Source of the DNA: Tetracentron sinense
Lineage: Eukaryota > Streptophyta > Magnoliopsida > Trochodendrales > Trochodendraceae
Length of the DNA stretch: 64,000 bases
NCBI GenBank assembly: GCA_015143295.1
Contig: CM026559.1
Location: forward strand, 22,830,826-22,894,825
Direction: 5' to 3'
Positions 1-64,000 of the stretch are shown here, in pieces; position 1 is the first letter of the stretch; every line of letters begins with the position of its first letter. Under the pieces are notes generated by a model. The model had not been told where the DNA came from and did not search any database. It was given only the letters and a program-made list of their open reading frames with translations. The position numbers and the translations under genes were made by a program.

Positions 1-148
1 ATCATGTTGTATCTTATCTCTTTCTAGATTAGGTTTATCTTGTATTCCCTATATATTGGATAGTTACATATGAATAGATGAGAAGAAATACACATAATTT
101 TCAGAGCCATATTTCTCAATTTTTCTTCAAGTTAATTCAAGGCTAACA
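1..148 (+). mobile_element. Cop1 5' LTR, 3' tail only
   Basis: The window opens inside this LTR. It ends in CA at 148, two bases before a tRNA-primed binding site, which is the normal order for a plus-strand copia element. No matching 3' LTR follows, because the element is cut off at about 3933. Confidence 0.75.
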
Positions 149-150
149 AG

Positions 151-162
151 TGGTATCAGAGC
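151..162 (+). other. Cop1 primer-binding site
   Basis: TGGTATCAGAGC is complementary to the 3' end of plant initiator-Met tRNA. It lies two bases after the LTR end and 83 bases before the gag start. Confidence 0.85.
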
Positions 163-244
163 CTCTACAATCACTTGATTCAATCAAGTTCTTGGGATTT
201 GTTTGATATATCGTAGTTTTCTGTTTTGGAAGAGAATCGTGGCT

Positions 245-3200
245 ATGAATGCAATGATTCAATCACAACTCCCAAGGTTTTGTGGAACAAACTACGATCA
301 TTGGAGCATCCAGATGAAGGTGCTTTTTCGCTCTCAAGAGTTATGGGATCTCGTAGAGATGAGATATTTCGACGTAGCAGATCAACAAGCATTTGATAAT
401 CTCTCACAAGCACGGAAGGATACATTACGGGATGCATGAAAGAAAGATCAAAAGGCATTGTATTTCATCTTTCAAGTTGTAGATGAAAAGATATTTGATA
501 GAGTATCAAGGGCCACTACAGCAAAGATTACATGAGATTTGTTGGAGAAAAGCTACAAGGGTGCAGAAAGAGTAAAAAATGTATGAATTCAAACCCTGAA
601 GGGTGATTTTGAAGCCTTGAAGATGGGTGATATAGAGTCTATTACTGATTATTTCGGTAAAATAGTGACCACTGCAAATCAAATGAGGGCGAATGGAAAT
701 GAGATGGATGATGTAGAGATCGTCGAAAAAATTCTGCAATCACTTACTTTAAAGTTCAAGCATGTTGTGTGTACTATAGAGGAAGCAAAAGACACATCTG
801 TTATGTCGATTGAAGAACTCATGAGTTCGTTGGAAGCCCACGAACAACGAATGAAGCAAAGATCATCATCCTCATCTTTAGAACAAGCACTCAAAACCCA
901 ACTTTCGATGGATAATACAACCGATCGAGGAAGAAAATATGAAGGTCGAGACCACGGTAGAGGATTCTACAACAATGATGATGAAATGAATAAGAGTTTT
1001 GACTCTTCAAGAGGCCATGTAAGAGGTAGATCTCATAATTGCACTCTTAGGTATGACAAATCTAAAGTTCAATGTCATTATTGTAACAAATATGGTCATT
1101 ATAAATCTGAGTGTCGAAAGAGGTTAGCCGGTGAAGGCAAATACAACAATAATTTTGTTGATCAAAATGAAGATCCAAGTGCTCCTATTCTGTTAGTTTG
1201 CAACACTACAGAAGATAGTAATACCAGTCAATGGTATTTGGATATGTGCTGTAGCAACCACATGTATGGAAGAGAAGAGATGTTTGTCAATCTGGATGAA
1301 AACATCACTTCTATGGTCAAATTTGGAGACAATAGGATAATACAAGTAAAATGAAAAGGTAAAATTCTAATATCTACAAGGAATGGTGATCATCTTCATA
1401 TTTCAGATGTGTTTTATGTTTCAGGATTAGAATACAACTTGCTAAGTGTAGGTCAACTTCAAGAGCGATGCCATATCTTGCATATTGAGAATGGTATCTA
1501 TGACCTTAAAGATGCTGATAGTCAATTAATTGCTAGGGTGCTTATGACAAAGAATTGGATGTTCCCTTTGCAAATCAAGACTGATGTTTCTGCTTGTTAT
1601 AAAATAATTATGCATAATGATTCTTGGTTATGGCATCTTCAGTTTGGCCATTTGAGTTTTAAAAGTTTGAAGAACCTTACTTCAAAGAAGATGGTGATAG
1701 GGCTACCTTTTATAAATCAACCAAATCAGATTTGTGAAAGTTACATTATTGGAAAATAACATAGAGATCCATTTCCAGTTGGGCAGTCACAAAGATCTAT
1801 AAGACCACTTCAATTTGTTCATTCGGATTTGTGTGAGTTAAGTTGTACCTCTAATGGCAATAATAAGTATTTTGCCACTTTTATTGATGATTACAGTAGA
1901 AAAACATGAATTTATTTTTTAAAAGAAAAATATGAGGTCTTACATGTTTTTCAAGATTTTAAATTGTTTGTGGAAAAGCAGAGTGGTCACAATTTAAAAA
2001 TTGTGAGAATTGATGGAGGTGGAGAGTATACCTTACATGGTTTTGAAGATTTTTGTAGGAAGAATGGTATTTATCATCAAACCACCACTAGTTATACAAC
2101 TCAACAGAATGGGGTGACAGAAAGAAAGAACAGGACAATTGTGGAGATGGAAAGAAGTATGTTTGAAAGGAAAGGGTATTCTTAAGACTTTTTCGTCCGA
2201 AGCTGCAGCTCGTGCAGTTTATGTGCTTAATAGATGTCCTATAAAAAGCCTACAGTATGTGACACCGGAAAAAGCATGGAGTGAGAGAAAGCCAAAAATC
2301 TCTCACCTTCGTGTTTTTGGATCCCTTGCTTGTGCACATGTACCTAAAGAAAGGAGAAAAAAGCTTGATGATAAAGGTACAAAGTGCATATTTGTTGAGT
2401 ATTTTAAGAAGGCTTACAAACTCTACAAACCAATTACTAATGATTGTTAGTAGGGATGTAAAATTTGATGAAACTAGTGCTTAGGAGTGGAAAAAAGCAG
2501 AAAAACAGCATCTTGGCATAAGTGTTGATTTTGAAGAAGATTTGAGTCATCAAGAAAGGGATCTCATGGATCCGCCTAGTCCACTTCCACCTACCTCATC
2601 TTTGTCTCAATCATCTTCTATTACACCATCATCCTTAGTTCCTATTCGTAGAAATCCTCCTCGTACTTCCTCCATACTTAGTATATTTAGAGGTTTTGAA
2701 ATCTCTAATGATAATGATATTGACGATGATGATGGTGATATGATGAGCTATATTTTATTTGCAGACTGTGATCCTCTCAGGTTTGAAGAAGCTTTACAGG
2801 AAGAAAAATTCGTAAAAGCCATGGATGAAGAAATTAGGGCCATCGAGAAAAATGATACATAGGAGTTGACACAACTCCCTAAAGGACATAAATCAATTGG
2901 TGTGAAATGGATTTACAAGACCAAGCTAAAGGCAGATGGCTCTGTAGACCGGCATAAGGCAAGACATGTGGTAAAGGGTTACAAGCAAACACCTGGGATT
3001 GATTATCATGAGGTATTTGCTCCTATTGCTAGAATTGAGTCTGTCAAAATGTTGGTTGCTTTAGCAGTTCAAAACTAATGGAAAATCCATCAAATGGATG
3101 TGAAGTTAGCATTCTTGAAGGAAATTCTTGAAGAAGAGGTTTATGTTGACCAACCTATTGGATATGTGAAAAATGGCGATGAATGCAAAGTATGCAAACT

Positions 3201-3933
3201 GAAGAAAGCACTCTATGGGTTAAAGCAATCTCCAAGGGCCTGATACACTCGTATTGATTCATATCTCCATGATAATGATTTTCATAAGTGTCCTAATTGA
3301 CATGCTATTTATGTTAAATATAATGAGCTTGATGATTTTTTGTTGGTCTCACTATATCTAGATGATCTTATCTTTACAGGTAATAATCTTGCTATGTTTG
3401 ATGAGTTTAAGAGAACTATGATTTATGAATTTGAGATGACAGATATGGGTCTGATGTGTTATTACCTTAGGATCGAGGTAAATTAGATGAGCAATGAAAT
3501 TTTTCTTTCCCAGAAGAAGTATACAAGTGAGATTCTCAAAAGGTTTAGGATGAAAAATTCTAAACCTGTTAAGACTCCTACAGAAACTGGTTTGAAATTG
3601 TCCAAGATAAAATTAAGTGCTTAATTGAGAGCTTAAGGTATTTAACTACTACAAGGCCAAACATTGTGTCTGGAGTCAGACTACTTAGCCGTTACATGGA
3701 GTGCCCAAGTCAGATTCACCTACAAGCAGTTAAAAGAATTTTACGATACATAAAAGGTACACTTGATGAAGGTATTTTTTATAAATGTACTGATGATCTT
3801 AAACTTATTGGGTACACAGATAGTGATTGGGCTAGTGATGTTGATGATAGAAATAGTACATCTAGGCATGTGTTCTTTATTGGAGATTGTGCTTTTACTT
3901 ATTCATCAAAGAAACAAGATGTTATTGCACTTT
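245..3933 (+). pseudogene. Cop1 decayed Ty1/copia gag-pol
   Basis: Copia polyprotein running gag, protease, integrase, RT, RNase H. The start at 245 is the ATG opening MNAMIQSQLPRFCGTNY, a typical copia Gag N-terminus. The zinc knuckle CHYCNKYGHYKSEC is at 1073-1114. The protease site at 1241 reads DMC where an Asp-Ser/Thr-Gly triad is expected, so the enzyme is dead. The GAG-pre-integrase segment (LWHLQFGHLSFKSLKNL) is near 1630-1690, and integrase pieces with GGGEY and NGVTERKN lie at about 1880-2160. RT runs from 2866 with YLDD at 3355-3366. RNase H includes GYTDSDWASDVDD in 3666-3933. From 245 to 2185 one frame is kept but broken by stops (437, 1352, 1757, 2183 and others); after that there are frameshifts. 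It stops inside RNase H where it meets Cop2 in the opposite orientation. Confidence 0.9.
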
Positions 3934-4359
3934 GCATTAAAAATTCTATATTTGAGCAAATATGAGATGAAGCCCCTAAATCTAAAATCCACTCACCAGA
4001 AGAATTGTTCATACTTTTGAAGACTGTGAAAATATCTCCAATGTATTCCTCATTTTTTGTTGCTATTGCCGCCGAAGAATCTCCTCCGTAAGAATTCCTT
4101 TCCCCATCAGCACGCCTCGAACACTCTCTTTAGAAGTGCCCTAATTCTTTGCAATGATAGCACTGGACCCTGTCTTTTCCCTTGGATTTAGATCTACCCC
4201 TACCTTTTCCAGATCCTCTCTCCAAGTCCCTTCCTCCTCCCCAAGCAACCATGGCATGATTATTCCTATCATGCGATGGCTTCCGCCTAATCTCATAAGA
4301 GAGTAACGCCACTATGACCTCCTCCATTAGCAATGTCTCCTTGCCATACATGAGGGTTG
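3934..4359 (-). pseudogene. Cop2 gag C-terminus and protease start (minus strand)
   Basis: Read on the minus strand, this continues the Gag that begins at 6943 and was split by the solo LTR at 4360-6468. It shows a Gag stretch beginning LMYGKETLLMEEV, an Arg/Gly/Lys-rich linker, a zinc knuckle starting CYHCKELGHF near 4130-4170, and then a protease-like WILDLGASSH near 3975-4005, in which the catalytic Asp is followed by Leu-Gly rather than the usual Ser/Thr-Gly. A stop follows the knuckle at about 4127. The left edge is a junction with Cop1 RNase H at about 3934 (within some 10 bases). No integrase or RT of this element remains. Confidence 0.8.
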
Positions 4360-6468
4360 TGTTGGACATTATGTCCTGAAAAGTCATTTAGATTGTTAGA
4401 TTCTTATTGATTAGATTAATGAAGACATCTTCTTTATCTATTGTGAATTCATTATGGGTAATTGACCATGATCAGGAGATGATCTATTCGAATGAGATAT
4501 CGATCAAGGTCCCTATGATATATTGTAGGAAAGCTATGTGATAAGTATTGGACTATCACAGGCAGATATAGCTTTTCAGTTCCTTATACCTTATAGAGTC
4601 ACAGCTATGGGTGAAGCTAGGCACTTCACTTATATGGTTGCGACAATGCTAAGAGGTTCTCAATGGTTGTGATGTAGTTTTATCTCAAACTATTGTAGTG
4701 GAGACTACATATCAGCATATGGGTGCTCACTGACTGATTGCATGCAATAAGAGACCTCTTGTATAAACATACTATTAAATAGTTGGTCTCTCATTCATAT
4801 TGAACAATTTTGATGATCCTTAGATCTGATGAGTTCATTTATAACTAAGCAGTAATCTGACTGTTTTGATTGCACCTAAGTACTCTCTACCTAAGGGACC
4901 ACGATACGGTGACAGTTGGATAATCAGAAACCTGCTCGAGTCATGATGAATTTCAAACAAGAAATCCATACTCATTGAATATAAAGATTATCCAAGTTCT
5001 GGGTAAGACAGTCGATTAAGCTTCAATTGTGCGCAGGTGATTTTGAAATTAAATAAGTTTGAAATATATTTTTAATAAAATATATTATACTTGATAAAAG
5101 TTTTTCTCAAAAATTTTTACATGAGAAATGGTTTCTCATGGCTTAATCAAATATCTTGGAAACCCGGATGATGTACAATGGGCTATGTGTTAGATAGTAT
5201 ATTAATCTCGAAGGCCTATTAGGGATAATGTTATTGGAATGATCAATCGAATTAAAAAGTTCATGTGACGGGATCCTTATTGGTTAATGTTCTTACACTG
5301 AGATTCAATTGCAACATGGATATCTCATGTCACTTGCAATTCTGATGTCATTCCTATTTAAGGGTCAATGGGATAAGAAATACAAGCTCAATTAATAGAT
5401 TAAATGTTAATCTATAATTTAAATGATTAAATGTTAATCAATGGTTTAGATTAAATATTAATCTAAATTAAATGATAATAATAATGATTATTTAATTATC
5501 ACAATATAAGAGGATATTGGTTTGACCCATGTCCATAAAACCCAGCACAAGTGGACCTTATTGGTGTGCCCAAGCCCATGGGATTAACTCCCTAGGGTGG
5601 GCGCCCATTTGGAGATTCCTAATTAGTTAGGGAGTTTGTTAGTTAAATGATTATTAATTAATTAGTCCTTAGCTTAAGAGATTAGATTCCTTACTTGGAA
5701 AACAAGAAACAAATGGATAAGATTAATCCTTATCATGACTTGGAGTGCAAGTCACTCTCTCCCTCATGCCTCCTATAGCTCACACCCACCCCTTTGGGGT
5801 TTTTTAATTAGATTAGAATTCCTAGAATTAAGGGAGTTTGCTACATCCCATTAATTAAGGAATCCTTTTATGAAAATGATTCCTAAATTAGAAAGTTTGT
5901 TATAACTAATTAGTTATGGATAAGCATGAAGTTTAATTAATGATAAGTGTTATCATTATTTAATAACTCTTCAAGGATAACAACTAATTGGATAAGGATT
6001 AGGATTTGATCCAAATCTATAAATATACCCACACCCTAAACCATAAGGGGATTCAATTTCATTATTCTCCTTCCAAAAACGTGAGCTATAGAGAGAGAAT
6101 TATCTCTCTAATTTTGATGAGCTTCAAGGGTGACTCCAAGTTGATTTTGAAAGCTAGGTTTTTTGAACCATAAGGTTTTGTGAGATAGAAAGTTTACTCC
6201 AATAATCTTTTTCTCTTTGTTCTTCAATACCAAACATAGATTCAAAAGCTTTGCGGGGATAGAGAAGAATGAAGATCGAGTTTTGAGGATTTCTTCAAGA
6301 AATCTCTACAAAGAGTTTTGATGGTTCATCATGTTTTGTGCTTCACTGGTAAACATCATTCATCGAGGTAATTATCTAAACATGTAGTTAATATTATTTT
6401 TTACCTATGGTGTAAATATCTTCGGGATCCAGTATTCCGCATAATTTTTTTTATCTAGATTCCCTACA
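4360..6468 (+). mobile_element. Solo LTR of the Cop3 family, inserted in Cop2 gag
   Basis: A 2109-bp segment starting TGTTGGACATTATG and ending CCCTACA, flanked by a perfect 5-bp target-site duplication GGTTG (4355-4359 and 6469-6473). It is homologous to the reverse complement of 7447-9658, so it is a Cop3-family LTR in the opposite orientation. No internal region or second LTR is present, so this is a solo LTR, the usual product of LTR-LTR recombination. Cop2 gag reads continuously across the duplicated site. A TATA box lies at 6018-6025. Confidence 0.93.
6018..6025 (+). promoter_or_regulatory. TATA box in Cop3-family solo LTR
   Basis: TATAAATA about 1.66 kb into the LTR. The same box sits at the matching place on the minus strand of the related LTR at 7898-7905. 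It probably marks the U3/R boundary. Confidence 0.6.
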
Positions 6469-6943
6469 GGTTGTCACCAAGTGATTATATGAGTCAGGAA
6501 GTGATGTAAGAAGCCCTATGGCCTGGTCTTCTTCGTCCACCTTGACATCAACTTTCTACAGTTGATTCAAGATTTGATTGAATACATTAATGTGCTCCAT
6601 GAGATCTGCACCTTAACTCTTTTTTCAAGTATAACCTGTTGGTAAGGTTCTTTCCGATATTGAGCATTTCTAACTTCTTCCAAAGATCCGGTGTTGATTC
6701 CTTATCCATAACGCTATGCATCACGTTATCTACGAGACAGATGCATATTGCATTGACTACCCTTGCCTCATTGTCCTCCTAATCTGCATCGGGTATCTTT
6801 TCCAGTTTACCGGAATCCCCCTTCAATGCCCTAACAAGATCCTGTTGAATTAGGATATCTTTTACCCTCATTTGCCACAGATTGAAAATTCATTTTCCGT
6901 CAAACTTCTCCAGAGAAAATTATCAAGAATTTTTCGAAGCCAT
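6469..6943 (-). pseudogene. Cop2 gag N-terminal part (minus strand)
   Basis: The ATG at 6943-6941 opens MASKNS, followed after stops by LEKFDGK and LWQMRVKDILIQQDLVRALKG, a typical copia Gag beginning. Further on are DNVMHSVMDKESTPDLWKKL and NRLYLKKEL, then a short frameshift. The frame is scarred by several stops. The 3' part continues at 4359 beyond the solo LTR. The upstream leader is very short: the PBS is only 21 bases before the ATG. Confidence 0.8.
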
Positions 6944-6964
6944 TGAAAAATTATTTAACTCGAA

Positions 6965-6976
6965 GTTCTGATACCA
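6965..6976 (-). other. Cop2 primer-binding site
   Basis: On the minus strand this reads TGGTATCAGAAC, one base off the initiator-Met tRNA match used by the other elements. It lies two bases inside the LTR boundary at 6979. Confidence 0.75.
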
Positions 6977-6978
6977 AT

Positions 6979-7446
6979 TGTTAGGGAAATAATGGAACCC
7001 GATGGAAAAGAATAAACTAAAACACACACCCACAAGGGAACACGAGATATACGTGGTTTAACAACAACCTGCCTACATTCACGGGTCAAGATCCGATCAC
7101 TTCTTTATTCACAAAAACCTTGAGGAACTAGTACAAAAGCACTCAATTCACCTTCTCTATGAAAACCCAAAGAAAAATCTCTATCTATCATCCCTTTTAC
7201 CTTTCACAAGCCCTATTATGCTTTAACCCTTTCTATTATCTCACACTCCCAATGTTGTTGCATTCTCATGATCTTTAAGATGATACAAACCCTAGACCTA
7301 TAATCCCCTATTTCTAAGGCTAAATTCGAAGTCCTAGACCATTAGAAAATCCCCCAATCAGAATAAGAGTTTCCTAAAGCATAAAAGACTTAATTTCGCA
7401 ATTTTTTGAAAAATTCCCGCTTTATCCGATCGATCGGTGCACCCAG
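6979..7446 (-). mobile_element. Cop2 5' LTR, cut by Cop3
   Basis: The minus-strand LTR end (TG on the plus strand) is at 6979, next to the PBS. The LTR continues for 468 bp to 7446, where the Cop3 3' LTR starts. The last five bases, CCCAG (7442-7446), should be the Cop3 target-site duplication; its partner is not in the window. The rest of this LTR should lie beyond the far end of Cop3. Confidence 0.7.
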
Positions 7447-9658
7447 TGAAGGGGGATCTGGATAAAAAAAATATGCGGAAACTGGATCCCCTAGAAATTT
7501 ACACCATAGAATGCATAAAAATTATCTAAAAGTTTTAGTCATATCACCTCGGTGAATGATGTTCACCGGAGAAGCTTAAATCCATTCGAACCGTCATAAT
7601 TCTTTGTAGAGATTTCTTGAAGAAATACTCAAAGCTCGATCCTTGTTCTTCTCTATCCCCATGAAGCTTTAGAATCTCTCTTTGGAATTGTTGAAGCAAG
7701 AGGAAGAAGATGGAGTAATGGTGAAGACTTTCTATCACCCAAAACCCTAAGGTTCAAAACCCTAGAATTGATGAACCCAACTTGGATGCACCTTGTAGCT
7801 CATGAAAATCCCTAGGGATGCTCCCTAGGGGCTCATGGTTTGGAGAGAGAGGAGAGAGTGAGAAAGAATCTTACTTAATGGTCAAGGGGTGTTGGGGTAT
7901 TTATAGGATTTAGATCATATCCTAATCCTAATCCAATTACACCTTATCCCTTAGGAATTATTAATTAATAATAACTCTTACTATTAATTAAAACTCCTAG
8001 TTTATCTATAACTAGTTTAGTTATAGTAATCCTTCTAATTAAAGAGTCTTTTTCCAAAAGAAATTCCTTAAATAAAGGGATTAGTCAACAACCAACATAA
8101 GAGAGGAATCCTAGTCAAACTAGGAGACCACAACCACAAGGGGTGGGCGTGAGCTTCAAGGGGGCGTGAGCTTTGGAGAGTTCAAGACTCCTTATTGCAT
8201 TCCAACTACTTCTCATCTTAATCCTACTTGCAATCCAACCATTAGATTTTAATTACAGAATAGATAGAATTATTATTCAATAATTATTCAAGTAACCATG
8301 TCCTAATCCAATTCGGATTTCTAAAGTGGGCGCCCCACCCTAGGGTTTAAACCCATGGGATTGGGCCCATATTAAAGGTCCATCCTTATGGATTTATGGA
8401 TATGGGTCAAACCCATTTCCCCTTTAATTAGGTTAATTAAATAATTACTAATTTAATCCCTAAATTTAAATTAACAATTAATTTAAATAATAGATTAACT
8501 TTTAATCTATTTAATTAATGATTAACTTTTAATCACTTAAATAATTGATTAACATTTAATCAATTATTAAGCTTGTATTTCTTATGTGAGCATCTCCACA
8601 GATTGCTCTGGGACATTCTTACCATGGCTTACCCAATGTTATCACATTGACCCTAAATAAGAATTACAACGGAATTGCAAGTGACGTGAGATATCCATGT
8701 TGCAATTGAATCCTAATGTAGGAACATTAACCAATACGGATCCCGTCATATGATCTTTTTAATTCAATTTATCATTCCAAATACATTATCCCTAATGGGC
8801 ATTCGAGATTGACATACTATTTAACTCATAGCCCATTGCACATCATCTAGGTTTCCAAGACTTCTGATTAAGCCATGAGAAACAATTTTTCATGAAATTT
8901 TTTTTGAGAAAATCCTTTGATGAGTATAATATCTTTTAATAAAAGTATATTTCAAAACTTATTTTGATTTCAAAATCACCTGTGCAGGATTTATACTTAA
9001 TCAACTGTCTTACCCGGAACTTGGATAATCTCTCAAATTAATGAGCATAGATTTCTTGTTTGAAATTCATCATGATTCAAACAGCTTTCTGACTTTTCAA
9101 TTGTTACTGTATCATATTCCCTAAGGTAGAAAATACTTTGGTGGAATCAAAACAGTCAGATCATTGCTTAGTCATAGATGAACTCATCAGATCTAAGGAT
9201 CATCAAAATTGTTTAATGTGAATGAGACCAACTATTTGATAGTATGTTTATGCAAGAGGTCTCTCATAGAATGCAATCAGTCAGTGTACATTTAAGCACC
9301 CATATACTGATGTGTAGTCTCCACCACAATAGTTCGAGATAGAACTACATCTCAACTAGTAAGAACATCTTAGCATAGTGGCAGCCATATAAGTGAATTG
9401 CCCAGCTTCACCCATAGCTTTGACTATGTAAGGTATAAGAAATTGGAAAGTTATATCTACCTATGATAATCCAATCACATAACTTTCCTACAATATATCC
9501 TGAAGACCTTTATCGATTTCTCATATCGTATAGATCATCTCATGATCATGGTCAATTACCCATAATGAATACACAATAGATTAAGAAGAAATCTTTATTA
9601 ATCAAATTAATAAGAATCTAACAATCTAAATGACTTTTTCAGGGCATAATGTCTAACA
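7447..9658 (-). mobile_element. Cop3 3' LTR
   Basis: A 2212-bp LTR, TG at 7447 and CA at 9658 on the plus strand. The adjoining internal sequence (9659-9671) is a polypurine tract on the minus strand, which makes this the 3' LTR. It contains a TATA box at 7898-7905 (minus) and many short AT-rich direct repeats between 8400 and 8580. Confidence 0.9.
7898..7905 (-). promoter_or_regulatory. TATA box in Cop3 3' LTR
   Basis: TATAAATA on the minus strand. The solo LTR has the same box at 6018-6025. Confidence 0.55.
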
Positions 9659-9674
9659 ATCTCCCACTTGCCCT
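9659..9674 (-). other. Cop3 polypurine tract
   Basis: On the minus strand this reads AGGGCAAGTGGGAGAT directly before the LTR's TGTTAGAC. It is the expected plus-strand primer and sits just after the RNase H stop. Confidence 0.8.
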
Positions 9675-9679
9675 AAAAG

Positions 9680-11119
9680 TCACTGTGTCGTAGATTTCAA
9701 TCCCATACTATCTAAGTCTGTTATAAATACTTTATCTGATAAAGCCTTAGTCATCGGGTCAACAACATTAAGTTGAGACCTAATCATTGTAACAACTACA
9801 TCTTGCCTATCAATGATCTCACGAATGAGATGATACTTCCGCTCCACATGTTTCATCTTTTTGTGGCTCTTACGTTCTTTGCTGTGGGTTACTGCACCAT
9901 TACTATCACAGAAGAGAGTGATAGGTTTAAGTGCTGAAGGAATATTTCCTAGCTCTTGTAAAAACCTTCTAAATCAGACTGCTTCTTTTGCTACTTCTGA
10001 AACTGCAATATATTCTACTTCTGTGGTGGAGTCAGCAACACTCTTCTGCTTTATGCTCCGCCAACTGACAGCAGCACCACCCAGTGTGAACACATACCTT
10101 AATGTGGAACCTCTATTGTCCAGATCAGATTAGAAATCGGAATCAGTATAACCCAGTCCAGCTAAATCTTCTGATAGAAAAGTAAGCACATAATCCCTAG
10201 TCCTTTTCAGGTATTTCATGATGTGCTTCACAACTGTCCAGTGATTGATACCTGGATTGCTTTGGAACCGACTAACAACTCCCACTACATGATAGATATC
10301 CGGTCTAGTACATAACATGACATACATGAGGCTCCCTACTGTTGAGGTATAAGGACACTTCTTTATTTGCTCAATCTCATCAGCTGATGTAGAGGCCATC
10401 TTTTTAGACAAAGTGACACCATGTCTAAAAGGAATGAGTTTTGTCTTACAATCACTCCTACTGTACCTAAACAATATCTTGTCTATGTAGGAGTTTGGCT
10501 CAATCCCAACATTCGGCATTTTCTATCTCTCAGATTCTTTATTCCGAGAATATAGGATGCCTCTCCTAAGTCTTTAATTAAGAAATGCTGAGAAAGCCAT
10601 ATCTTGACTGATGATAACATCCTTAAATCATTCCCAATGAGTAGAATGTCATCCACATATAGAATTAGGTATACTACTGCTATCCCACTGTCCTTCTTGT
10701 AAATACAAGATTCTTCCAAATTCTTTGATTGAAAGATCAAATCTTTGGTTCCAGGTTCTAGAAGCTTGTTTCAAATCATATATCGACTTGTTGAGCTTGC
10801 ATACCATGTTCTCCTGGTTTGGAGCAATGAAGTTCTCAGGTTGCTTCATATAGATGTCTTCATCTAACATTCCATTAAGGAAAGCATTTTTGACATTCAT
10901 TTGCCATATCTCATAGTCATGGTGTACAACTATAGCTAGCAATATCCTGATGGATTTGAGAATAGCTACTGGAGAAAAGGTATCCTCATAGTTAACTCCT
11001 TGAATTTGAGTATAACCTTTTGCAATAATTCTTGCTTTATAGGTCGCCACGTTACCATCGCCACCCTTCTTCCTTTTGTAAATCCATTTGTATCCAATTG
11101 GTCTTATACCATCTGCTGG
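9680..11119 (-). pseudogene. Cop3 reverse transcriptase and RNase H (5'-truncated)
   Basis: Read leftward from 11119, the RT begins at GIRPIGYKWIYKRKKGGDG, continues through YEDTFSPVAILKSIRILLA and DYEIWQMNVKNAFLNG, and keeps the catalytic LYVDDILLIGND (YVDD at 10648-10659). The connection domain contains TSTVGSLMYVMLCTRPDIY, and RNase H contains GYTDSDF. The reading continues through a degraded RNase H C-terminus to a TGA at 9680-9682. Frameshifts lie near 10735 and 10500, and there are stops near 10130 and 9950. At 11119 the Gyp2 LTR interrupts the RT just before its first conserved block. The RT type resembles Cop5, but the LTR differs. Confidence 0.9.
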
Positions 11120-11383
11120 TGTAGAACCTTGAAACTTTTGTATAAGTCTTGGAATGCGTGTCAAAGCATGAAGCCTTTGTAATACCCCATTTCTACGAAA
11201 TGAGAAATTGTAAAGAACTCGAAGTGTTAAAAAGTGGGATTCCTGGGTCGGTTGTGTTGAAAACCCGAGCTACCGAAACCTATTTCCGACCAGTCAACTT
11301 TAAGGGCAATTGGTCAATAAATAAAGAAGATTTGGGAAATTCTAAAAACCCAAAAATGTTCCTTTTTGAATGACGAGTCCAAC
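11120..11383 (+). mobile_element. Gyp2 LTR, left fragment
   Basis: Starts TGTAGAACC at 11120, the head used by several gypsy LTRs here, and matches the reverse complement of the LTR head at 33865-34423 in several blocks (for example GTGTCAA, AAAGAACT, GTGGGATTCC). It is interrupted at 11383 by Gyp1, and the same LTR resumes at 32665-32670 with the expected next bases. CCAAC at 11379-11383 is the left copy of the Gyp1 target-site duplication. GCTGG at 11115-11119 is a candidate for Gyp2's own duplication. Confidence 0.75.
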
Positions 11384-11971
11384 TTTAGAACCCCAAATTT
11401 CACATGTACTGTTCATGTGCATAGGGTAGTGAATAGTGCCATGAATAGTATCTACGGCTGAATGCCTAAGGTATGGTCTTGAATCATTATCAACGAAAAT
11501 GAGGAATTGGTTTTCAAAACTTGTATGAACAATGTATGTTAAGGTGTATAAAGGCCTTAGGAACATTTTCATGGGTTATGGGTGTTGAGAATAAAAGGTG
11601 GAAAAGGTTTAGGTGGTAAAAAGAGGGAAGTCTCCACATCCCTCAAACTTGAGAGTAGTCTAGTTTTCTCACTCCTTATCAGAATTAAGTGATTCTTAAA
11701 CCATTAGAACCATATTGGAATCCTCTTCAAGGCTCATGTGTAATATTTTTCCATATTTTGAGTCTAAGCTAAGCCAAAAGTGGGTTTTCCGACGTTTTTT
11801 CAGCTGAAATTGCAGACCAGTCCACTTGTAGGCCCATTTGGACCATTTAAAACTCAGAATTGGGAGTTTCATAAAACATGAAAGTTGTTCTCCCTCAAAA
11901 TATGAGTCCAACGCAAGTTGAATCGTCAAAATACAATAAGTGAGTTAAAAGTTATGGTCAAAATACCAAAT

Positions 11972-12121
11972 AGGAGTGCGATCTATCACAAATAAGGTGT
12001 GATCGATCGCAAAATAGTACGATCGATCGCAAATTTCTGTGATCGATCGTATTCAGGCGAGTTTTTTTGATTTCCTTCGGGTCCAAGTGCGATAGATCAC
12101 ACCAAAGGTGCGATCGATCGA
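11972..12121 (+). repeat. Palindromic GATCGATC cluster in Gyp1 5' LTR
   Basis: Six sites built on GTGCGATCGATCGC or a near variant, spaced roughly 10-30 bases apart. The 3' LTR copy (20455-20582) has fewer perfect sites: one unit present here (near 12000-12030) is missing there, and the 3' copy has a short extra segment before it. Other gypsy LTRs carry comparable clusters with different words. Confidence 0.8.
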
Positions 12122-13265
12122 ACTCGTGCCCAGTTTGCTCTTAAACCGAGTTTTTTGGGGATTTTGGGGGAACCTAAACCTAGAGAGGGATTGAGAGGGA
12201 GAAAGGGAAGGAAGATTGTGGATTTTCAACAGGATCTTTGTGGAGATCAAGTGGAGGCAATATCAATGTGGTTCTTCCACACCTTGCAAGGACTCCTCCA
12301 TCTTCAAGTGGCGTTCTTCCTCAAGCAAGGATATTTCCAAAACAAGGGTTTCTTCAAGATCTAGCTTTGATCTCAAAGGTTAGTACACCCGACTAACTAT
12401 CTTAATAATAACTTAGATTTTCTCTCTTAAAATGTTGATTTTCATCTTGTATCGTCCATTTTTCTTGGAAATATGCTATTTTCCCTAAATATAAACAAGA
12501 TAAATTAGAATGGTGGGATGTATGAAGGGATGAGGATTGAGGCGATTGAATGCCGTGTTGTGGTGATGAATGTGTGTTGAAAAAAAACAGTGGATGGGCA
12601 TTTCAAGCATAATGAACACACCTATGTGATTTGATGAAATGTATGCACAAAAAAAAAGGAAATGGAATGACTATGAATGTTGCACGCCATGTGTTTGATA
12701 AAACACCTAAACAAGAATGAAATGGATTTAATGAGGAAAAATTGAAAGTAAGCTCTATGTAAATTTCCCAAAAATGATGAATTGATCAAAGGCTCTATAT
12801 GTTATCTAATTTCCCGCATGATCCTATTGAGAATTGAAATGCTACACCTTATGCTTTATGTTGCACGTCAAGTGCTTGATGAAATGCATGAATGGGAATT
12901 AAATGGATTTAATGAGGATTATGAAAGCTTAAATTGTGTAGTGTTTTCTAAATGGTATTTCTTAAAATCAATTGCTTCACATGTTTGTTTAAATTACCAT
13001 ATGATTATGGAAAAAATGGAAATGCTATATGTCACCTTTTAATCATTTATGTCGTCATAAGTACCACGAATTAGAACACACACACACATCTATGCATGAA
13101 TTAAGGTTTTTAAGGGTATATGTATATATGTGCGAAAACAAATAAGAACAAGCTATGTGATTCAAGTAAATAATTATGAATATCAAGGGTAGGGCATATC
13201 CCTAGGATATGTCATACCTGGCTCACAAGAAAACATGTCAAGCAAGAATCAAGAAACATGGAAGG

Positions 13266-13632
13266 GTGTTAGTGTACTAAGACCAGGTAGGAGCACTAAC
13301 ATCTGTTCCCCAACAAACATGAAAGAATACTAGTGTACTAAGACCAAGTACGGGCATTAGTATCTGTTTCCAAGACATGAATAATATGAAAGTATGCTAG
13401 TGTACTAAGACCAGGTATGGGCACTAGTGTATGTTTCCAAGACGAGCATGAAAGGGTGTTAATGTACTAAGACCAGGTACGGGCATTAACACCTGTTTCC
13501 AACAAGTATGAGAGGATACTAGTATACTAAGACCAGTTACGGGTACTAGTATCTGTCTCCAAGCAAGAATAAGGAGATATGGAAGGGTGATAATGTACTA
13601 AGACCAGGTACGGGCATTATCATCTGTTCCCA
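13266..13632 (+). repeat. Array of six hairpin units with constant loop and variable stems (Gyp1 5' LTR)
   Basis: Six units of about 58-65 bases. Each has a loop close to TACTAAGACCAGGTACGGG flanked by two arms that pair with each other. The arm pairs differ from unit to unit: GTGTTAGTG/CACTAACAT, ATACTAGTG/CATTAGTAT, TATGCTAGTG/CACTAGTGTA, GGTGTTAATG/CATTAACACC, GATACTAGTA/TACTAGTATC, GGTGATAATG/CATTATCATC. Counting G.U wobbles, all six form 9-10 base pairs. The stems change together while the loop stays fixed, the pattern expected of a conserved RNA (or cruciform) structure. Confidence 0.85.
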
Positions 13633-13974
13633 AGCAAGGATAACAAGAACCTAGTATGTCTATCCATTTCATAGTTCGGGTACTAGCTAAACAAGAAGAA
13701 AACAAGGCATGTGTGATTCCCACGATACAAGAACAAGACAAGAATAAGTTATAAATACGGAAAACAAGTTTTGAAAACCACGAAAAGTATATTCAAGAAC
13801 AAGTCATGACTTTGAATACGAGTGAAAATGCATGAGTTAAAATATGATGGTCATGATTGACTTTACATTGTTATTTCGTTTTAGCTTTCATACTCTGATT
13901 ATGTATCCTTTGATGAACTGTATCATGTATGATATATTAATGTTATTACTATTGTTAGCTAGTAGCTTGTACTC

Positions 13975-13995
13975 GCTGAGTATTCCATGCTCAGC
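13975..13995 (+). other. GCTGAG/CTCAGC hairpin, Gyp1 5' LTR
   Basis: GCTGAG, a 9-base loop TATTCCATG, then CTCAGC, followed by a second short CCG/CGG pair ending in CGGCAGGT. The same 21 bases occur in the Gyp3 LTRs, the minus-strand solo LTR and the Gyp1 3' LTR. Gyp4 has a variant that keeps pairing. Confidence 0.75.
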
Positions 13996-15109
13996 CGTAC
14001 TTTTATGTCGGCAGGTACACCATACGCTTGTCGAGGCAGCTCAGGGAGAGCAGGAGATTGCTCTAGTTGTCACCCAGCTATTAGGGGTTAGATATTTGGC
14101 CTTACAGTTGTGGAGAGAGAGAGAGACATGTATTTTTGGCTCTTATGTCTGGGAATGGTTGTATCACTTCAGTTGGAATTCAAGTTAAGGAGTTCATGTA
14201 CATATTTTTAATTTCTATTTAGTTATTGTAACCAATTGCACTTGGAATATAGTTAAGTCATGAAAAGAAATTTTTAGGTCCACTATTTAGCTTGCCTTGT
14301 ATACTCTTGCAGGATGGTTTGTGTCGCGACCCAAAACCCACCCTAGGAGTTAGAGTGAACTTTGGACGACTAATCATGGCTTACATGACTTGCTTGACAA
14401 ACCAGCCTGCAAAAACCCATAGAGCATATACAATAGAGGATGACAGCGGAAACATAACTATAAAACACAGCGGAAGTCTAACAACCTCTAAGTATATACA
14501 CATGGTCCAAGTTTAATACAAAGAAATCAAAACAAAGAAAGTACGGACATGCCACCAAAATACATGAATATAATCACTCAGGCTCACCCACAGCCAATCC
14601 ACTCAGAATCTAACACCGCCTACTGATAACCCTCTACGGGAGGTTCCTCCAAAGGCTCCTCGACATACTCCTCTTCCACCCATGGACCAGGAGCACAAAC
14701 ATCAAATGGAGCAGCAGCTCCCTCAGAACCTGCCGACATAAGAAGTACGGCTGAGCATGGAATACTCAGCGGGTACCAAATACTAACCAATAGTCATAGC
14801 ATAAAAATGGCAATACATAAATCAGGAGCAATTCATATATGTTAGACGGAAACAATTCATATCATACAAGGAAGTAAAGCAATTTATAATCATGCTTGTA
14901 TTTCGTAGAAAGCCGATAAAACCTCTTGAAAACATCGTGCACTTGACTTGGCTTGAAATATCTTTTCGTACTTGAAAGCTTGTCGTGTTTGTCTTACTTG
15001 ATCTTGTCGAGTGTGTCGTACGTGTCATGTCATGCATGTCATGCGTGCTTGCTTGTGATCATGTAACTTGTGAGATACACTTGTGAGATATCCTTGTGAG
15101 ATGCGCTTG

Positions 15110-15262
15110 AGAGATGCCTTGAGAGGGAAGGGAGACTCTTCTTTATGCAATGCACTTGCGAGGGAAGGGAGACCCTTCTTCATGATATGTATGTACTTGC
15201 GAGGTAAGGGAGGCCCTTCTTCATGATATGCACTTGTGAGTGAGGGGAGACCCCTCGTGGAA
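15110..15262 (-). repeat. Four-unit hairpin array in the minus-strand solo LTR
   Basis: Four units of roughly 35-45 bases, each with a short perfect or near-perfect hairpin around a 3-base loop. On the plus strand: GAAGGG-AGA-CTCTTC, GAAGGG-AGA-CCCTTC, AAGGG-AGG-CCCTT, and GAGGGG-AGA-CCCCTC. In the last unit both arms have changed together. The array's place within the LTR is comparable to those of Gyp1, Gyp3 and Gyp4. Confidence 0.7.
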
Positions 15263-16185
15263 TGTTGGTTCTTGTTTTCTTGTGAAAAGCGAGGTAAAAC
15301 ATATCGTAGGATATGTCCCACCTCTAACCATGTTCTTGAAAACCTCGATAAATCATGTCATGCATGCCGTGCTCGTGGGAACCGTGTACATACTTGCATT
15401 TAAATTTCAATATGACATTTGGGTAATTTCACAACACATATAACATCAATGATTGAGCAATGTAATATTCATATCATTTAGGGAAAGCAAGAAAACACAC
15501 TATCATAGGCCCTAGCAATATTCATAATTTATTAGGCATGCTTTTCCTAATTTACAACTCATTTTATTCACCTTGGCATTTCATCAAACATGGTGTGTTC
15601 ATTATTCATTATTCATTTAAACCTAAATCATGCTTTTCTAGGTGAGTTTACTCACATCATAAAGGTGTGTTTATTATGGATACAATGCCCTCCCCATTTT
15701 AATCATCACAACACGACCCTTGGCATCCAATCGCCCATTCCATCTCCATTCACCATTCACAACCATCCATCTCATAGCACATGTGTAAATGAAAGAAAAT
15801 CAAAAGAAATAAAGGGAAAAGAGGAACTATAACTAGGAGGGTAGTAAGAAGTACCGACCTTGAAGAAATGAGGAAGAAACCCCTTCCAAAAACGACCATG
15901 AGGTGCTGCCCTAGCTTGGGGAACGCTCTCCACGAGTGCTTGAGCCGTGATCTTGGAGAAAAACCGGACTTGAAGTGATCTAGGGTCTCAAAACCCCTTT
16001 GATTCTTCTCCAAAAGCAAAACCCTAGCTTAGGAAACCCTTTCTCCTCTCTTCTAATCCCCCAAATCCTCTAAGTGTTGAGAATGAGCCCTAAAGGCTCG
16101 GGTTAAACTCTTAAGGTAAGGGTGAACCGACCAAAAGACTATAATACCCTTACTGAAATTTCTGCAAAAACACGAGTGCCGAACA

Positions 16186-16275
16186 CGTTGTGCTGTGAAT
16201 AGTGCCAAACACGTTGTGCTGTGAATAGTGCCGAACACGTTGTGCTGTGAATAGTGCCGAACACGTTGTCACGTT
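16186..16275. repeat. 26-bp tandem repeat in solo LTR
   Basis: Three full copies and part of a fourth of a 26-bp unit containing AACACGTTGTGCTGTG. They lie in the U3 part of the solo LTR. The next 150 bases continue with ACAACGT and ACGTTGT words in both orientations, a different palindromic vocabulary from Gyp3. Confidence 0.8.
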
Positions 16276-16499
16276 GTGTTGTGCATAGGGCTGAGCTCGT
16301 TGTCCGTTGTCTTATATACAACGTGCCCGTCGTGAGCTGTACAACGTACACGTTGTTTGCTGTACAACGTACCCATTGTCTGTTGTACAACGGATGCACA
16401 ACGTATACGTTATCAGAGCTAGAGCTACGTTATCAGAGTACGTTGTCTATGCGTTGTCTGTGCCTTATCAGAGCACGTTGTCAGAGCACGTTATCAGAG

Positions 16500-16583
16500 C
16501 TACGTCCTTAGTGCCCTCCGAGCCACGTCCTTAGTGCCTTCCGAGCTACGTCCTTAGTGCCTTCCGTGCTACGTCCTTAGTGC
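16500..16583. repeat. 25-bp tandem repeat in solo LTR
   Basis: Four copies of a unit containing CTACGTCCTTAGTGCC with small variations, next to the ACGTTGT-rich segment. Confidence 0.75.
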
Positions 16584-16881
16584 ATATGCCCGGTGATCGA
16601 TTGCCTGCAGGTCCAGACTGTTTTGGCCATATCTTTTGACTCGTTCGTCCGATTTTGACGATTCAACTTGCGTTGGGTTCGTACTTCGAAAAGGAACATT
16701 TCTGATCTTTTGGAATTTCCAATTTCTTCCTTATTTATTAATTATACCTCTTTAAAGGCAAAATGGCAACGAAAGTGTCATGCATTAAATGTGAAAAGGT
16801 CCGGGGCTCTACAGTTTGAAGGGTAAGTCACATCGCCAAAGTATCCTAACTCCTAGGGGGTATTTTGGGGCATTACAGAAG

Positions 16882-16893
16882 TGGTATCAGAGC
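16882..16893 (+). other. Gyp1 primer-binding site
   Basis: TGGTATCAGAGC, four bases after the 5' LTR end (GAAG between). Gyp3 has the same spacing and sequence. Confidence 0.9.
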
Positions 16894-18317
16894 TTAGGCA
16901 TTAGATCTCTATGGTCGTTTAGAGTTCGATACCATGATAAATACAAGGCATTAGGTTTAAGAAAAGAGTTGTATTCCAAGTGAAAACTAATCACTTAGTT
17001 TTTGTACATAACAGGTTGATTCCAACCGAAGTTAGTGTCCATTTACGCTAGAAAAGCCCATAAATTTTATATACTTATACTATGATGTGTTGTATTGTTA
17101 CGTGTTATTATATGCTATATATTGTGTGCTTACTATAGGTTATATGCTAATTGAAAACCTATGCCTTATGAACGAATTCCGAATTAGAATCATGAGTTAA
17201 AGGATATTCAGACTAGAGTCTAGCCTAGGTGTTAGTTAACAAGGGGATGGTAGGTCCCTTGCCATACATAGTGTTATTAGAACTAGGTAAGAATTGTTTC
17301 CCAAGAGAGGCTATAGGATGCTTTTAGGTCTTACAAGTCTAGTGTAATTTGAGTCGTGGTGAAAATAGGGATACAAGTTTTGATATATGTACTGTTATAC
17401 ATACTCGGTGTAATTTAAATTGTTAAAACTATACTTAATGTGTCTTATATCACGAATAAGCATAAGTTGCACACCACGATACCCCACGACTAGTAGGAAC
17501 ATATACGGATATCAAATGATTTTTAACCAACTCTGGGATGTTTGATGCACGCTTCTAGGTACAGATGCGCATTATTTGCAACACGTCCTATACCCAGTGC
17601 TCAATCCCAAAGGATTGGGCAAGCACATGGATGTCTGATCTATGTTTCTAGATACAGATGCGCGTTCATTCTGCAGCACGATCTAGACCCGATGCCTAGT
17701 TCAAAATAATAAAGAAATTACAAACTCCAAAGGGTAGCATGCACTTCATACATAGCATAATCATCATGCACCTCATGAACATCATACATATCATGCACTC
17801 TCATACATAGCATGCACTCCATGCATGGCATAAGCATCATGCATCGCATGAGCATCATATATATCACTCACATCATAGATTTTCATACATGACACGCATT
17901 TCATACATGGTATAAACATCACACACATATCATAAGCATCATATGCATATCCTGCATGCTTCATGTAGACCTTAGAAACATCATACATGTCACCAAGATT
18001 AAGAGGATTACACCTAAATAACTCAAATAAATGAACTAGTTATTAGTCCTAATCTTAAACTGGTTAATGTCCTAAGTAGGAAATCAGTTAATACCTTCAC
18101 CGAACGGAAGAACTTAGCTTCGCTAGGAAATTTTTCTTGTATGTTAATATTATATTATTGTATGCCTCAATTTTTCTTGTATGTTAATATTATATTATTG
18201 TATGCCTCGATGTATTATTATGTATGTATAAACATGAAATGATCGTTTAAATTGGGGACGAGATAAGTTGGGTTCCAAACTAGGCTCATGCTCTGCTATT
18301 GTTCTCAGGATTCAATC
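16894..18317 (+). other. Gyp1 untranslated leader
   Basis: About 1.4 kb with no credible coding frame, much longer than the 345-base leader of Gyp3. It holds a diverged direct duplication of about 70 bases (17530-17610 and 17627-17700), a low-complexity stretch rich in CATCATACAT and CATGCACT (about 17735-17990), and a 44-bp tandem duplication at 18151-18238. Confidence 0.7.
18151..18238 (+). repeat. 44-bp tandem duplication in Gyp1 leader
   Basis: Two adjacent, almost identical copies of an AT-rich segment containing TTTTTCTTGTATGTTAATAT and ending ATGCCTC, 80 bases before gag. Confidence 0.8.
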
Positions 18318-19522
18318 ATGAGATGTGGCAATCGGAGCTGTGGATGCCACACTAGGAGAGGTGGAGCATCTCCTCCTCCATCGGGGGATGAGCAGCTGGA
18401 TCTGACCCAAGTCTTGGGATCCATTGCAGAGACAATAGCAGTGCTTGCAGCTAGGCAGCCCTCTACCCATACTCCTACTGCGACACTTGTACCTACTCGT
18501 GCACATCATGCCATGGGAATTGAAGCATTTCGGAGGATGAGGCCCCCGGTATTTTATGGGGGCATTGATCCAATGGTTGCCGAAGCATGGATCAGGCAAC
18601 TAGAGAAGCTATATTCAGTCTTAATGCCTTCAGAGGCAAAGAAAGTTGCATGGGCCGCCTTTGTGATGGAAGGTGAGGCCGATCACTAGTGGAGATCTGC
18701 CATCAGAATGAGGGACTTGACTCGAGCGGGTCAAGAATGGACTTGGGAAGAGTTCCTAGATATCTTCTACAAGAAATACTTCCCAATAGGAGTTAGAGAA
18801 AAGAAAGAACTGGAGTTCATTACCTTGGAGCAGGGGAACATGATAGTGGCAGAATATGAAGCCAAGTTCTCCGAATTGTCAAGGTTTGCCCCATATCTGA
18901 TAGCCACAGAGGCAATGAAGGCCAGGAAATTCGAGAGGGGATTGTAGGCTTACATCAAAGATAGAGTCTCCATGTTCAGGCATGAAACCTACGCCGAAGT
19001 TGTGGATAAAGCCCAGTTGGCAGGATCGAATGTTGAGAAATTCTACAAGAGGAGAGAACTATTGAGAGGCCAGTCCAATGGCTCAACACAGCCGGAGAGG
19101 AGGGCCAAGATGACCCCATACCAGTCCCCTGGACCTACATAGGTGCAGAGCCATTCCCTTGCACCTCAGGCCCCTCGCCCTGCTACTACGCAAGTTACTC
19201 GATAGGTGCCACCAACATCTTCTACATCTACATTTGAATTTTGCAGTTACTGTAAGAGGAAACACATGACTGGGGATTGCCGAGCTCGTACAGGAGCATG
19301 TTACCATTGCGGTGACACGGGACATCGGATTAGAGATTGTCCAAGCCGTCGGCCACGTGCTCAAACCCAGGGAAATAGACTCCCAAATCGACTGCCCATG
19401 CAACAGGAGTCTTTTCAGGCTCCGAGGCCCCAGTAGCCCATACCACCTCCACATCAGGCTAATGAGGGCCAAGTTTTGCTATCTTAGGGCAAGGTGCTCA
19501 GGCCCCTAATAATGTTGCATGA
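18318..19522 (+). pseudogene. Gyp1 gag (capsid-nucleocapsid), several amber stops
   Basis: Retrotransposon Gag related to that of Gyp3. The start is the ATG at 18318, in the same context (TTCTCAGGA upstream) as the Gyp3 start. Capsid blocks: VLGSIAETIAVLAARQP, AEAWIRQLEKLYSVLMPSEA, EEFLDIFYKKYFPIGVREKK, EYEAKFSELSRFAPYL. Two Cys-rich fingers follow: CSYCKRKHMTGDC, then the zinc knuckle CYHCGDTGHRIRDC near 19297-19338. The frame holds from 18318 to about 19470 and is interrupted only by TAG codons (18687, 18945, 19140, 19203, 19434). A 1-bp loss near 19474 precedes the natural end at TGA 19520-19522. No protease follows. Gag alone could package its own RNA only with help from another element's pol. 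Confidence 0.9.
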
Positions 19523-19829
19523 ATACCGAAAGATAGAAATTTTGTTTTGAAACTGATGATGTAATGTTGTGTTCAGTGTATTGCCTATGTGTATAAACAT
19601 ATTATATTATGTTATGGAAGTTTTCTTACTTTTCGTGGGTGTTAGTAACAAAAAAACCCAAGTGCTTTTCCAACAAGCAAGCGCCTAGTCTCGGGTTGAT
19701 TGTTGATGAATTAGTATGTCTTTTAGTGTAACTAGGTGATTAAGTTCAAGGTTAAGGGCGGGAAAGGTGTTTCCGCTTGATTTCGTACTGTCCTAATTTC
19801 GAGGATGAAATTTCTATAAGGGGGGAGGA
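19523..19829 (+). other. Gyp1 3' untranslated spacer and polypurine tract
   Basis: About 300 noncoding bases between the gag stop and the 3' LTR. The end (19798-19829) contains TTTCGAGGATGAAATTTCTA then AAGGGGGGAGGA, closely matching the Gyp3 spacer before its 3' LTR. The A/G run at 19818-19829 is the plus-strand primer. Confidence 0.85.
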
Positions 19830-20454
19830 TGTAGAACCCCGAATTTCACATGCACTGTTCATGTGAATAGCGTAGTGAATAGTGTCATGAAGAGTATCTA
19901 CGGCTGAATGCCTAAGGTATGGTCTTGAATCATTCTCAACGAAAATGAGGAATTAGTTTTCAAAACTTGTATGAACAATGTATGTTAAGGTGTATAAAGG
20001 CCTTAGGAAAATTTTCATGGGTTATGGGTGTTGAGAATAAAAGGTGGAAAAGGTTCTAGGTGGTAAAAAGAGGGAAGTCTCTACATCCCTCAAACTTGAG
20101 AGTAGTCTAGTTTTCTCACCCCTTATCTAAATCAAGTGATTCTTTAACCATTAGAACCGTATTGAAATCCTCTTCGAGGTTCATGTTTAATCTTGTTCCA
20201 TATTTTGAGTCTAAGCTAAGTCAAAAGTGGGTTTTCCGATATTTTTTATGCTGAAATTGCAGACTAGTCCATTTGTGGGCCCATTTGGACCATTTAAAAC
20301 TCAGAAGTAGGAGTTTCATAAAACATAAAAGTTGGTCTCATTCGAAAGACGAGTCCAATGCAAGTTGAATCATCAAAATCCGATAAGCGAGTCAAAAGTA
20401 ATGGTCAAAATACCAAAGCGGGATCAAATCTATCGGAATCAGGAAAAGAGGAGT

Positions 20455-20582
20455 GCGATCTATCGCAAATAAGGTGCGATCGATCCCAAATTTCTACGAT
20501 TGATCGCATTCAGGTGAGTTTTTTTGATTTTCTTCGGGTCTAAGTGCGATAGATCGCAACAAAGGTGCGATCGATCGCACTC
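20455..20582 (+). repeat. Palindromic GATCGATC cluster in Gyp1 3' LTR
   Basis: Counterpart of 11972-12121 with fewer perfect sites (for example GTGCGATCGATCGCAC near 20568-20583). It shows that site number changes between the two LTRs of one element. Confidence 0.75.
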
Positions 20583-21718
20583 GTGCCCAGTTTGCTCTTA
20601 AAACCCGAGTTTTTTGGGGATTTTGGGGGAACCTAAACCTAGAGAGGTATTGAGAGGGAGAAAGGGAAGGAAGATTGGGGATTTTTAAGAGGAGTTTTGT
20701 GGAGATCAAGTGGAGCCAAATCAACGTGGGTCTTCCTCACCTAGCAAGGACTCCTCCATCTTCAAGTGGCGTTCTTCCTCAAGCAAGGATATTTCCAAAA
20801 CAAGGGTTTCTTCAAGATCTAGCTTTGATCTCAAGGTTAGTACACCCTACTAACTATCTTAGCAATAACTTAGATTTTCTCTCTCAAAATGTTGATTTTG
20901 ATCTTGTATCTTCCCTTTTTCTTGGAAATATGATATTTTCCCTAAATATGAACAAGATAAATTAGAATGGTGGGATGTATGAAGGGATGAGGATTGAGGC
21001 GATTGGATGCCGTGTTGTGGTGATGAATGTGTGTTGAAAAAAATGGTGGATGGGCATTTCAAGCATAATGAACACACCTATGTGATTTGATGAAATGTAT
21101 GCACAAAAAAAAGAAGAAATGGAATGACTATGAATGTTGCACGCCATGTGTTTGATAAAACACCTAAACAAGAATGAAATAGATTTAATGAGGAAAAATT
21201 GAAAGTGAGCTCGATGTAATGTTCCCAAAAATGATGAATTGATCAAAGGCTCTATATGTTATCTAATTTCCCGCATGATCCTATTGAGAATTGAAATGCT
21301 ACACCTTATGCTTTATGTTGCACGTCAAGTGCTTGATGAAATGCATGAATCAGAATTAAATGGATTTAATGAGGATTATGAAAGCTTAAATTGTGTAGTG
21401 TTTTCTAAATGGTATTTTTTAAAATCAATTGCTCCACATGTTTGTTTAAATTACCACATGATTATGGAAAGAATGGAAATGCTATATGTCACCTTTTTAT
21501 CATTTATGTCGTCATAAGTACCAAGAATTGGAACACACACACACATGTATGCATGAATTAAGGTTTTTAAGGGTATATGTATATATGTGCGAAAACAAAT
21601 AAGAACAAGCTATGTGATTCCAGTAAATAAGTATGAATACCAAGGGTAGGGCATATCCCTAGGATATGTCGTACTTAGCTCACAAGAAAACATGTCAAGC
21701 AAGAATCAAGAAACATGG

Positions 21719-22069
21719 AAGGGTGTTAGTGTACTAAGACCAGGTACGGGCACTAACATCTGTTCCCCAACAAGCATGAAAGGATACTAGTATACTAAGA
21801 CCAGGTACGGGCACTAGTATCTGTTTCCAAGAAATGAATAATATGAAAGTATGCTAGTCTACTAAGACCAGGTACGGGCACTAGTGTATGTTTCCAAGAC
21901 AAGCATGAAAGGGTGTTAATGTACTAAGACCAGGTAAGGGCATTAACACCTATTTCCAACAAGTATGAGAGGATACTAGTATACTAAGACCAGGTACGGG
22001 TACTAGTATCTGTCTCTAAGCAAGAATAAGGAATCATGGAAGGGTGATAATGTACTAAGACCAGGTACG
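21719..22069 (+). repeat. Hairpin array in Gyp1 3' LTR, last unit split by Cop4
   Basis: The same six units as in the 5' LTR. Unit 2 has changed its left arm to GATACTAGTA (ATACTAGTG in the 5' copy) and the right arm now reads CACTAGTATC, so pairing is kept except for one end mismatch. Cop4 entered the loop of unit six: the duplicated bases GTACG are part of the constant loop, and the right arm CATTATCATC resumes at 31898. Confidence 0.85.
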
Positions 22070-22777
22070 TGTTGGACATATATGCCCTCGAAAGCCAATA
22101 AGAGACTTTTTTATGTTGATTAGATAAGCATTATATTCACACAACAAACTATAAAGGGTATTTATATTAATTACTGTCTCATATGATGAAGACATAAAGT
22201 TCTATAGGTAACATTGTAGGAAAATCATGCAAAGGTTGCGAGGAGATATGATTTTCCGGTTCCTTGTAAACCTAATATTGTTCGAAGCCTCTAGAGTACT
22301 GGTTGGGCGACGTACTTCATCGTGGGTTGCACATGTGTAGTTCTATGAGATAGTGTGATGAATCTCATTCACAGAGAGTGATGACTCTTGACTAACATGT
22401 GAGTATATGTAGCAAGTACATAATACTAAACAGGGTCACTAGTGGATACCCTATGGAATACACTGTCAGATTGTATTAGGGTTATCCATTTGACAAATTG
22501 TCCTTAGACCTGAGAGGTTAACATCTTCTCAGACATCTGTCTATATGGCTTTGATGTGCCAATCGGCAATGTCCAATACACAAGACTAACTCCGGGTACG
22601 TTGGGTCATGTACACAATGTTTGGAGAAGTGTGTAAACACTCAATAAGGAATCCACAACTCCTTAATTGGAGATAATGATATCAAGGTGATACTTGTTGA
22701 ACTGAACTATTAAATTCAATACTGGTGCTTTTCGGTAAAATGGTTTTTATCGAAGTTGATATTTTTAATATGGAAAA

Positions 22778-22805
22778 GTATATATATATATATATATATA
22801 TATAT
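22778..22805. repeat. (TA)n microsatellite in Cop4 5' LTR
   Basis: About 14 TA units. The 3' LTR has a similar run near 30393-30421. Confidence 0.9.
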
Positions 22806-23754
22806 GTCAGTTCTTTTCTAATGTTTCTTCAAAATTGTTTTGGAGGTTCAGTTCAATGAAAAAGTAATCATGAGAAAGAGTTCTATTCATAAGCTAGGGA
22901 CTAAGACAGTGGAATTGTTCAAATCCCGGAAGCTTACAAGTGATATCGGAATGTGGAAGGATTTATTTGTAAATATATTGTGAGATGGTACTTACAAGCA
23001 ATTCTCTAATTTCTGGAGGTTAATCACATTGTGTTAATGGACATTAATTGTGATTGGTGGAAGTCCAGGGACTTAGATAACATTCTATGATCCCAATGGA
23101 GTTTTAGGAAATGTGTTTCCTAGTAACAATGCTTCAACCAAAAAGGTGAAGTACTTGGTCCCACAACCGGAAATAGGAGATCCCTTTAGATCCCACACAC
23201 AATGACCTTCTTAAAGTATTTAATTTAATTTATAATTAAATTAATTAATTTCTCTAAGTAATCACTATATGGTATAGTGAAGCTCTAAAAGGTGGAATCA
23301 CATTAGATGTGAAAAACCAAATGGGTAGGACCCGTTGGGAATTATTATAAAAGAATAATTCAAGTGACCAATAGGGGTTTGGAACCCTAGGGGCGTGTGG
23401 AGTGAGACCCAGCTAGGGTGGGACGCCCACTTCAAGGAGGAAATAATAATTGTTATTATTTATTTAATTAGTTTCTAATAACTAATATCCTTATTGGATA
23501 AGGTTAGTTAGTTAGTTAGAGTTAGTTACTAATTAAAGATTCTTTGTTGGACAAGGAGTCTATTAGTTTCTTGCTAATCAAGGAATCCTAATTAGATTAG
23601 GATAAGGATAAGATTAGTTGGACACTAATGGATGAGATTAGTTTCTATTTTGATTATTCCTAATTAATTATGGAGAAACCGAATAGGAAACTAATTGAGG
23701 AATCCTTATTGGATAAGGATGAGGAAACTTTGGTTGCAAGCAACCAATGAAGCC

Positions 23755-23762
23755 TATAAAAG
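23755..23762 (+). promoter_or_regulatory. TATA box, Cop4 5' LTR
   Basis: TATAAAAG, repeated at 31371-31378 in the 3' LTR. The Cop5 LTR has a similar box at the matching place (61359-61366). Confidence 0.65.
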
Positions 23763-24274
23763 GGATGGACATCCAAGGCTTTGGGCATTCTTGAATTTTC
23801 CAGAATTTCTAGATTTGGAAACTTCTCCCCTCTCCTCAAACCTCACGCCCTCTCCTCTCTCTCCTTGAGGTGTACGGTCACACCCATCTCTCTCTTCTTT
23901 TGTCTTCTTGATTGGATCTTGAGGAAAAGAAAGAATTCATCTTGTTCATCAAGAAAGGTTCTTGATCAATAAAGATTAGATCTTTTATTCAAGATTCCTA
24001 GAGCTGAAAATTTGGAAGGGCCATTAGCTTCCATTAGAGAAAGCTTTAAAGGAAAAAGAAGGTTCGTGTGAATCGACAGGAGACTTGACACTTGTGAAGT
24101 TTTGCGAGTACTATTCTAACGTGGATTTGACTTAACAATTTCAAAGTCCCAAAGGTGAATGTTATTCCTACCTTCATTGAATAAAATCAATTAGAATCTT
24201 AGTCAGATCTTGGGATTCGATGTATGCCCCCCCGAGAACTGTGTTTCTAAAATTAAAAAGAGGCATACTTTCAT

Positions 24275-24286
24275 TGGTATCAGAGC
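24275..24286 (+). other. Cop4 primer-binding site
   Basis: TGGTATCAGAGC, one base after the 5' LTR end. Confidence 0.9.
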
Positions 24287-27200
24287 CTTGGCTATGCTTC
24301 TCTTTGATTTTTGAGTTTAATCAAGATTTGTATCAAGATTGCCTCCCTTATGAATTTTGGTAGCCCTAATGAATCAATCTTCTAGATTCTTGATTATTGG
24401 ATAATCATTATTAGGCTTAAGGGATCCCCCTCTAGTTATTGAGGGAGTAATCAAGCCCTTAGAAATTAGTGTGATACTAATTTCAGTTTTGGATGATTTC
24501 AAAACCTCTCTTAGTTCTATTAGGGATAGGTATATAGAGATATAAATTTGGTTAAAGCCCTTTAAGGATTTAGAGATCCTTTTAGTATATTAAATTAAAT
24601 TGTTTAATTTATTTTAGAGAGCCCAGAGCAAGTTTTCCCTTTGATATATACCGCTTAGATACCCATTGATATTTTGGCTAGAATATATAGATGAGATTTT
24701 ATTTATTAAATGTTAATTAATAAATCTCATGGTGTTAGACACCCTTCCTTAAGCATTCTTGGAGATTAAAGCTTATTTCGATTAAAATTGATTCATGGAT
24801 TTTCGGATTTGTATTTGATTAGAAGAATCGATACAGTTTCGGTATTTTGGTCATAACTTTGTGACCGTAAGTCTGATTTAGGTCTGTCAGTGTATCGTTT
24901 CGAAGCCGTCGAAAAGATCTACCACTTTCGTGAAGAATGTTTTTTCAGAATCAATCGTTTTGAGGGTCAAAACTTGAGTCGAAAATCTAAAACGGGAAAA
25001 GGAGTTTTCTAAATTAATTTTCCAAGAGGCTTTCAAATTTTTCCTAAATTCCATTATTTGATTTGAGAGCATGGGATGCTATTAAATCGTTTAATGGGCT
25101 CTCAATTAATTAAATAGTTTAATTATTTGATTCGAGAGCACGGGCTGAGATTTAATTAAATTGTTTAATTATCTGCTTCGAGTCCACGGGCTATCATTTA
25201 ATTAAATGTTAATTCTGATATCTTTTATGGTTCCCTAAAAAGTTTATGAGAATAATACCATAATTATTGTAGTTGATTTGGATCAATTACATGTGCTCAA
25301 AAATTTTCGGCTACATAGTATTTATAAGTTTTTTATTTGATTAATAGTTAATCTAGTAATCACATAAATGACATTGGTTGAGATACAGGGTTTTATCTCA
25401 AGTGAATTTTAATTGATAGAGATCAATTATTTTATGGACATTTAATACTAGTGTTTAGGGTATTATTTTATTTAATTGTTAAATCAAATAATCCCTAAAG
25501 CAGTTGGCCATTATGGAAAATTTTGAATTCACCTATTATTGACTTTGAATCAATATAAAGTGATATTAAAAATTAGCAATTTGCTGATTTTTATTTTGGT
25601 CTATTAATAGTTATTAGATCAAAATAATATAGAAGGGATTAGGACCCTATCCTAGCCGAATTTAATATGGTGTTTTCTATTTATTTATCAATTGAGGAAT
25701 GTGAGGATGAATTTTAGGGTTAGATTAAATCTCAGAGAAATTGTTTCTCTTAATGATTTTCAAGCATTAAAGGAAAATTGTTTTCTTTTAATGATGATCT
25801 AAAAACCCTACGAATTCATTCAAGACATGCTTGCTTTCTTTGCTCTAGGGTTTTTCTATTAAATGTTAATAGAGGCCTTAACCATATGGGAAAGAGTTTC
25901 CCTAAGGTTAACAAAACCCTTGTTGAGGTTATGGACTTTCTAAGTAATTTGTCATGCCATGTTATTATTCATAGTTGATGAATTGTTAATATATATTCTT
26001 GTTGAATGGTGAATGGGTTCCATAATCATGTCTTCTTCTTCTCTTTCAATTCTCTTCTCTTTCTTCTTATGAGTTATACTCCCCTTGAGCACCCTATTTT
26101 GGGTGGTTTCTCAAGGTTTCTTATTTTGAATATGATGTAATCTTAGTATTAGGAGTTGCTGGTTTTTCTCTATAAAGAAATCATATTGATGATCGAAGAT
26201 GATGGTGATCGCATGGAGAATAAATCTTGGAAGGCGTTCTACAAGAGTAGTTGTAGGATTTCTAAGATAGCATGATCATGTGGACCCATTGTGCGGCTAT
26301 ATTATGTATTTCATGTGATGATTTGTTATAACTTTTAGTTGCTTTGAAAAATCTATAACCCTTGTGATAATGTGATTATCGTTTTTGTGCAAATTTTGGA
26401 TAATTGGATCAAACCCCACAATATGTGTTTTGTTCAAACATAAAAAGTTTGTGTTTAAATAAAACACATTATTATAACCCTTTTGGACGTGATGCATCTA
26501 GTCCATGTTGAAATTTTTACATGGAATATGTTACTTACATGATTATGAGATAATTGTGTCTTAATTGACATAGATGTAAGCTAACAATATTCACGATTAT
26601 GGGAAGTACTTGAGTAACACTTATAGACCCTAGTAGAGGTCTTAAAGAGTTGTTTAAAGACTCCCATAATTTCTTTTGAACTTAGGGTTGGTGAACCCTA
26701 ATGTGCTAAAAATAATTCGTAGAGAATTAAAGGATAATATAGTCCATTTTGACTTATGAGCTTTAGTGATGTACATGGACACTTTATAATTGTTATTCTG
26801 GGCCCATGGTGCTTTGTATGACCAATGGTCCATCATATGGATGAATGAACCATCTAAAGCCCACTGATGTTAAAAAATAACCTTTGTACCCTTGGATTAG
26901 ATCCATTAAGATTTCTAGGGCTAGTGAGAGTTCATTGGAATTAGTTTGATCTAATTAAAACGAAATTTGATTTATTATCATGTGATGATATTTGTATATT
27001 ATTCTATGCATGTGATGCAATGATAAATATTGTGAATACTTTTTATATATGCATTAGATGTATAATTTGTTCATAATATTCTGTTTTCCCTCAAGAAAAA
27101 TATTAAGTGAATTAAATGGGCTAATCTATCCTACGGGATAATGTTGCCCTATGACCTTCCATTATCAATAAGACTAGGAATTAATTAGCCTGAGTTTTGT

Positions 27201-27839
27201 CTCTCTGACAGAAATCGGACATAATTCAGTTTAAATTAAACTCCTAGTGTTTTATTTCTATAGTAGATACGAATATGTATGGCCTGATAGGGAGTGTCAA
27301 CTAGCATGGGGGCATATTCCTACTTGATCATATGACAACCGAGAATAATGAGTTTCACTTAACCAAGGACCATTACGGCTGACAGGTGACAGTCATATTA
27401 TCCTTGGAGGTCACAAGAAAATTGGGAATCACTGATTAACATAAGGAGTTATGCATGAGATGTTCAGTGATGGATAGTTACTATCCACCTTGTAGTGCAT
27501 GTGTGGTACTATCCTAGCATGAAAGATTGCATGTGTATTATAAGGCACCCAATGCTCATCAGAAATATGAAGTAACATATTTCCTAATTTTATAGATTGA
27601 GGGGTCTATAAAATTTGACTGAATGATGAGCAATATCATCAAAGATCGAAAGCCCTGATCTAATGATATTATTATGTGTGAAATATTATGATGTATGTTT
27701 TATTGTCATGTCATTCTATAACTACCTTACCAAGACTTTAATGAGAATCTCTTGACCAATTCAAAGTGTTTGGAATGGAAAAATGAATCTCAAGTTTGTG
27801 CTTACTATCTAAAGAATTGCCCAAGTTCTCACTACTGAT
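24287..27839 (+). other. Cop4 long noncoding leader
   Basis: About 3.5 kb, AT-rich, with no coding signal I can support. Near 25065-25205 an eroded direct repeat of about 65 bases recurs (TTTAATTA followed by CGAGAGCACGGGCT or CGAGTCCACGGGCT). The rest shows no clear structure by eye. Confidence 0.6.
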
Positions 27840-28350
27840 GTTAAATCTCATATGAGATGTTTACAGAATACAATAGGGCTGCTAGGCAGCTTACTATATA
27901 AAAGGACAAGTGGAGACCAAGTTGACTAGGGAAACCCAGTCACAAAGAATATGATAGAGATCATTGGATTCATAAATCCCAATTCTTGGTGCTGAGATAA
28001 ATTGAGATAAATTTATGGGATTAGAGGATATGATCTTCGACAAACTCCCGCAATCCTTTAATATGGTTATGTTGAACAAGTAGGAAATCAGATTGTCTGA
28101 AATCCCACATGTTGCATATGGCTAAGAACCTTTGAAGAGTTCAATGCTACTTGCAAAGATGTTCAAAAGAATTGGATTTTCTAAATCCCGAGCATTTATG
28201 CAAAGGAAAGAAATCCAAGATTTTTCATTGGAAAGGTATTCTAGTAGTATGGACAAAAGCTCTTCTGAGAAGAAAGGAAAGTATAAGGATTGTGCGTCAT
28301 AGTGAAGCAATTGGTCATTGGATACAGGACAAACCTTTGGAAGGATTATC
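27840..28350 (+). pseudogene. Cop4 gag remnant
   Basis: Weak copia Gag similarity, scattered over frames and stops. Around 27950-28075 there is a segment resembling the mid-Gag region with MIEIIGFI. At 28285-28330 the translation includes VRHSEAIGHWIQD, which looks like a zinc knuckle that has lost its cysteines. This is inference from pattern only. Confidence 0.4.
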
Positions 28351-29499
28351 CAGCTTGTATACTCATCAAGTGCAACTTAATTGTTGGAACCTCTAGCTCC
28401 TAATGCTTGGTATGATCTTGCATAAGTGCAATAGTAGCATGTTTGTTAAGGAGAATGAGAAATTTAAGTAGATAAAACTTCTACTTGAGAATAGGACAAA
28501 AGTTGGATGATCGTAGTTATATGAATCTTCCATTAAGAGGTAGCTAACTTTATTTCACCTTCTTTGAAAAGTTCAAGGAATTCCGCATTGAAATAAAGAA
28601 ACAGCTAGGTAAGTCTTCCATGATTGAGAAGAGTACCTCTTAATAGAAATTTCATAATTTACTCTCATTACATCTTGTCTCAGATAATTTCCAGAACAAA
28701 CCATAGCATGATGGTGTTGTTAAATCGAATTTTATTGGATATGATTTGATAGAAGATGAGCTTCGGATTCGCATTAGAGACATTTAGTCTCTATTCCTGG
28801 ATAACAAAAGATATTTGTAAACAGGAACATAAGTTTCGTAGTAGAGACACTGAATCTAGAATTGTTCTAGAAGCGGAAGCCCAATAGACCAATAACTATG
28901 AGAATTGATAGAGATCAACTCTCTACTCTCACTATACCTAAATAGTACACTAGAACCCACAGGTCCCAGAATCTGTAGTTGGACTAACTTTTATTCTGAT
29001 GAAGTAATCAAACTGTTTGATTTTCATCTAAGAATGAAAGTATCATTTGTGTACAAATTGGTTAGTGAGAGCATAATTACTTTCCTGGCTCTATGCAAAG
29101 ATAATATTCTTTTCATTGCGAATGAAGTACGAATATTATTCTTCTCTTAGATTTGATCTAGCAATTATGCAATGAATGACAACAACTTTGACATCATGTT
29201 TTCTTAGTCCTAAATGGTTTAGAGACAAAAGGAAAATGATATTGTTATTCTCCCAATAACAATGATGTTTTTGTGCAAGTAAGATTCCAAGAAAAGAGTT
29301 TCTACCTTTATGGAATGGAATCAGTTTCTCTTAGATATGTGATATATTGAGAAAGTATACTTGTACTAGACCGGATATTCATCACATGTTGATGTGATAA
29401 GATATTGATCAGATTAGTCCGGAGCATTGTACAATGGTAAAGCACAAGCAAGTTAACTTCAGAAAATGACTGTTGGACAGTATCATTTTAGTTTAGTCT

Positions 29500-29675
29500 T
29501 TTAAGACTATGGTTATTGATAATAAATTTGCAAGAGTTGCAAGTGTTATTGCATCACTACGATAGTTGTGGTAAAGCAGACATGACAGACCCATACATAT
29601 TAACTTATGTCTCAATTGGTGTTTGAGAAACATCACTGAGAAGATAGGCATTACATCTAATTAGCTTAGAGTGCA
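29500..29675 (+). pseudogene. Cop4 RNase H C-terminal remnant
   Basis: Eroded traces resembling the last 50 or so codons of a copia RNase H, ending just before the polypurine tract. The placement agrees with Cop5, where the RNase H stop is followed directly by the tract and LTR. Essentially all of protease, integrase and RT is missing between here and the gag remnant. Confidence 0.4.
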
Positions 29676-29685
29676 AGTGGAAGAT
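29672..29685 (+). other. Cop4 polypurine tract
   Basis: TGCAAGTGGAAGAT directly before the 3' LTR's TGTTGGAC. Compare GTGCAAGTGAGAGAT in Cop5. Confidence 0.7.
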
Positions 29686-31889
29686 TGTTGGACATATATG
29701 CCCTTAAAAGCCAATAAGAGACTATTCTATGTTGATTAGATAAGCATCATATTCACACAACCAACTATAAAGGGTATTTATATTAATTACTGTCTCATAT
29801 GATGAAGACATAGAGTTCCACAGGTAACATTGTAGGAAAATCATGCAAAGGTTGCCAGGAGATATGATTTTCCGGTTCCTTGTAAACCTAATATTGTTCG
29901 AAGCCTCTAGAGTACTGGTTGGGTGCCGTACTTCATCATGGCTTGCGCATGTGTAGTTCTATAAGGTAGTGTGATGAATCTCATTCACAGAGAGTGGTGA
30001 CTCTTGACTAACATGTGAGTATATGTAGCAAGTACATAATACTGAACGGGGTCACTAGTGGATACCCTATGGAATACACTGTCAGATTGTATTAGGGTTA
30101 TCCATTTCACAAATTGTCCTTAGACCTGAGAGGTTAACATCTTCTCAGACATCTGTCTATATGGCTTTGATGTGCCAATCGGCAATGTCCAATACACAGG
30201 ACTAACTCCGGGTATGTTGGGTCATGTACACAATGTTTGGAGAAGTGTGTAAACACTCAATAAGGAATCCACAACTCCTTAATTGGAGATAATGATATCA
30301 AGGTGATACTTGTTGAACTGAACTATTAAATTCAGTATTGGTGCTTTTCGGTAAAATGGTTTTTATCGAAGTTGATATTTTTAATATGGAAAAGTATATA
30401 TATATATATATATATATATATGTCAGTTCTTTTCTAATGTTTTTTCAAAATTGTTTTGGAGGTTCAGTTCAATGAAAAAGTAATCATGAGAAAGAGTTCT
30501 ATTCATAAGCTAGGGACTAAGACAGTGGAATTGTTCAAATCCCGGAAGCTTACAAGTGATATCGGAATGTGGAAGGATTTATTTGTAAATATATTGTGAG
30601 ATGGTACTTACAAGCAATTCTCTAATTTCTGGAGGTTAATCACATTGTGTTAATGGACATTAATTGTGATTGGTGGAAGTCCAGGGACTTAGATAACATT
30701 CTATGATCCCAATGGAGTTTTAGGAAAGGTGTTTCCTAGTAACAATGCTTCAACCAAAAAGGTGAAGTACTTGGTCCCACAACCGGAAATAGGAGATCCC
30801 TTTAGATACCACAGACAATGACCTTCTTAAAGTATTTAATTTAATTTATAATTAAATTAATTAATTTCTCTAAGTAATCACTATATGGTATAGTGAAGCT
30901 CTAAAAGGTGGAATCACATTAGATGTGAAAAACCAAATGGGTAGGACCCGTTGAGAATTATTATAAAAGAATAATTCAAGTGACCAATAGGGGTTCGGAA
31001 CCCTAGGGGCGTGTGGAGTGAGACCCACCTAGGGTGGGATGCCCACTTCAAGGAGGAAATAATAATTGTTATTATTTATTTAATTAGTTTCTAATAACTA
31101 ATATCCTTATTGGATAAGGTTAGTTAGTTAGTTAGAGTTAGTTACTAATTAAAGATTCCTTGTTGGACAAGGAGTCTATTAGTTTCTTGCTAATCAAGGA
31201 ATCCTAATTGGATTAGGATAAAGATAAGATTAGTTGGACACTAATGGATGAGATTAATTTTTATTTTGATTATTCCTAATTAATTATGGAGAAACCAAAT
31301 AGGAAACTAATTGAGGAATCCTTATTGGATAAGGATGAGGAAACTTTGGTTGCAAGCAACCAATGAAGCCTATAAAAGGGATAGACGTCCAAGGCTTTGG
31401 GCATTCTTGAATTTTCCAGAATTTCCAGATTTGGAAACTTCTCCCCTCTCCTCAAACCTCACGCCCTCCCCTCTCTCTCCTTAATGTGTACGGTCACACC
31501 CATCTCTCTCTTCTTTTGTCTTCTTGATTGGATCTTGAGGTAAAGAAAGAATTCATCTTGTTCATCAAGAAAGGTTCTTGATCAATAAAGATTAGATCTT
31601 TTATTCAAGATTCCTAGAGCTGAAAATTTGGAAGGGCCATTAGCTTCCATTAGAGAAAGCTTTAAAGGAAAAAGAAGGTTCGTGTGAATCGACAGGAGAC
31701 TTGACACTTGTGAAGTTTTGCGAGTACTATTCTAACGTGGATTTGACTTAACAATTTCAAAGTCGCAAAGGTGAATGTTATTCCTACCTTCATTGAATAA
31801 AATCAATTAGAATCTTAGTCAGATCTTGAGATTTGATGTATGCCCCCCCGAGAACTGTGTTTCTAAAATTAAAAAGAGGCATACTTTCA
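29686..31889 (+). mobile_element. Cop4 3' LTR
   Basis: Exactly as long as the 5' LTR (2204 bp). By eye, differences are roughly 2%, crowded in the first 250 bases. TATA box at 31371-31378. Confidence 0.92.
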
Positions 31890-32256
31890 GTACGGGCATT
31901 ATCATCCATTCCTAAGCAAGGATAACAAGAACCTAGTATGTCCGTCCATTTCATAGTTCGGGTACTAGCTAAACAAGAAGAAAACAAGGCATGTGTGATT
32001 CCCACAATACAAGAACAAGACAATAATAAGTTGTAAATACGGAAAGCAAGTTTTGAAAACCACGAAAAGTATATTCAAGAACAAGTCATGAATTTTAATA
32101 TGAGTGAAAATGCATAAGTTAAAATATGTTGTTCATGATTTACTTTACATTGTTATTTCGTTTTAGCTTCTACACTCTGATTATGTATCCTTTGATGAAC
32201 TGTATCATGTATGATATGTTAATGTTATTACTATTGTTAGCTAGTAGCTTGTACTC

Positions 32257-32277
32257 GCTGAGTATTCCATGCTCAGC
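32257..32277 (+). other. GCTGAG/CTCAGC hairpin, Gyp1 3' LTR
   Basis: Identical to the copy at 13975-13995. The downstream CCG/CGG pair is also kept. Confidence 0.75.
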
Positions 32278-32762
32278 CGTACTTTTATGTCGACAGGTAC
32301 ACCATACGTTTGTCGAGGCAGCTCAGGGAAAGCAGGAGATTGCTCTGGTTGCCACCCAGCTATTAGGGGTTAGATATGTGGCCTTACAGTTGGGGAGAGA
32401 GAGAGAGAGACATGTATTTTGGGCTCTTATGTCTGGGAATGGTTGTATCACTTGAGTTGGAATTCAAGTTAAGGAGTTGATGTACATGTTTTTAATTTCT
32501 ATTCAGTTATTGTAACCAATTGCATTTGGAATATAGTTAAGTCATGAAAATAAATTTTCAGGTCCACTATTTAGCTTGCCTTGTATACTCTTGCTGGATG
32601 GTTTGAAGGGTAAGTCACGTCGCCAAAGTATCCTAACTCGTAAGGGGTATTTTGAGGCGTTACACCAATGCAAGTTGAATCGTCAAAATCCGATGAACGA
32701 GTCAAAAGTTATGGCCGAAATACCCCAAGGAGGTCTGCAAGTGAAAAGGGATGAAAAATTGG

Positions 32763-33022
32763 GTTTGATGATCGATCGCCTCATGGCGACAATCGATTAT
32801 CACGAGCCCAGAAATCTGGGCAAGCTACTGGAACTTTGACGATCGATCGTCCATAACTCGACGATCGATCTCCCTGAACCCAGAAATTTGATGGCTTTCG
32901 GGAAGCTTGACGATCGATCGCCCAATACCGACGATCGATTGTCTGGAGACAGGAATCTGGGCAAGCTTACAGGATCGTGGACAATTGATCTTTACAAGAC
33001 CAATGATCGATTGTCATCGAGG
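32763..33022 (+). repeat. Palindromic GATCGATC cluster in Gyp2 LTR
   Basis: Sites such as GACGATCGATCGTC, alternating with CCCAGAAATCTGGG-type direct and inverted words, ending about 50 bases before the TATA box. Confidence 0.75.
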
Positions 33023-33070
33023 AAATTTGTTTTTAAAAACACATGAAATCAAGGGTTTCAACCCTTGGCT

Positions 33071-33078
33071 TATAAATA
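33071..33078 (+). promoter_or_regulatory. TATA box in Gyp2 LTR
   Basis: TATAAATA, just downstream of the palindrome cluster and upstream of the AGAGAGAGTAGAGG-type purine stretch that several LTRs here have after the presumed start. Confidence 0.6.
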
Positions 33079-33864
33079 GGAAGCATTTGGGGCTTTGGGT
33101 GTTTGACCTAAACCTAAGAGAGAGTAGAGGAGAGGAAGAAGAGAAGTGAGATTTGGAGGAAACCTCCAAGAGGAATAGCATCCAAGATCAAGAAGAGATC
33201 AAGATCTCCCCAAAATCAAGCAAGCTTCTTCATCTTCAAGGATTGAGTTCTCCTCTCCCAAGTAGGAGCTTAAATCAAGGATTTTCTTCACTCTATTGAA
33301 GGTCGGTAACCTATACTACCCTTCTAGTTCATATTCTTCTTATTTTCTTGGTTTTCCCCCAAATTCTAAATAAGATAATGTAATGGGATACATGGATGAA
33401 GATGGATGGTTGTGTGGATGTGTATGGGCGATGGATGCCCTGTGTATGTGTTGTGATGAACGAAAAGGGAAGGACATTGTATTAATAATGAACACACATG
33501 TATGTTGTGAGGATTAACCCACCTAGAAACGCAAGATTTAGGTATTGACCATAATGTACACACCAATTGTTTGATGAAATGCCATAATGAAGAAAATAAT
33601 AATTGTTTTACACAATGCATGTGTGAACTTCCTTACTTCCTAGAATGGCATGTTGATAGATTTAATGCTCATTAATTGATTCAATTATTGATCAAATGCA
33701 AACGTTTTCTATACAATTGTCATTCTTAATTGTACACGAAACCACGAGCACGACATGTAGTCCATGAGTAGGGTTTTTCAAGCATGAAACACCGCGTTTT
33801 GTTTTCAAGAAAACCAAGTACGAAAATCTCGATTCACGAACACCATGACAAGGCCAAACGTAAG

Positions 33865-34423
33865 GATTATTGATCGATGGTCAATACCGAGCGATCGGTC
33901 GCCTACCGAGCGACCGGTGTTCTTGATCGAGTGATCGGTCAAAAACATGCTCTCTAGAATTTTTTCCCATACAAAAAAGTGCACCAGTCGATAGCTACTG
34001 ATCGATCGGTTGTGGACCGATCGATCGCTACTTTGAACCGAGTGATCGGTTTTGGACCGATTGATCGCTCTAGCGTTCGGTTCTCTGCAAAAACGTGTTT
34101 CGGTATTTTGGCCATAACTTTTGACTCGTTCGTCGGATTTTGACTACTCAACTTGCGTTGGATTCGTCTTTCGAAGGGGCACATTTCTGACATTTCAGAA
34201 TTTTTAATTTCTCTATTATTCATTAACCAAATTACCCCTAAAGTTAACTGATCTATAAATGGAGTTCAATAAACCGGATTTTAACATATCCGACTTAGGA
34301 ATCCCACTTCTCAACACTTAAAGTTCTTTAAAATTTCTCCTTTCATAGAAATGGAAGATTACAAAGACATCATGCCTTGACACGATTTCCAATACATGGG
34401 CAAAAGTTCCGGGGTTCTAAATG
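33865..34423 (-). mobile_element. Gyp2-like LTR head in opposite orientation
   Basis: On the minus strand from 34423 this starts with a mutated TGTAGAACCCC (TTTAGAACCCC) and matches the Gyp2 left fragment in sequence blocks and order, then reaches a GATC cluster (33868-34080) with words such as CCGATCGATCGGT. About 560 bp remain. It abuts the Cop5 coding remnant on its right. Confidence 0.65.
33868..34080 (-). repeat. Palindromic GATC cluster in the minus-strand LTR head
   Basis: About nine sites of the type ACCGAGCGATCGGT or ACCGATCGATCG, separated by 8-25 bases. The vocabulary resembles Gyp3 more than Gyp1. Confidence 0.75.
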
Positions 34424-36112
34424 GTTAATTCCATCTTAACTGAACCTTTAAATACACAATCCAAGAGAAGTACAAGGATCAGTCGACCTCCAAATATATT
34501 GTCTTATTAGCACAACGTATATTCTATGGAATCGGATTCCTTAGACGATGATCCTTACACTTATCAAGAAGCAATAAGTGATATTGATTCTGATAATTGG
34601 AATAAGGCCATGGAATCTAAAATGGATTCCATGTACTCAAATGGAGTCTGGAGCCTGGTTGAAAAGCCTGAGGGTATTAGACCCATTGGGTGCAAATGGA
34701 TCTACAAGAGGAAACGTGGTTCCGATGGAAACGTAGAGACCTTTAAAGCAAGGTTTGTGGCAAAATGGTATAGTCAAAGAGCTGGTATCGACTATGAGGA
34801 AACCTTTTCACCAGTAGCAATGCTAAAGTCCATCAGAATTCTGTTATCAATTACAGCTTTTTATGATTATGAAATATGGCAGATGGAGGTCAAAACCGTT
34901 TTCTTGAATAGAAACATTCAAGAGGATATTTATATGGACCAGCCCGAAGGTTTTGAACTCCATGGCCAAAATAATAAAGTCTGCAAATTGATAAAATCCA
35001 TTTATGGCCTTAAGCAAGCTTCTCGGAGTTGGAATATCCATTTTGATGAATCAATCAAATCGTTTGGTTTTCAACAAAACATGGATGAGGCAAGTGTGTA
35101 CAAGAAGGTCAGTGGGAGTGCAATAACTTTCCTAATTCTTTATGTAGATGATATTCTACTCATTGGAATGATGTAGGAATGTTATCAACGGTTAAAATAT
35201 GGTTGTCATGTAACTTTGCAATGATGGACCTCGGTGAGGCACCCTATATTCTTGGTCTTAAATTGTTTAGAGATCGAAAGAAAAGGATGCTGAGATTGTC
35301 CCAAGTCAATTACATTGACAAGATCTTGTGCAAATATAACATGAAAAATTCCAAGAAAGGGTTTTGGAATTAGTCTCTCCAAATCAAAGTCTCCAAAGAC
35401 TGATGATGAAAGAGAGTAGATGAGTCATATCCCATATGCATCTGTAGTGGGAAGTCTCATGTATGCTATGTTGTGCACAAGACCTGATATTTATCATGCA
35501 GTGAGTATCGTGAGTAGATATCAATCAAATCCTGGTCCTGAGTATTGGACATTAGTTAAGCACATTTTCAAGTATTTGAGGAGGACTATGCACCATTGTT
35601 TGGTTTAATGTTGAGAAGATTTGACTGTTGTAGGATACACAGATTCAGATATTCAGGGAGATGTTGATGATAGAAAGTTCACCTCAAGATTTGTCTTTAC
35701 TCTTATGAAAGGAGCATTTAGTTGGAAGAATTGCAAGCAATCAACAACTGCTGACTCAACAACTAAAGCTGAATATGTTGCTGCATGTGATGCTACAAAG
35801 GAAGCAGTGTGGATAAAGAAGTTCATTCTTAAACTTGGTGTTGTCTCCTCAATTGAATCTCCTATCACACTTTATTGTGATAATAGTGGTGTTGTAGCTC
35901 AAGCCATAAAGCCTTGAGCACATGAGAAGACAAAGCACATTGAAAGGAGATTCCATTTGATTCGAGACATTGTCAAGAGAGGAGACATTGAGTTATCCAA
36001 GATTGCATCAGCGGATACCGTGGTGGACCCATTAACTAAAGCACTACCTCAAAAGGTGTTTGAGAAACATCTAGAGTCGATGGGTATAAGATACATAGGA
36101 GATTGGCTTTAA
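34424..36112 (+). pseudogene. Cop5 reverse transcriptase and RNase H (5'-truncated)
   Basis: Starts in the linker before RT (QSKRSTRISRPPKYI near 34455). RT blocks: GIRPIGCKWIYKRKRGSDG, DYEETFSPVAMLKSIRILLS, YGLKQASRSWN, and catalytic LYVDDILLIG with YVDD at 35141-35152. Then ASVVGSLMYAMLCTRPDIYH and RNase H GYTDSDIQGDVDDRK, ending at TAA 36110-36112. A 1-bp loss near 35168, another shift near 35375, stops at 35606, 35612 and 35915. In the strand-transfer region FVAKWYSQ carries Trp where Gly is usual. Gag, protease and integrase are absent because the element is cut by the LTR head at 34423. The RT type is close to Cop3. Confidence 0.9.
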
Positions 36113-36127
36113 GTGCAAGTGAGAGAT
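36113..36127 (+). other. Cop5 polypurine tract
   Basis: GTGCAAGTGAGAGAT between the RNase H stop and the LTR start TGTTAGAC. Confidence 0.75.
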
Positions 36128-36745
36128 TGTTAGACATATATGCCCACAAAAGCCATTCCGGAATTGTATTTATCTATTTAATCAATAAATGCATATTTTA
36201 CATTCACACATTGTCTTCTACATTGGGTAATATATCAAAAATATCTCATTGGATGAGACTACTTTGTCCCTTAGGTAACATTGTAGGAAAACCATCCAAT
36301 TAGTTAATAACTGATTACTAAGGAGATATGGTTTTCTAGTTCCTTGTAGACCTAAAATTGTTCTAAGTTAATCAGGATACATTTGGACAATGTATTCCTA
36401 TTAATTTACACATTATTAGTTCCATATGATGGAGTGATGAATCTCAATCACTGAGAGAAGGGTCTTTCGACTAAGATGTTGATATAAGTAAGAAGTACTT
36501 ATATTGCAATAGGATCGCTCAGTGGATACCCTTAGAAATATACTGTTTTTATATTTAGGGTAGTTCATTTGACAGATTGTCCTTAACCAGAGAGGTCGAC
36601 ATCTTCTCCAGTATTTGCCTATGTAGTTTTGATGTAGTCAATCGTCAATGTCGAACACACCGGACTAAATACGGGCTCGTTGGGTTATGTATATTGTTGT
36701 AGAAGAAGTGTGTGAACGCTCAACAAGGATTCCACTACTCTTACA
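36128..36745 (+). mobile_element. Cop5 LTR, first 618 bp
   Basis: Starts TGTTAGACATATATGCCC directly after the polypurine tract, so it is a 3' LTR. It breaks off at 36745 where Cop6 begins. A second LTR of this family, complete, is at 59711-61851; the first 160 aligned bases differ at about 8% by hand count. Confidence 0.85.
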
Positions 36746-37287
36746 TGTTAGCCTCAAGGTTACATCCATATGACCCTCAATTAGTATTAATGATGACATA
36801 AATAATGAAATGAAACTTATAATACTAATGTCTTTCATGAGTAATTTATTTTACAGTATTTAAGAATTAGAAAAGGGATTTCAAGCATATTCAAGAACCT
36901 TCAATGAAAAGACCAAGTCAAGACATGATGAAAATTCTAAATCAAAGCTTCAAGAAGATGTTCAACTATCAGCAAAAAGGATTTTGGAAGATTGTCTTGA
37001 AGACACTACTGCTGAAGTCCATTGTAGCTCAAAGATAATCTCCATCAAGGTCTTACTCTAGGTAGTAAGTAATCTGTTTAGGATTTCTTGTAAAAATCCT
37101 CAAGTGATTGATTTTGTGAAAAAGCTCAAAATACCTTAGATTGACCATAGGTCCTTTGAACAAATATTAAAATATGATTAAGGACCTTAAAATATGTTAA
37201 TTATACTCATAAAGGTTAAGTACAAAACCTTGGAATCAAATCTTATCTGAAAGGTTTTGAAAATGGATTCTATAAATAATATTTAGC

Positions 37288-37771
37288 CTATCTAGTCGAT
37301 CAGATAGGCCATCCAGCTGATTAGGCAGACCATCCAGTCGATCAGGGAAGCCCTGTGATCGACTGGATAGAACAAATTTTTTCAAAAATTTGTCTGCTTG
37401 TACTGATCGGGTTGGTTCTCCTTGCTAATCCATCTTAGATCATGCAAAAGATCTTTATGAGTTGTTAATCATATTTTACTAACGTAATTAAAGGCTTTGG
37501 AATTCGTGCAAATTTTTAACGTCAAAGAAAAAGTATTAAAAATCAAAAAAATCATAAGCTAGAAGTTTTTTGGTCTATCCAGCCGATTAGACGGACCATC
37601 CAGTCGATTAGACGGTCCATCTAGCCAATCACTCCCTCCTCTAATTGACTGGATAGAATAAAACCTCATAAAATGCGTTTTTATGATCCAGCCGATCAAG
37701 GAACTGATCCAGGTGATCAGGCAGCCATCCAGTTGATCAGAGGCTCCTCTAATTGATTGGATAGTTCAGAA
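37288..37771 (+). repeat. Three inverted cassettes in Cop6 5' LTR
   Basis: Cassettes at about 37288-37370, 37575-37656 and 37684-37771. Each opens with a form of CTATCCAGCCGATTA, contains two or more direct repeats of CCATCCAGTCGATCAG, and closes with an inverted copy such as TGATCGACTGGATAG. The outer arms of the first can pair over 15 bases (one G.U). Confidence 0.85.
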
Positions 37772-37865
37772 AAATTCTAAAATATTGCATTAAATACTTA
37801 ACGGCTATTTTTGCAATGGGTTTTTCACATTCAATGCTCATCAACGGTAACATATTTCAGATCAC

Positions 37866-37873
37866 TATAAATA
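37866..37873 (+). promoter_or_regulatory. TATA box, Cop6 5' LTR
   Basis: TATAAATA about 95 bases after the last cassette. The 3' LTR has the same box at 59449-59456. Confidence 0.65.
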
Positions 37874-38430
37874 TATGTGATCTTTGAATGATCTATAGAT
37901 GATTACACTCACTCCCACACTGTTATATTGAAAATCACTCTCTTGAGCTAAAAATCCCAAATCTGTAAAACGATACTTTATTTTCTCTTTGAGGTAAAAT
38001 CTAATCTTCCACTCGAGAGATTTCTTAGAGCTTGATAATTCCATTCAAATCTAACTCTTAAAGGTGTTTACCTTTCGGATCTAAGATCCAAAATCTGTTA
38101 TTATCATCCAAGAACCTGCGTGTTCTGTGAAGCTGCTGCTTCGTGTAAACCAGAGAGGGTTGTGCTCTGGGTGCTGTACTATTCACCTCAACCAGAAGAG
38201 AGGTTGTAAAAGGGTTTATGTAGAGCCCCGGACCTTTTCACATTTAATGCATGACACTTTCGTTGCCATTTTTCCTTTAAAGAGGTATAATTAATAAATA
38301 AGGAAGAAATTGGAAATTCCAAAACGTCATAAATGTTCGTTTTCGAAGTACGAACCCAACACAAGTTGAATCGTCAAAATCGGACGAACGAGTCAAAAGT
38401 TATGGCCAAAACAATCGGGACCAGCAGAGC

Positions 38431-38618
38431 ACTGATTGCTCGGTCCATGGAGCGATCGATCGGTCCAAAACCGATCGCTCGGAGGCTATCGACTGGTCGA
38501 TATTTTTGTATGGGGAAATTTTCCAGAGAGTGAAATTTTAACCGATCGCTCGGTTATGAAACCGATTGATCGGTAGGCAACCGATCGATCGGTCATTAAC
38601 ACCGATCGCTCGGTACTC
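38431..38618 (+). repeat. Palindromic CCGATCGATCGGT cluster in Gyp3 5' LTR
   Basis: Seven to eight sites of the form ACCGATCGCTCGGT or ACCGATCGATCGGT separated by 8-50 bases, ending about 20 bases before TTTTTGCAGAAAATTTAG. The 3' LTR copy is at 45890-46077. Several sites differ by one base between the two copies. Confidence 0.85.
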
Positions 38619-39630
38619 GCGTTTTTGCAGAAAATTTAGTAAGGGTGTTTTAGTCTTTTGGGCAGTTTACTCTTACCTTAAGAGTCTTGCCCGAGCCTTT
38701 AGGGCTTATTTACAATACTTAGAAGATTGAGAGCTAAGGAGAGGAGAAGAAGACGATCCCTAACCTAGGGTTTGATTTTTGGACGTGAAATCAAAGGGTT
38801 GTGAACCCACACTCACCTCAAGTCCATTTTCTTCAAGATCTCGGCTCAAGCTCGTGTGGGGCACTCTCCTCAAGCTAGGGCAGCAACTCACAGTCGTTTT
38901 GGAAAGGGGGATTTCTTCCTCACTTGATCAAGGTCGGTACTTCTTACTACCCTCCTAGTTATAGCTTCCCTTTTTCCTTTGTTTCTCCTTGTTTTCCTTC
39001 ACATATATATGTGTTATGAGATTGGTGGTATGAATGGTGAATGGAGATGGATGTTGGCAAATGGATGCCGTGTGGATGATGTGATGAACGAATGGGAAAG
39101 GGCATTGTACTAATAATGAACATACAAGTGTGATGTGAGCATAACCCACCTAGAAAAGCATGATCTAGGTGCAAGTGAATAATGAACACACTCCATGTTT
39201 GATGAAATGCCAAGGTGAACAAAATAAATGATAAATTAAGGGAACCCACGCTTGATTGCTCTTGAAATTGTTAGGGTTCATGATAGTGTGTTTCGTACAT
39301 TTCTTAAAATGCGTAGATTATTACTCACTTAAATTGCTATATGCTATGCTTTGTGAATTACCCCAAATTGCCATATTTAATTCCAAATGCAAGTTATACA
39401 CACGATCTCACGAGCACGCATGAAATGATGTGATTTACCGATGTTTTAAGTATGGGACGTAGAGGTGGGGCATATCCTAAGATATGTCTCACTTCGCTTT
39501 CGACAAGGGCAAGACAATCATGCATTGCATAGGGAAAGGTCTCCCATCCCCTCGCATGACATGCATAGCATCGCATGACACGCATAGCATAGCATGGCAT
39601 GACACGCATAGCATAGCATCACACATCACG

Positions 39631-39781
39631 CATGGATGCTAGTTGCGACGGGCTATGAACGGCAACCAGGCATTCACATTCTGCATGGATGCTAGTGGCG
39701 ACGGGCTATGAACGGCAACTAGGCATACCTATCTGCATATAGGGTGCTAGTTGCGACGGACTATGAACGGCAACTAGGCAT
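39631..39781 (+). repeat. Hairpin minisatellite, three units (Gyp3 5' LTR)
   Basis: About 53-bp units: TGCTAGTTGC, loop GACGGGCTATGAACG, then GCAACTAGGCA. The arms pair over 10 bases with one bulge. The loop end shares CTATGA and ACGG with the Gyp4 loop, which suggests a common origin with the Gyp1/Gyp4 arrays. The 3' LTR has five units (47092-47343). Confidence 0.85.
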
Positions 39782-40044
39782 GTGAACATGTTTAAATTAT
39801 GAAAATGCAAGCATGACAAGCATGACACGGTTAACAAGTTCCCAATCACGCAAGGGGTATTTCAAGTCAAGTCAAGTGCACGATGTTTTCAAGGGTTTTA
39901 TCAGTCTTTCTGAATGCAAGCATGAATATAAATTGCTTTACTTCTTTGTATGATCTAAATTGTTCCTGTTCTATATATGCAACTTGCTTCCTACTTTATG
40001 TATGCTATCTGTATACTATGACTGTTGGTTAGTATTTAGTACCC

Positions 40045-40065
40045 GCTGAGTATTCCATGCTCAGC
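40045..40065 (+). other. GCTGAG/CTCAGC hairpin, Gyp3 5' LTR
   Basis: The same 21 bases as in the Gyp1 LTRs, with the 3' LTR copy at 47609-47629. Just downstream are the CCG/CGG pair and GGCAGGT. Confidence 0.75.
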
Positions 40066-40500
40066 CGTACTTCTTATGTCGGCAGGTTCTGAGGGAGCTG
40101 CTGCTCCATTTGATGTTTGTGCTCCTGGTCCATGGGTGGAGGAGGAGTACGTCGAGGAGCCTTTTGAGGAACCTCCCGTAGAGGGTTATCAGTAGGTGGT
40201 GTTAGATTCTGAGTGGATTAGCTGTGGGTGAGCATGAGTGATTATATCCATGTATTTTGGCGGGCATGCCCGCACTTTCTTTGTTTTGATTTCTTTGTAT
40301 TAAAACTTGGACCATGTGTATATACTTAGAGGTTTGTTAGACTTCCGCCGTGTTTTATAGTGATGCTTCCGCTGTTATCCTCTATTGTATATGTTCTGTG
40401 GGTTTTGCAGGTTGGTTCGTCAAGCAAGTCCTGTAAGTCATGTTTAGGTCGTCCAAGATTCACTCTAACTCCTAGGGTGGGTTTTGGGTCGCGACAGAAG

Positions 40501-40512
40501 TGGTATCAGAGC
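40501..40512 (+). other. Gyp3 primer-binding site
   Basis: TGGTATCAGAGC, four bases after the 5' LTR. Confidence 0.93.
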
Positions 40513-40857
40513 TTAGGCTTTAGGTCTCTAGGGTCACTTAGAATCGAATACCACGGCTTGACAAGAGCATATGTTAGGAAACAAGTTAGGAAGGAAGTAA
40601 TTCGGGAGCGAGTCTGGTTCCAAGTGTAAGACTAAACTTTAGTCTTAGTCTAAAATGGTTGCTTTAACCAAGTACGGGTCCTAGGTACGCTAGAACGCTA
40701 AAGTATAAGTATAATGTGATGAATACTCTGATGACTTGATGTGATGTATATTAGTATTATACAACTAATACAAATTGAATTATTGTGAAACGACATTGAA
40801 ATAAACTGTGTTTTCAAGTGAGACTCATGTGGTGCTATTGTTCTCAGGACTTTAGTC

Positions 40858-42105
40858 ATGAGGCGGGGCACACGGGGCCGTGGACCACACACCAGAGCTT
40901 CATCTTCTTCCAGAGATGAGGATGAGCAGCCGGACCTCTCCCAGGTCTTAGGCTCTATTGCTGAGACACTCGCCATACTGGCGGCTCGGCAAGCTATACC
41001 ATCGTCGGCGGCACCTACTCCACCGCCCGCAGCTCCAGTACATCGTACAGCTGGAGTTGAGGCATTCAGGAGATTGAGACCTCCATCCTTCCATGGGAGT
41101 GGGGACCCTCTCGCTGCGGAGGCGTGGATCCTCCAGATGGAGAAGATTTTTGCGGTCCTCTCGCCTACAGAGGAGGATAGAGTAGCATGGGCAGTTTTCA
41201 TGCTAGAGGGTGAAGCCCACCATTGGTGGTTGTCCGCATTGAGGACGCGAGACTTGACCATGCAGGGTCAACTTGGACTTGGGAGGTATTCAAGGATACT
41301 TTTTACAAGAAGTATTTTCCGATCGGTGCACGGGAAAAGAAAGAGAGAGAATTCATCAACCTTGAGCAAGGTTCGATGTCTGTGGCCACTTATGAGGCCA
41401 AGTTCTCAGAATTGTCGAGATTTGCGCCTCATATAGTTGCTACTGAGGCAATGAAGGCGAGAAGATTTGAGCAAGGGCTCAAGGATGTTATTATGGAGAA
41501 GGTTTCCGTTTTCAGGCATGCTACCTACCCTGAAGTGGTAGACAAGGCCTTATTGGTCGAGGCAAATTCTGAAGCGGTGTCTAAGAAGAGAGAGTTAGCG
41601 AGAGGCCGAGCCAGTAGTTCAGCACCTCCAGAGAGGCGGGCTCGTACCGGCCCTTATCAGTATACATGGCCAGCACCACCGATGAGGCCGACTTATGCGG
41701 CCCCAGCACCGCGGCAGTACGTGCCACAGGCACCTCGACCTCAGGCTCTCCCGGCCCCATGGCCAGTTGCACCTCAGGTGGCGAGATATGCTCCACCTCA
41801 GGCCCCTCTTACCCGCACACACGAGGCCTGCCCTTCATGCGGCCGAAGGCACCCAGCAGGGGATTGCCTAAGAGCATCGGGTGGATGTTTTCACTGTGGT
41901 CGCCAGGGCCACGTGATCAGGGATTGCCCTACTCGGCATTTACCAGGCCAGTCTCAGGGGATTAGGCCACCAGCACGCCCAGCAGGATCATATCAGGCGT
42001 CATCTCAGACTACCCGGTCTACACCACAGTCTCGGCAGGCGAATCAGGGGCGAGTTTTTACCTTGACAGAGGGTGATGCACTCGCATCTAACGATGTAGT
42101 GCAAG
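40858..42105 (+). pseudogene. Gyp3 gag (one frameshift)
   Basis: Gag of about 415 codons. The start is the ATG at 40858 (MRRGTRGRGPHTRASSSS). The capsid region includes VLGSIAETLAILAARQA, AEAWILQMEKIFAVLSPTEE, and, in a shifted frame after about 41268, DTFYKKYFPIGAREKK and KFSELSRFAPHIVATEA. A Pro/Ala-rich linker (about 41640-41815) leads to CPSCGRRHPAGDC and the zinc knuckle CFHCGRQGHVIRDC (41886-41927), which binds the RNA. The single defect is a 1-bp loss near 41268 relative to the Gyp1 gag. The frame runs to 42105, where a candidate intron begins; if unspliced, it stops five codons later at TAG 42117-42119. Confidence 0.92.
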
Positions 42106-42253
42106 GTACGCGGTTGTAGCTTATTTAATTATCCGTAAATTAAACTGCTAAATATAAACTGATTGTGTACGTACTTGAAATGTTATATATGTATATATAC
42201 CTACATGTATACACTGTTGATGCATGGATTGACGTAACTAGTTAAAATTTCAG
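42106..42253 (+). other. Candidate spliceosomal intron between gag and protease of Gyp3
   Basis: 148 bp starting CAAG/GTACGC and ending AAATTTCAG/GA. It is AT-rich, unlike the GC-richer exons, and has a possible branch point (GTAACT near 42235). It splits a codon after its first base, and removing it puts gag and protease in one frame. Left in, it ends translation at 42117-42119. Its length is not a multiple of three. The call rests on sequence alone. Confidence 0.65.
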
Positions 42254-43417
42254 GAACCCTACTAGTCAATGAGTGTTTGGCTCGAGTATTGATTGATACC
42301 GGGTCTACTCATTCGTTTGTCTCGCCGAGTTTTTCAGAAGGCTTTTCCGTAGAGCCAAGTCAGCTAAAACCGGAGTTAGCTATTTCGACTCCGCTCGGCA
42401 AAACAGTATTGGCAGATAAAGTGTATAGAAATAGTGCGGTCCAAGTTGGAAGCCACGAGTTGGCGGTTGGTCTCATTGTCCTTGGATTCCAAGACTTTGA
42501 TGTTATATTGGGAATGGATTGGTTAGCAGTACATCATGGGCATGTAGCTTGCTTTGAGAAAATGGTACTCTTCAAGCCAGTAGAAGGAAAGCCATTCCAC
42601 TTTCGCGGGTTGAAAAGTAGATCTATTGCTCGTTTTGCGGCGTTGAGCTTAGCTAACCCCGAGGTAAAGGACTCATCGACTATTCCGGTTGTGAGTGAGT
42701 TCCTGGATGTATTTTCAGAGGAGTTGCCAGGATTGCCTCCAGACAGGGAGATTGAGTTTATGATCGAGCTTGCACCAGGCACAGCTCCTGTTTTCAGGGC
42801 TCCATATAGGATGGCCCCAATTGAACTTAAGGAGTTGAAGACTCAGTTGGAAGAATTACAAAGCCTTGGCTTCATTCGACCAAGTGTCTCACCGTGGGGT
42901 GCCCCAGTGTTGTTTGTTAAGAAGAAAGATGGTTCGATGTGGATGTGCATCGATTACTGGCAGTTGAACAAGGTCACTATAAAGAATAGGTATCCATTGC
43001 CTAGAATTGATAATTTGTTCGATCAGTTGAAGGGAGCGAGATTTTTCTCAAAGATAGATCTTCGATCGGGTTATCACCAGTTGAAGATTAAGGCGGAAGA
43101 TGTTCCCAAAACTGCTTTCAGGACTCGGTATGGACACTATGAGTTCTTGGTGATGCCTTTTGGACTCACGAACGCGCCGGCAGCCTTTATGGATTTGATG
43201 AACCGGGTGTTCCGGCCATATCTTGATAGGTGTGTGATTGTATTTGTTGATGACATTTTGGTCTATTCCCAGACAAGGGAGGATCACACACGTGACCTAC
43301 GCCTTGCTTTGGAAATGCTAAGAGAGCACAAACTATACGCCAAACTTAGCAAGTGTGAGTTTTGGTTGGAAGAGGTGGCATTCCTAGGCCACGTTGTTTC
43401 TGCAGAAGGTATCTCGG
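42254..43417 (+). pseudogene. Gyp3 protease and reverse transcriptase
   Basis: Begins at the candidate intron's 3' splice site. The aspartic protease keeps its active site: [12 protein letters not shown] with Asp at 42295. A linker leads to [22 protein letters not shown] near 42680-42740, then [36 protein letters not shown], and the catalytic FVDDILVYS (FVDD at 43243-43254). In CIDYWQLNK a Trp stands at a position that is usually Arg in this family. A 1-bp insertion near 43415 shifts the frame between RT and the following domain. Confidence 0.92.
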
Positions 43418-43942
43418 GTGGATCCGAAGAAGATCGAAGCAGTTATGAGTTGGGCGAAGCCCAAGAGTGTTACGGAGATACGCAGCTTCCTTGGGTTGGC
43501 AGGCTATTACAGGAGATTCGTAGAGGGTTTCTCTAGCCTTGCAGCACCGCTTACTTACCTGACAAGGAAGAATGCGAAGTTTGTATGGAGCGACAAGTGT
43601 GAGATCAGTTTCACGGAACTGAAGAAGAGGCTTACTACAGCTCCTATCCTTACAGTGCCATCCGGACCTCTTGGGTATGAGGTATACAGTGATGCCTCAC
43701 ACGTGGGACTTGGATGTGTGCTTATGCAACACAAGGTCATTGCCTATGCATCGAGGCAATTGAAGGAGCATGAGAAGAATTACCCCACGCACGACTTAGA
43801 GCTTGCCGCAGTCGTGTTTGCACTCAAGATCTGGCGACATTACTTATACGAGGTGGAATTCTATGTGTATACGGACCACAAGAGCCTCAAGTACCTCTTT
43901 TCCCAAAAGGAATTGAATCTAAGGCAACGGCGTTGGATGGAA
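43418..43942 (+). pseudogene. Gyp3 RT connection and RNase H
   Basis: Continues from RT in a new frame: [20 protein letters not shown], then RNase H with [37 protein letters not shown] and [20 protein letters not shown]. The Asp-Glu-Asp layout of gypsy RNase H is visible. A 1-bp loss near 43943 puts the integrase in a third frame. Confidence 0.9.
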
Positions 43943-45576
43943 TTCTGAAGGACTATGATTATAGCATTCAATACCACCCGGGTAAAGCAAATGTAGTGGC
44001 TGATGCTTTGAGTAGAAGACCTCCGGGGTTATTAGCATGCATGTTAGTGCAGGAATGGAAGCTACTTGAAAACTTGGCAAATCTAGACATTAGTGTGAAT
44101 GACTCTGTCCGTGGTCCTACCTTGGCAAATGTTACGGTTCGGCCGTACATTATAGATTTGATCCAAGAATATCAAGCCATGGATGCGGAATTATTGGCTT
44201 TCCGGGACAAGGAAGTTGCCAAGGGCAGTGAAGAATTTTCTCTCACTAGTCGGGGTGCTATCACATTCAAGGGAAGGCTGTGTGTCCCAGCCAATGCAGA
44301 TCTTCGAAGAGAGATTTTGGATGAAGCACACCGTTCGAAGTACACAGTGCATCCAGGGGGTACAAAGATGTACCGGAACCTCAAGAGTCACTTTTGGTGG
44401 CGGAATATGAAGAGGGAGGTTGCGAAATATGTAGCACTGTGCTTGGTGTGTCAACAGGTGAAAGCAGAACACATGCGGCCCGCAGGTCTATTGCAGTCTC
44501 TTCCTATTCCCGAGTGGAAATGGGAGAACATATCCATGGATTTTATAGTTGGCTTGCCAAAGACAGCAAGGGGCTCAGATGCGATATGGGTAGTAGTGGA
44601 TCGTTTGACGAAGTCCGCTCACTTCTTACCTTACCGAACTACTTTCAACTCTAGTCAGTTAGCCGCTTTGTACATCAAGAAAGTGGTGAGGTTGCACGGA
44701 GTGCCCGTTAGTATTGTGTCAGATCGGGATCCAAGATTCACATCACGATTCTGGAAAAGCTTCCAGGAGGCTATGGGTTCCCGACTTGATTTCAGCACCG
44801 CTTTTCATCCACAGACGGATGGACAAACCGAGAGAGTGAACCAAGTCATTGAAGACATGCTTCGGGCTTGTATGTTGGATTTCAGAGGCAGTTGGGAAGA
44901 GCACTTGCCTTTGGTTGAATTCGCCTATAATAACAGCTATCAGGCGAGTATCCAAATGGCACCATTTGAGGCCTTGTATGGGCGAAGTTGTAGGTCTCCT
45001 CTCTATTGGGATGAGGTAGGAGAAAGGAAAGTACTTGGTCCAGAGTTGATTGAGCAAATTGCAAACACAGTTAAGATCATTCGGGATCGATTGAAAGCCG
45101 CTCAAGATCGCCAGAAAAGTTATGCGAACACGCGCCGTAGGGACTTGGAATTTCAAGTAGGGGATCAAGTTTTTGTAAAAGTATCTCCTAGCAAAGGGAT
45201 CATGAGATTTGGAAAGCGAGGCAAGCTCAGTCTTCGGTATGTTGGGCCTTTTGAGATTATCACACGGGTTGGTGAAGTTGCTTATCGAGTAGCTCTTCCG
45301 CCTCACATGGCCGCAGTTCACAACGTTTTCCATGTGTCTATGCTTCGGAAGTACATTGCGGATCCTTCGCATGTCATAGACTTGGAACCGTTGGAGATTC
45401 GAGAGGACCTCACCTTGATTGAAAAGCCGGTTCAGATTTTGGATCGAAGAGATCAAGTGCTTCGCAACAAGACTATCCCTTTGGTTCTAGTGCAATGGGA
45501 ACACCATGCTCGGGAAGAAGCTACATGAGAGCGTGAAGCCGAAGTCAAAGCGAAGTACCCAGAATTATTTGAATGA
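43943..45576 (+). pseudogene. Gyp3 integrase and chromodomain-type C-terminus
   Basis: Follows RNase H after the frameshift (YHPGKANVVADALSRRP near 43972). The zinc-binding region has HPGGTKMYRN and CLVCQQVKAEH. Catalytic blocks: WENISMDFIVGLPK, VSDRDPRFTSRFWKSF and HPQTDGQTERVNQVIEDML hold the Asp, Asp and Glu positions. After VGDQVFVKVSPSKGIMRFGK, a tail with HNVFHVSMLRKYIADPSHVI leads to VQILDRRDQVLRNKTIPLVL, a chromodomain-like segment that can direct integration to marked chromatin in this lineage. A TGA at 45526-45528 cuts the last 16 codons; the expected end is TGA 45574-45576. Confidence 0.92.
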
Positions 45577-45659
45577 GTTTTTGTATAAGTTTGTATATGA
45601 CTTGTAATTTTCTTCTTGGTTTGTAATGCAAGTAGCGTCTAAATTTCGAGGACGAAATT

Positions 45660-45677
45660 TTTGTAAGGGGGGGAGGA
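45660..45677 (+). other. Gyp3 polypurine tract
   Basis: An A/G run (AAGGGGGGGAGGA at 45665-45677) directly before the 3' LTR, preceded by TTTCGAGGACGAAATTTTTG. Gyp1 has the same arrangement. Confidence 0.9.
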
Positions 45678-48060
45678 TGTAGAGCCCCGGACCTTTTCAC
45701 ATTTAATGCATGACACTTTCGTTGCCATTTTGCCTTTAAAGAGGTATAATTAATAAATAAGGAAGAAATTGGAAATTCCGAAACATTAGAAATGTTCATT
45801 TTCGAAGTACGAACCCAACGCAAGTTGAATCGTCGAAATCGGACGAACGAGTCAAAAGTTATGGCCAAAACAGTCGGGACCAGCAGAGCACCGATCGCTC
45901 GGTCCATGGAGCGATCGATCGGTCCAAAACCGATCGCTCGGAGGCTATCGACTGGTCGAGATTTTTGTATGGGGAAATTTTCCAGAGAGTGAAATTTTAA
46001 CCGATCGCTCGGTTATGAAACCGATCGATCGGTAGGCAACCGATCGATCGGTCATTAACACCGATCGCTTGGTACTCGCGTTTTTGCAGAAAATTTAGTA
46101 AGGGTGTTTTAGTCTTTTGGGCAGTTTACTCTTACCTTAAGAGTCTTGCCCGAGCCTTTAGGGCTTATTTACAATACTTAGAAGATTGAGAGCTAAGGAG
46201 AGGAGAAGAAGACGATCCCTAACCTAGGGTTTGATTTTTGGAGGTGAAATCAAAGGGTTGTGAACCCACACTCACCTCAAGTCCATTTTCTTCAAGATCT
46301 CGGCTCAAGCTCGTGTGGGGCACTCTCCTCAAGCTAGGGCAGCAACTCACGGTCGTTTTGGAAAGGGGGATTTCTTCCTCACTTGATCAAGGTCGGTACT
46401 TCTTACTACCCTCCTAGTTATAGCTTTCCTTTTTCCTTTGTTTCTCCTTGTTTTCCTTCACATATATATGTGTTATGAGATTGGTGGTATGAATGGTGAA
46501 TGGAGATGGATGTTGGCAAATGGATGCCGTGTGGATGATGTGATGAACGAATGGGAAAGGGCATTGTACTAATAATGACATACAAGTGTGATGTGAGCAT
46601 AACCCACCTAGAAAAGCATGATCTAGGTGCAAGTGAATAATGAACACACTCCATGTTTGATGAAATGCCAAGGTGAACAAAATAAATGATAAATTAAGGG
46701 AACCCACGCTTGATTGCTCTTGAAATTGTTAGGGTTCATGATAGTGTGTTTCCTACATTTCTTAAAATGCGTAGATTATTACTCACTTAAATTGCTATAT
46801 GCTATGCTTTGTGAATTACCCCAAATTGCAATATTTAATTCCAAATGCAAGTTATGCACACGATCTCACGAGCACACATGAAATGATGTGATTTACCGAT
46901 GTTTTAAGTATGGGACGTAGAGGTGGGGCATATCCTAAGATATGTCTCACTTCGCTTTCGACAAGGGCAAGACAATCATGCATTGCATAGGGAAAGGTCT
47001 CCCATCCCCTCGTATGACATGCATAGCATCGCATGACACGCATAGCATAGCATGGCATGACATGCATAGCATAGCATCACACATCACGCATGGATGCTAG
47101 TTGCGACGGGCTATGAACGGCAACTAGGCATTCACATTCTGCATGGATGCTAGTTGCGACGGGCTATGAACGGCAACTAGGCATTCACATTCCGCATGGA
47201 TGCTAGTTGCGACGGGCTATGAACGGCAACCAGGCATTCACATTCTGCATGGATGCTAGTGGCGACGGGCTATGAACGGCAACTAGGCATACCTATCTGC
47301 ATATAGGGTGCTAGTTGCGACGGACTATGAACGGCAACTAGGCATGTGAACATGTTTAAATTATGAAAATGCAAGCATGACAAGCATGACACGGTTAACA
47401 AGTTCCCAATCACGCAAGGGGTATTTCAAGTCAAGTCAAGTGCACGATGTTTTCAAGGGTTTTATCAGTCTTTCTGAATGCAAGCATGAATATAAATTGC
47501 TTTACTTCTTTGTATGATCTAAATTGTTCCTGTTCTATATATGCAACTTGCTTCCTACTTTATGTATGCTATCTGTATACTATGACTGTTGGTTAGTATT
47601 TAGTACCCGCTGAGTATTCCATGCTCAGCCGTACTTCTTATGTCGGCAGGTTCTGAGGGAGCTGCTGCTCCATTTGATGTTTGTGCTCCTGGTCCATGGG
47701 TGGAGGAGGAGTACGTCGAGGAGCCTTTTGAGGAACCTCCCGTAGAGGGTTATCAGTAGGTGGTGTTAGATTCTGAGTGGATTAGCTGTGGGTGAGCATG
47801 AGTGATTATATCCATGTATTTTGGCGGGCATGTCCACACTTTCTTTGTTTTGATTTCTTTGTATTAAAACTTGGACCATGTGTATATACTTAGAGGTTTG
47901 TTAGACTTCCGCCGTGTTTTATAGTGATGCTTCCGCTGTTATCCTCTATTGTATATGTTCTGTGGGTTTTGCAGGTTGGTTCGTCAAGCAAGTCCTGTAA
48001 GTCATGTTTAGGTCGTCCAAGATTCACTCTAACTCCTAGGGTGGGTTTTGGGTCGCGACA
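45678..48060 (+). mobile_element. Gyp3 3' LTR
   Basis: 2383 bp. It is 105 bp longer than the 5' LTR because the hairpin minisatellite has five units instead of three (106 bp), with a 1-bp deletion elsewhere. GATC cluster 45890-46077, minisatellite 47092-47343, GCTGAG hairpin 47609-47629. Confidence 0.95.
47092..47343 (+). repeat. Hairpin minisatellite, five units (Gyp3 3' LTR)
   Basis: The same 53-bp unit as at 39631-39781, two units more. The loop GACGGGCTATGAACG is unchanged in four units and GACGGACTATGAACG in the last. Confidence 0.9.
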
Positions 48061-48357
48061 GTTTAGGCTTCACCAGATTAAGAAGCCTGTGCAATCGTGG
48101 ACTGTAGTGGAAACCTCCAAGCTGGTGTTGCTTGAGGCAGGGAGTAGGCTGGGTTTACCGAACCTCGAATACAAATCTGTGTTTGCATCCCTTAACTCTT
48201 TCTCCTTCTTCTTGTGCATTTTATTACTTTATTTATTTTGTGCTCAGCTGCATTCCTTTTAGTTTTTAATTTCCACATTTAAAAGGAATAATTTTTTTTA
48301 AATCTGCCATTGACCTTATTCACCCCCCCCCTCTAGGGTCCATATCTGGGCAACAAG

Positions 48358-48369
48358 TGGTATCAGAGC
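48358..48369 (+). other. Cop6 primer-binding site
   Basis: TGGTATCAGAGC, two bases after the LTR end CAACA at 48355. Confidence 0.9.
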
Positions 48370-48416
48370 CTGTAACTCTTAGTTGATCAAAAAAATCTTA
48401 GAGTTTAAAGATCTTA

Positions 48417-49431
48417 ATGGCAAACAATAGTTTTTCAGTTGGCCTAGGAGAAGAATAATCCACAACTAGACCACCCCTATTTAATGGAGAGCACTATAAT
48501 TACTGGAAGACCAGAATGATGTATTACCTTCAATCCTTAGACTATCAATGCTGCAAGGTAAGAATGGGATGAAAATGATATTTAACAAATCCAGATCAAT
48601 GCTAAGGCTATTAGCAACCTTTACTACGCCCTTAGTCCCCAAAAGTTTAATAGAGTCTCTGGCTGTGATACTGCCAAAGAAATTTGGGATAAATTACAAG
48701 TTACATATGAGGGAACTAACCAAGTTAAAGATGAGAAAATCAATATGTTAGTTCACAAATATGAACTGTTGAAAATAGAAAAGGATGAAACCATTGTTGA
48801 AATGTTTATCCGTTTTACTAACATTACTAACGGTTTAAAATCTTTTGGTAAAACATATACAAATGCAGAAATAGTAAGGAAGATACTGAGATCTCTGCCA
48901 AAGGATTGGTCTCCAAAGGTTACTGCTATTCAAGAAGCCAAAGTCCTCTCTAAGCTAACAATGGATGAGATGTTGGGTTCACTGATGACTCATGAAGTCA
49001 TTATGAAGTAGCATCAATCAGTTGAACCAAGACCAAAAAGAGGAATGGCATTGAAAACCTCTCAACCTATTGAGAGTGAAGAAGAAGAGGAAGACTTCTC
49101 ACTGATGGCCAGGAAGTTAAAAAATTTTCTAAAACACAAGAACTTCAAGAAGAGGCCATTCAAGAAGGAATTCTCCAAAGAGATAGCTAAGGGAGAATCA
49201 AGCAAAAAGGATCCGATCACCTGTTTCGAATGCAAGAAGCCAGGCCATATTAGATCAGAGTGTCCTCAACTTGCTAAGAGCAAGAAATATAAGAAGAGAG
49301 CCATGAAAGCTACTTGGGATGATTCAGAAGACAGCAACTCTGAAGCATCAAGTGATGAAGAGACAGCCAACCTATGCCTCATGGCACTTGAAAATGATGA
49401 GATGATTTCAGTACCAAAGAAAGTTACTTGA
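48417..49431 (+). pseudogene. Cop6 gag
   Basis: Starts at ATG 48417 (MANNSFSVGLGEE, then a stop at 48456). RPPLFNGEHYNYWKTRMMYY is a typical Sirevirus Gag opening. The mid part (48745-49011) has NGLKSFGKTYTNAEIVRKIL and ILRSLPKDWSPKVTAIQEAK. A stop at 49009 is followed in the same frame by a Lys-rich region and the zinc knuckle CFECKKPGHIRSEC (49222-49263), then an acidic segment. There is at least one frameshift between 48460 and 48745, and a TGA at 49429-49431. Confidence 0.88.
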
Positions 49432-49469
49432 ACTTATCTTGTAGGTATGCTTCAAGTCAAATTCCTCCA

Positions 49470-50700
49470 AAACAGTATGATTTTTGGATAATGGCTGCTC
49501 GAGGCACATGAGTGAGAACAAAGATCTATTCATTTCTATCTCTCCCAAGGATGGAGGGCATGTGACATTCAGGGACAACGCAAAGGGGAAGATCATTGGC
49601 ATCAAAAATGTTGGTAAGAATTCTTCTACTCTAATTGAAAATGTTTTATTAGTTCAAGGACTTAAACATAATCTAATTAGTATAAGCTAACTTTGTGATA
49701 AAGGTTTAAATGTATGTTTTAAATCAAATATTTGCATGATTAAAGATAAGGATAATGTTAATACCTTGTTTATTGCACATAGAAATCAAAAAGTTTATAC
49801 TCTTGAATTTGATGATTTAACTGCTCAGAACATGATGTGTTTATCTGCTGTTAGTGAAGCTAGCTGGCTGTGGCATAGACGATTAGGTCATGCTAGTATG
49901 GAATTACTTTCTAAACTATCTAAAAATGACTTATTAAAAGGTCTCCCAAAGACCACTTTTATAAAAGATAAAATATGTGATGCATGCCAACTTGGAAAAC
50001 AAATAAAATCCTCATTCAAGAATAAGAAATTTATCTCAACTTCTAAGCCCTTTGAACTTCTTCATATGGACTTATTTGAACCCAATGAAGTAGTTAGCCT
50101 AAGTGGTATACCTTTGTGATTGTTGATGATTTTTCTAAATATACTTGGATATTGTTTTTATCACACAAAAGTGAAGCACCTAATTTATTTAAAAAATTCA
50201 GAAATAGAGTACAAAATAAAAAAAGATATACTATCAATAACATAAGAAGTGATAGAGGTGGTGAATTCAAAAATAAAGAGCTTGAACTTTATTGTGAAGA
50301 AAATGGTTTTAACCATAACTTCTCAGCTCTAAGAAATCCACAACAAAATGGTGTTGTTGAAAGGAAGAATAGATCCCATCAAGAGATGGCTAGAACAATG
50401 CTAAATTAGCATAAACTTCCTAATTATTTTTGGGCTGAAGCTATCAATACCTCTTGTTATGTTATTAATAGGGTAATAATTAGGAACAAATTAATAAAAA
50501 CCCCTTATGAACTATGGAAAAGAAGATTCCCTAATATTGGTTACTTTAAAGTGTTTGAATGTAAATGTTTTATTCTAAATGACAAACACCATTTAAAGAA
50601 ATTTGATCCTAAAGCTAATGAAAGAATCTTCCTAGGTTATTCTAATAATAGCAAAACTTATAGAGTTTATAGTAAAAAAATCTTTAAATGTTGAAGAATC
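49470..50700 (+). pseudogene. Cop6 protease and integrase
   Basis: The protease site reads LDNGCSRHMSENKD with Asp at 49487; Asn stands in the middle of the active triad, so activity is doubtful. The GAG-pre-integrase part has SWLWHRRLGHASMELLSKLS and CDACQLGKQIKSSF, the zinc-binding His and Cys pairs. The integrase core shows LLHMDLFEPN, then IRSDRGGEFKNKELELYCEE and NPQQNGVVERKNR, matching the D-D-E positions. Stops at 49688 and 50407 and a frameshift near 50116 break it. After 50409 readable integrase C-terminal sequence continues to about 50700 with further shifts. Confidence 0.88.
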
Positions 50701-52570
50701 AATACATGTAGTCTTTGATGAAGCTAATCCATTTGAAAAGACTAAACCAATTGAAGATGATGAAGATACTAATGTTGAGAAAATTTCTAGAAGAATATCT
50801 AATGTTGAATTAACTAATCAAGAAAAAGAGCAACAAGAATCAAATGAAACTTATCATGAAAATCTTGTTGAAAATGAAGATGAATAAGAAATTGATATTG
50901 AAGAATCAATCAAATTACCTAAAGCTTGGCGATTAAATAAAGATCATCCTAAAGACCTAATTCTTGGTGACATAGAAAAGGGAGTTAGAACAAGAAGAAA
51001 CATATGTAATAATCGAGCTTTCCTTTCTCAAATTGAACCAAAAAATGCCCTTGAAGCCATTAAAGATGAATCTTGAGGTATTGCAATGCAAGAAGAACTT
51101 AATTAATTTGAAAGAAACCAAGTATGAGATTTAGTACCTAGAACAAAAGATAAATTTGTTATTAGTACTAAATGGGTGTTTATAAATAAAAAGGATGAAT
51201 CCGGAAACAGAATTAAAACCAAAGCTAGGTTGGTAGCTCAAGGTTACAACCAAGAAGAGGGGATAGATTATGATGAAACCTTTATCCCGATTACTAGACT
51301 TGAAGCCATTAGAATGCTACTTGAATTTGCAAATCATAAAGACTTTAAGCTATTCCAAATGGATGTGAAAAGTGTATTTCTAAATTGATTTATTTATGAA
51401 GAAGACTATGTAGAGCAACCTCCTTGCTCTGAAAACCATAATCTACCTAATCATGTGTTTAAATTGACAAAAGCTTTGTATGGACTAAAACGGGCTCCTA
51501 AAGCTTGGTATAAAAGATTAAGTAACTTTTTGATTGATAATGAATTTATAAGAAGAAAACTTGATACAACTTTGTTTATGAAAACAAAATCACATGATAT
51601 GCTATTAGTTCAAATATATATTGATGATATTGTGTTTGGTTCCACCAATGAATGTTTGTGTAATGAGTTTGCTAATATTATACAAAAAGAATTTGAAATG
51701 AGCATGATGAGAGAATTGACATTCTTTCTTGGACTTCAAATAAAGCAAACTAAGCAATGAACCTTCATAAATCAAAGCAAATATAGTAAAGAACTTCTTA
51801 AGAAATTTGGCATGGAAAAATCTAAAATAATGAATACACCTATGAATCCATCAATCAAACTAGATAAAGATGAAAATGATGAAAGTGTTGATGAAAAGAA
51901 GTATAGAGGCATGATTGGAAGTCTGCTGTACCTAACTGTTAACAGACCTGACAGAATGTTTAGTGTATGCTTATGTGCTAGATTTCAATCTTGTCCAAAA
52001 GAATCTCCCCTAACTGCTGTTAAAAGAATCTTTAGATACTTGTTAGGTTTAACAGATCTAGGACTTTGGTATCCAAAGAATACATCTTTAGAATTAATAA
52101 GTTACTCAGATGCTGACTTTGCCGGATGTAAAATTGATAGAAAAAGTACTAGTGACACTTGTCATTTCTTAGGGTGTTCCCTTGTTTCATGGTTTAGTAA
52201 GAAACAGAATTATGTACCTTTGTCCATAGCCAAGACTGAATACATAGCTGCTGGAAGCTGTTATGCTCAAAATCTCTACATGAAACAACTTTTGGAAGAT
52301 TATAAATTATTTTATTCTAACATTCCAATTAAATGTAACAATACTAGTGTCATTTGTATGACTAAAAATCCTATTCAATGCTCAAAAACTAAACATATAA
52401 AAACCAGATATCATTTCATTAGAGATCATGTACAGAATGAGGATATTATGTTGGAGTTTATAGATACAAACAACCAACTTAATGATATATTCACAAAACC
52501 TCTTCAACATAAAAGGTTTAGTACCTTGAGAAGAGAATTAGGCTTAAGTAAGCTATCTGAAATTTTATAA
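50701..52570 (+). pseudogene. Cop6 reverse transcriptase and RNase H
   Basis: A polar, Glu/Asn-rich linker (50701-50960) precedes RT. Blocks: KARLVAQGYNQEEGIDYDET, FANHKDFKLFQMDVKSVFLN, then after a TGA at 51386 KLTKALYGLKRAPKAWYKRL and the catalytic YIDDIVFGS (YIDD at 51617-51628). Another TGA lies at 51758. From 51812 the frame is open to 52570: MIGSLLYLTVNRPDRMFSVC, ISYSDADFAGCKIDRKSTSD and WFSKKQNYVPLSIAKTEYIA form RNase H, ending at TAA 52568. From 51176 to 52570 one frame is kept with two stops. Confidence 0.9.
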
Positions 52571-52899
52571 TCTTAAAATGTTCAAAATCTAATCTTAAAA
52601 CTTAAAAGTGAAAACTTAATAATCTGCAAAATTTAATAAAAATTGCCAAAATATACTTTTATTTGATAAAAAATGATTTATGTTGATTTGCAATGATTAA
52701 TTGATGTTTTTAATTTAGTGTGTACTGATCATTGTGCAGAAAATTGGTTTTTGAAGAAATCTGCAAATTTTCAGATTTTTTCTTCTATCCAGTCGATCAC
52801 CCTAGTGATCTAATCGACTAGATGATGGATCCAGCCGATCAGACATAGCATATAATCAATTGGATTGTGTTAAAATGAATGTTATGGATGAATTGTTGA
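52571..52899 (+). other. Cop6 spacer after pol, with one inverted cassette
   Basis: AT-rich noncoding sequence. At 52785-52868 it contains CTATCCAGTCGATCA, CGACTAGAT, ATCCAGCCGATCAG and AATTGGATTG, a weathered copy of the cassettes in the Cop6 LTR. It is broken at 52899 by the Gyp4 solo LTR and resumes at 55832. Confidence 0.7.
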
Positions 52900-53514
52900 T
52901 GTAGAACCCCAAATCTCACTTTCATAGCCTGTGAATAGTGCTTTACACTAGGCTTGTTCGAGCCAAGGTCTTCTATGTGACCTTGGTAATTAATTTATGA
53001 AATGAGGGTTTTATTATGACCCTAAGTGTTGAGTAGGTGAGTGTTTTAAAGTGTGGATGGTATTTTTATAGGTGTTTAGGGATGAAGGAACTAGAGTATC
53101 AAATACTCTAAGTATCAAAGAAGAGGGATTTCTTCACATACCCTCAACTTGTGGAAGCTCTAGTTTGGACACCGCTCATCGGAATCGAGTGATTTGTGAG
53201 CCATTAAAAAGATGTTAAAACCCTCTTCGAGATTCATGTTTATCACTTTTTCAGATTTCCAGTCAAAGTAAGGTTAAACATGGAAATTTCGGGAACTGGT
53301 CTGCTGAGAATTCCTGCAACAGTTTGGACCAGTCCACTTGTGAAATTATTTTGACCCCTTAAAACTCAAAATTGAGATTTTTTTAAAACATAAACATTGT
53401 TCCCCTTTTAATGTAGAATCCAACGCAAGTTGAATTGTCAAAATTCAATCAACGAGTCAAAAGTTATGGCTGAAATACCGAGGCAGACAAAACAGGGAAG
53501 CATGAGTGAGAGAC

Positions 53515-53648
53515 CACTGATCGACCCCTCCACTACCGGTCGACCGGTCAGACCATGGGTCGACAGCTCCAGCAATATTTTGTATGGGGGTTTATTCTAG
53601 AATCCCCCAAACACAACCGGTTGACCGGTCACACCTCCGGTCGACCCC
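53515..53648 (+). repeat. Palindromic CCGGTCGACCGG cluster in Gyp4 LTR
   Basis: Sites such as ACCGGTCGACCGGTC, GGTCGACAGC and ACCGGTTGACCGGTCA in the U3 part, before TTTAAGCACC near 53708. The word centres on GTCGAC instead of GATCGATC, at the same place as in the other LTRs. Confidence 0.75.
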
Positions 53649-54888
53649 TCCATGCTTGGGAGATCTTTTTGAGGGGTTTGAGGGGTCTTTTACCAACCCC
53701 TTAGCCTATTTAAGCACCCATTTTTGTGGGTAAGGGTTTACACAACCCTTAAAGAAGGTTTTGAGAGAAAATAGAGAGAATTTAGGGTTTGTGAAGGGGG
53801 TTTTGCTAAAGGTGGTTGTCAAACCTAAAATGAAGCTTGTTTCGCTTCTAGAAGTGCGATCTTCACTTCCTCAGTGCATTCTCAAGAGAATTAGATCAAG
53901 GGATTGATCTAGGAAAGGTATAACATTCTACTAACTACCTTGTTATGATTCATTCATGCTTGGTGCTGATTAAAGCATAGTTTTTGGTAGAAATTGAGGC
54001 TTATAGCCTTGTTAGTAAGCCTTGTTGCAGGATATTTGAGGAAACCAAGGCTTGTAGCCTTATATGTATATAAAAAGAAAGCTAAAAGAGAGGGGTTTTG
54101 ATAAGAGAGTGTGAATACGCTCTCCTACTTGGATTGTTAAACCTTCCTTATACTTAGTAAGATTAAAGGCTTGGGTTTTGATGCAAAGAGTGTACATACA
54201 CTCTACTAACTATCTTATATGATTCATTGCTACCTTGTAGGCTTAGATGCATGATTTTGGGTTGTATGTATATATTATTAGGTATATACTATTGACATGA
54301 ATGAAATGAAATAATAGGTATTGATGTATGTTTTTGAGAAAATTAAGGCATATAGCCTTACATGCATATACTATTGAAGAAATGAAGTGAATTTGGGAAT
54401 TTTACTATACATGATGATTTCCTTGCTTAACCTATTGATCACAAATGATGTATATCAGCACCATGATTTTATGATAGATTTTGTGTTAAGTATAAGTATC
54501 AAAAGGGTGGTTTAAACTAAAAGCAAGCTTATAATTATGATTTGACAAAATGGGCTAAGTAACCCATGTATATGCTATGATAACTAAATGAGTGAAATTT
54601 CATGATCTATTACAATGTTTTCAATACTCTCTACTATGATGCTCATAAGTACTCTATGCATATGACTAAATGTTTAAAAGCTTTCCATGATCTCTATGAT
54701 GCTCACATGCACTCGATGATGCTCACAAGCACTCTATGCACATGTATGACGTGTATAACCGAGATTTCTCATAAGAATAAGAAAGTAAAAGCTCATAAGA
54801 CTCACAAGAAAGGTTAATAAGAAAGAGAAAATAAAAGCTCATAAGACTCACAAGAAAATGTTCAAAAGTTTACAAGAATATGAGAGGA

Positions 54889-55122
54889 TACTGGTATACT
54901 ATAACCAGGTATGGATACTAGTATCTGTCTCCAAGTAAAATAAAGAATATGAAAGGATCTAGTGTACTATCACCAGGTACGGGCACTAGTATCTATTTCC
55001 AAGAATTAAGGAATGATGTTTTAGTGTACTATGACCAAGTACGGGCACTATCATCTGTTCCATAAAAGCAAGAGAGGATGTTAGTATACTATGACCAGGC
55101 ACGGGTACTAGCATCTGTCTCC
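54889..55122 (+). repeat. Hairpin array, four units (Gyp4 LTR)
   Basis: Loops close to TACTATGACCAGGTACGGG. Arms: GATACTGGTA/TACTAGTATC, GATCTAGTG/CACTAGTATC (one bulge), GATGTTTTAGTG/CACTATCATC (imperfect), GATGTTAGTA/TACTAGCATC. Units one and four pair over 10 bases with a G.U each; the other two are partly eroded. Confidence 0.8.
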
Positions 55123-55436
55123 AAATAAGTATAAGATAAGTGAAAAGTATGATCTCATAAGAACTCACAAGATGCTAATAAGCTCACAAGACTCTCATAA
55201 GCAACGCATAAGAAACTCATAAGACTCATAAGGAACTTTCAAGAACTCACAAGATATTTGAAATGTGTTTTGGTGAATGTACGAACTCAATTATGATTTA
55301 AGGGATGCTTTTCGAAACTATGCAATTGTTATATTGTCTTAAACTTCCGCACTCTGATTATGCATATGTTCTGTTGAACTGTACTCTGTATGACATGTTA
55401 ATATTTTATAACATTGTCAGTTAGTAGTTTGTATAC

Positions 55437-55457
55437 GTTGAGTATTCAATGCTCAGC
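55437..55457 (+). other. GTTGAG/CTCAGC hairpin, Gyp4 LTR
   Basis: Counterpart of the GCTGAG hairpin. C to T in the left arm turns a G-C pair into a G.U pair in RNA, so the stem is kept. The loop differs by one base. Confidence 0.7.
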
Positions 55458-55836
55458 CGAATTGTTATTTCGGTAGGTTCCAGGTTGGATGATCATGCTT
55501 CGAAACCGAGGGTCGAGCAAGAGCTTGCTTGGGATCATCATATTGATGATAGGTGCCTGGACATGTGGCCTTATGTTTGAGAGAGAGCAACATGTATTTG
55601 GGGTTTCCTTTTGGGGGTTTTTGCATCGGACTTGAGTTGGTAACTCAAGGAATGGATTTTGTATAAAAGGTTTAGTTTCTCATTTAGTCCTAGTGGACTC
55701 TTGTACATGGAACTTTATTATATAGAAGAAATTTTCAGGTTCACTATTTACTATGCCTTATGTGTCATACAGGATGGTATGTCATGAGCTAATGTATCCC
55801 TAACTCTTAGAGGGTATTTTGGGTCGCGACAGTTGT

Positions 55837-56127
55837 AAACTCGCGTATTTCTTCTATCCAACCGATCACATGACTGTCCTAATTGATTAGATGGACAATC
55901 CAGCCGATTAGACCATTCATGTAATCGACTGGATAGTGAAAATTTTTTAAAAATATTTTCTTTAAAACCCGAAATCCCCAAATTCTTATTCACTTTAAAC
56001 TTTTCATATTCACTGTTCCCTTCCATCTCTTCCCTTCAAAAAGTAATTTCTCTTCATTTCTCATCTCCAAACCCTAGAATCTCATCAAACCCATATGTAA
56101 TTCACTCCATTTCACTCTCTATACAAG
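55837..56127 (+). other. Cop6 spacer before the env-like ORF, second cassette
   Basis: Noncoding. 55854-55936 is another cassette: CTATCCAACCGATCAC at its left end, ATCCAGCCGATTAG inside, and the inverted TAATCGACTGGATAG at its right end. A pyrimidine-rich stretch follows up to the ORF. Confidence 0.7.
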
Positions 56128-57937
56128 ATGGTGAGGACGAAGAACGCATAAGAAGGCTCAAGCCTTAAGAGACAGCGAAGATCAGAGAAAGCCCCTACTG
56201 AGGTTGAAGAAGCTTCGGCCTCGTGTTTCAAGACCAGGAAGGCTGCCAAAAAGTACAGAGACATTATTCATTCCAGGCCCATCGTCTATGGTAAGATCTT
56301 AGACTCCTCTGTTCTTTCTGAGTGGGGCCTAGGTCACATCTCCGAACAATTTAAAGCTCTAGGATGGCTCCAACTCCTTCAATTCAAGGAACCCATGTTC
56401 CTTGAATTAGTTAAACTCTTCTACTCTCACCTTCACTTCAGTCCTTCCACCAACACATTCACCTCCTTTGCCTATGGTAAGGATATTACCTTGTCTATAG
56501 AAATTCTCACTTCCATTCTTTTTGTCCCTGTTGGAAGCATAGAGATGTTTGCTTCCAAAGATTGGCCAAATTATCCTGGATTTGAGCCAATTGAAGCTCT
56601 CAATCTCATCTGTACTAAAGAAATCACCCAAGCTTCTCTACCCACTCTAAACAATTTGACTTTGGATGCCAGACTAGTTCATCACATTATTTCCTACAAT
56701 ATCCTTCCTAGAAAAGGTAATAGAACCTACCTTTCATATTTTGATGTTTTTCTTATTTGGTGTGTTCTCACCACTAAACCATTTGATCTCTACTATCTAA
56801 ATTTTCACAATATGATAGAATGTGTCCCTAAGAAGAATGCCTATCTGCCCTATGGACAGCTTCTTACCATCATTTTTAAACACTTTGAACTTTCTTTTAA
56901 CTCCACCTTTGAATTAATCCAACCTGCCCACTATGATATCTACAACCCAACTACACTAGTTAGAATGGGATATCAGTGGAATCAGGAACTCCAGAAATGG
57001 TTTTCAAAAACTTCTGGCACTTAGCCTTCCTCCTCCTCTGCTCAGCCCTCTTCATCAGTTGAACCAGCACCTCCCTTTATTCCCTCTACTTCTGATCCTC
57101 CTACTGATCCACCTCTTAATTAGCCCTTCCATTCTCCATCTCCTGCTCCATCCCCTGCCAGAACTATTTTCTCTCCTCCCTCTTCTCCACTCAGAGCCCC
57201 AACTCCTCATTTTGAGGTTGGTGGTTATTCTGCTCACCCTGAGCACCCATTCAAACCCTCTTTTTCTGATGATGTACTCAGTATCTTGATGGGCAAATTG
57301 GACTCCATTAGCACTGGATTGTTGAGCTTCCAAGCTGAAGTAAGAGAAAGGTTGGAGAACCAAGAGGCCCAAGCCACTGGATTACAGACAGAGATCAGAG
57401 ACAGACTGGCTTATCTAGAGGGATCCTCAGCTGACTTCAGAGCTGAAATAAGAGAAAGGATGACCTTGACTAAAGCTTTCATTGCTGTTGTGCATAAAGA
57501 CATGCAGAAAAGAATAGATGTAGCCTATTCAGTCCTAGGAACTGTGAACATGGACTATTCTGTCACTAAGAACAAAGTGGATACAATGACTTCTTTGCTC
57601 CAAAGGCTAGAAGGAGATCAAATGGAGGAATTTATCAACTTGGACAAAGTGACAAAACTGATTCAAGGCCAAGTGGACTCTTCAGCACTTCAATTGAAGA
57701 CTCATGGGAAGCTGTTCTTGGACATGGCTGAACATGATTCTCTATCAGCCACCATTACTCTAAGAGCCGCTGATGAGCTGAAAAATATCAACAACTTCCT
57801 AGTCAGTTTGATGTCTGGCTCCCTCATCCAGTGAAGAAGAACTCAAGACTCCAGCTCCTGAAGATGCAGCCCCTCAAGAAGACATTTTTTCCAAGGTGGC
57901 TGATCTCATCAAGAAACAAAAGAAGGATAGCCTGTAG
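56128..57937 (+). pseudogene. Cop6 env-like third ORF of a Sirevirus
   Basis: A long frame after pol, as in many Sireviruses. The start is ATG 56128 (MVRTKNA, then a stop at 56149). The conserved part (56170-57020) includes DIIHSRPIVYGKILDSSVLS, EQFKALGWLQLLQF and GYQWNQELQKWF; this region resembles the domain catalogued as a putative plant transposon protein. A hydrophobic stretch YFDVFLIWCVLTTKPFDLYY lies near 56740-56800. A Pro/Ser-rich linker (57025-57240) leads to a likely coiled coil (57310-57470) with repeated REIRERL-like heptads. Stops are at 56149, 57022, 57121 and 57832, all in one frame; a 1-bp loss near 57830 precedes the natural end at TAG 57935-57937. I see no signal peptide. 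True envelope function is unproven for this family. Confidence 0.8.
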
Positions 57938-58327
57938 TTTTGTGTCTTCTTATTCTTGTTTGATTTTTCTTATGTTGACAAGGGAGAGAAATAAGAATGA
58001 AATGTATGTAAATAAAATGTATGTATGTTTTTTGAAATACATGAGATTTTTCTTGGTGTTATATTACTTGAATTAAATTAAGATGTCATAGAACTTCTCT
58101 TGATTCTTGAAATTAAAATAAATTCTCTTATTGAACTTTTCTTGGTATTAAATAGAAAAATCTTTAGAATCCTTTTGTGGAACTTTTCTTGGTTTCAACT
58201 TAGTAATCTTTATATATGCACATGCTCAGGGGGAGCTCTCCTCATATTCTTTATGAAAAGTAACTGTTGAGGGGCAGTTTAACACATTTCATTCCATTAT
58301 GTGCGTCATCATCAAAAAGGGGGAGAT
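57938..58327 (+). other. Cop6 3' untranslated region and polypurine tract
   Basis: AT-rich, noncoding, with repeated TTGAACTTTTCTTGG words. AAAAAGGGGGAGAT (58314-58327) directly before TGTTAGCC is the polypurine tract; a GGGGGAG run near 58229-58235 may be a second tract. Confidence 0.8.
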
Positions 58328-59667
58328 TGTTAGCCTCAAGGTTACAACCATATGACCCTCAATTAGTTTTAATGATGACATAAATAATGAAATGAAACTT
58401 GTAATACTAATGTCTTTCATTAGCAATTTATTTTACAGTATTCAAGAATTAGAAAAGGGATTTCAAGCATATTCAAGAACCTTCAATGAAAAGACCAAGT
58501 CAAGACATGATGAAAATTCTAAATCAAAGCTTCAAGAAGATGTTTAACTATCAACAAAAAGGATTTTGGAAGATTGTCTTGAAGACACTACTGCTAAAGA
58601 CCATTGTAGCTCAAAGATCATCTCCATCAAGGTCTTAGTCTAGGTAGTAAGTAATCTGTTTAGAATTTCTTGTAAAAATCCTCAAGTGGTTGATTTGGTG
58701 AAAAAGCTCAAAATACCTTAGATTGACCATAGGTCCCTTAAACAAATATTAAAATATGATTAAGGACCTTAAAACAAGTTAATTATACTCAAAAAGGTTA
58801 AGTACAAAACCTTGGAATCAAATCTTATCTTAAAGGTTTTGAAAATGGATTCTATAAATAATATTTAGCTTATCCAGTTGATCAGATAGGCCATCCAGCC
58901 GATTAGGCAGACCATCCAGTCGATCAGGCAAAGCCTGTGATCGACTGGATAGAACAAATTTTTTCAAAAATTTGTCTGCTTGTACTGATCAGGTTGGTTC
59001 TCCTTGCTAATCCATCTTAGATCATTCAAAAGATTTTTATGAGTTGTTAATCATGTTTTACTAACATAATTAAAGACTCTGGAATTTGTGCAAATCTTTA
59101 ACGTCAAAGAAAAAGCATTAAAAATAAGAAAAACCATAAACTGGAAGTTTTTTGGTCTATCCAGCCGGTCAGTTGGACCATCCAGTCGATTAGATGGTCC
59201 ATCCAGCCAATCACTCCCTCCTCTAACCGACTGGATAGAACAAAACCTCATAAAATGCGTTTTTATGATCCAACCGATCAAGGAACTGATCCAAGCGATC
59301 ATGCAGTCATCCAGTCGATCAGGAGGCTCCTCTAATCGACTGTATAGTTCAAACAAATTCTGAAATATCGTATTAAATGCTTAACGGCTATTTTTGCAAC
59401 TGGTTTTTTGCATTCAATGCTCATCAACGGTAATAAATTTTAGATCACTATAAATATAGTGATCTTTGAATGATTTACACTCACTCCCACACTATTACAT
59501 TGAAAATCACTCTCTTGAGCTAAAAATCCCAAATCTGCAAAACGATACTCTGTTTTCACTTTTAGCTAAAATCCAATCTTCCACTTGAGAGATTTCTTAA
59601 AGCTTGATAATTCCATTCAAATCTAACTGTTAAAGGAGTTTATCTTTCGGATTTAGGATCCAAAAGG
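58328..59667 (+). mobile_element. Cop6 3' LTR, truncated
   Basis: Starts TGTTAGCCTCAAGG and follows the 5' LTR to GGATCCAAAA at 59667. It then switches abruptly to the end of a Cop5 internal region. About 420 bp of the LTR 3' end are missing. Cassettes at about 58868-58950, 59157-59238 and 59268-59345; TATA box 59449-59456. Confidence 0.9.
58868..59345 (+). repeat. Three inverted cassettes in Cop6 3' LTR
   Basis: Counterparts of 37288-37771. Several single-base differences fall in the arms. In the first, the left arm has moved from CTATCTAGTCGATCA to TTATCCAGTTGATCA while the right arm TGATCGACTGGATAG is unchanged. Confidence 0.8.
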
Positions 59668-59710
59668 TATAAGATACATAGGAGATTGACTTTAAGTGCA
59701 AGTGGGAGAT
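59668..59710 (+). mobile_element. Cop5 internal 3' end (43 bp) with polypurine tract
   Basis: Matches 36085-36127 almost base for base: the last codons of RNase H, its stop, and GTGCAAGTGGGAGAT before the LTR. It is joined directly to the broken Cop6 LTR. Confidence 0.85.
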
Positions 59711-61851
59711 TGTTAGACATATATGCCCGAGAAAGCCATTCTGGAATTATATTTATCTATTTAATCAATAAATGCATATTATGCATTCACACATTATCTT
59801 CTACATTGGGTAATATATCAAAGTATCTCATGGGATAAGACTACTTTGTCCCTTAGATAACATTGTAGGAAAACCATCCAATTAGTTGATAACTGATTAC
59901 TAAGGAGATATGGTTTTCCGGTTCCTTATAGACCTAAAATTGTTCTAAGTTAATCAGGATACATCTGGATAATGTATTCCTAATAACTTACACATTGTAG
60001 TTCCATATGATGGATTGATGAATCTCAATTACTGAGAGAAGGGTCTCTTGACTAAGATGTTTATATAAGTAAGAAGTACTTATATTGCAACAGGATCGCT
60101 CAGTGGATAGCCTTAGAAATATATTGTTTTTATATTTAGGGTAGTCCATTTGACAGATCGTCCTTAACCCGAGAGGTCGACATATTCTCTAGTATTTGCC
60201 TATGTAGCTTTGATGTAGCCAATCGTCAATGTCCAACACACCGTACTAAATACAGGCTCGTTGGGTTATGTACATTGTATTAGAAAAAGTGTGTGTACGC
60301 TCAACAAGGATTCCACTACTCATACAGAGTAATTAATATTGAGTTGATACTTGTCAAAACCAGACTTGAAAAACCCAGCGCTTGTATTTATCAATGAAAT
60401 GGTCTTATCGAGGAATTTATTTTCTATATAAAAGAAATGTAATTATTATTAATATTTCTTTTAAAGAATTTCTAAAATGTTTTGAAAGTCCAAGTTTGAC
60501 TAAAAGTATCAAAGAGAATAGGTTCTCAATATAAGTCAGGGATTAAAGACAATATTAGATATTGTCTTGTAAGCTTATAAAAAATATTGGAAGTGGAAGG
60601 ACGCATCTGTAAACAAATCTTGAGATAGAAATACCCACAAGTAATTCTCTATTTTCTAGGGGTTAATCACATTGTATTAATGGACATTAACTGTGATTGG
60701 TGGAAGTCCAGGGATATAGATGACATTCTATAATCCTAATGGAGTGTAGGAAAGGTTTTCCTAGCAACAATGCTTTAACCAAAAAGATTGAGTACTTGGT
60801 CTCACAACTAGAAATAGGAGATCCCTTTAGATCCCACACACAAGGACTTTCTTAAAGTATTTAATTTAATTTATTATTAAATTAATTAATTTCTCTAAGT
60901 AATCACTATATGGTATAGTGAAGCTCTAAAAAGTGGAATTACATTAGATGTGAAAAACCAAATGGGTAGGACTCATTGGGAATTATTTTAAAAGAATAAT
61001 TAAAGTGGCCAATAGGGGTTTGGAACCCTAGGGGTGTGTGGGGTGGGACCCCCACTCCATGGAGATAATCATGCTTTAATTAGTTTCTAATTACTACTCT
61101 CCTTATTGGATAAGGTTAGTTAGTTAGTTACTAATTAAAGATTCTTTATTAGACAAGGATTCTATTAGTTTCTTGCTAATCAAGGAATCCTAATTGGATT
61201 AGGATAAGGATAAGATTAGTTGGACACTAATGGATAAGGTTAGTTCCTATTAATGATTAAATCCTAAGTAATTAGGAGAAATCAAGATTAGAAAGAATTG
61301 AGGAATCCTTATTGGATAAGGATTAAGAGTCTTGAGTTGCAAGTAACCCAAGATTCCCTATATAAAGGGTGGACGTCCAAGGCTTTAGGACACAAGAAAA
61401 AATCCAGATTTTTCTCTCTCCCTTTCTCCTCAATCTCACGCTCATCTTTCCCTTGCTCAAAGGTGTACGCTCACCTCTCCCCTCCCCCTCTTCTCTTGTG
61501 TTCTAAGGTTTGAATTTCAAGAAGAAGAAGATCAGGGTTCTTGATTAAAAAAATTATATCTTTTATTCAAGATCCTAGAGCTGGAAATTTGGAAGGGCCA
61601 TTAGCTTCCATTTGAGAAAGCTTTAAAGAAAAAGAAGGTCTGTGTGGATTGCGAAGGAGACTTGACACTTGTGAAGTTTTTCCGGTCTAGCATTCAATCG
61701 TGGAATTGACTTAACAATTTTAAAGTCGCAAAGGTGATTGTGATTTTTACTCTCATTGAATAAAATTAATTAGAATCTTAGTCAGATCTTGGGATTCGAT
61801 GTATGCCCCCCAAGAACTATTTTTCTCACATTAAAAGGAGGCATACTTCCA
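59711..61851 (+). mobile_element. Cop5-family LTR, complete
   Basis: 2141 bp from TGTTAGACATATATGCCC to CATACTTCCA. It follows a polypurine tract, so it is a 3' LTR. TATA box at 61359-61366. The second half (60640 onward) is very like the Cop4 LTR. GTCCC (61852-61856) may be its target duplication; the partner copy is not seen. Confidence 0.88.
61359..61366 (+). promoter_or_regulatory. TATA box in Cop5 LTR
   Basis: TATATAAA followed by GGGTGGACG, at the place matching the Cop4 TATA box (23755-23762). Confidence 0.6.
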
Positions 61852-62937
61852 GTCCCCAGGGCAATTATTTCAAGAGAATAATTAATCAACAGATATCATC
61901 ACATGATAAATAAACAATAAGTATCATCTCATGATAAGAATAACAGTAATAAACATCATATGAGATTAATAGTTATGGGTCGATGAAATTAAATGCATGG
62001 ATGCAAGAGAATGGGATAAGAACAAAGGCAACTCGTAAACTCCTTCGCAATTCCTTCCTCTATTATCTTATCCAGATCAATATCGCAACATCCTCCTTCA
62101 CAGCATCTCCACCAATGCATGATAAAATAATGGCATTAGGAAAACCAGTGTTCCATTCACTCTTTTTAGGGAAACCGAATGAATCGGCCCTTTACGAAAT
62201 TGCCAGAAAATCCTATTACATATTATCCTCTAATATGAATGCATGATAAACAATTTATCATAGAATAAAATTGACTCATAATTATAATCTCATATAATAA
62301 GATGCAACATGGTGATGGAGTAATTTTTCTGATATTTTAAAAGATAAAAAAATTGATAACAATTATCAATATGCTCAATAAAATTCTATGTCTCTTATAG
62401 ATCAAATCCGGAAAATAAATCTATTATATTTTCCTACAATATATTTTAATAAAACTATTTTATTAAAAATCCAGATAGGATATACTTAAAAATATTTTTA
62501 GTAATAATTAATATATATATTAGGACTTTCCTAATATTATAAAAAAATATAGTAAATCCTAAACATGATCACATCATGAAATAAGGTTTTAAAATTTTGC
62601 CAATAACATCAATTTATTAGAAAAAACATTATTAATTATTTTAAACATTAATAAATATATATTGAATGATCAAATCATAGATTTTCAAAATAAAAAATTT
62701 ATTTCAAAAATTATATCACATATATTATACTAGTTTTTAAAAATGTTTAATTATCATTATCAAATCTCATTCGATAATATAATAAAATTAATTATTTATT
62801 TATTCATCTTATGAACAAATAAAATAATAAAAACTATGAGCATAAATAAATAAATAAAATTAAATTCATCTCATGAATTAAATTATCTATTTATTCATCC
62901 TTTAATATAAACAAAAAAAAAATACTCCTAACCATGA
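61852..62937 (-). other. Cop3-type untranslated leader
   Basis: About 1.1 kb of very AT-rich sequence between the Cop5 LTR and a minus-strand PBS. I see no gag; the 87-codon frame on the plus strand (61983-62246) has no recognisable motif and lies antisense to the element. Repeated TGATAAA and AATAAATAAATA words are the only structure. Confidence 0.6.
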
Positions 62938-62949
62938 GCTCTGATACCA
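62938..62949 (-). other. Cop3 primer-binding site
   Basis: TGGTATCAGAGC on the minus strand, two bases from the LTR boundary at 62952. Confidence 0.9.
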
Positions 62950-62951
62950 CT

Positions 62952-64000
62952 TGAAGGGGGATCTGGATTAAAAAATATGCGGAAACTGGATCCCCTAGAA
63001 CTTTACACCATAGAATGCATAAAAATTATCTAAGAGTTTTAGTCATATCACCTTGGTGAGTGATGTTCACCGAAGAAGCTTAAATCCACTCGAACCGCCA
63101 GAACTCTTTGTAAAGATTTCTCGAAGAAATACTCGAAGCTCGATCCTTGTTCTTTGCTATCCCCACGAAGCTTTAGAATCTCTCTATGGAATTGTTGAAG
63201 CAAGAGAAAGAAGATAGAGTAATGGTGTAAACTTTCTATCACCCAAAACCCTAAGGTTCAAAACCATAGAATTGATGAACCCAACTTGGATGCACCTTGT
63301 AGCTCATGAAAATCCCTAGGGATGCTCCGTAAGGGCTCACGGTTTGGAGAGAGGGGAGAGAGTGAGAAAAAATTCTGGAGAATCTTACTTAATGGTCAAG
63401 GGGTGTTGGGGTATATATAGGATTTAGATCTACACCTTATCCCTTAGGAATTATCAATTAATAATAAATCTTACTATTAATTAAAACTCCTAGTTTATCT
63501 ATAACTACTTTAGTTATAGTAATCCTTCTAATTAAAGAGTCATTTTTCAAAATGAATTCCTTAGATAAAGGGATTAGTCAACAACCAACATAAGAGAGGA
63601 ATCCTAGTCAAACTAGGAGACCACAACCACAAGGGGGTGGGCGTGAGCTTAAAGAGGGGGTGAGCTTTGGGGAGTTCAAGACTCCTTATTGCATTCCAAC
63701 TACTTCTCATCTTAATCCTACTTGCAATCCAACCATTGGATTTTAATTCCATAGTAAATAGAATTATTATTCAATAATTATTCAAGTAACCATGTCCTAA
63801 TCCAATTAAGATTTCTAAAGTGGGCGCCCCACCCTAGGGTTTAAACCTTTGGGCTTGGGCCCATATTAAAGGTCCATCCTTATGGATTTATGGATATGGG
63901 TCCAACCCATTTCCCCTTTAATTAGGTTAGTTAAATAATTACTAATATAATCCCCACATTTAAATTAACAATTAATTTAAACAATAGATTAACTTTTAAT
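62952..64000 (-). mobile_element. Cop3 5' LTR, cut by window end
   Basis: Starts (plus strand) TGAAGGGGGATCTGG and aligns with 7447 onward at about 93% over the first 430 bases. It also lacks a segment of some 25 bases next to the matching TATA region. By length, the LTR should end near 65.1 kb. Confidence 0.88.

Follow-up and report, generated by a model that had tools for sequence, protein, structure and literature searches.

The LTRs of two elements, Gyp1 and Gyp4, in the 64,000-nucleotide stretch of DNA analysed here (the window) carry tandem arrays of small hairpins, termed type A, in which a 19-nt loop is nearly constant and the two sides of the stem change together. With a probability of about 0.6, we read this array as acting in cis within the genomic RNA, as a multivalent element that would most likely be bound by Gag or by an export factor. 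Because the loop stays near-constant while both sides of the stem co-change, the RNA fold itself is probably kept by selection. In retroelement replication, LTR segments that are inherited by daughter copies pass through sense genomic RNA, which is why the array would belong to that RNA whatever the start site of the transcript.

By self-comparison, the main part of the Gyp1 5' LTR (11386..14321, + strand) matches the two pieces of the 3' LTR (19832-22069 and 31890-32605) at 93-95%; its last ~64 bases (~16814-16877, +) lie beyond an inserted solo LTR. Six hairpin units occupy 13265..13303, 13326..13364, 13393..13431, 13455..13493, 13515..13553 and 13586..13624 (all +), with loops starting at 13275, 13336, 13403, 13465, 13525 and 13596, and each loop is flanked on either side by 10-base arms. 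The 3' LTR array (21722..22069, resuming at 31890, +) holds the same six units, namely units 1-5 and the start of unit 6, the sixth being broken at 22069/31890 by another LTR element. The first-pass annotation had described six units with a shared loop and complementary arms in Gyp1, and this was borne out in both LTRs. Three arm positions of unit 2 differ between the 5' and 3' LTR copies, unit 3 has two G.U pairs that are present in both LTRs, and in units 1-5 no loop difference is common to both LTRs. The Gyp4 array (54887..55115, +; loops at ~54897, 54965, 55027 and 55087) contains the four variant-loop units that had been proposed, here with a T-variant loop, although a deletion or internal loop interrupts two of the four stems. 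Across 87 stretches, type-A arrays had 2-13 units (median 6), and within their loop an internal TAC/GTA could pair. A known Rfam family for the array was rejected, as judged by gathering scores only (0 window matches at or above the curated gathering score), and three reverse-complement cores of the loop, with 1-3 mismatches allowed, found no antisense complement on the + strand of the window. The element nested in unit 6 of the Gyp1 3' LTR (22070-31889) has 2.2-kb LTRs that are 97.8% identical.

Just after the end of the Gyp1 5' LTR, at ~16882, stands the PBS-like TGGTATCAGAGC, presumably for tRNA-Met. The 2.95-kb internal region (16880-19830) includes a gag-like coding region (18318..19499, +; tblastn with five Gyp3 ORF pieces, E <= 1e-3), and gag was the sole match to these five pieces. 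With two LTRs, gag and no pol match, Gyp1 therefore classes by its sequence as a TR-GAG-like element with LTRs of ~3 kb, for which pol would be needed in trans. Gag alone was also found in four of the five between-LTR stretches of other type-A elements (two Gyp4-like, two Gyp1-like), and the fifth, L239, had no match to the Gyp3 ORF pieces. Array-to-array spacing was 4.6-6.1 kb in seven type-A pairs and 8.5 kb in the window copy of Gyp1, inserted solo LTR included. The one TATA-like site near Gyp1, at 13751, was rejected as an indicator of the promoter: it is not family-wide, and among the other Gyp1-like copies that were checked, most read TGTAAATA or lack it. The TR-GAG elements of plants likewise have two LTRs around a gag-only internal part, and the passages that describe them in PMC9784723 mention no hairpin array such as that in the ~3-kb Gyp1 LTR.

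The host genome (1.16 Gb, 1479 contigs) contains 7341 matches to the type-A loop with up to two mismatches (3694 and 3647 on the two strands), compared with 2 (1 + 1) for a reversed loop control. Because of this difference, and because arm pairing beats shuffles, a chance origin of the type-A loop and arm pairing is excluded. Our full sample, which is not random for the genome, comprises 557 units (8 of 565 dropped) from the window and 87 fetched loci; the first 60 loci were 51 of the 100 loop sites listed for contigs C1-C3 plus nine Gyp1-like, and the remainder were 20 more Gyp1-like and seven further loci. A 436-unit set (68 loci) was left after 14 of 450 units were dropped, six as window duplicates from L120 and eight for having more than four loop mismatches. 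Removal of 98 indel-bearing units from the 557 by a pairing-blind flank rule gave a gapless set of 459, and the covariation test and unit tree used 307 distinct sequences from the 339 gapless units of the 436-unit set. Scans of viral contigs that followed up the hairpin array returned no matches; at least 119 stretches in bacterial records from a genome-contig scan were judged to be chance and set aside.

On average, 8.90 of the 10 stem positions were paired in the 436 units, against maxima of 8.135 in 1000 arm shuffles and 8.22 in shuffles within arrays, and only 1.5-5.1 positions paired when the partner was slid by 1-4 positions. The 183 distinct gapless arm haplotypes had 9.11 of 10 paired (2000 arm shuffles: mean 8.21, maximum 8.38). 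For single stem pairs of the 436 units, indel units included, Watson-Crick (WC) pairing reached 86.9% at p1 (54.4% expected from column make-up), 89.7% at p3 (66.4%), 72.5% at p6 (39.1%), 66.5% at p7 (42.1%) and 77.1% at p10 (59.7%), while p2, p4 and p8 had no such excess because they are nearly invariant.

Covariation was scored with an APC-corrected G test over 1540 column pairs. Stem partners p1, p10, p6, p3, p7 and p5 ranked 3, 6, 7, 9, 11 and 13, and p9 ranked 20; the two top-ranked column pairs were non-partners, and most other high ranks went to positions outside the stem (L13, R14, L14 and R15). In 60 simulations under a tree-based null, the largest G value averaged 155 with a highest of 267; three partner values (172.6, 165.6 and 162.5) exceeded that mean maximum and none exceeded the highest, so it is the pairs taken together, and no individual pair, that carry the claim. 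As a set, the type-A pairs covary beyond relatedness, as conserved structural RNAs do. On the unit tree, same-branch double changes numbered 13 at partner sites (6.9 expected), with none at p1, p3 or p6, and 40 off the diagonal (55.1 expected). The first-pass annotation had called for such a check over many copies and had set free drift of the arms in other copies, beforehand, as the result that would count against it; instead, the stems change on both sides, with six of ten partners within the top 13 of 1540, and free drift was not seen.

G.U pairs form in the sense RNA only, and in DNA G.T and A.C are equivalent. We therefore counted both among arm haplotypes, taking the two LTRs of one element once, such that haplotypes common to three or more elements should mostly predate insertion. 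The 26 gapless haplotypes of this kind held 240 WC, 18 G.U, 0 A.C and 2 other pairs. Haplotypes found in exactly two elements had 214 WC, 21 G.U, 8 A.C and 7 other pairs, and those found in one element had 1059, 116, 59 and 86, respectively. When indel units were kept, 25 haplotypes in at least three loci (68 loci) gave 220 WC, 13 G.U, 2 A.C and 15 other pairs; of the two A.C, one is real and sits at p1, and most of the "other" pairs are indel arms read without gaps. Linked in a minimum spanning network, the 26 gapless haplotypes gave 10 both-side WC-to-WC steps, 14 WC-to-GU, 0 WC-to-AC and 2 WC-to-other. Internal branches of the unit tree carried 24 WC-to-GU and 7 WC-to-AC changes, compared with 53 and 42 at the tips (Fisher p 0.036). 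Departures from common arm pairs were 54 G.U versus 22 A.C at one to two steps in loci other than the Gyp1-like, and 11 versus 7 at up to three steps in the Gyp1-like.

Eight LTR pairs, chosen by spacing, orientation and similarity, served as the post-insertion comparison, their differences being taken to have arisen after insertion (one gapped unit was excluded). Their arm differences were WC/G.U in 18 cases, WC/A.C in nine, WC/other in eight and between two non-WC states in three. As the post-insertion lean to G.U may be partly mutational, we set the G.U:A.C ratio of the shared haplotypes (18:0) against that of the LTR pairs (18:9), and the two differed (Fisher p 0.0067). A.C pairs arise after insertion, yet none occurs in a gapless haplotype that is common to three or more elements. 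Since such haplotypes have G.U but no A.C and A.C appears post-insertion, selection on the sense RNA is favoured over cruciforms in the DNA and over template-switch repair by itself. The whole Gyp1 array folded at -109.3 kcal/mol on the sense strand (z -2.59) and at -83.2 kcal/mol on the antisense strand (z +1.08), with not all six hairpins formed in its minimum free energy structure. The energy of single units was lower on the + strand in 392 of 427, as it also was for 333 of 427 shuffled units, with a smaller margin. Selection for a folded RNA or for DNA cruciforms had both been put forward at the outset, with packaging, dimerisation, translation control and Gag binding as candidate roles. 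The G.U/A.C asymmetry speaks against the cruciforms, and the folded RNA is supported for Gyp1 and Gyp4, with their both-side changes, G.U intermediates, lack of A.C in the gapless haplotypes common to three or more elements, and post-insertion decay, but not for Gyp3, whose stem is nearly invariant, or for the solo LTR, whose fold is unsupported.

The same eight LTR pairs differed at 39 of 920 arm positions (4.2%), 65 of 874 loop positions (7.4%) and 232 of 4573 positions outside (5.1%); with 7.4% in the loop versus 4.2% in the arms and 5.1% in the surroundings, the loop is not mutationally cold. The two commonest exact loops, both of which contain CAGGTA, were present in 74 and 101 gapless units, where they combined with 50 and 36 distinct arm pairs. 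This recurrence on many stems is partly ascertainment, because many loci were found by their loop. Gyp1-like arrays that were found by whole-array similarity (L121-L127 and L209-L217) nevertheless had six loop units each with at most five mismatches, L127 having one additional, spurious loop match. Where a hairpin is read through its loop, one would expect the loop to stay constant and the stems to be interchangeable.

At the corresponding place in its LTRs, the autonomous relative Gyp3 also bears hairpins in an array, and their loop is related to that of type A. Its LTRs span 38218-40497 and 45677-48061, of which 39622-40497 and 47186-48061 are 99.5% identical, and its ORF pieces encode gag, protease, RT, RNase H and integrase in that order (Pfam), which, together with the LTR pair and with PBS-like and PPT-like motifs recognized by eye, identifies it as Ty3/Gypsy. 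Among the 120 matches listed for the protease-RT piece, the named organisms were plants and one Corynebacterium record. No chromodomain match was listed for the integrase ORF up to E 5, a search that could miss a divergent one, and chromodomains are missing from some chromoviruses (PMC3601003). The array, termed type B, comprises three units with an 8-bp stem in the 5' LTR (39639..39777, +) and five in the 3' LTR (47097..47341, +), the unit numbers of the 5' and 3' LTRs being as first described; as the LTRs of one Gyp3 differ by two whole units, arrays change length quickly. The Gyp3 and Gyp4 loops have CTATGA then ACGG in common, and the motif CTATGA-N0-8-ACGG, picked post hoc, matched the window 11 times (0.31 expected), 10 of them inside arrays. 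With up to one mismatch, the Gyp3 loop had 3374 + 3732 genome matches versus 2 in the control.

The co-changing stems that had also been proposed for Gyp3 were rejected. In 103 type-B units (5 of 108 matches dropped) from the window and 20 fetched loci, all on contig C1, the 8-bp stem was almost invariant, and both sides had changed to another Watson-Crick pair in 1 of 824 cells. Six arm types occurred in at least three loci; one was fully paired, two had G.U, one had A.C (common to four loci) and two had another mismatch. In the window, one A.C and one G.A mismatch occur in the stems of both LTRs alike. The Gyp3 units form a hairpin array without covariation support or a clear G.U preference. 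Elsewhere in its 5' LTR, at 38540-38615, four tandem ACCGA/TCGGT palindromes have a fixed stem and a varying centre, the opposite of type A, and the repeat finder listed a similar array in the 3' LTR (45999-46052).

Processes other than RNA selection could also leave complementary arms. Template-switch (quasipalindrome) repair, whether in the replication of DNA or in reverse transcription, would keep them so; it has been described for RNA stems and can yield multi-base compensatory changes (PMC8794818), of which the adjacent p6-p7 double change that separates two common haplotypes might be a case. We think this unlikely as the explanation, since such repair should remove G.T and A.C alike, yet the gapless haplotypes common to three or more elements have 18 G.U and 0 A.C, single-step WC-to-GU edges are common (14), and the recurring loop would be left unexplained. 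At the DNA level, the array could be an LTR enhancer whose loops bind a transcription factor and whose arms extrude as cruciforms or are bound as inverted half-sites. This would suit an array that may lie 5' of the promoter, and tandem repeats that might help to regulate transcription have been described in U3 (PMC3601003); the equivalence of G.T and A.C in DNA conflicts with the predominance of G.U in widely shared haplotypes, and the arms are too variable for fixed half-sites, making this reading distinctly improbable. Arrays do expand and contract, as the three versus five units of the Gyp3 LTRs imply, which would also suit a minisatellite drifting neutrally from one palindrome. For type A such drift is contradicted by the arm shuffles, the both-side changes and the shared-haplotype counts, and we rejected it as next to incredible there, while it may apply to the solo-LTR array.

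An export or 3'-end-processing element of the CTE/RTE/MTE kind, read by a host factor instead of Gag, would be an RNA element too. The CAGGTA of the two commonest type-A loops, which might also pair with the 5' end of U1 snRNA, is consistent with this, but the type-B loop lacks it. Structured export elements are known from other LTR elements (PMC12786077), although a search of open-licence papers for transport elements in plants listed no plant example. We regard this reading as rather doubtful and rank a host RNA-export or 3'-end factor second, after Gag and packaging, as candidate reader.

Under the preferred reading of a genomic-RNA element, selection would act on the sense-strand RNA fold of the type-A units; a putative protein would read the loop, which the stem would merely present, and several units per array would give avidity. 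The reader would most likely be the element's own Gag, with selective packaging of the RNA of a gag-only, trans-mobilised element. More tentatively still, gag-only elements may display 2-13 constant-loop hairpins as a multivalent recognition array through which their RNA is selected by their own Gag. If true, loop and reader may have co-evolved between this parasite and its helper, the autonomous relative, which has the related motif CTATGA...ACGG on a fixed stem.

Retroviral and Ty1 packaging hairpins differ from one another and lie near the 5' end of the RNA, and the RTE and MTE elements are murine. Here, by contrast with the retroviral and Ty1 cases, one hairpin, known from sequence alone, recurs in tandem within the LTR, its loop constant and its stems variable. 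The retroviral and Ty1 systems likewise have stem-loops of genomic RNA, there tied to Gag, packaging or dimerisation (PMC5454406, PMC8096270). The RTE and MTE are, as is predicted for the type-A array, cis-acting structured RNAs in LTR elements, and the passage that covers them reports no tandem arrays of a single small hairpin, unlike type A (PMC12786077). Tandem repeats in non-coding parts of plant LTR retrotransposons are described for Retand (PMC11963269) and for the Tnt1 U3 (PMC3601003), as in type A; the Retand arrays stand between pol and the 3' LTR, whereas type-A arrays are inside the LTR, and a term search of the main text of PMC11963269 found neither "hairpin" nor "secondary structure". 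More broadly, the relevant passages in open-licence PubMed Central literature describe LTR stem-loops as well as tandem repeats, the latter in U3 or close to the 3' LTR, and no covarying hairpin tandem array. Little appears to be known of how an LTR retrotransposon in plants selects its own RNA: a 2025 review covers the life cycle of these elements, and a term search of its main text found neither "packaging signal" nor "stem-loop". A compact, repeated, covariation-supported motif with thousands of genomic examples offers a defined bait for the reading protein, and the type-A array separates RNA-level selection in the mobile life of the element from post-insertion decay.

The solo LTR on the minus strand carries a tandem array (15110..15262, -) with short stems at the equivalent LTR position. 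The repeat itself is as first described, but the hairpin fold assigned to it was rejected, as its folding does not surpass that of shuffled sequences (z -0.94), 29 of 200 of which did equally well. At 16175-16583 (-), the solo LTR has more tandem arrays, and the GTTGT...ACAAC arms of some of their units could form hairpins.

A conserved palindrome follows the arrays of Gyp1, Gyp3, Gyp4 and the solo LTR, ~265-350 bases downstream of their ends; for Gyp1 it lies at 13975..13995 (+), with equivalents at 32257, 40045, 47609 and 55437 (+) and at 14750 (-). Every LTR of the window that bears an array has this palindrome, whose 9-bp arms enclose a centre of 3 bases and, in Gyp1 and Gyp3, include a T.G wobble; it pairs in most of the copies listed by a both-strand scan, in which the same places are counted twice. 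Upstream of the arrays, a CATATCC..GGATATG palindrome occurs at 13190-13210, with shorter equivalents in Gyp3 and the solo LTR; it is present in most Gyp1-like and few Gyp4-like copies.
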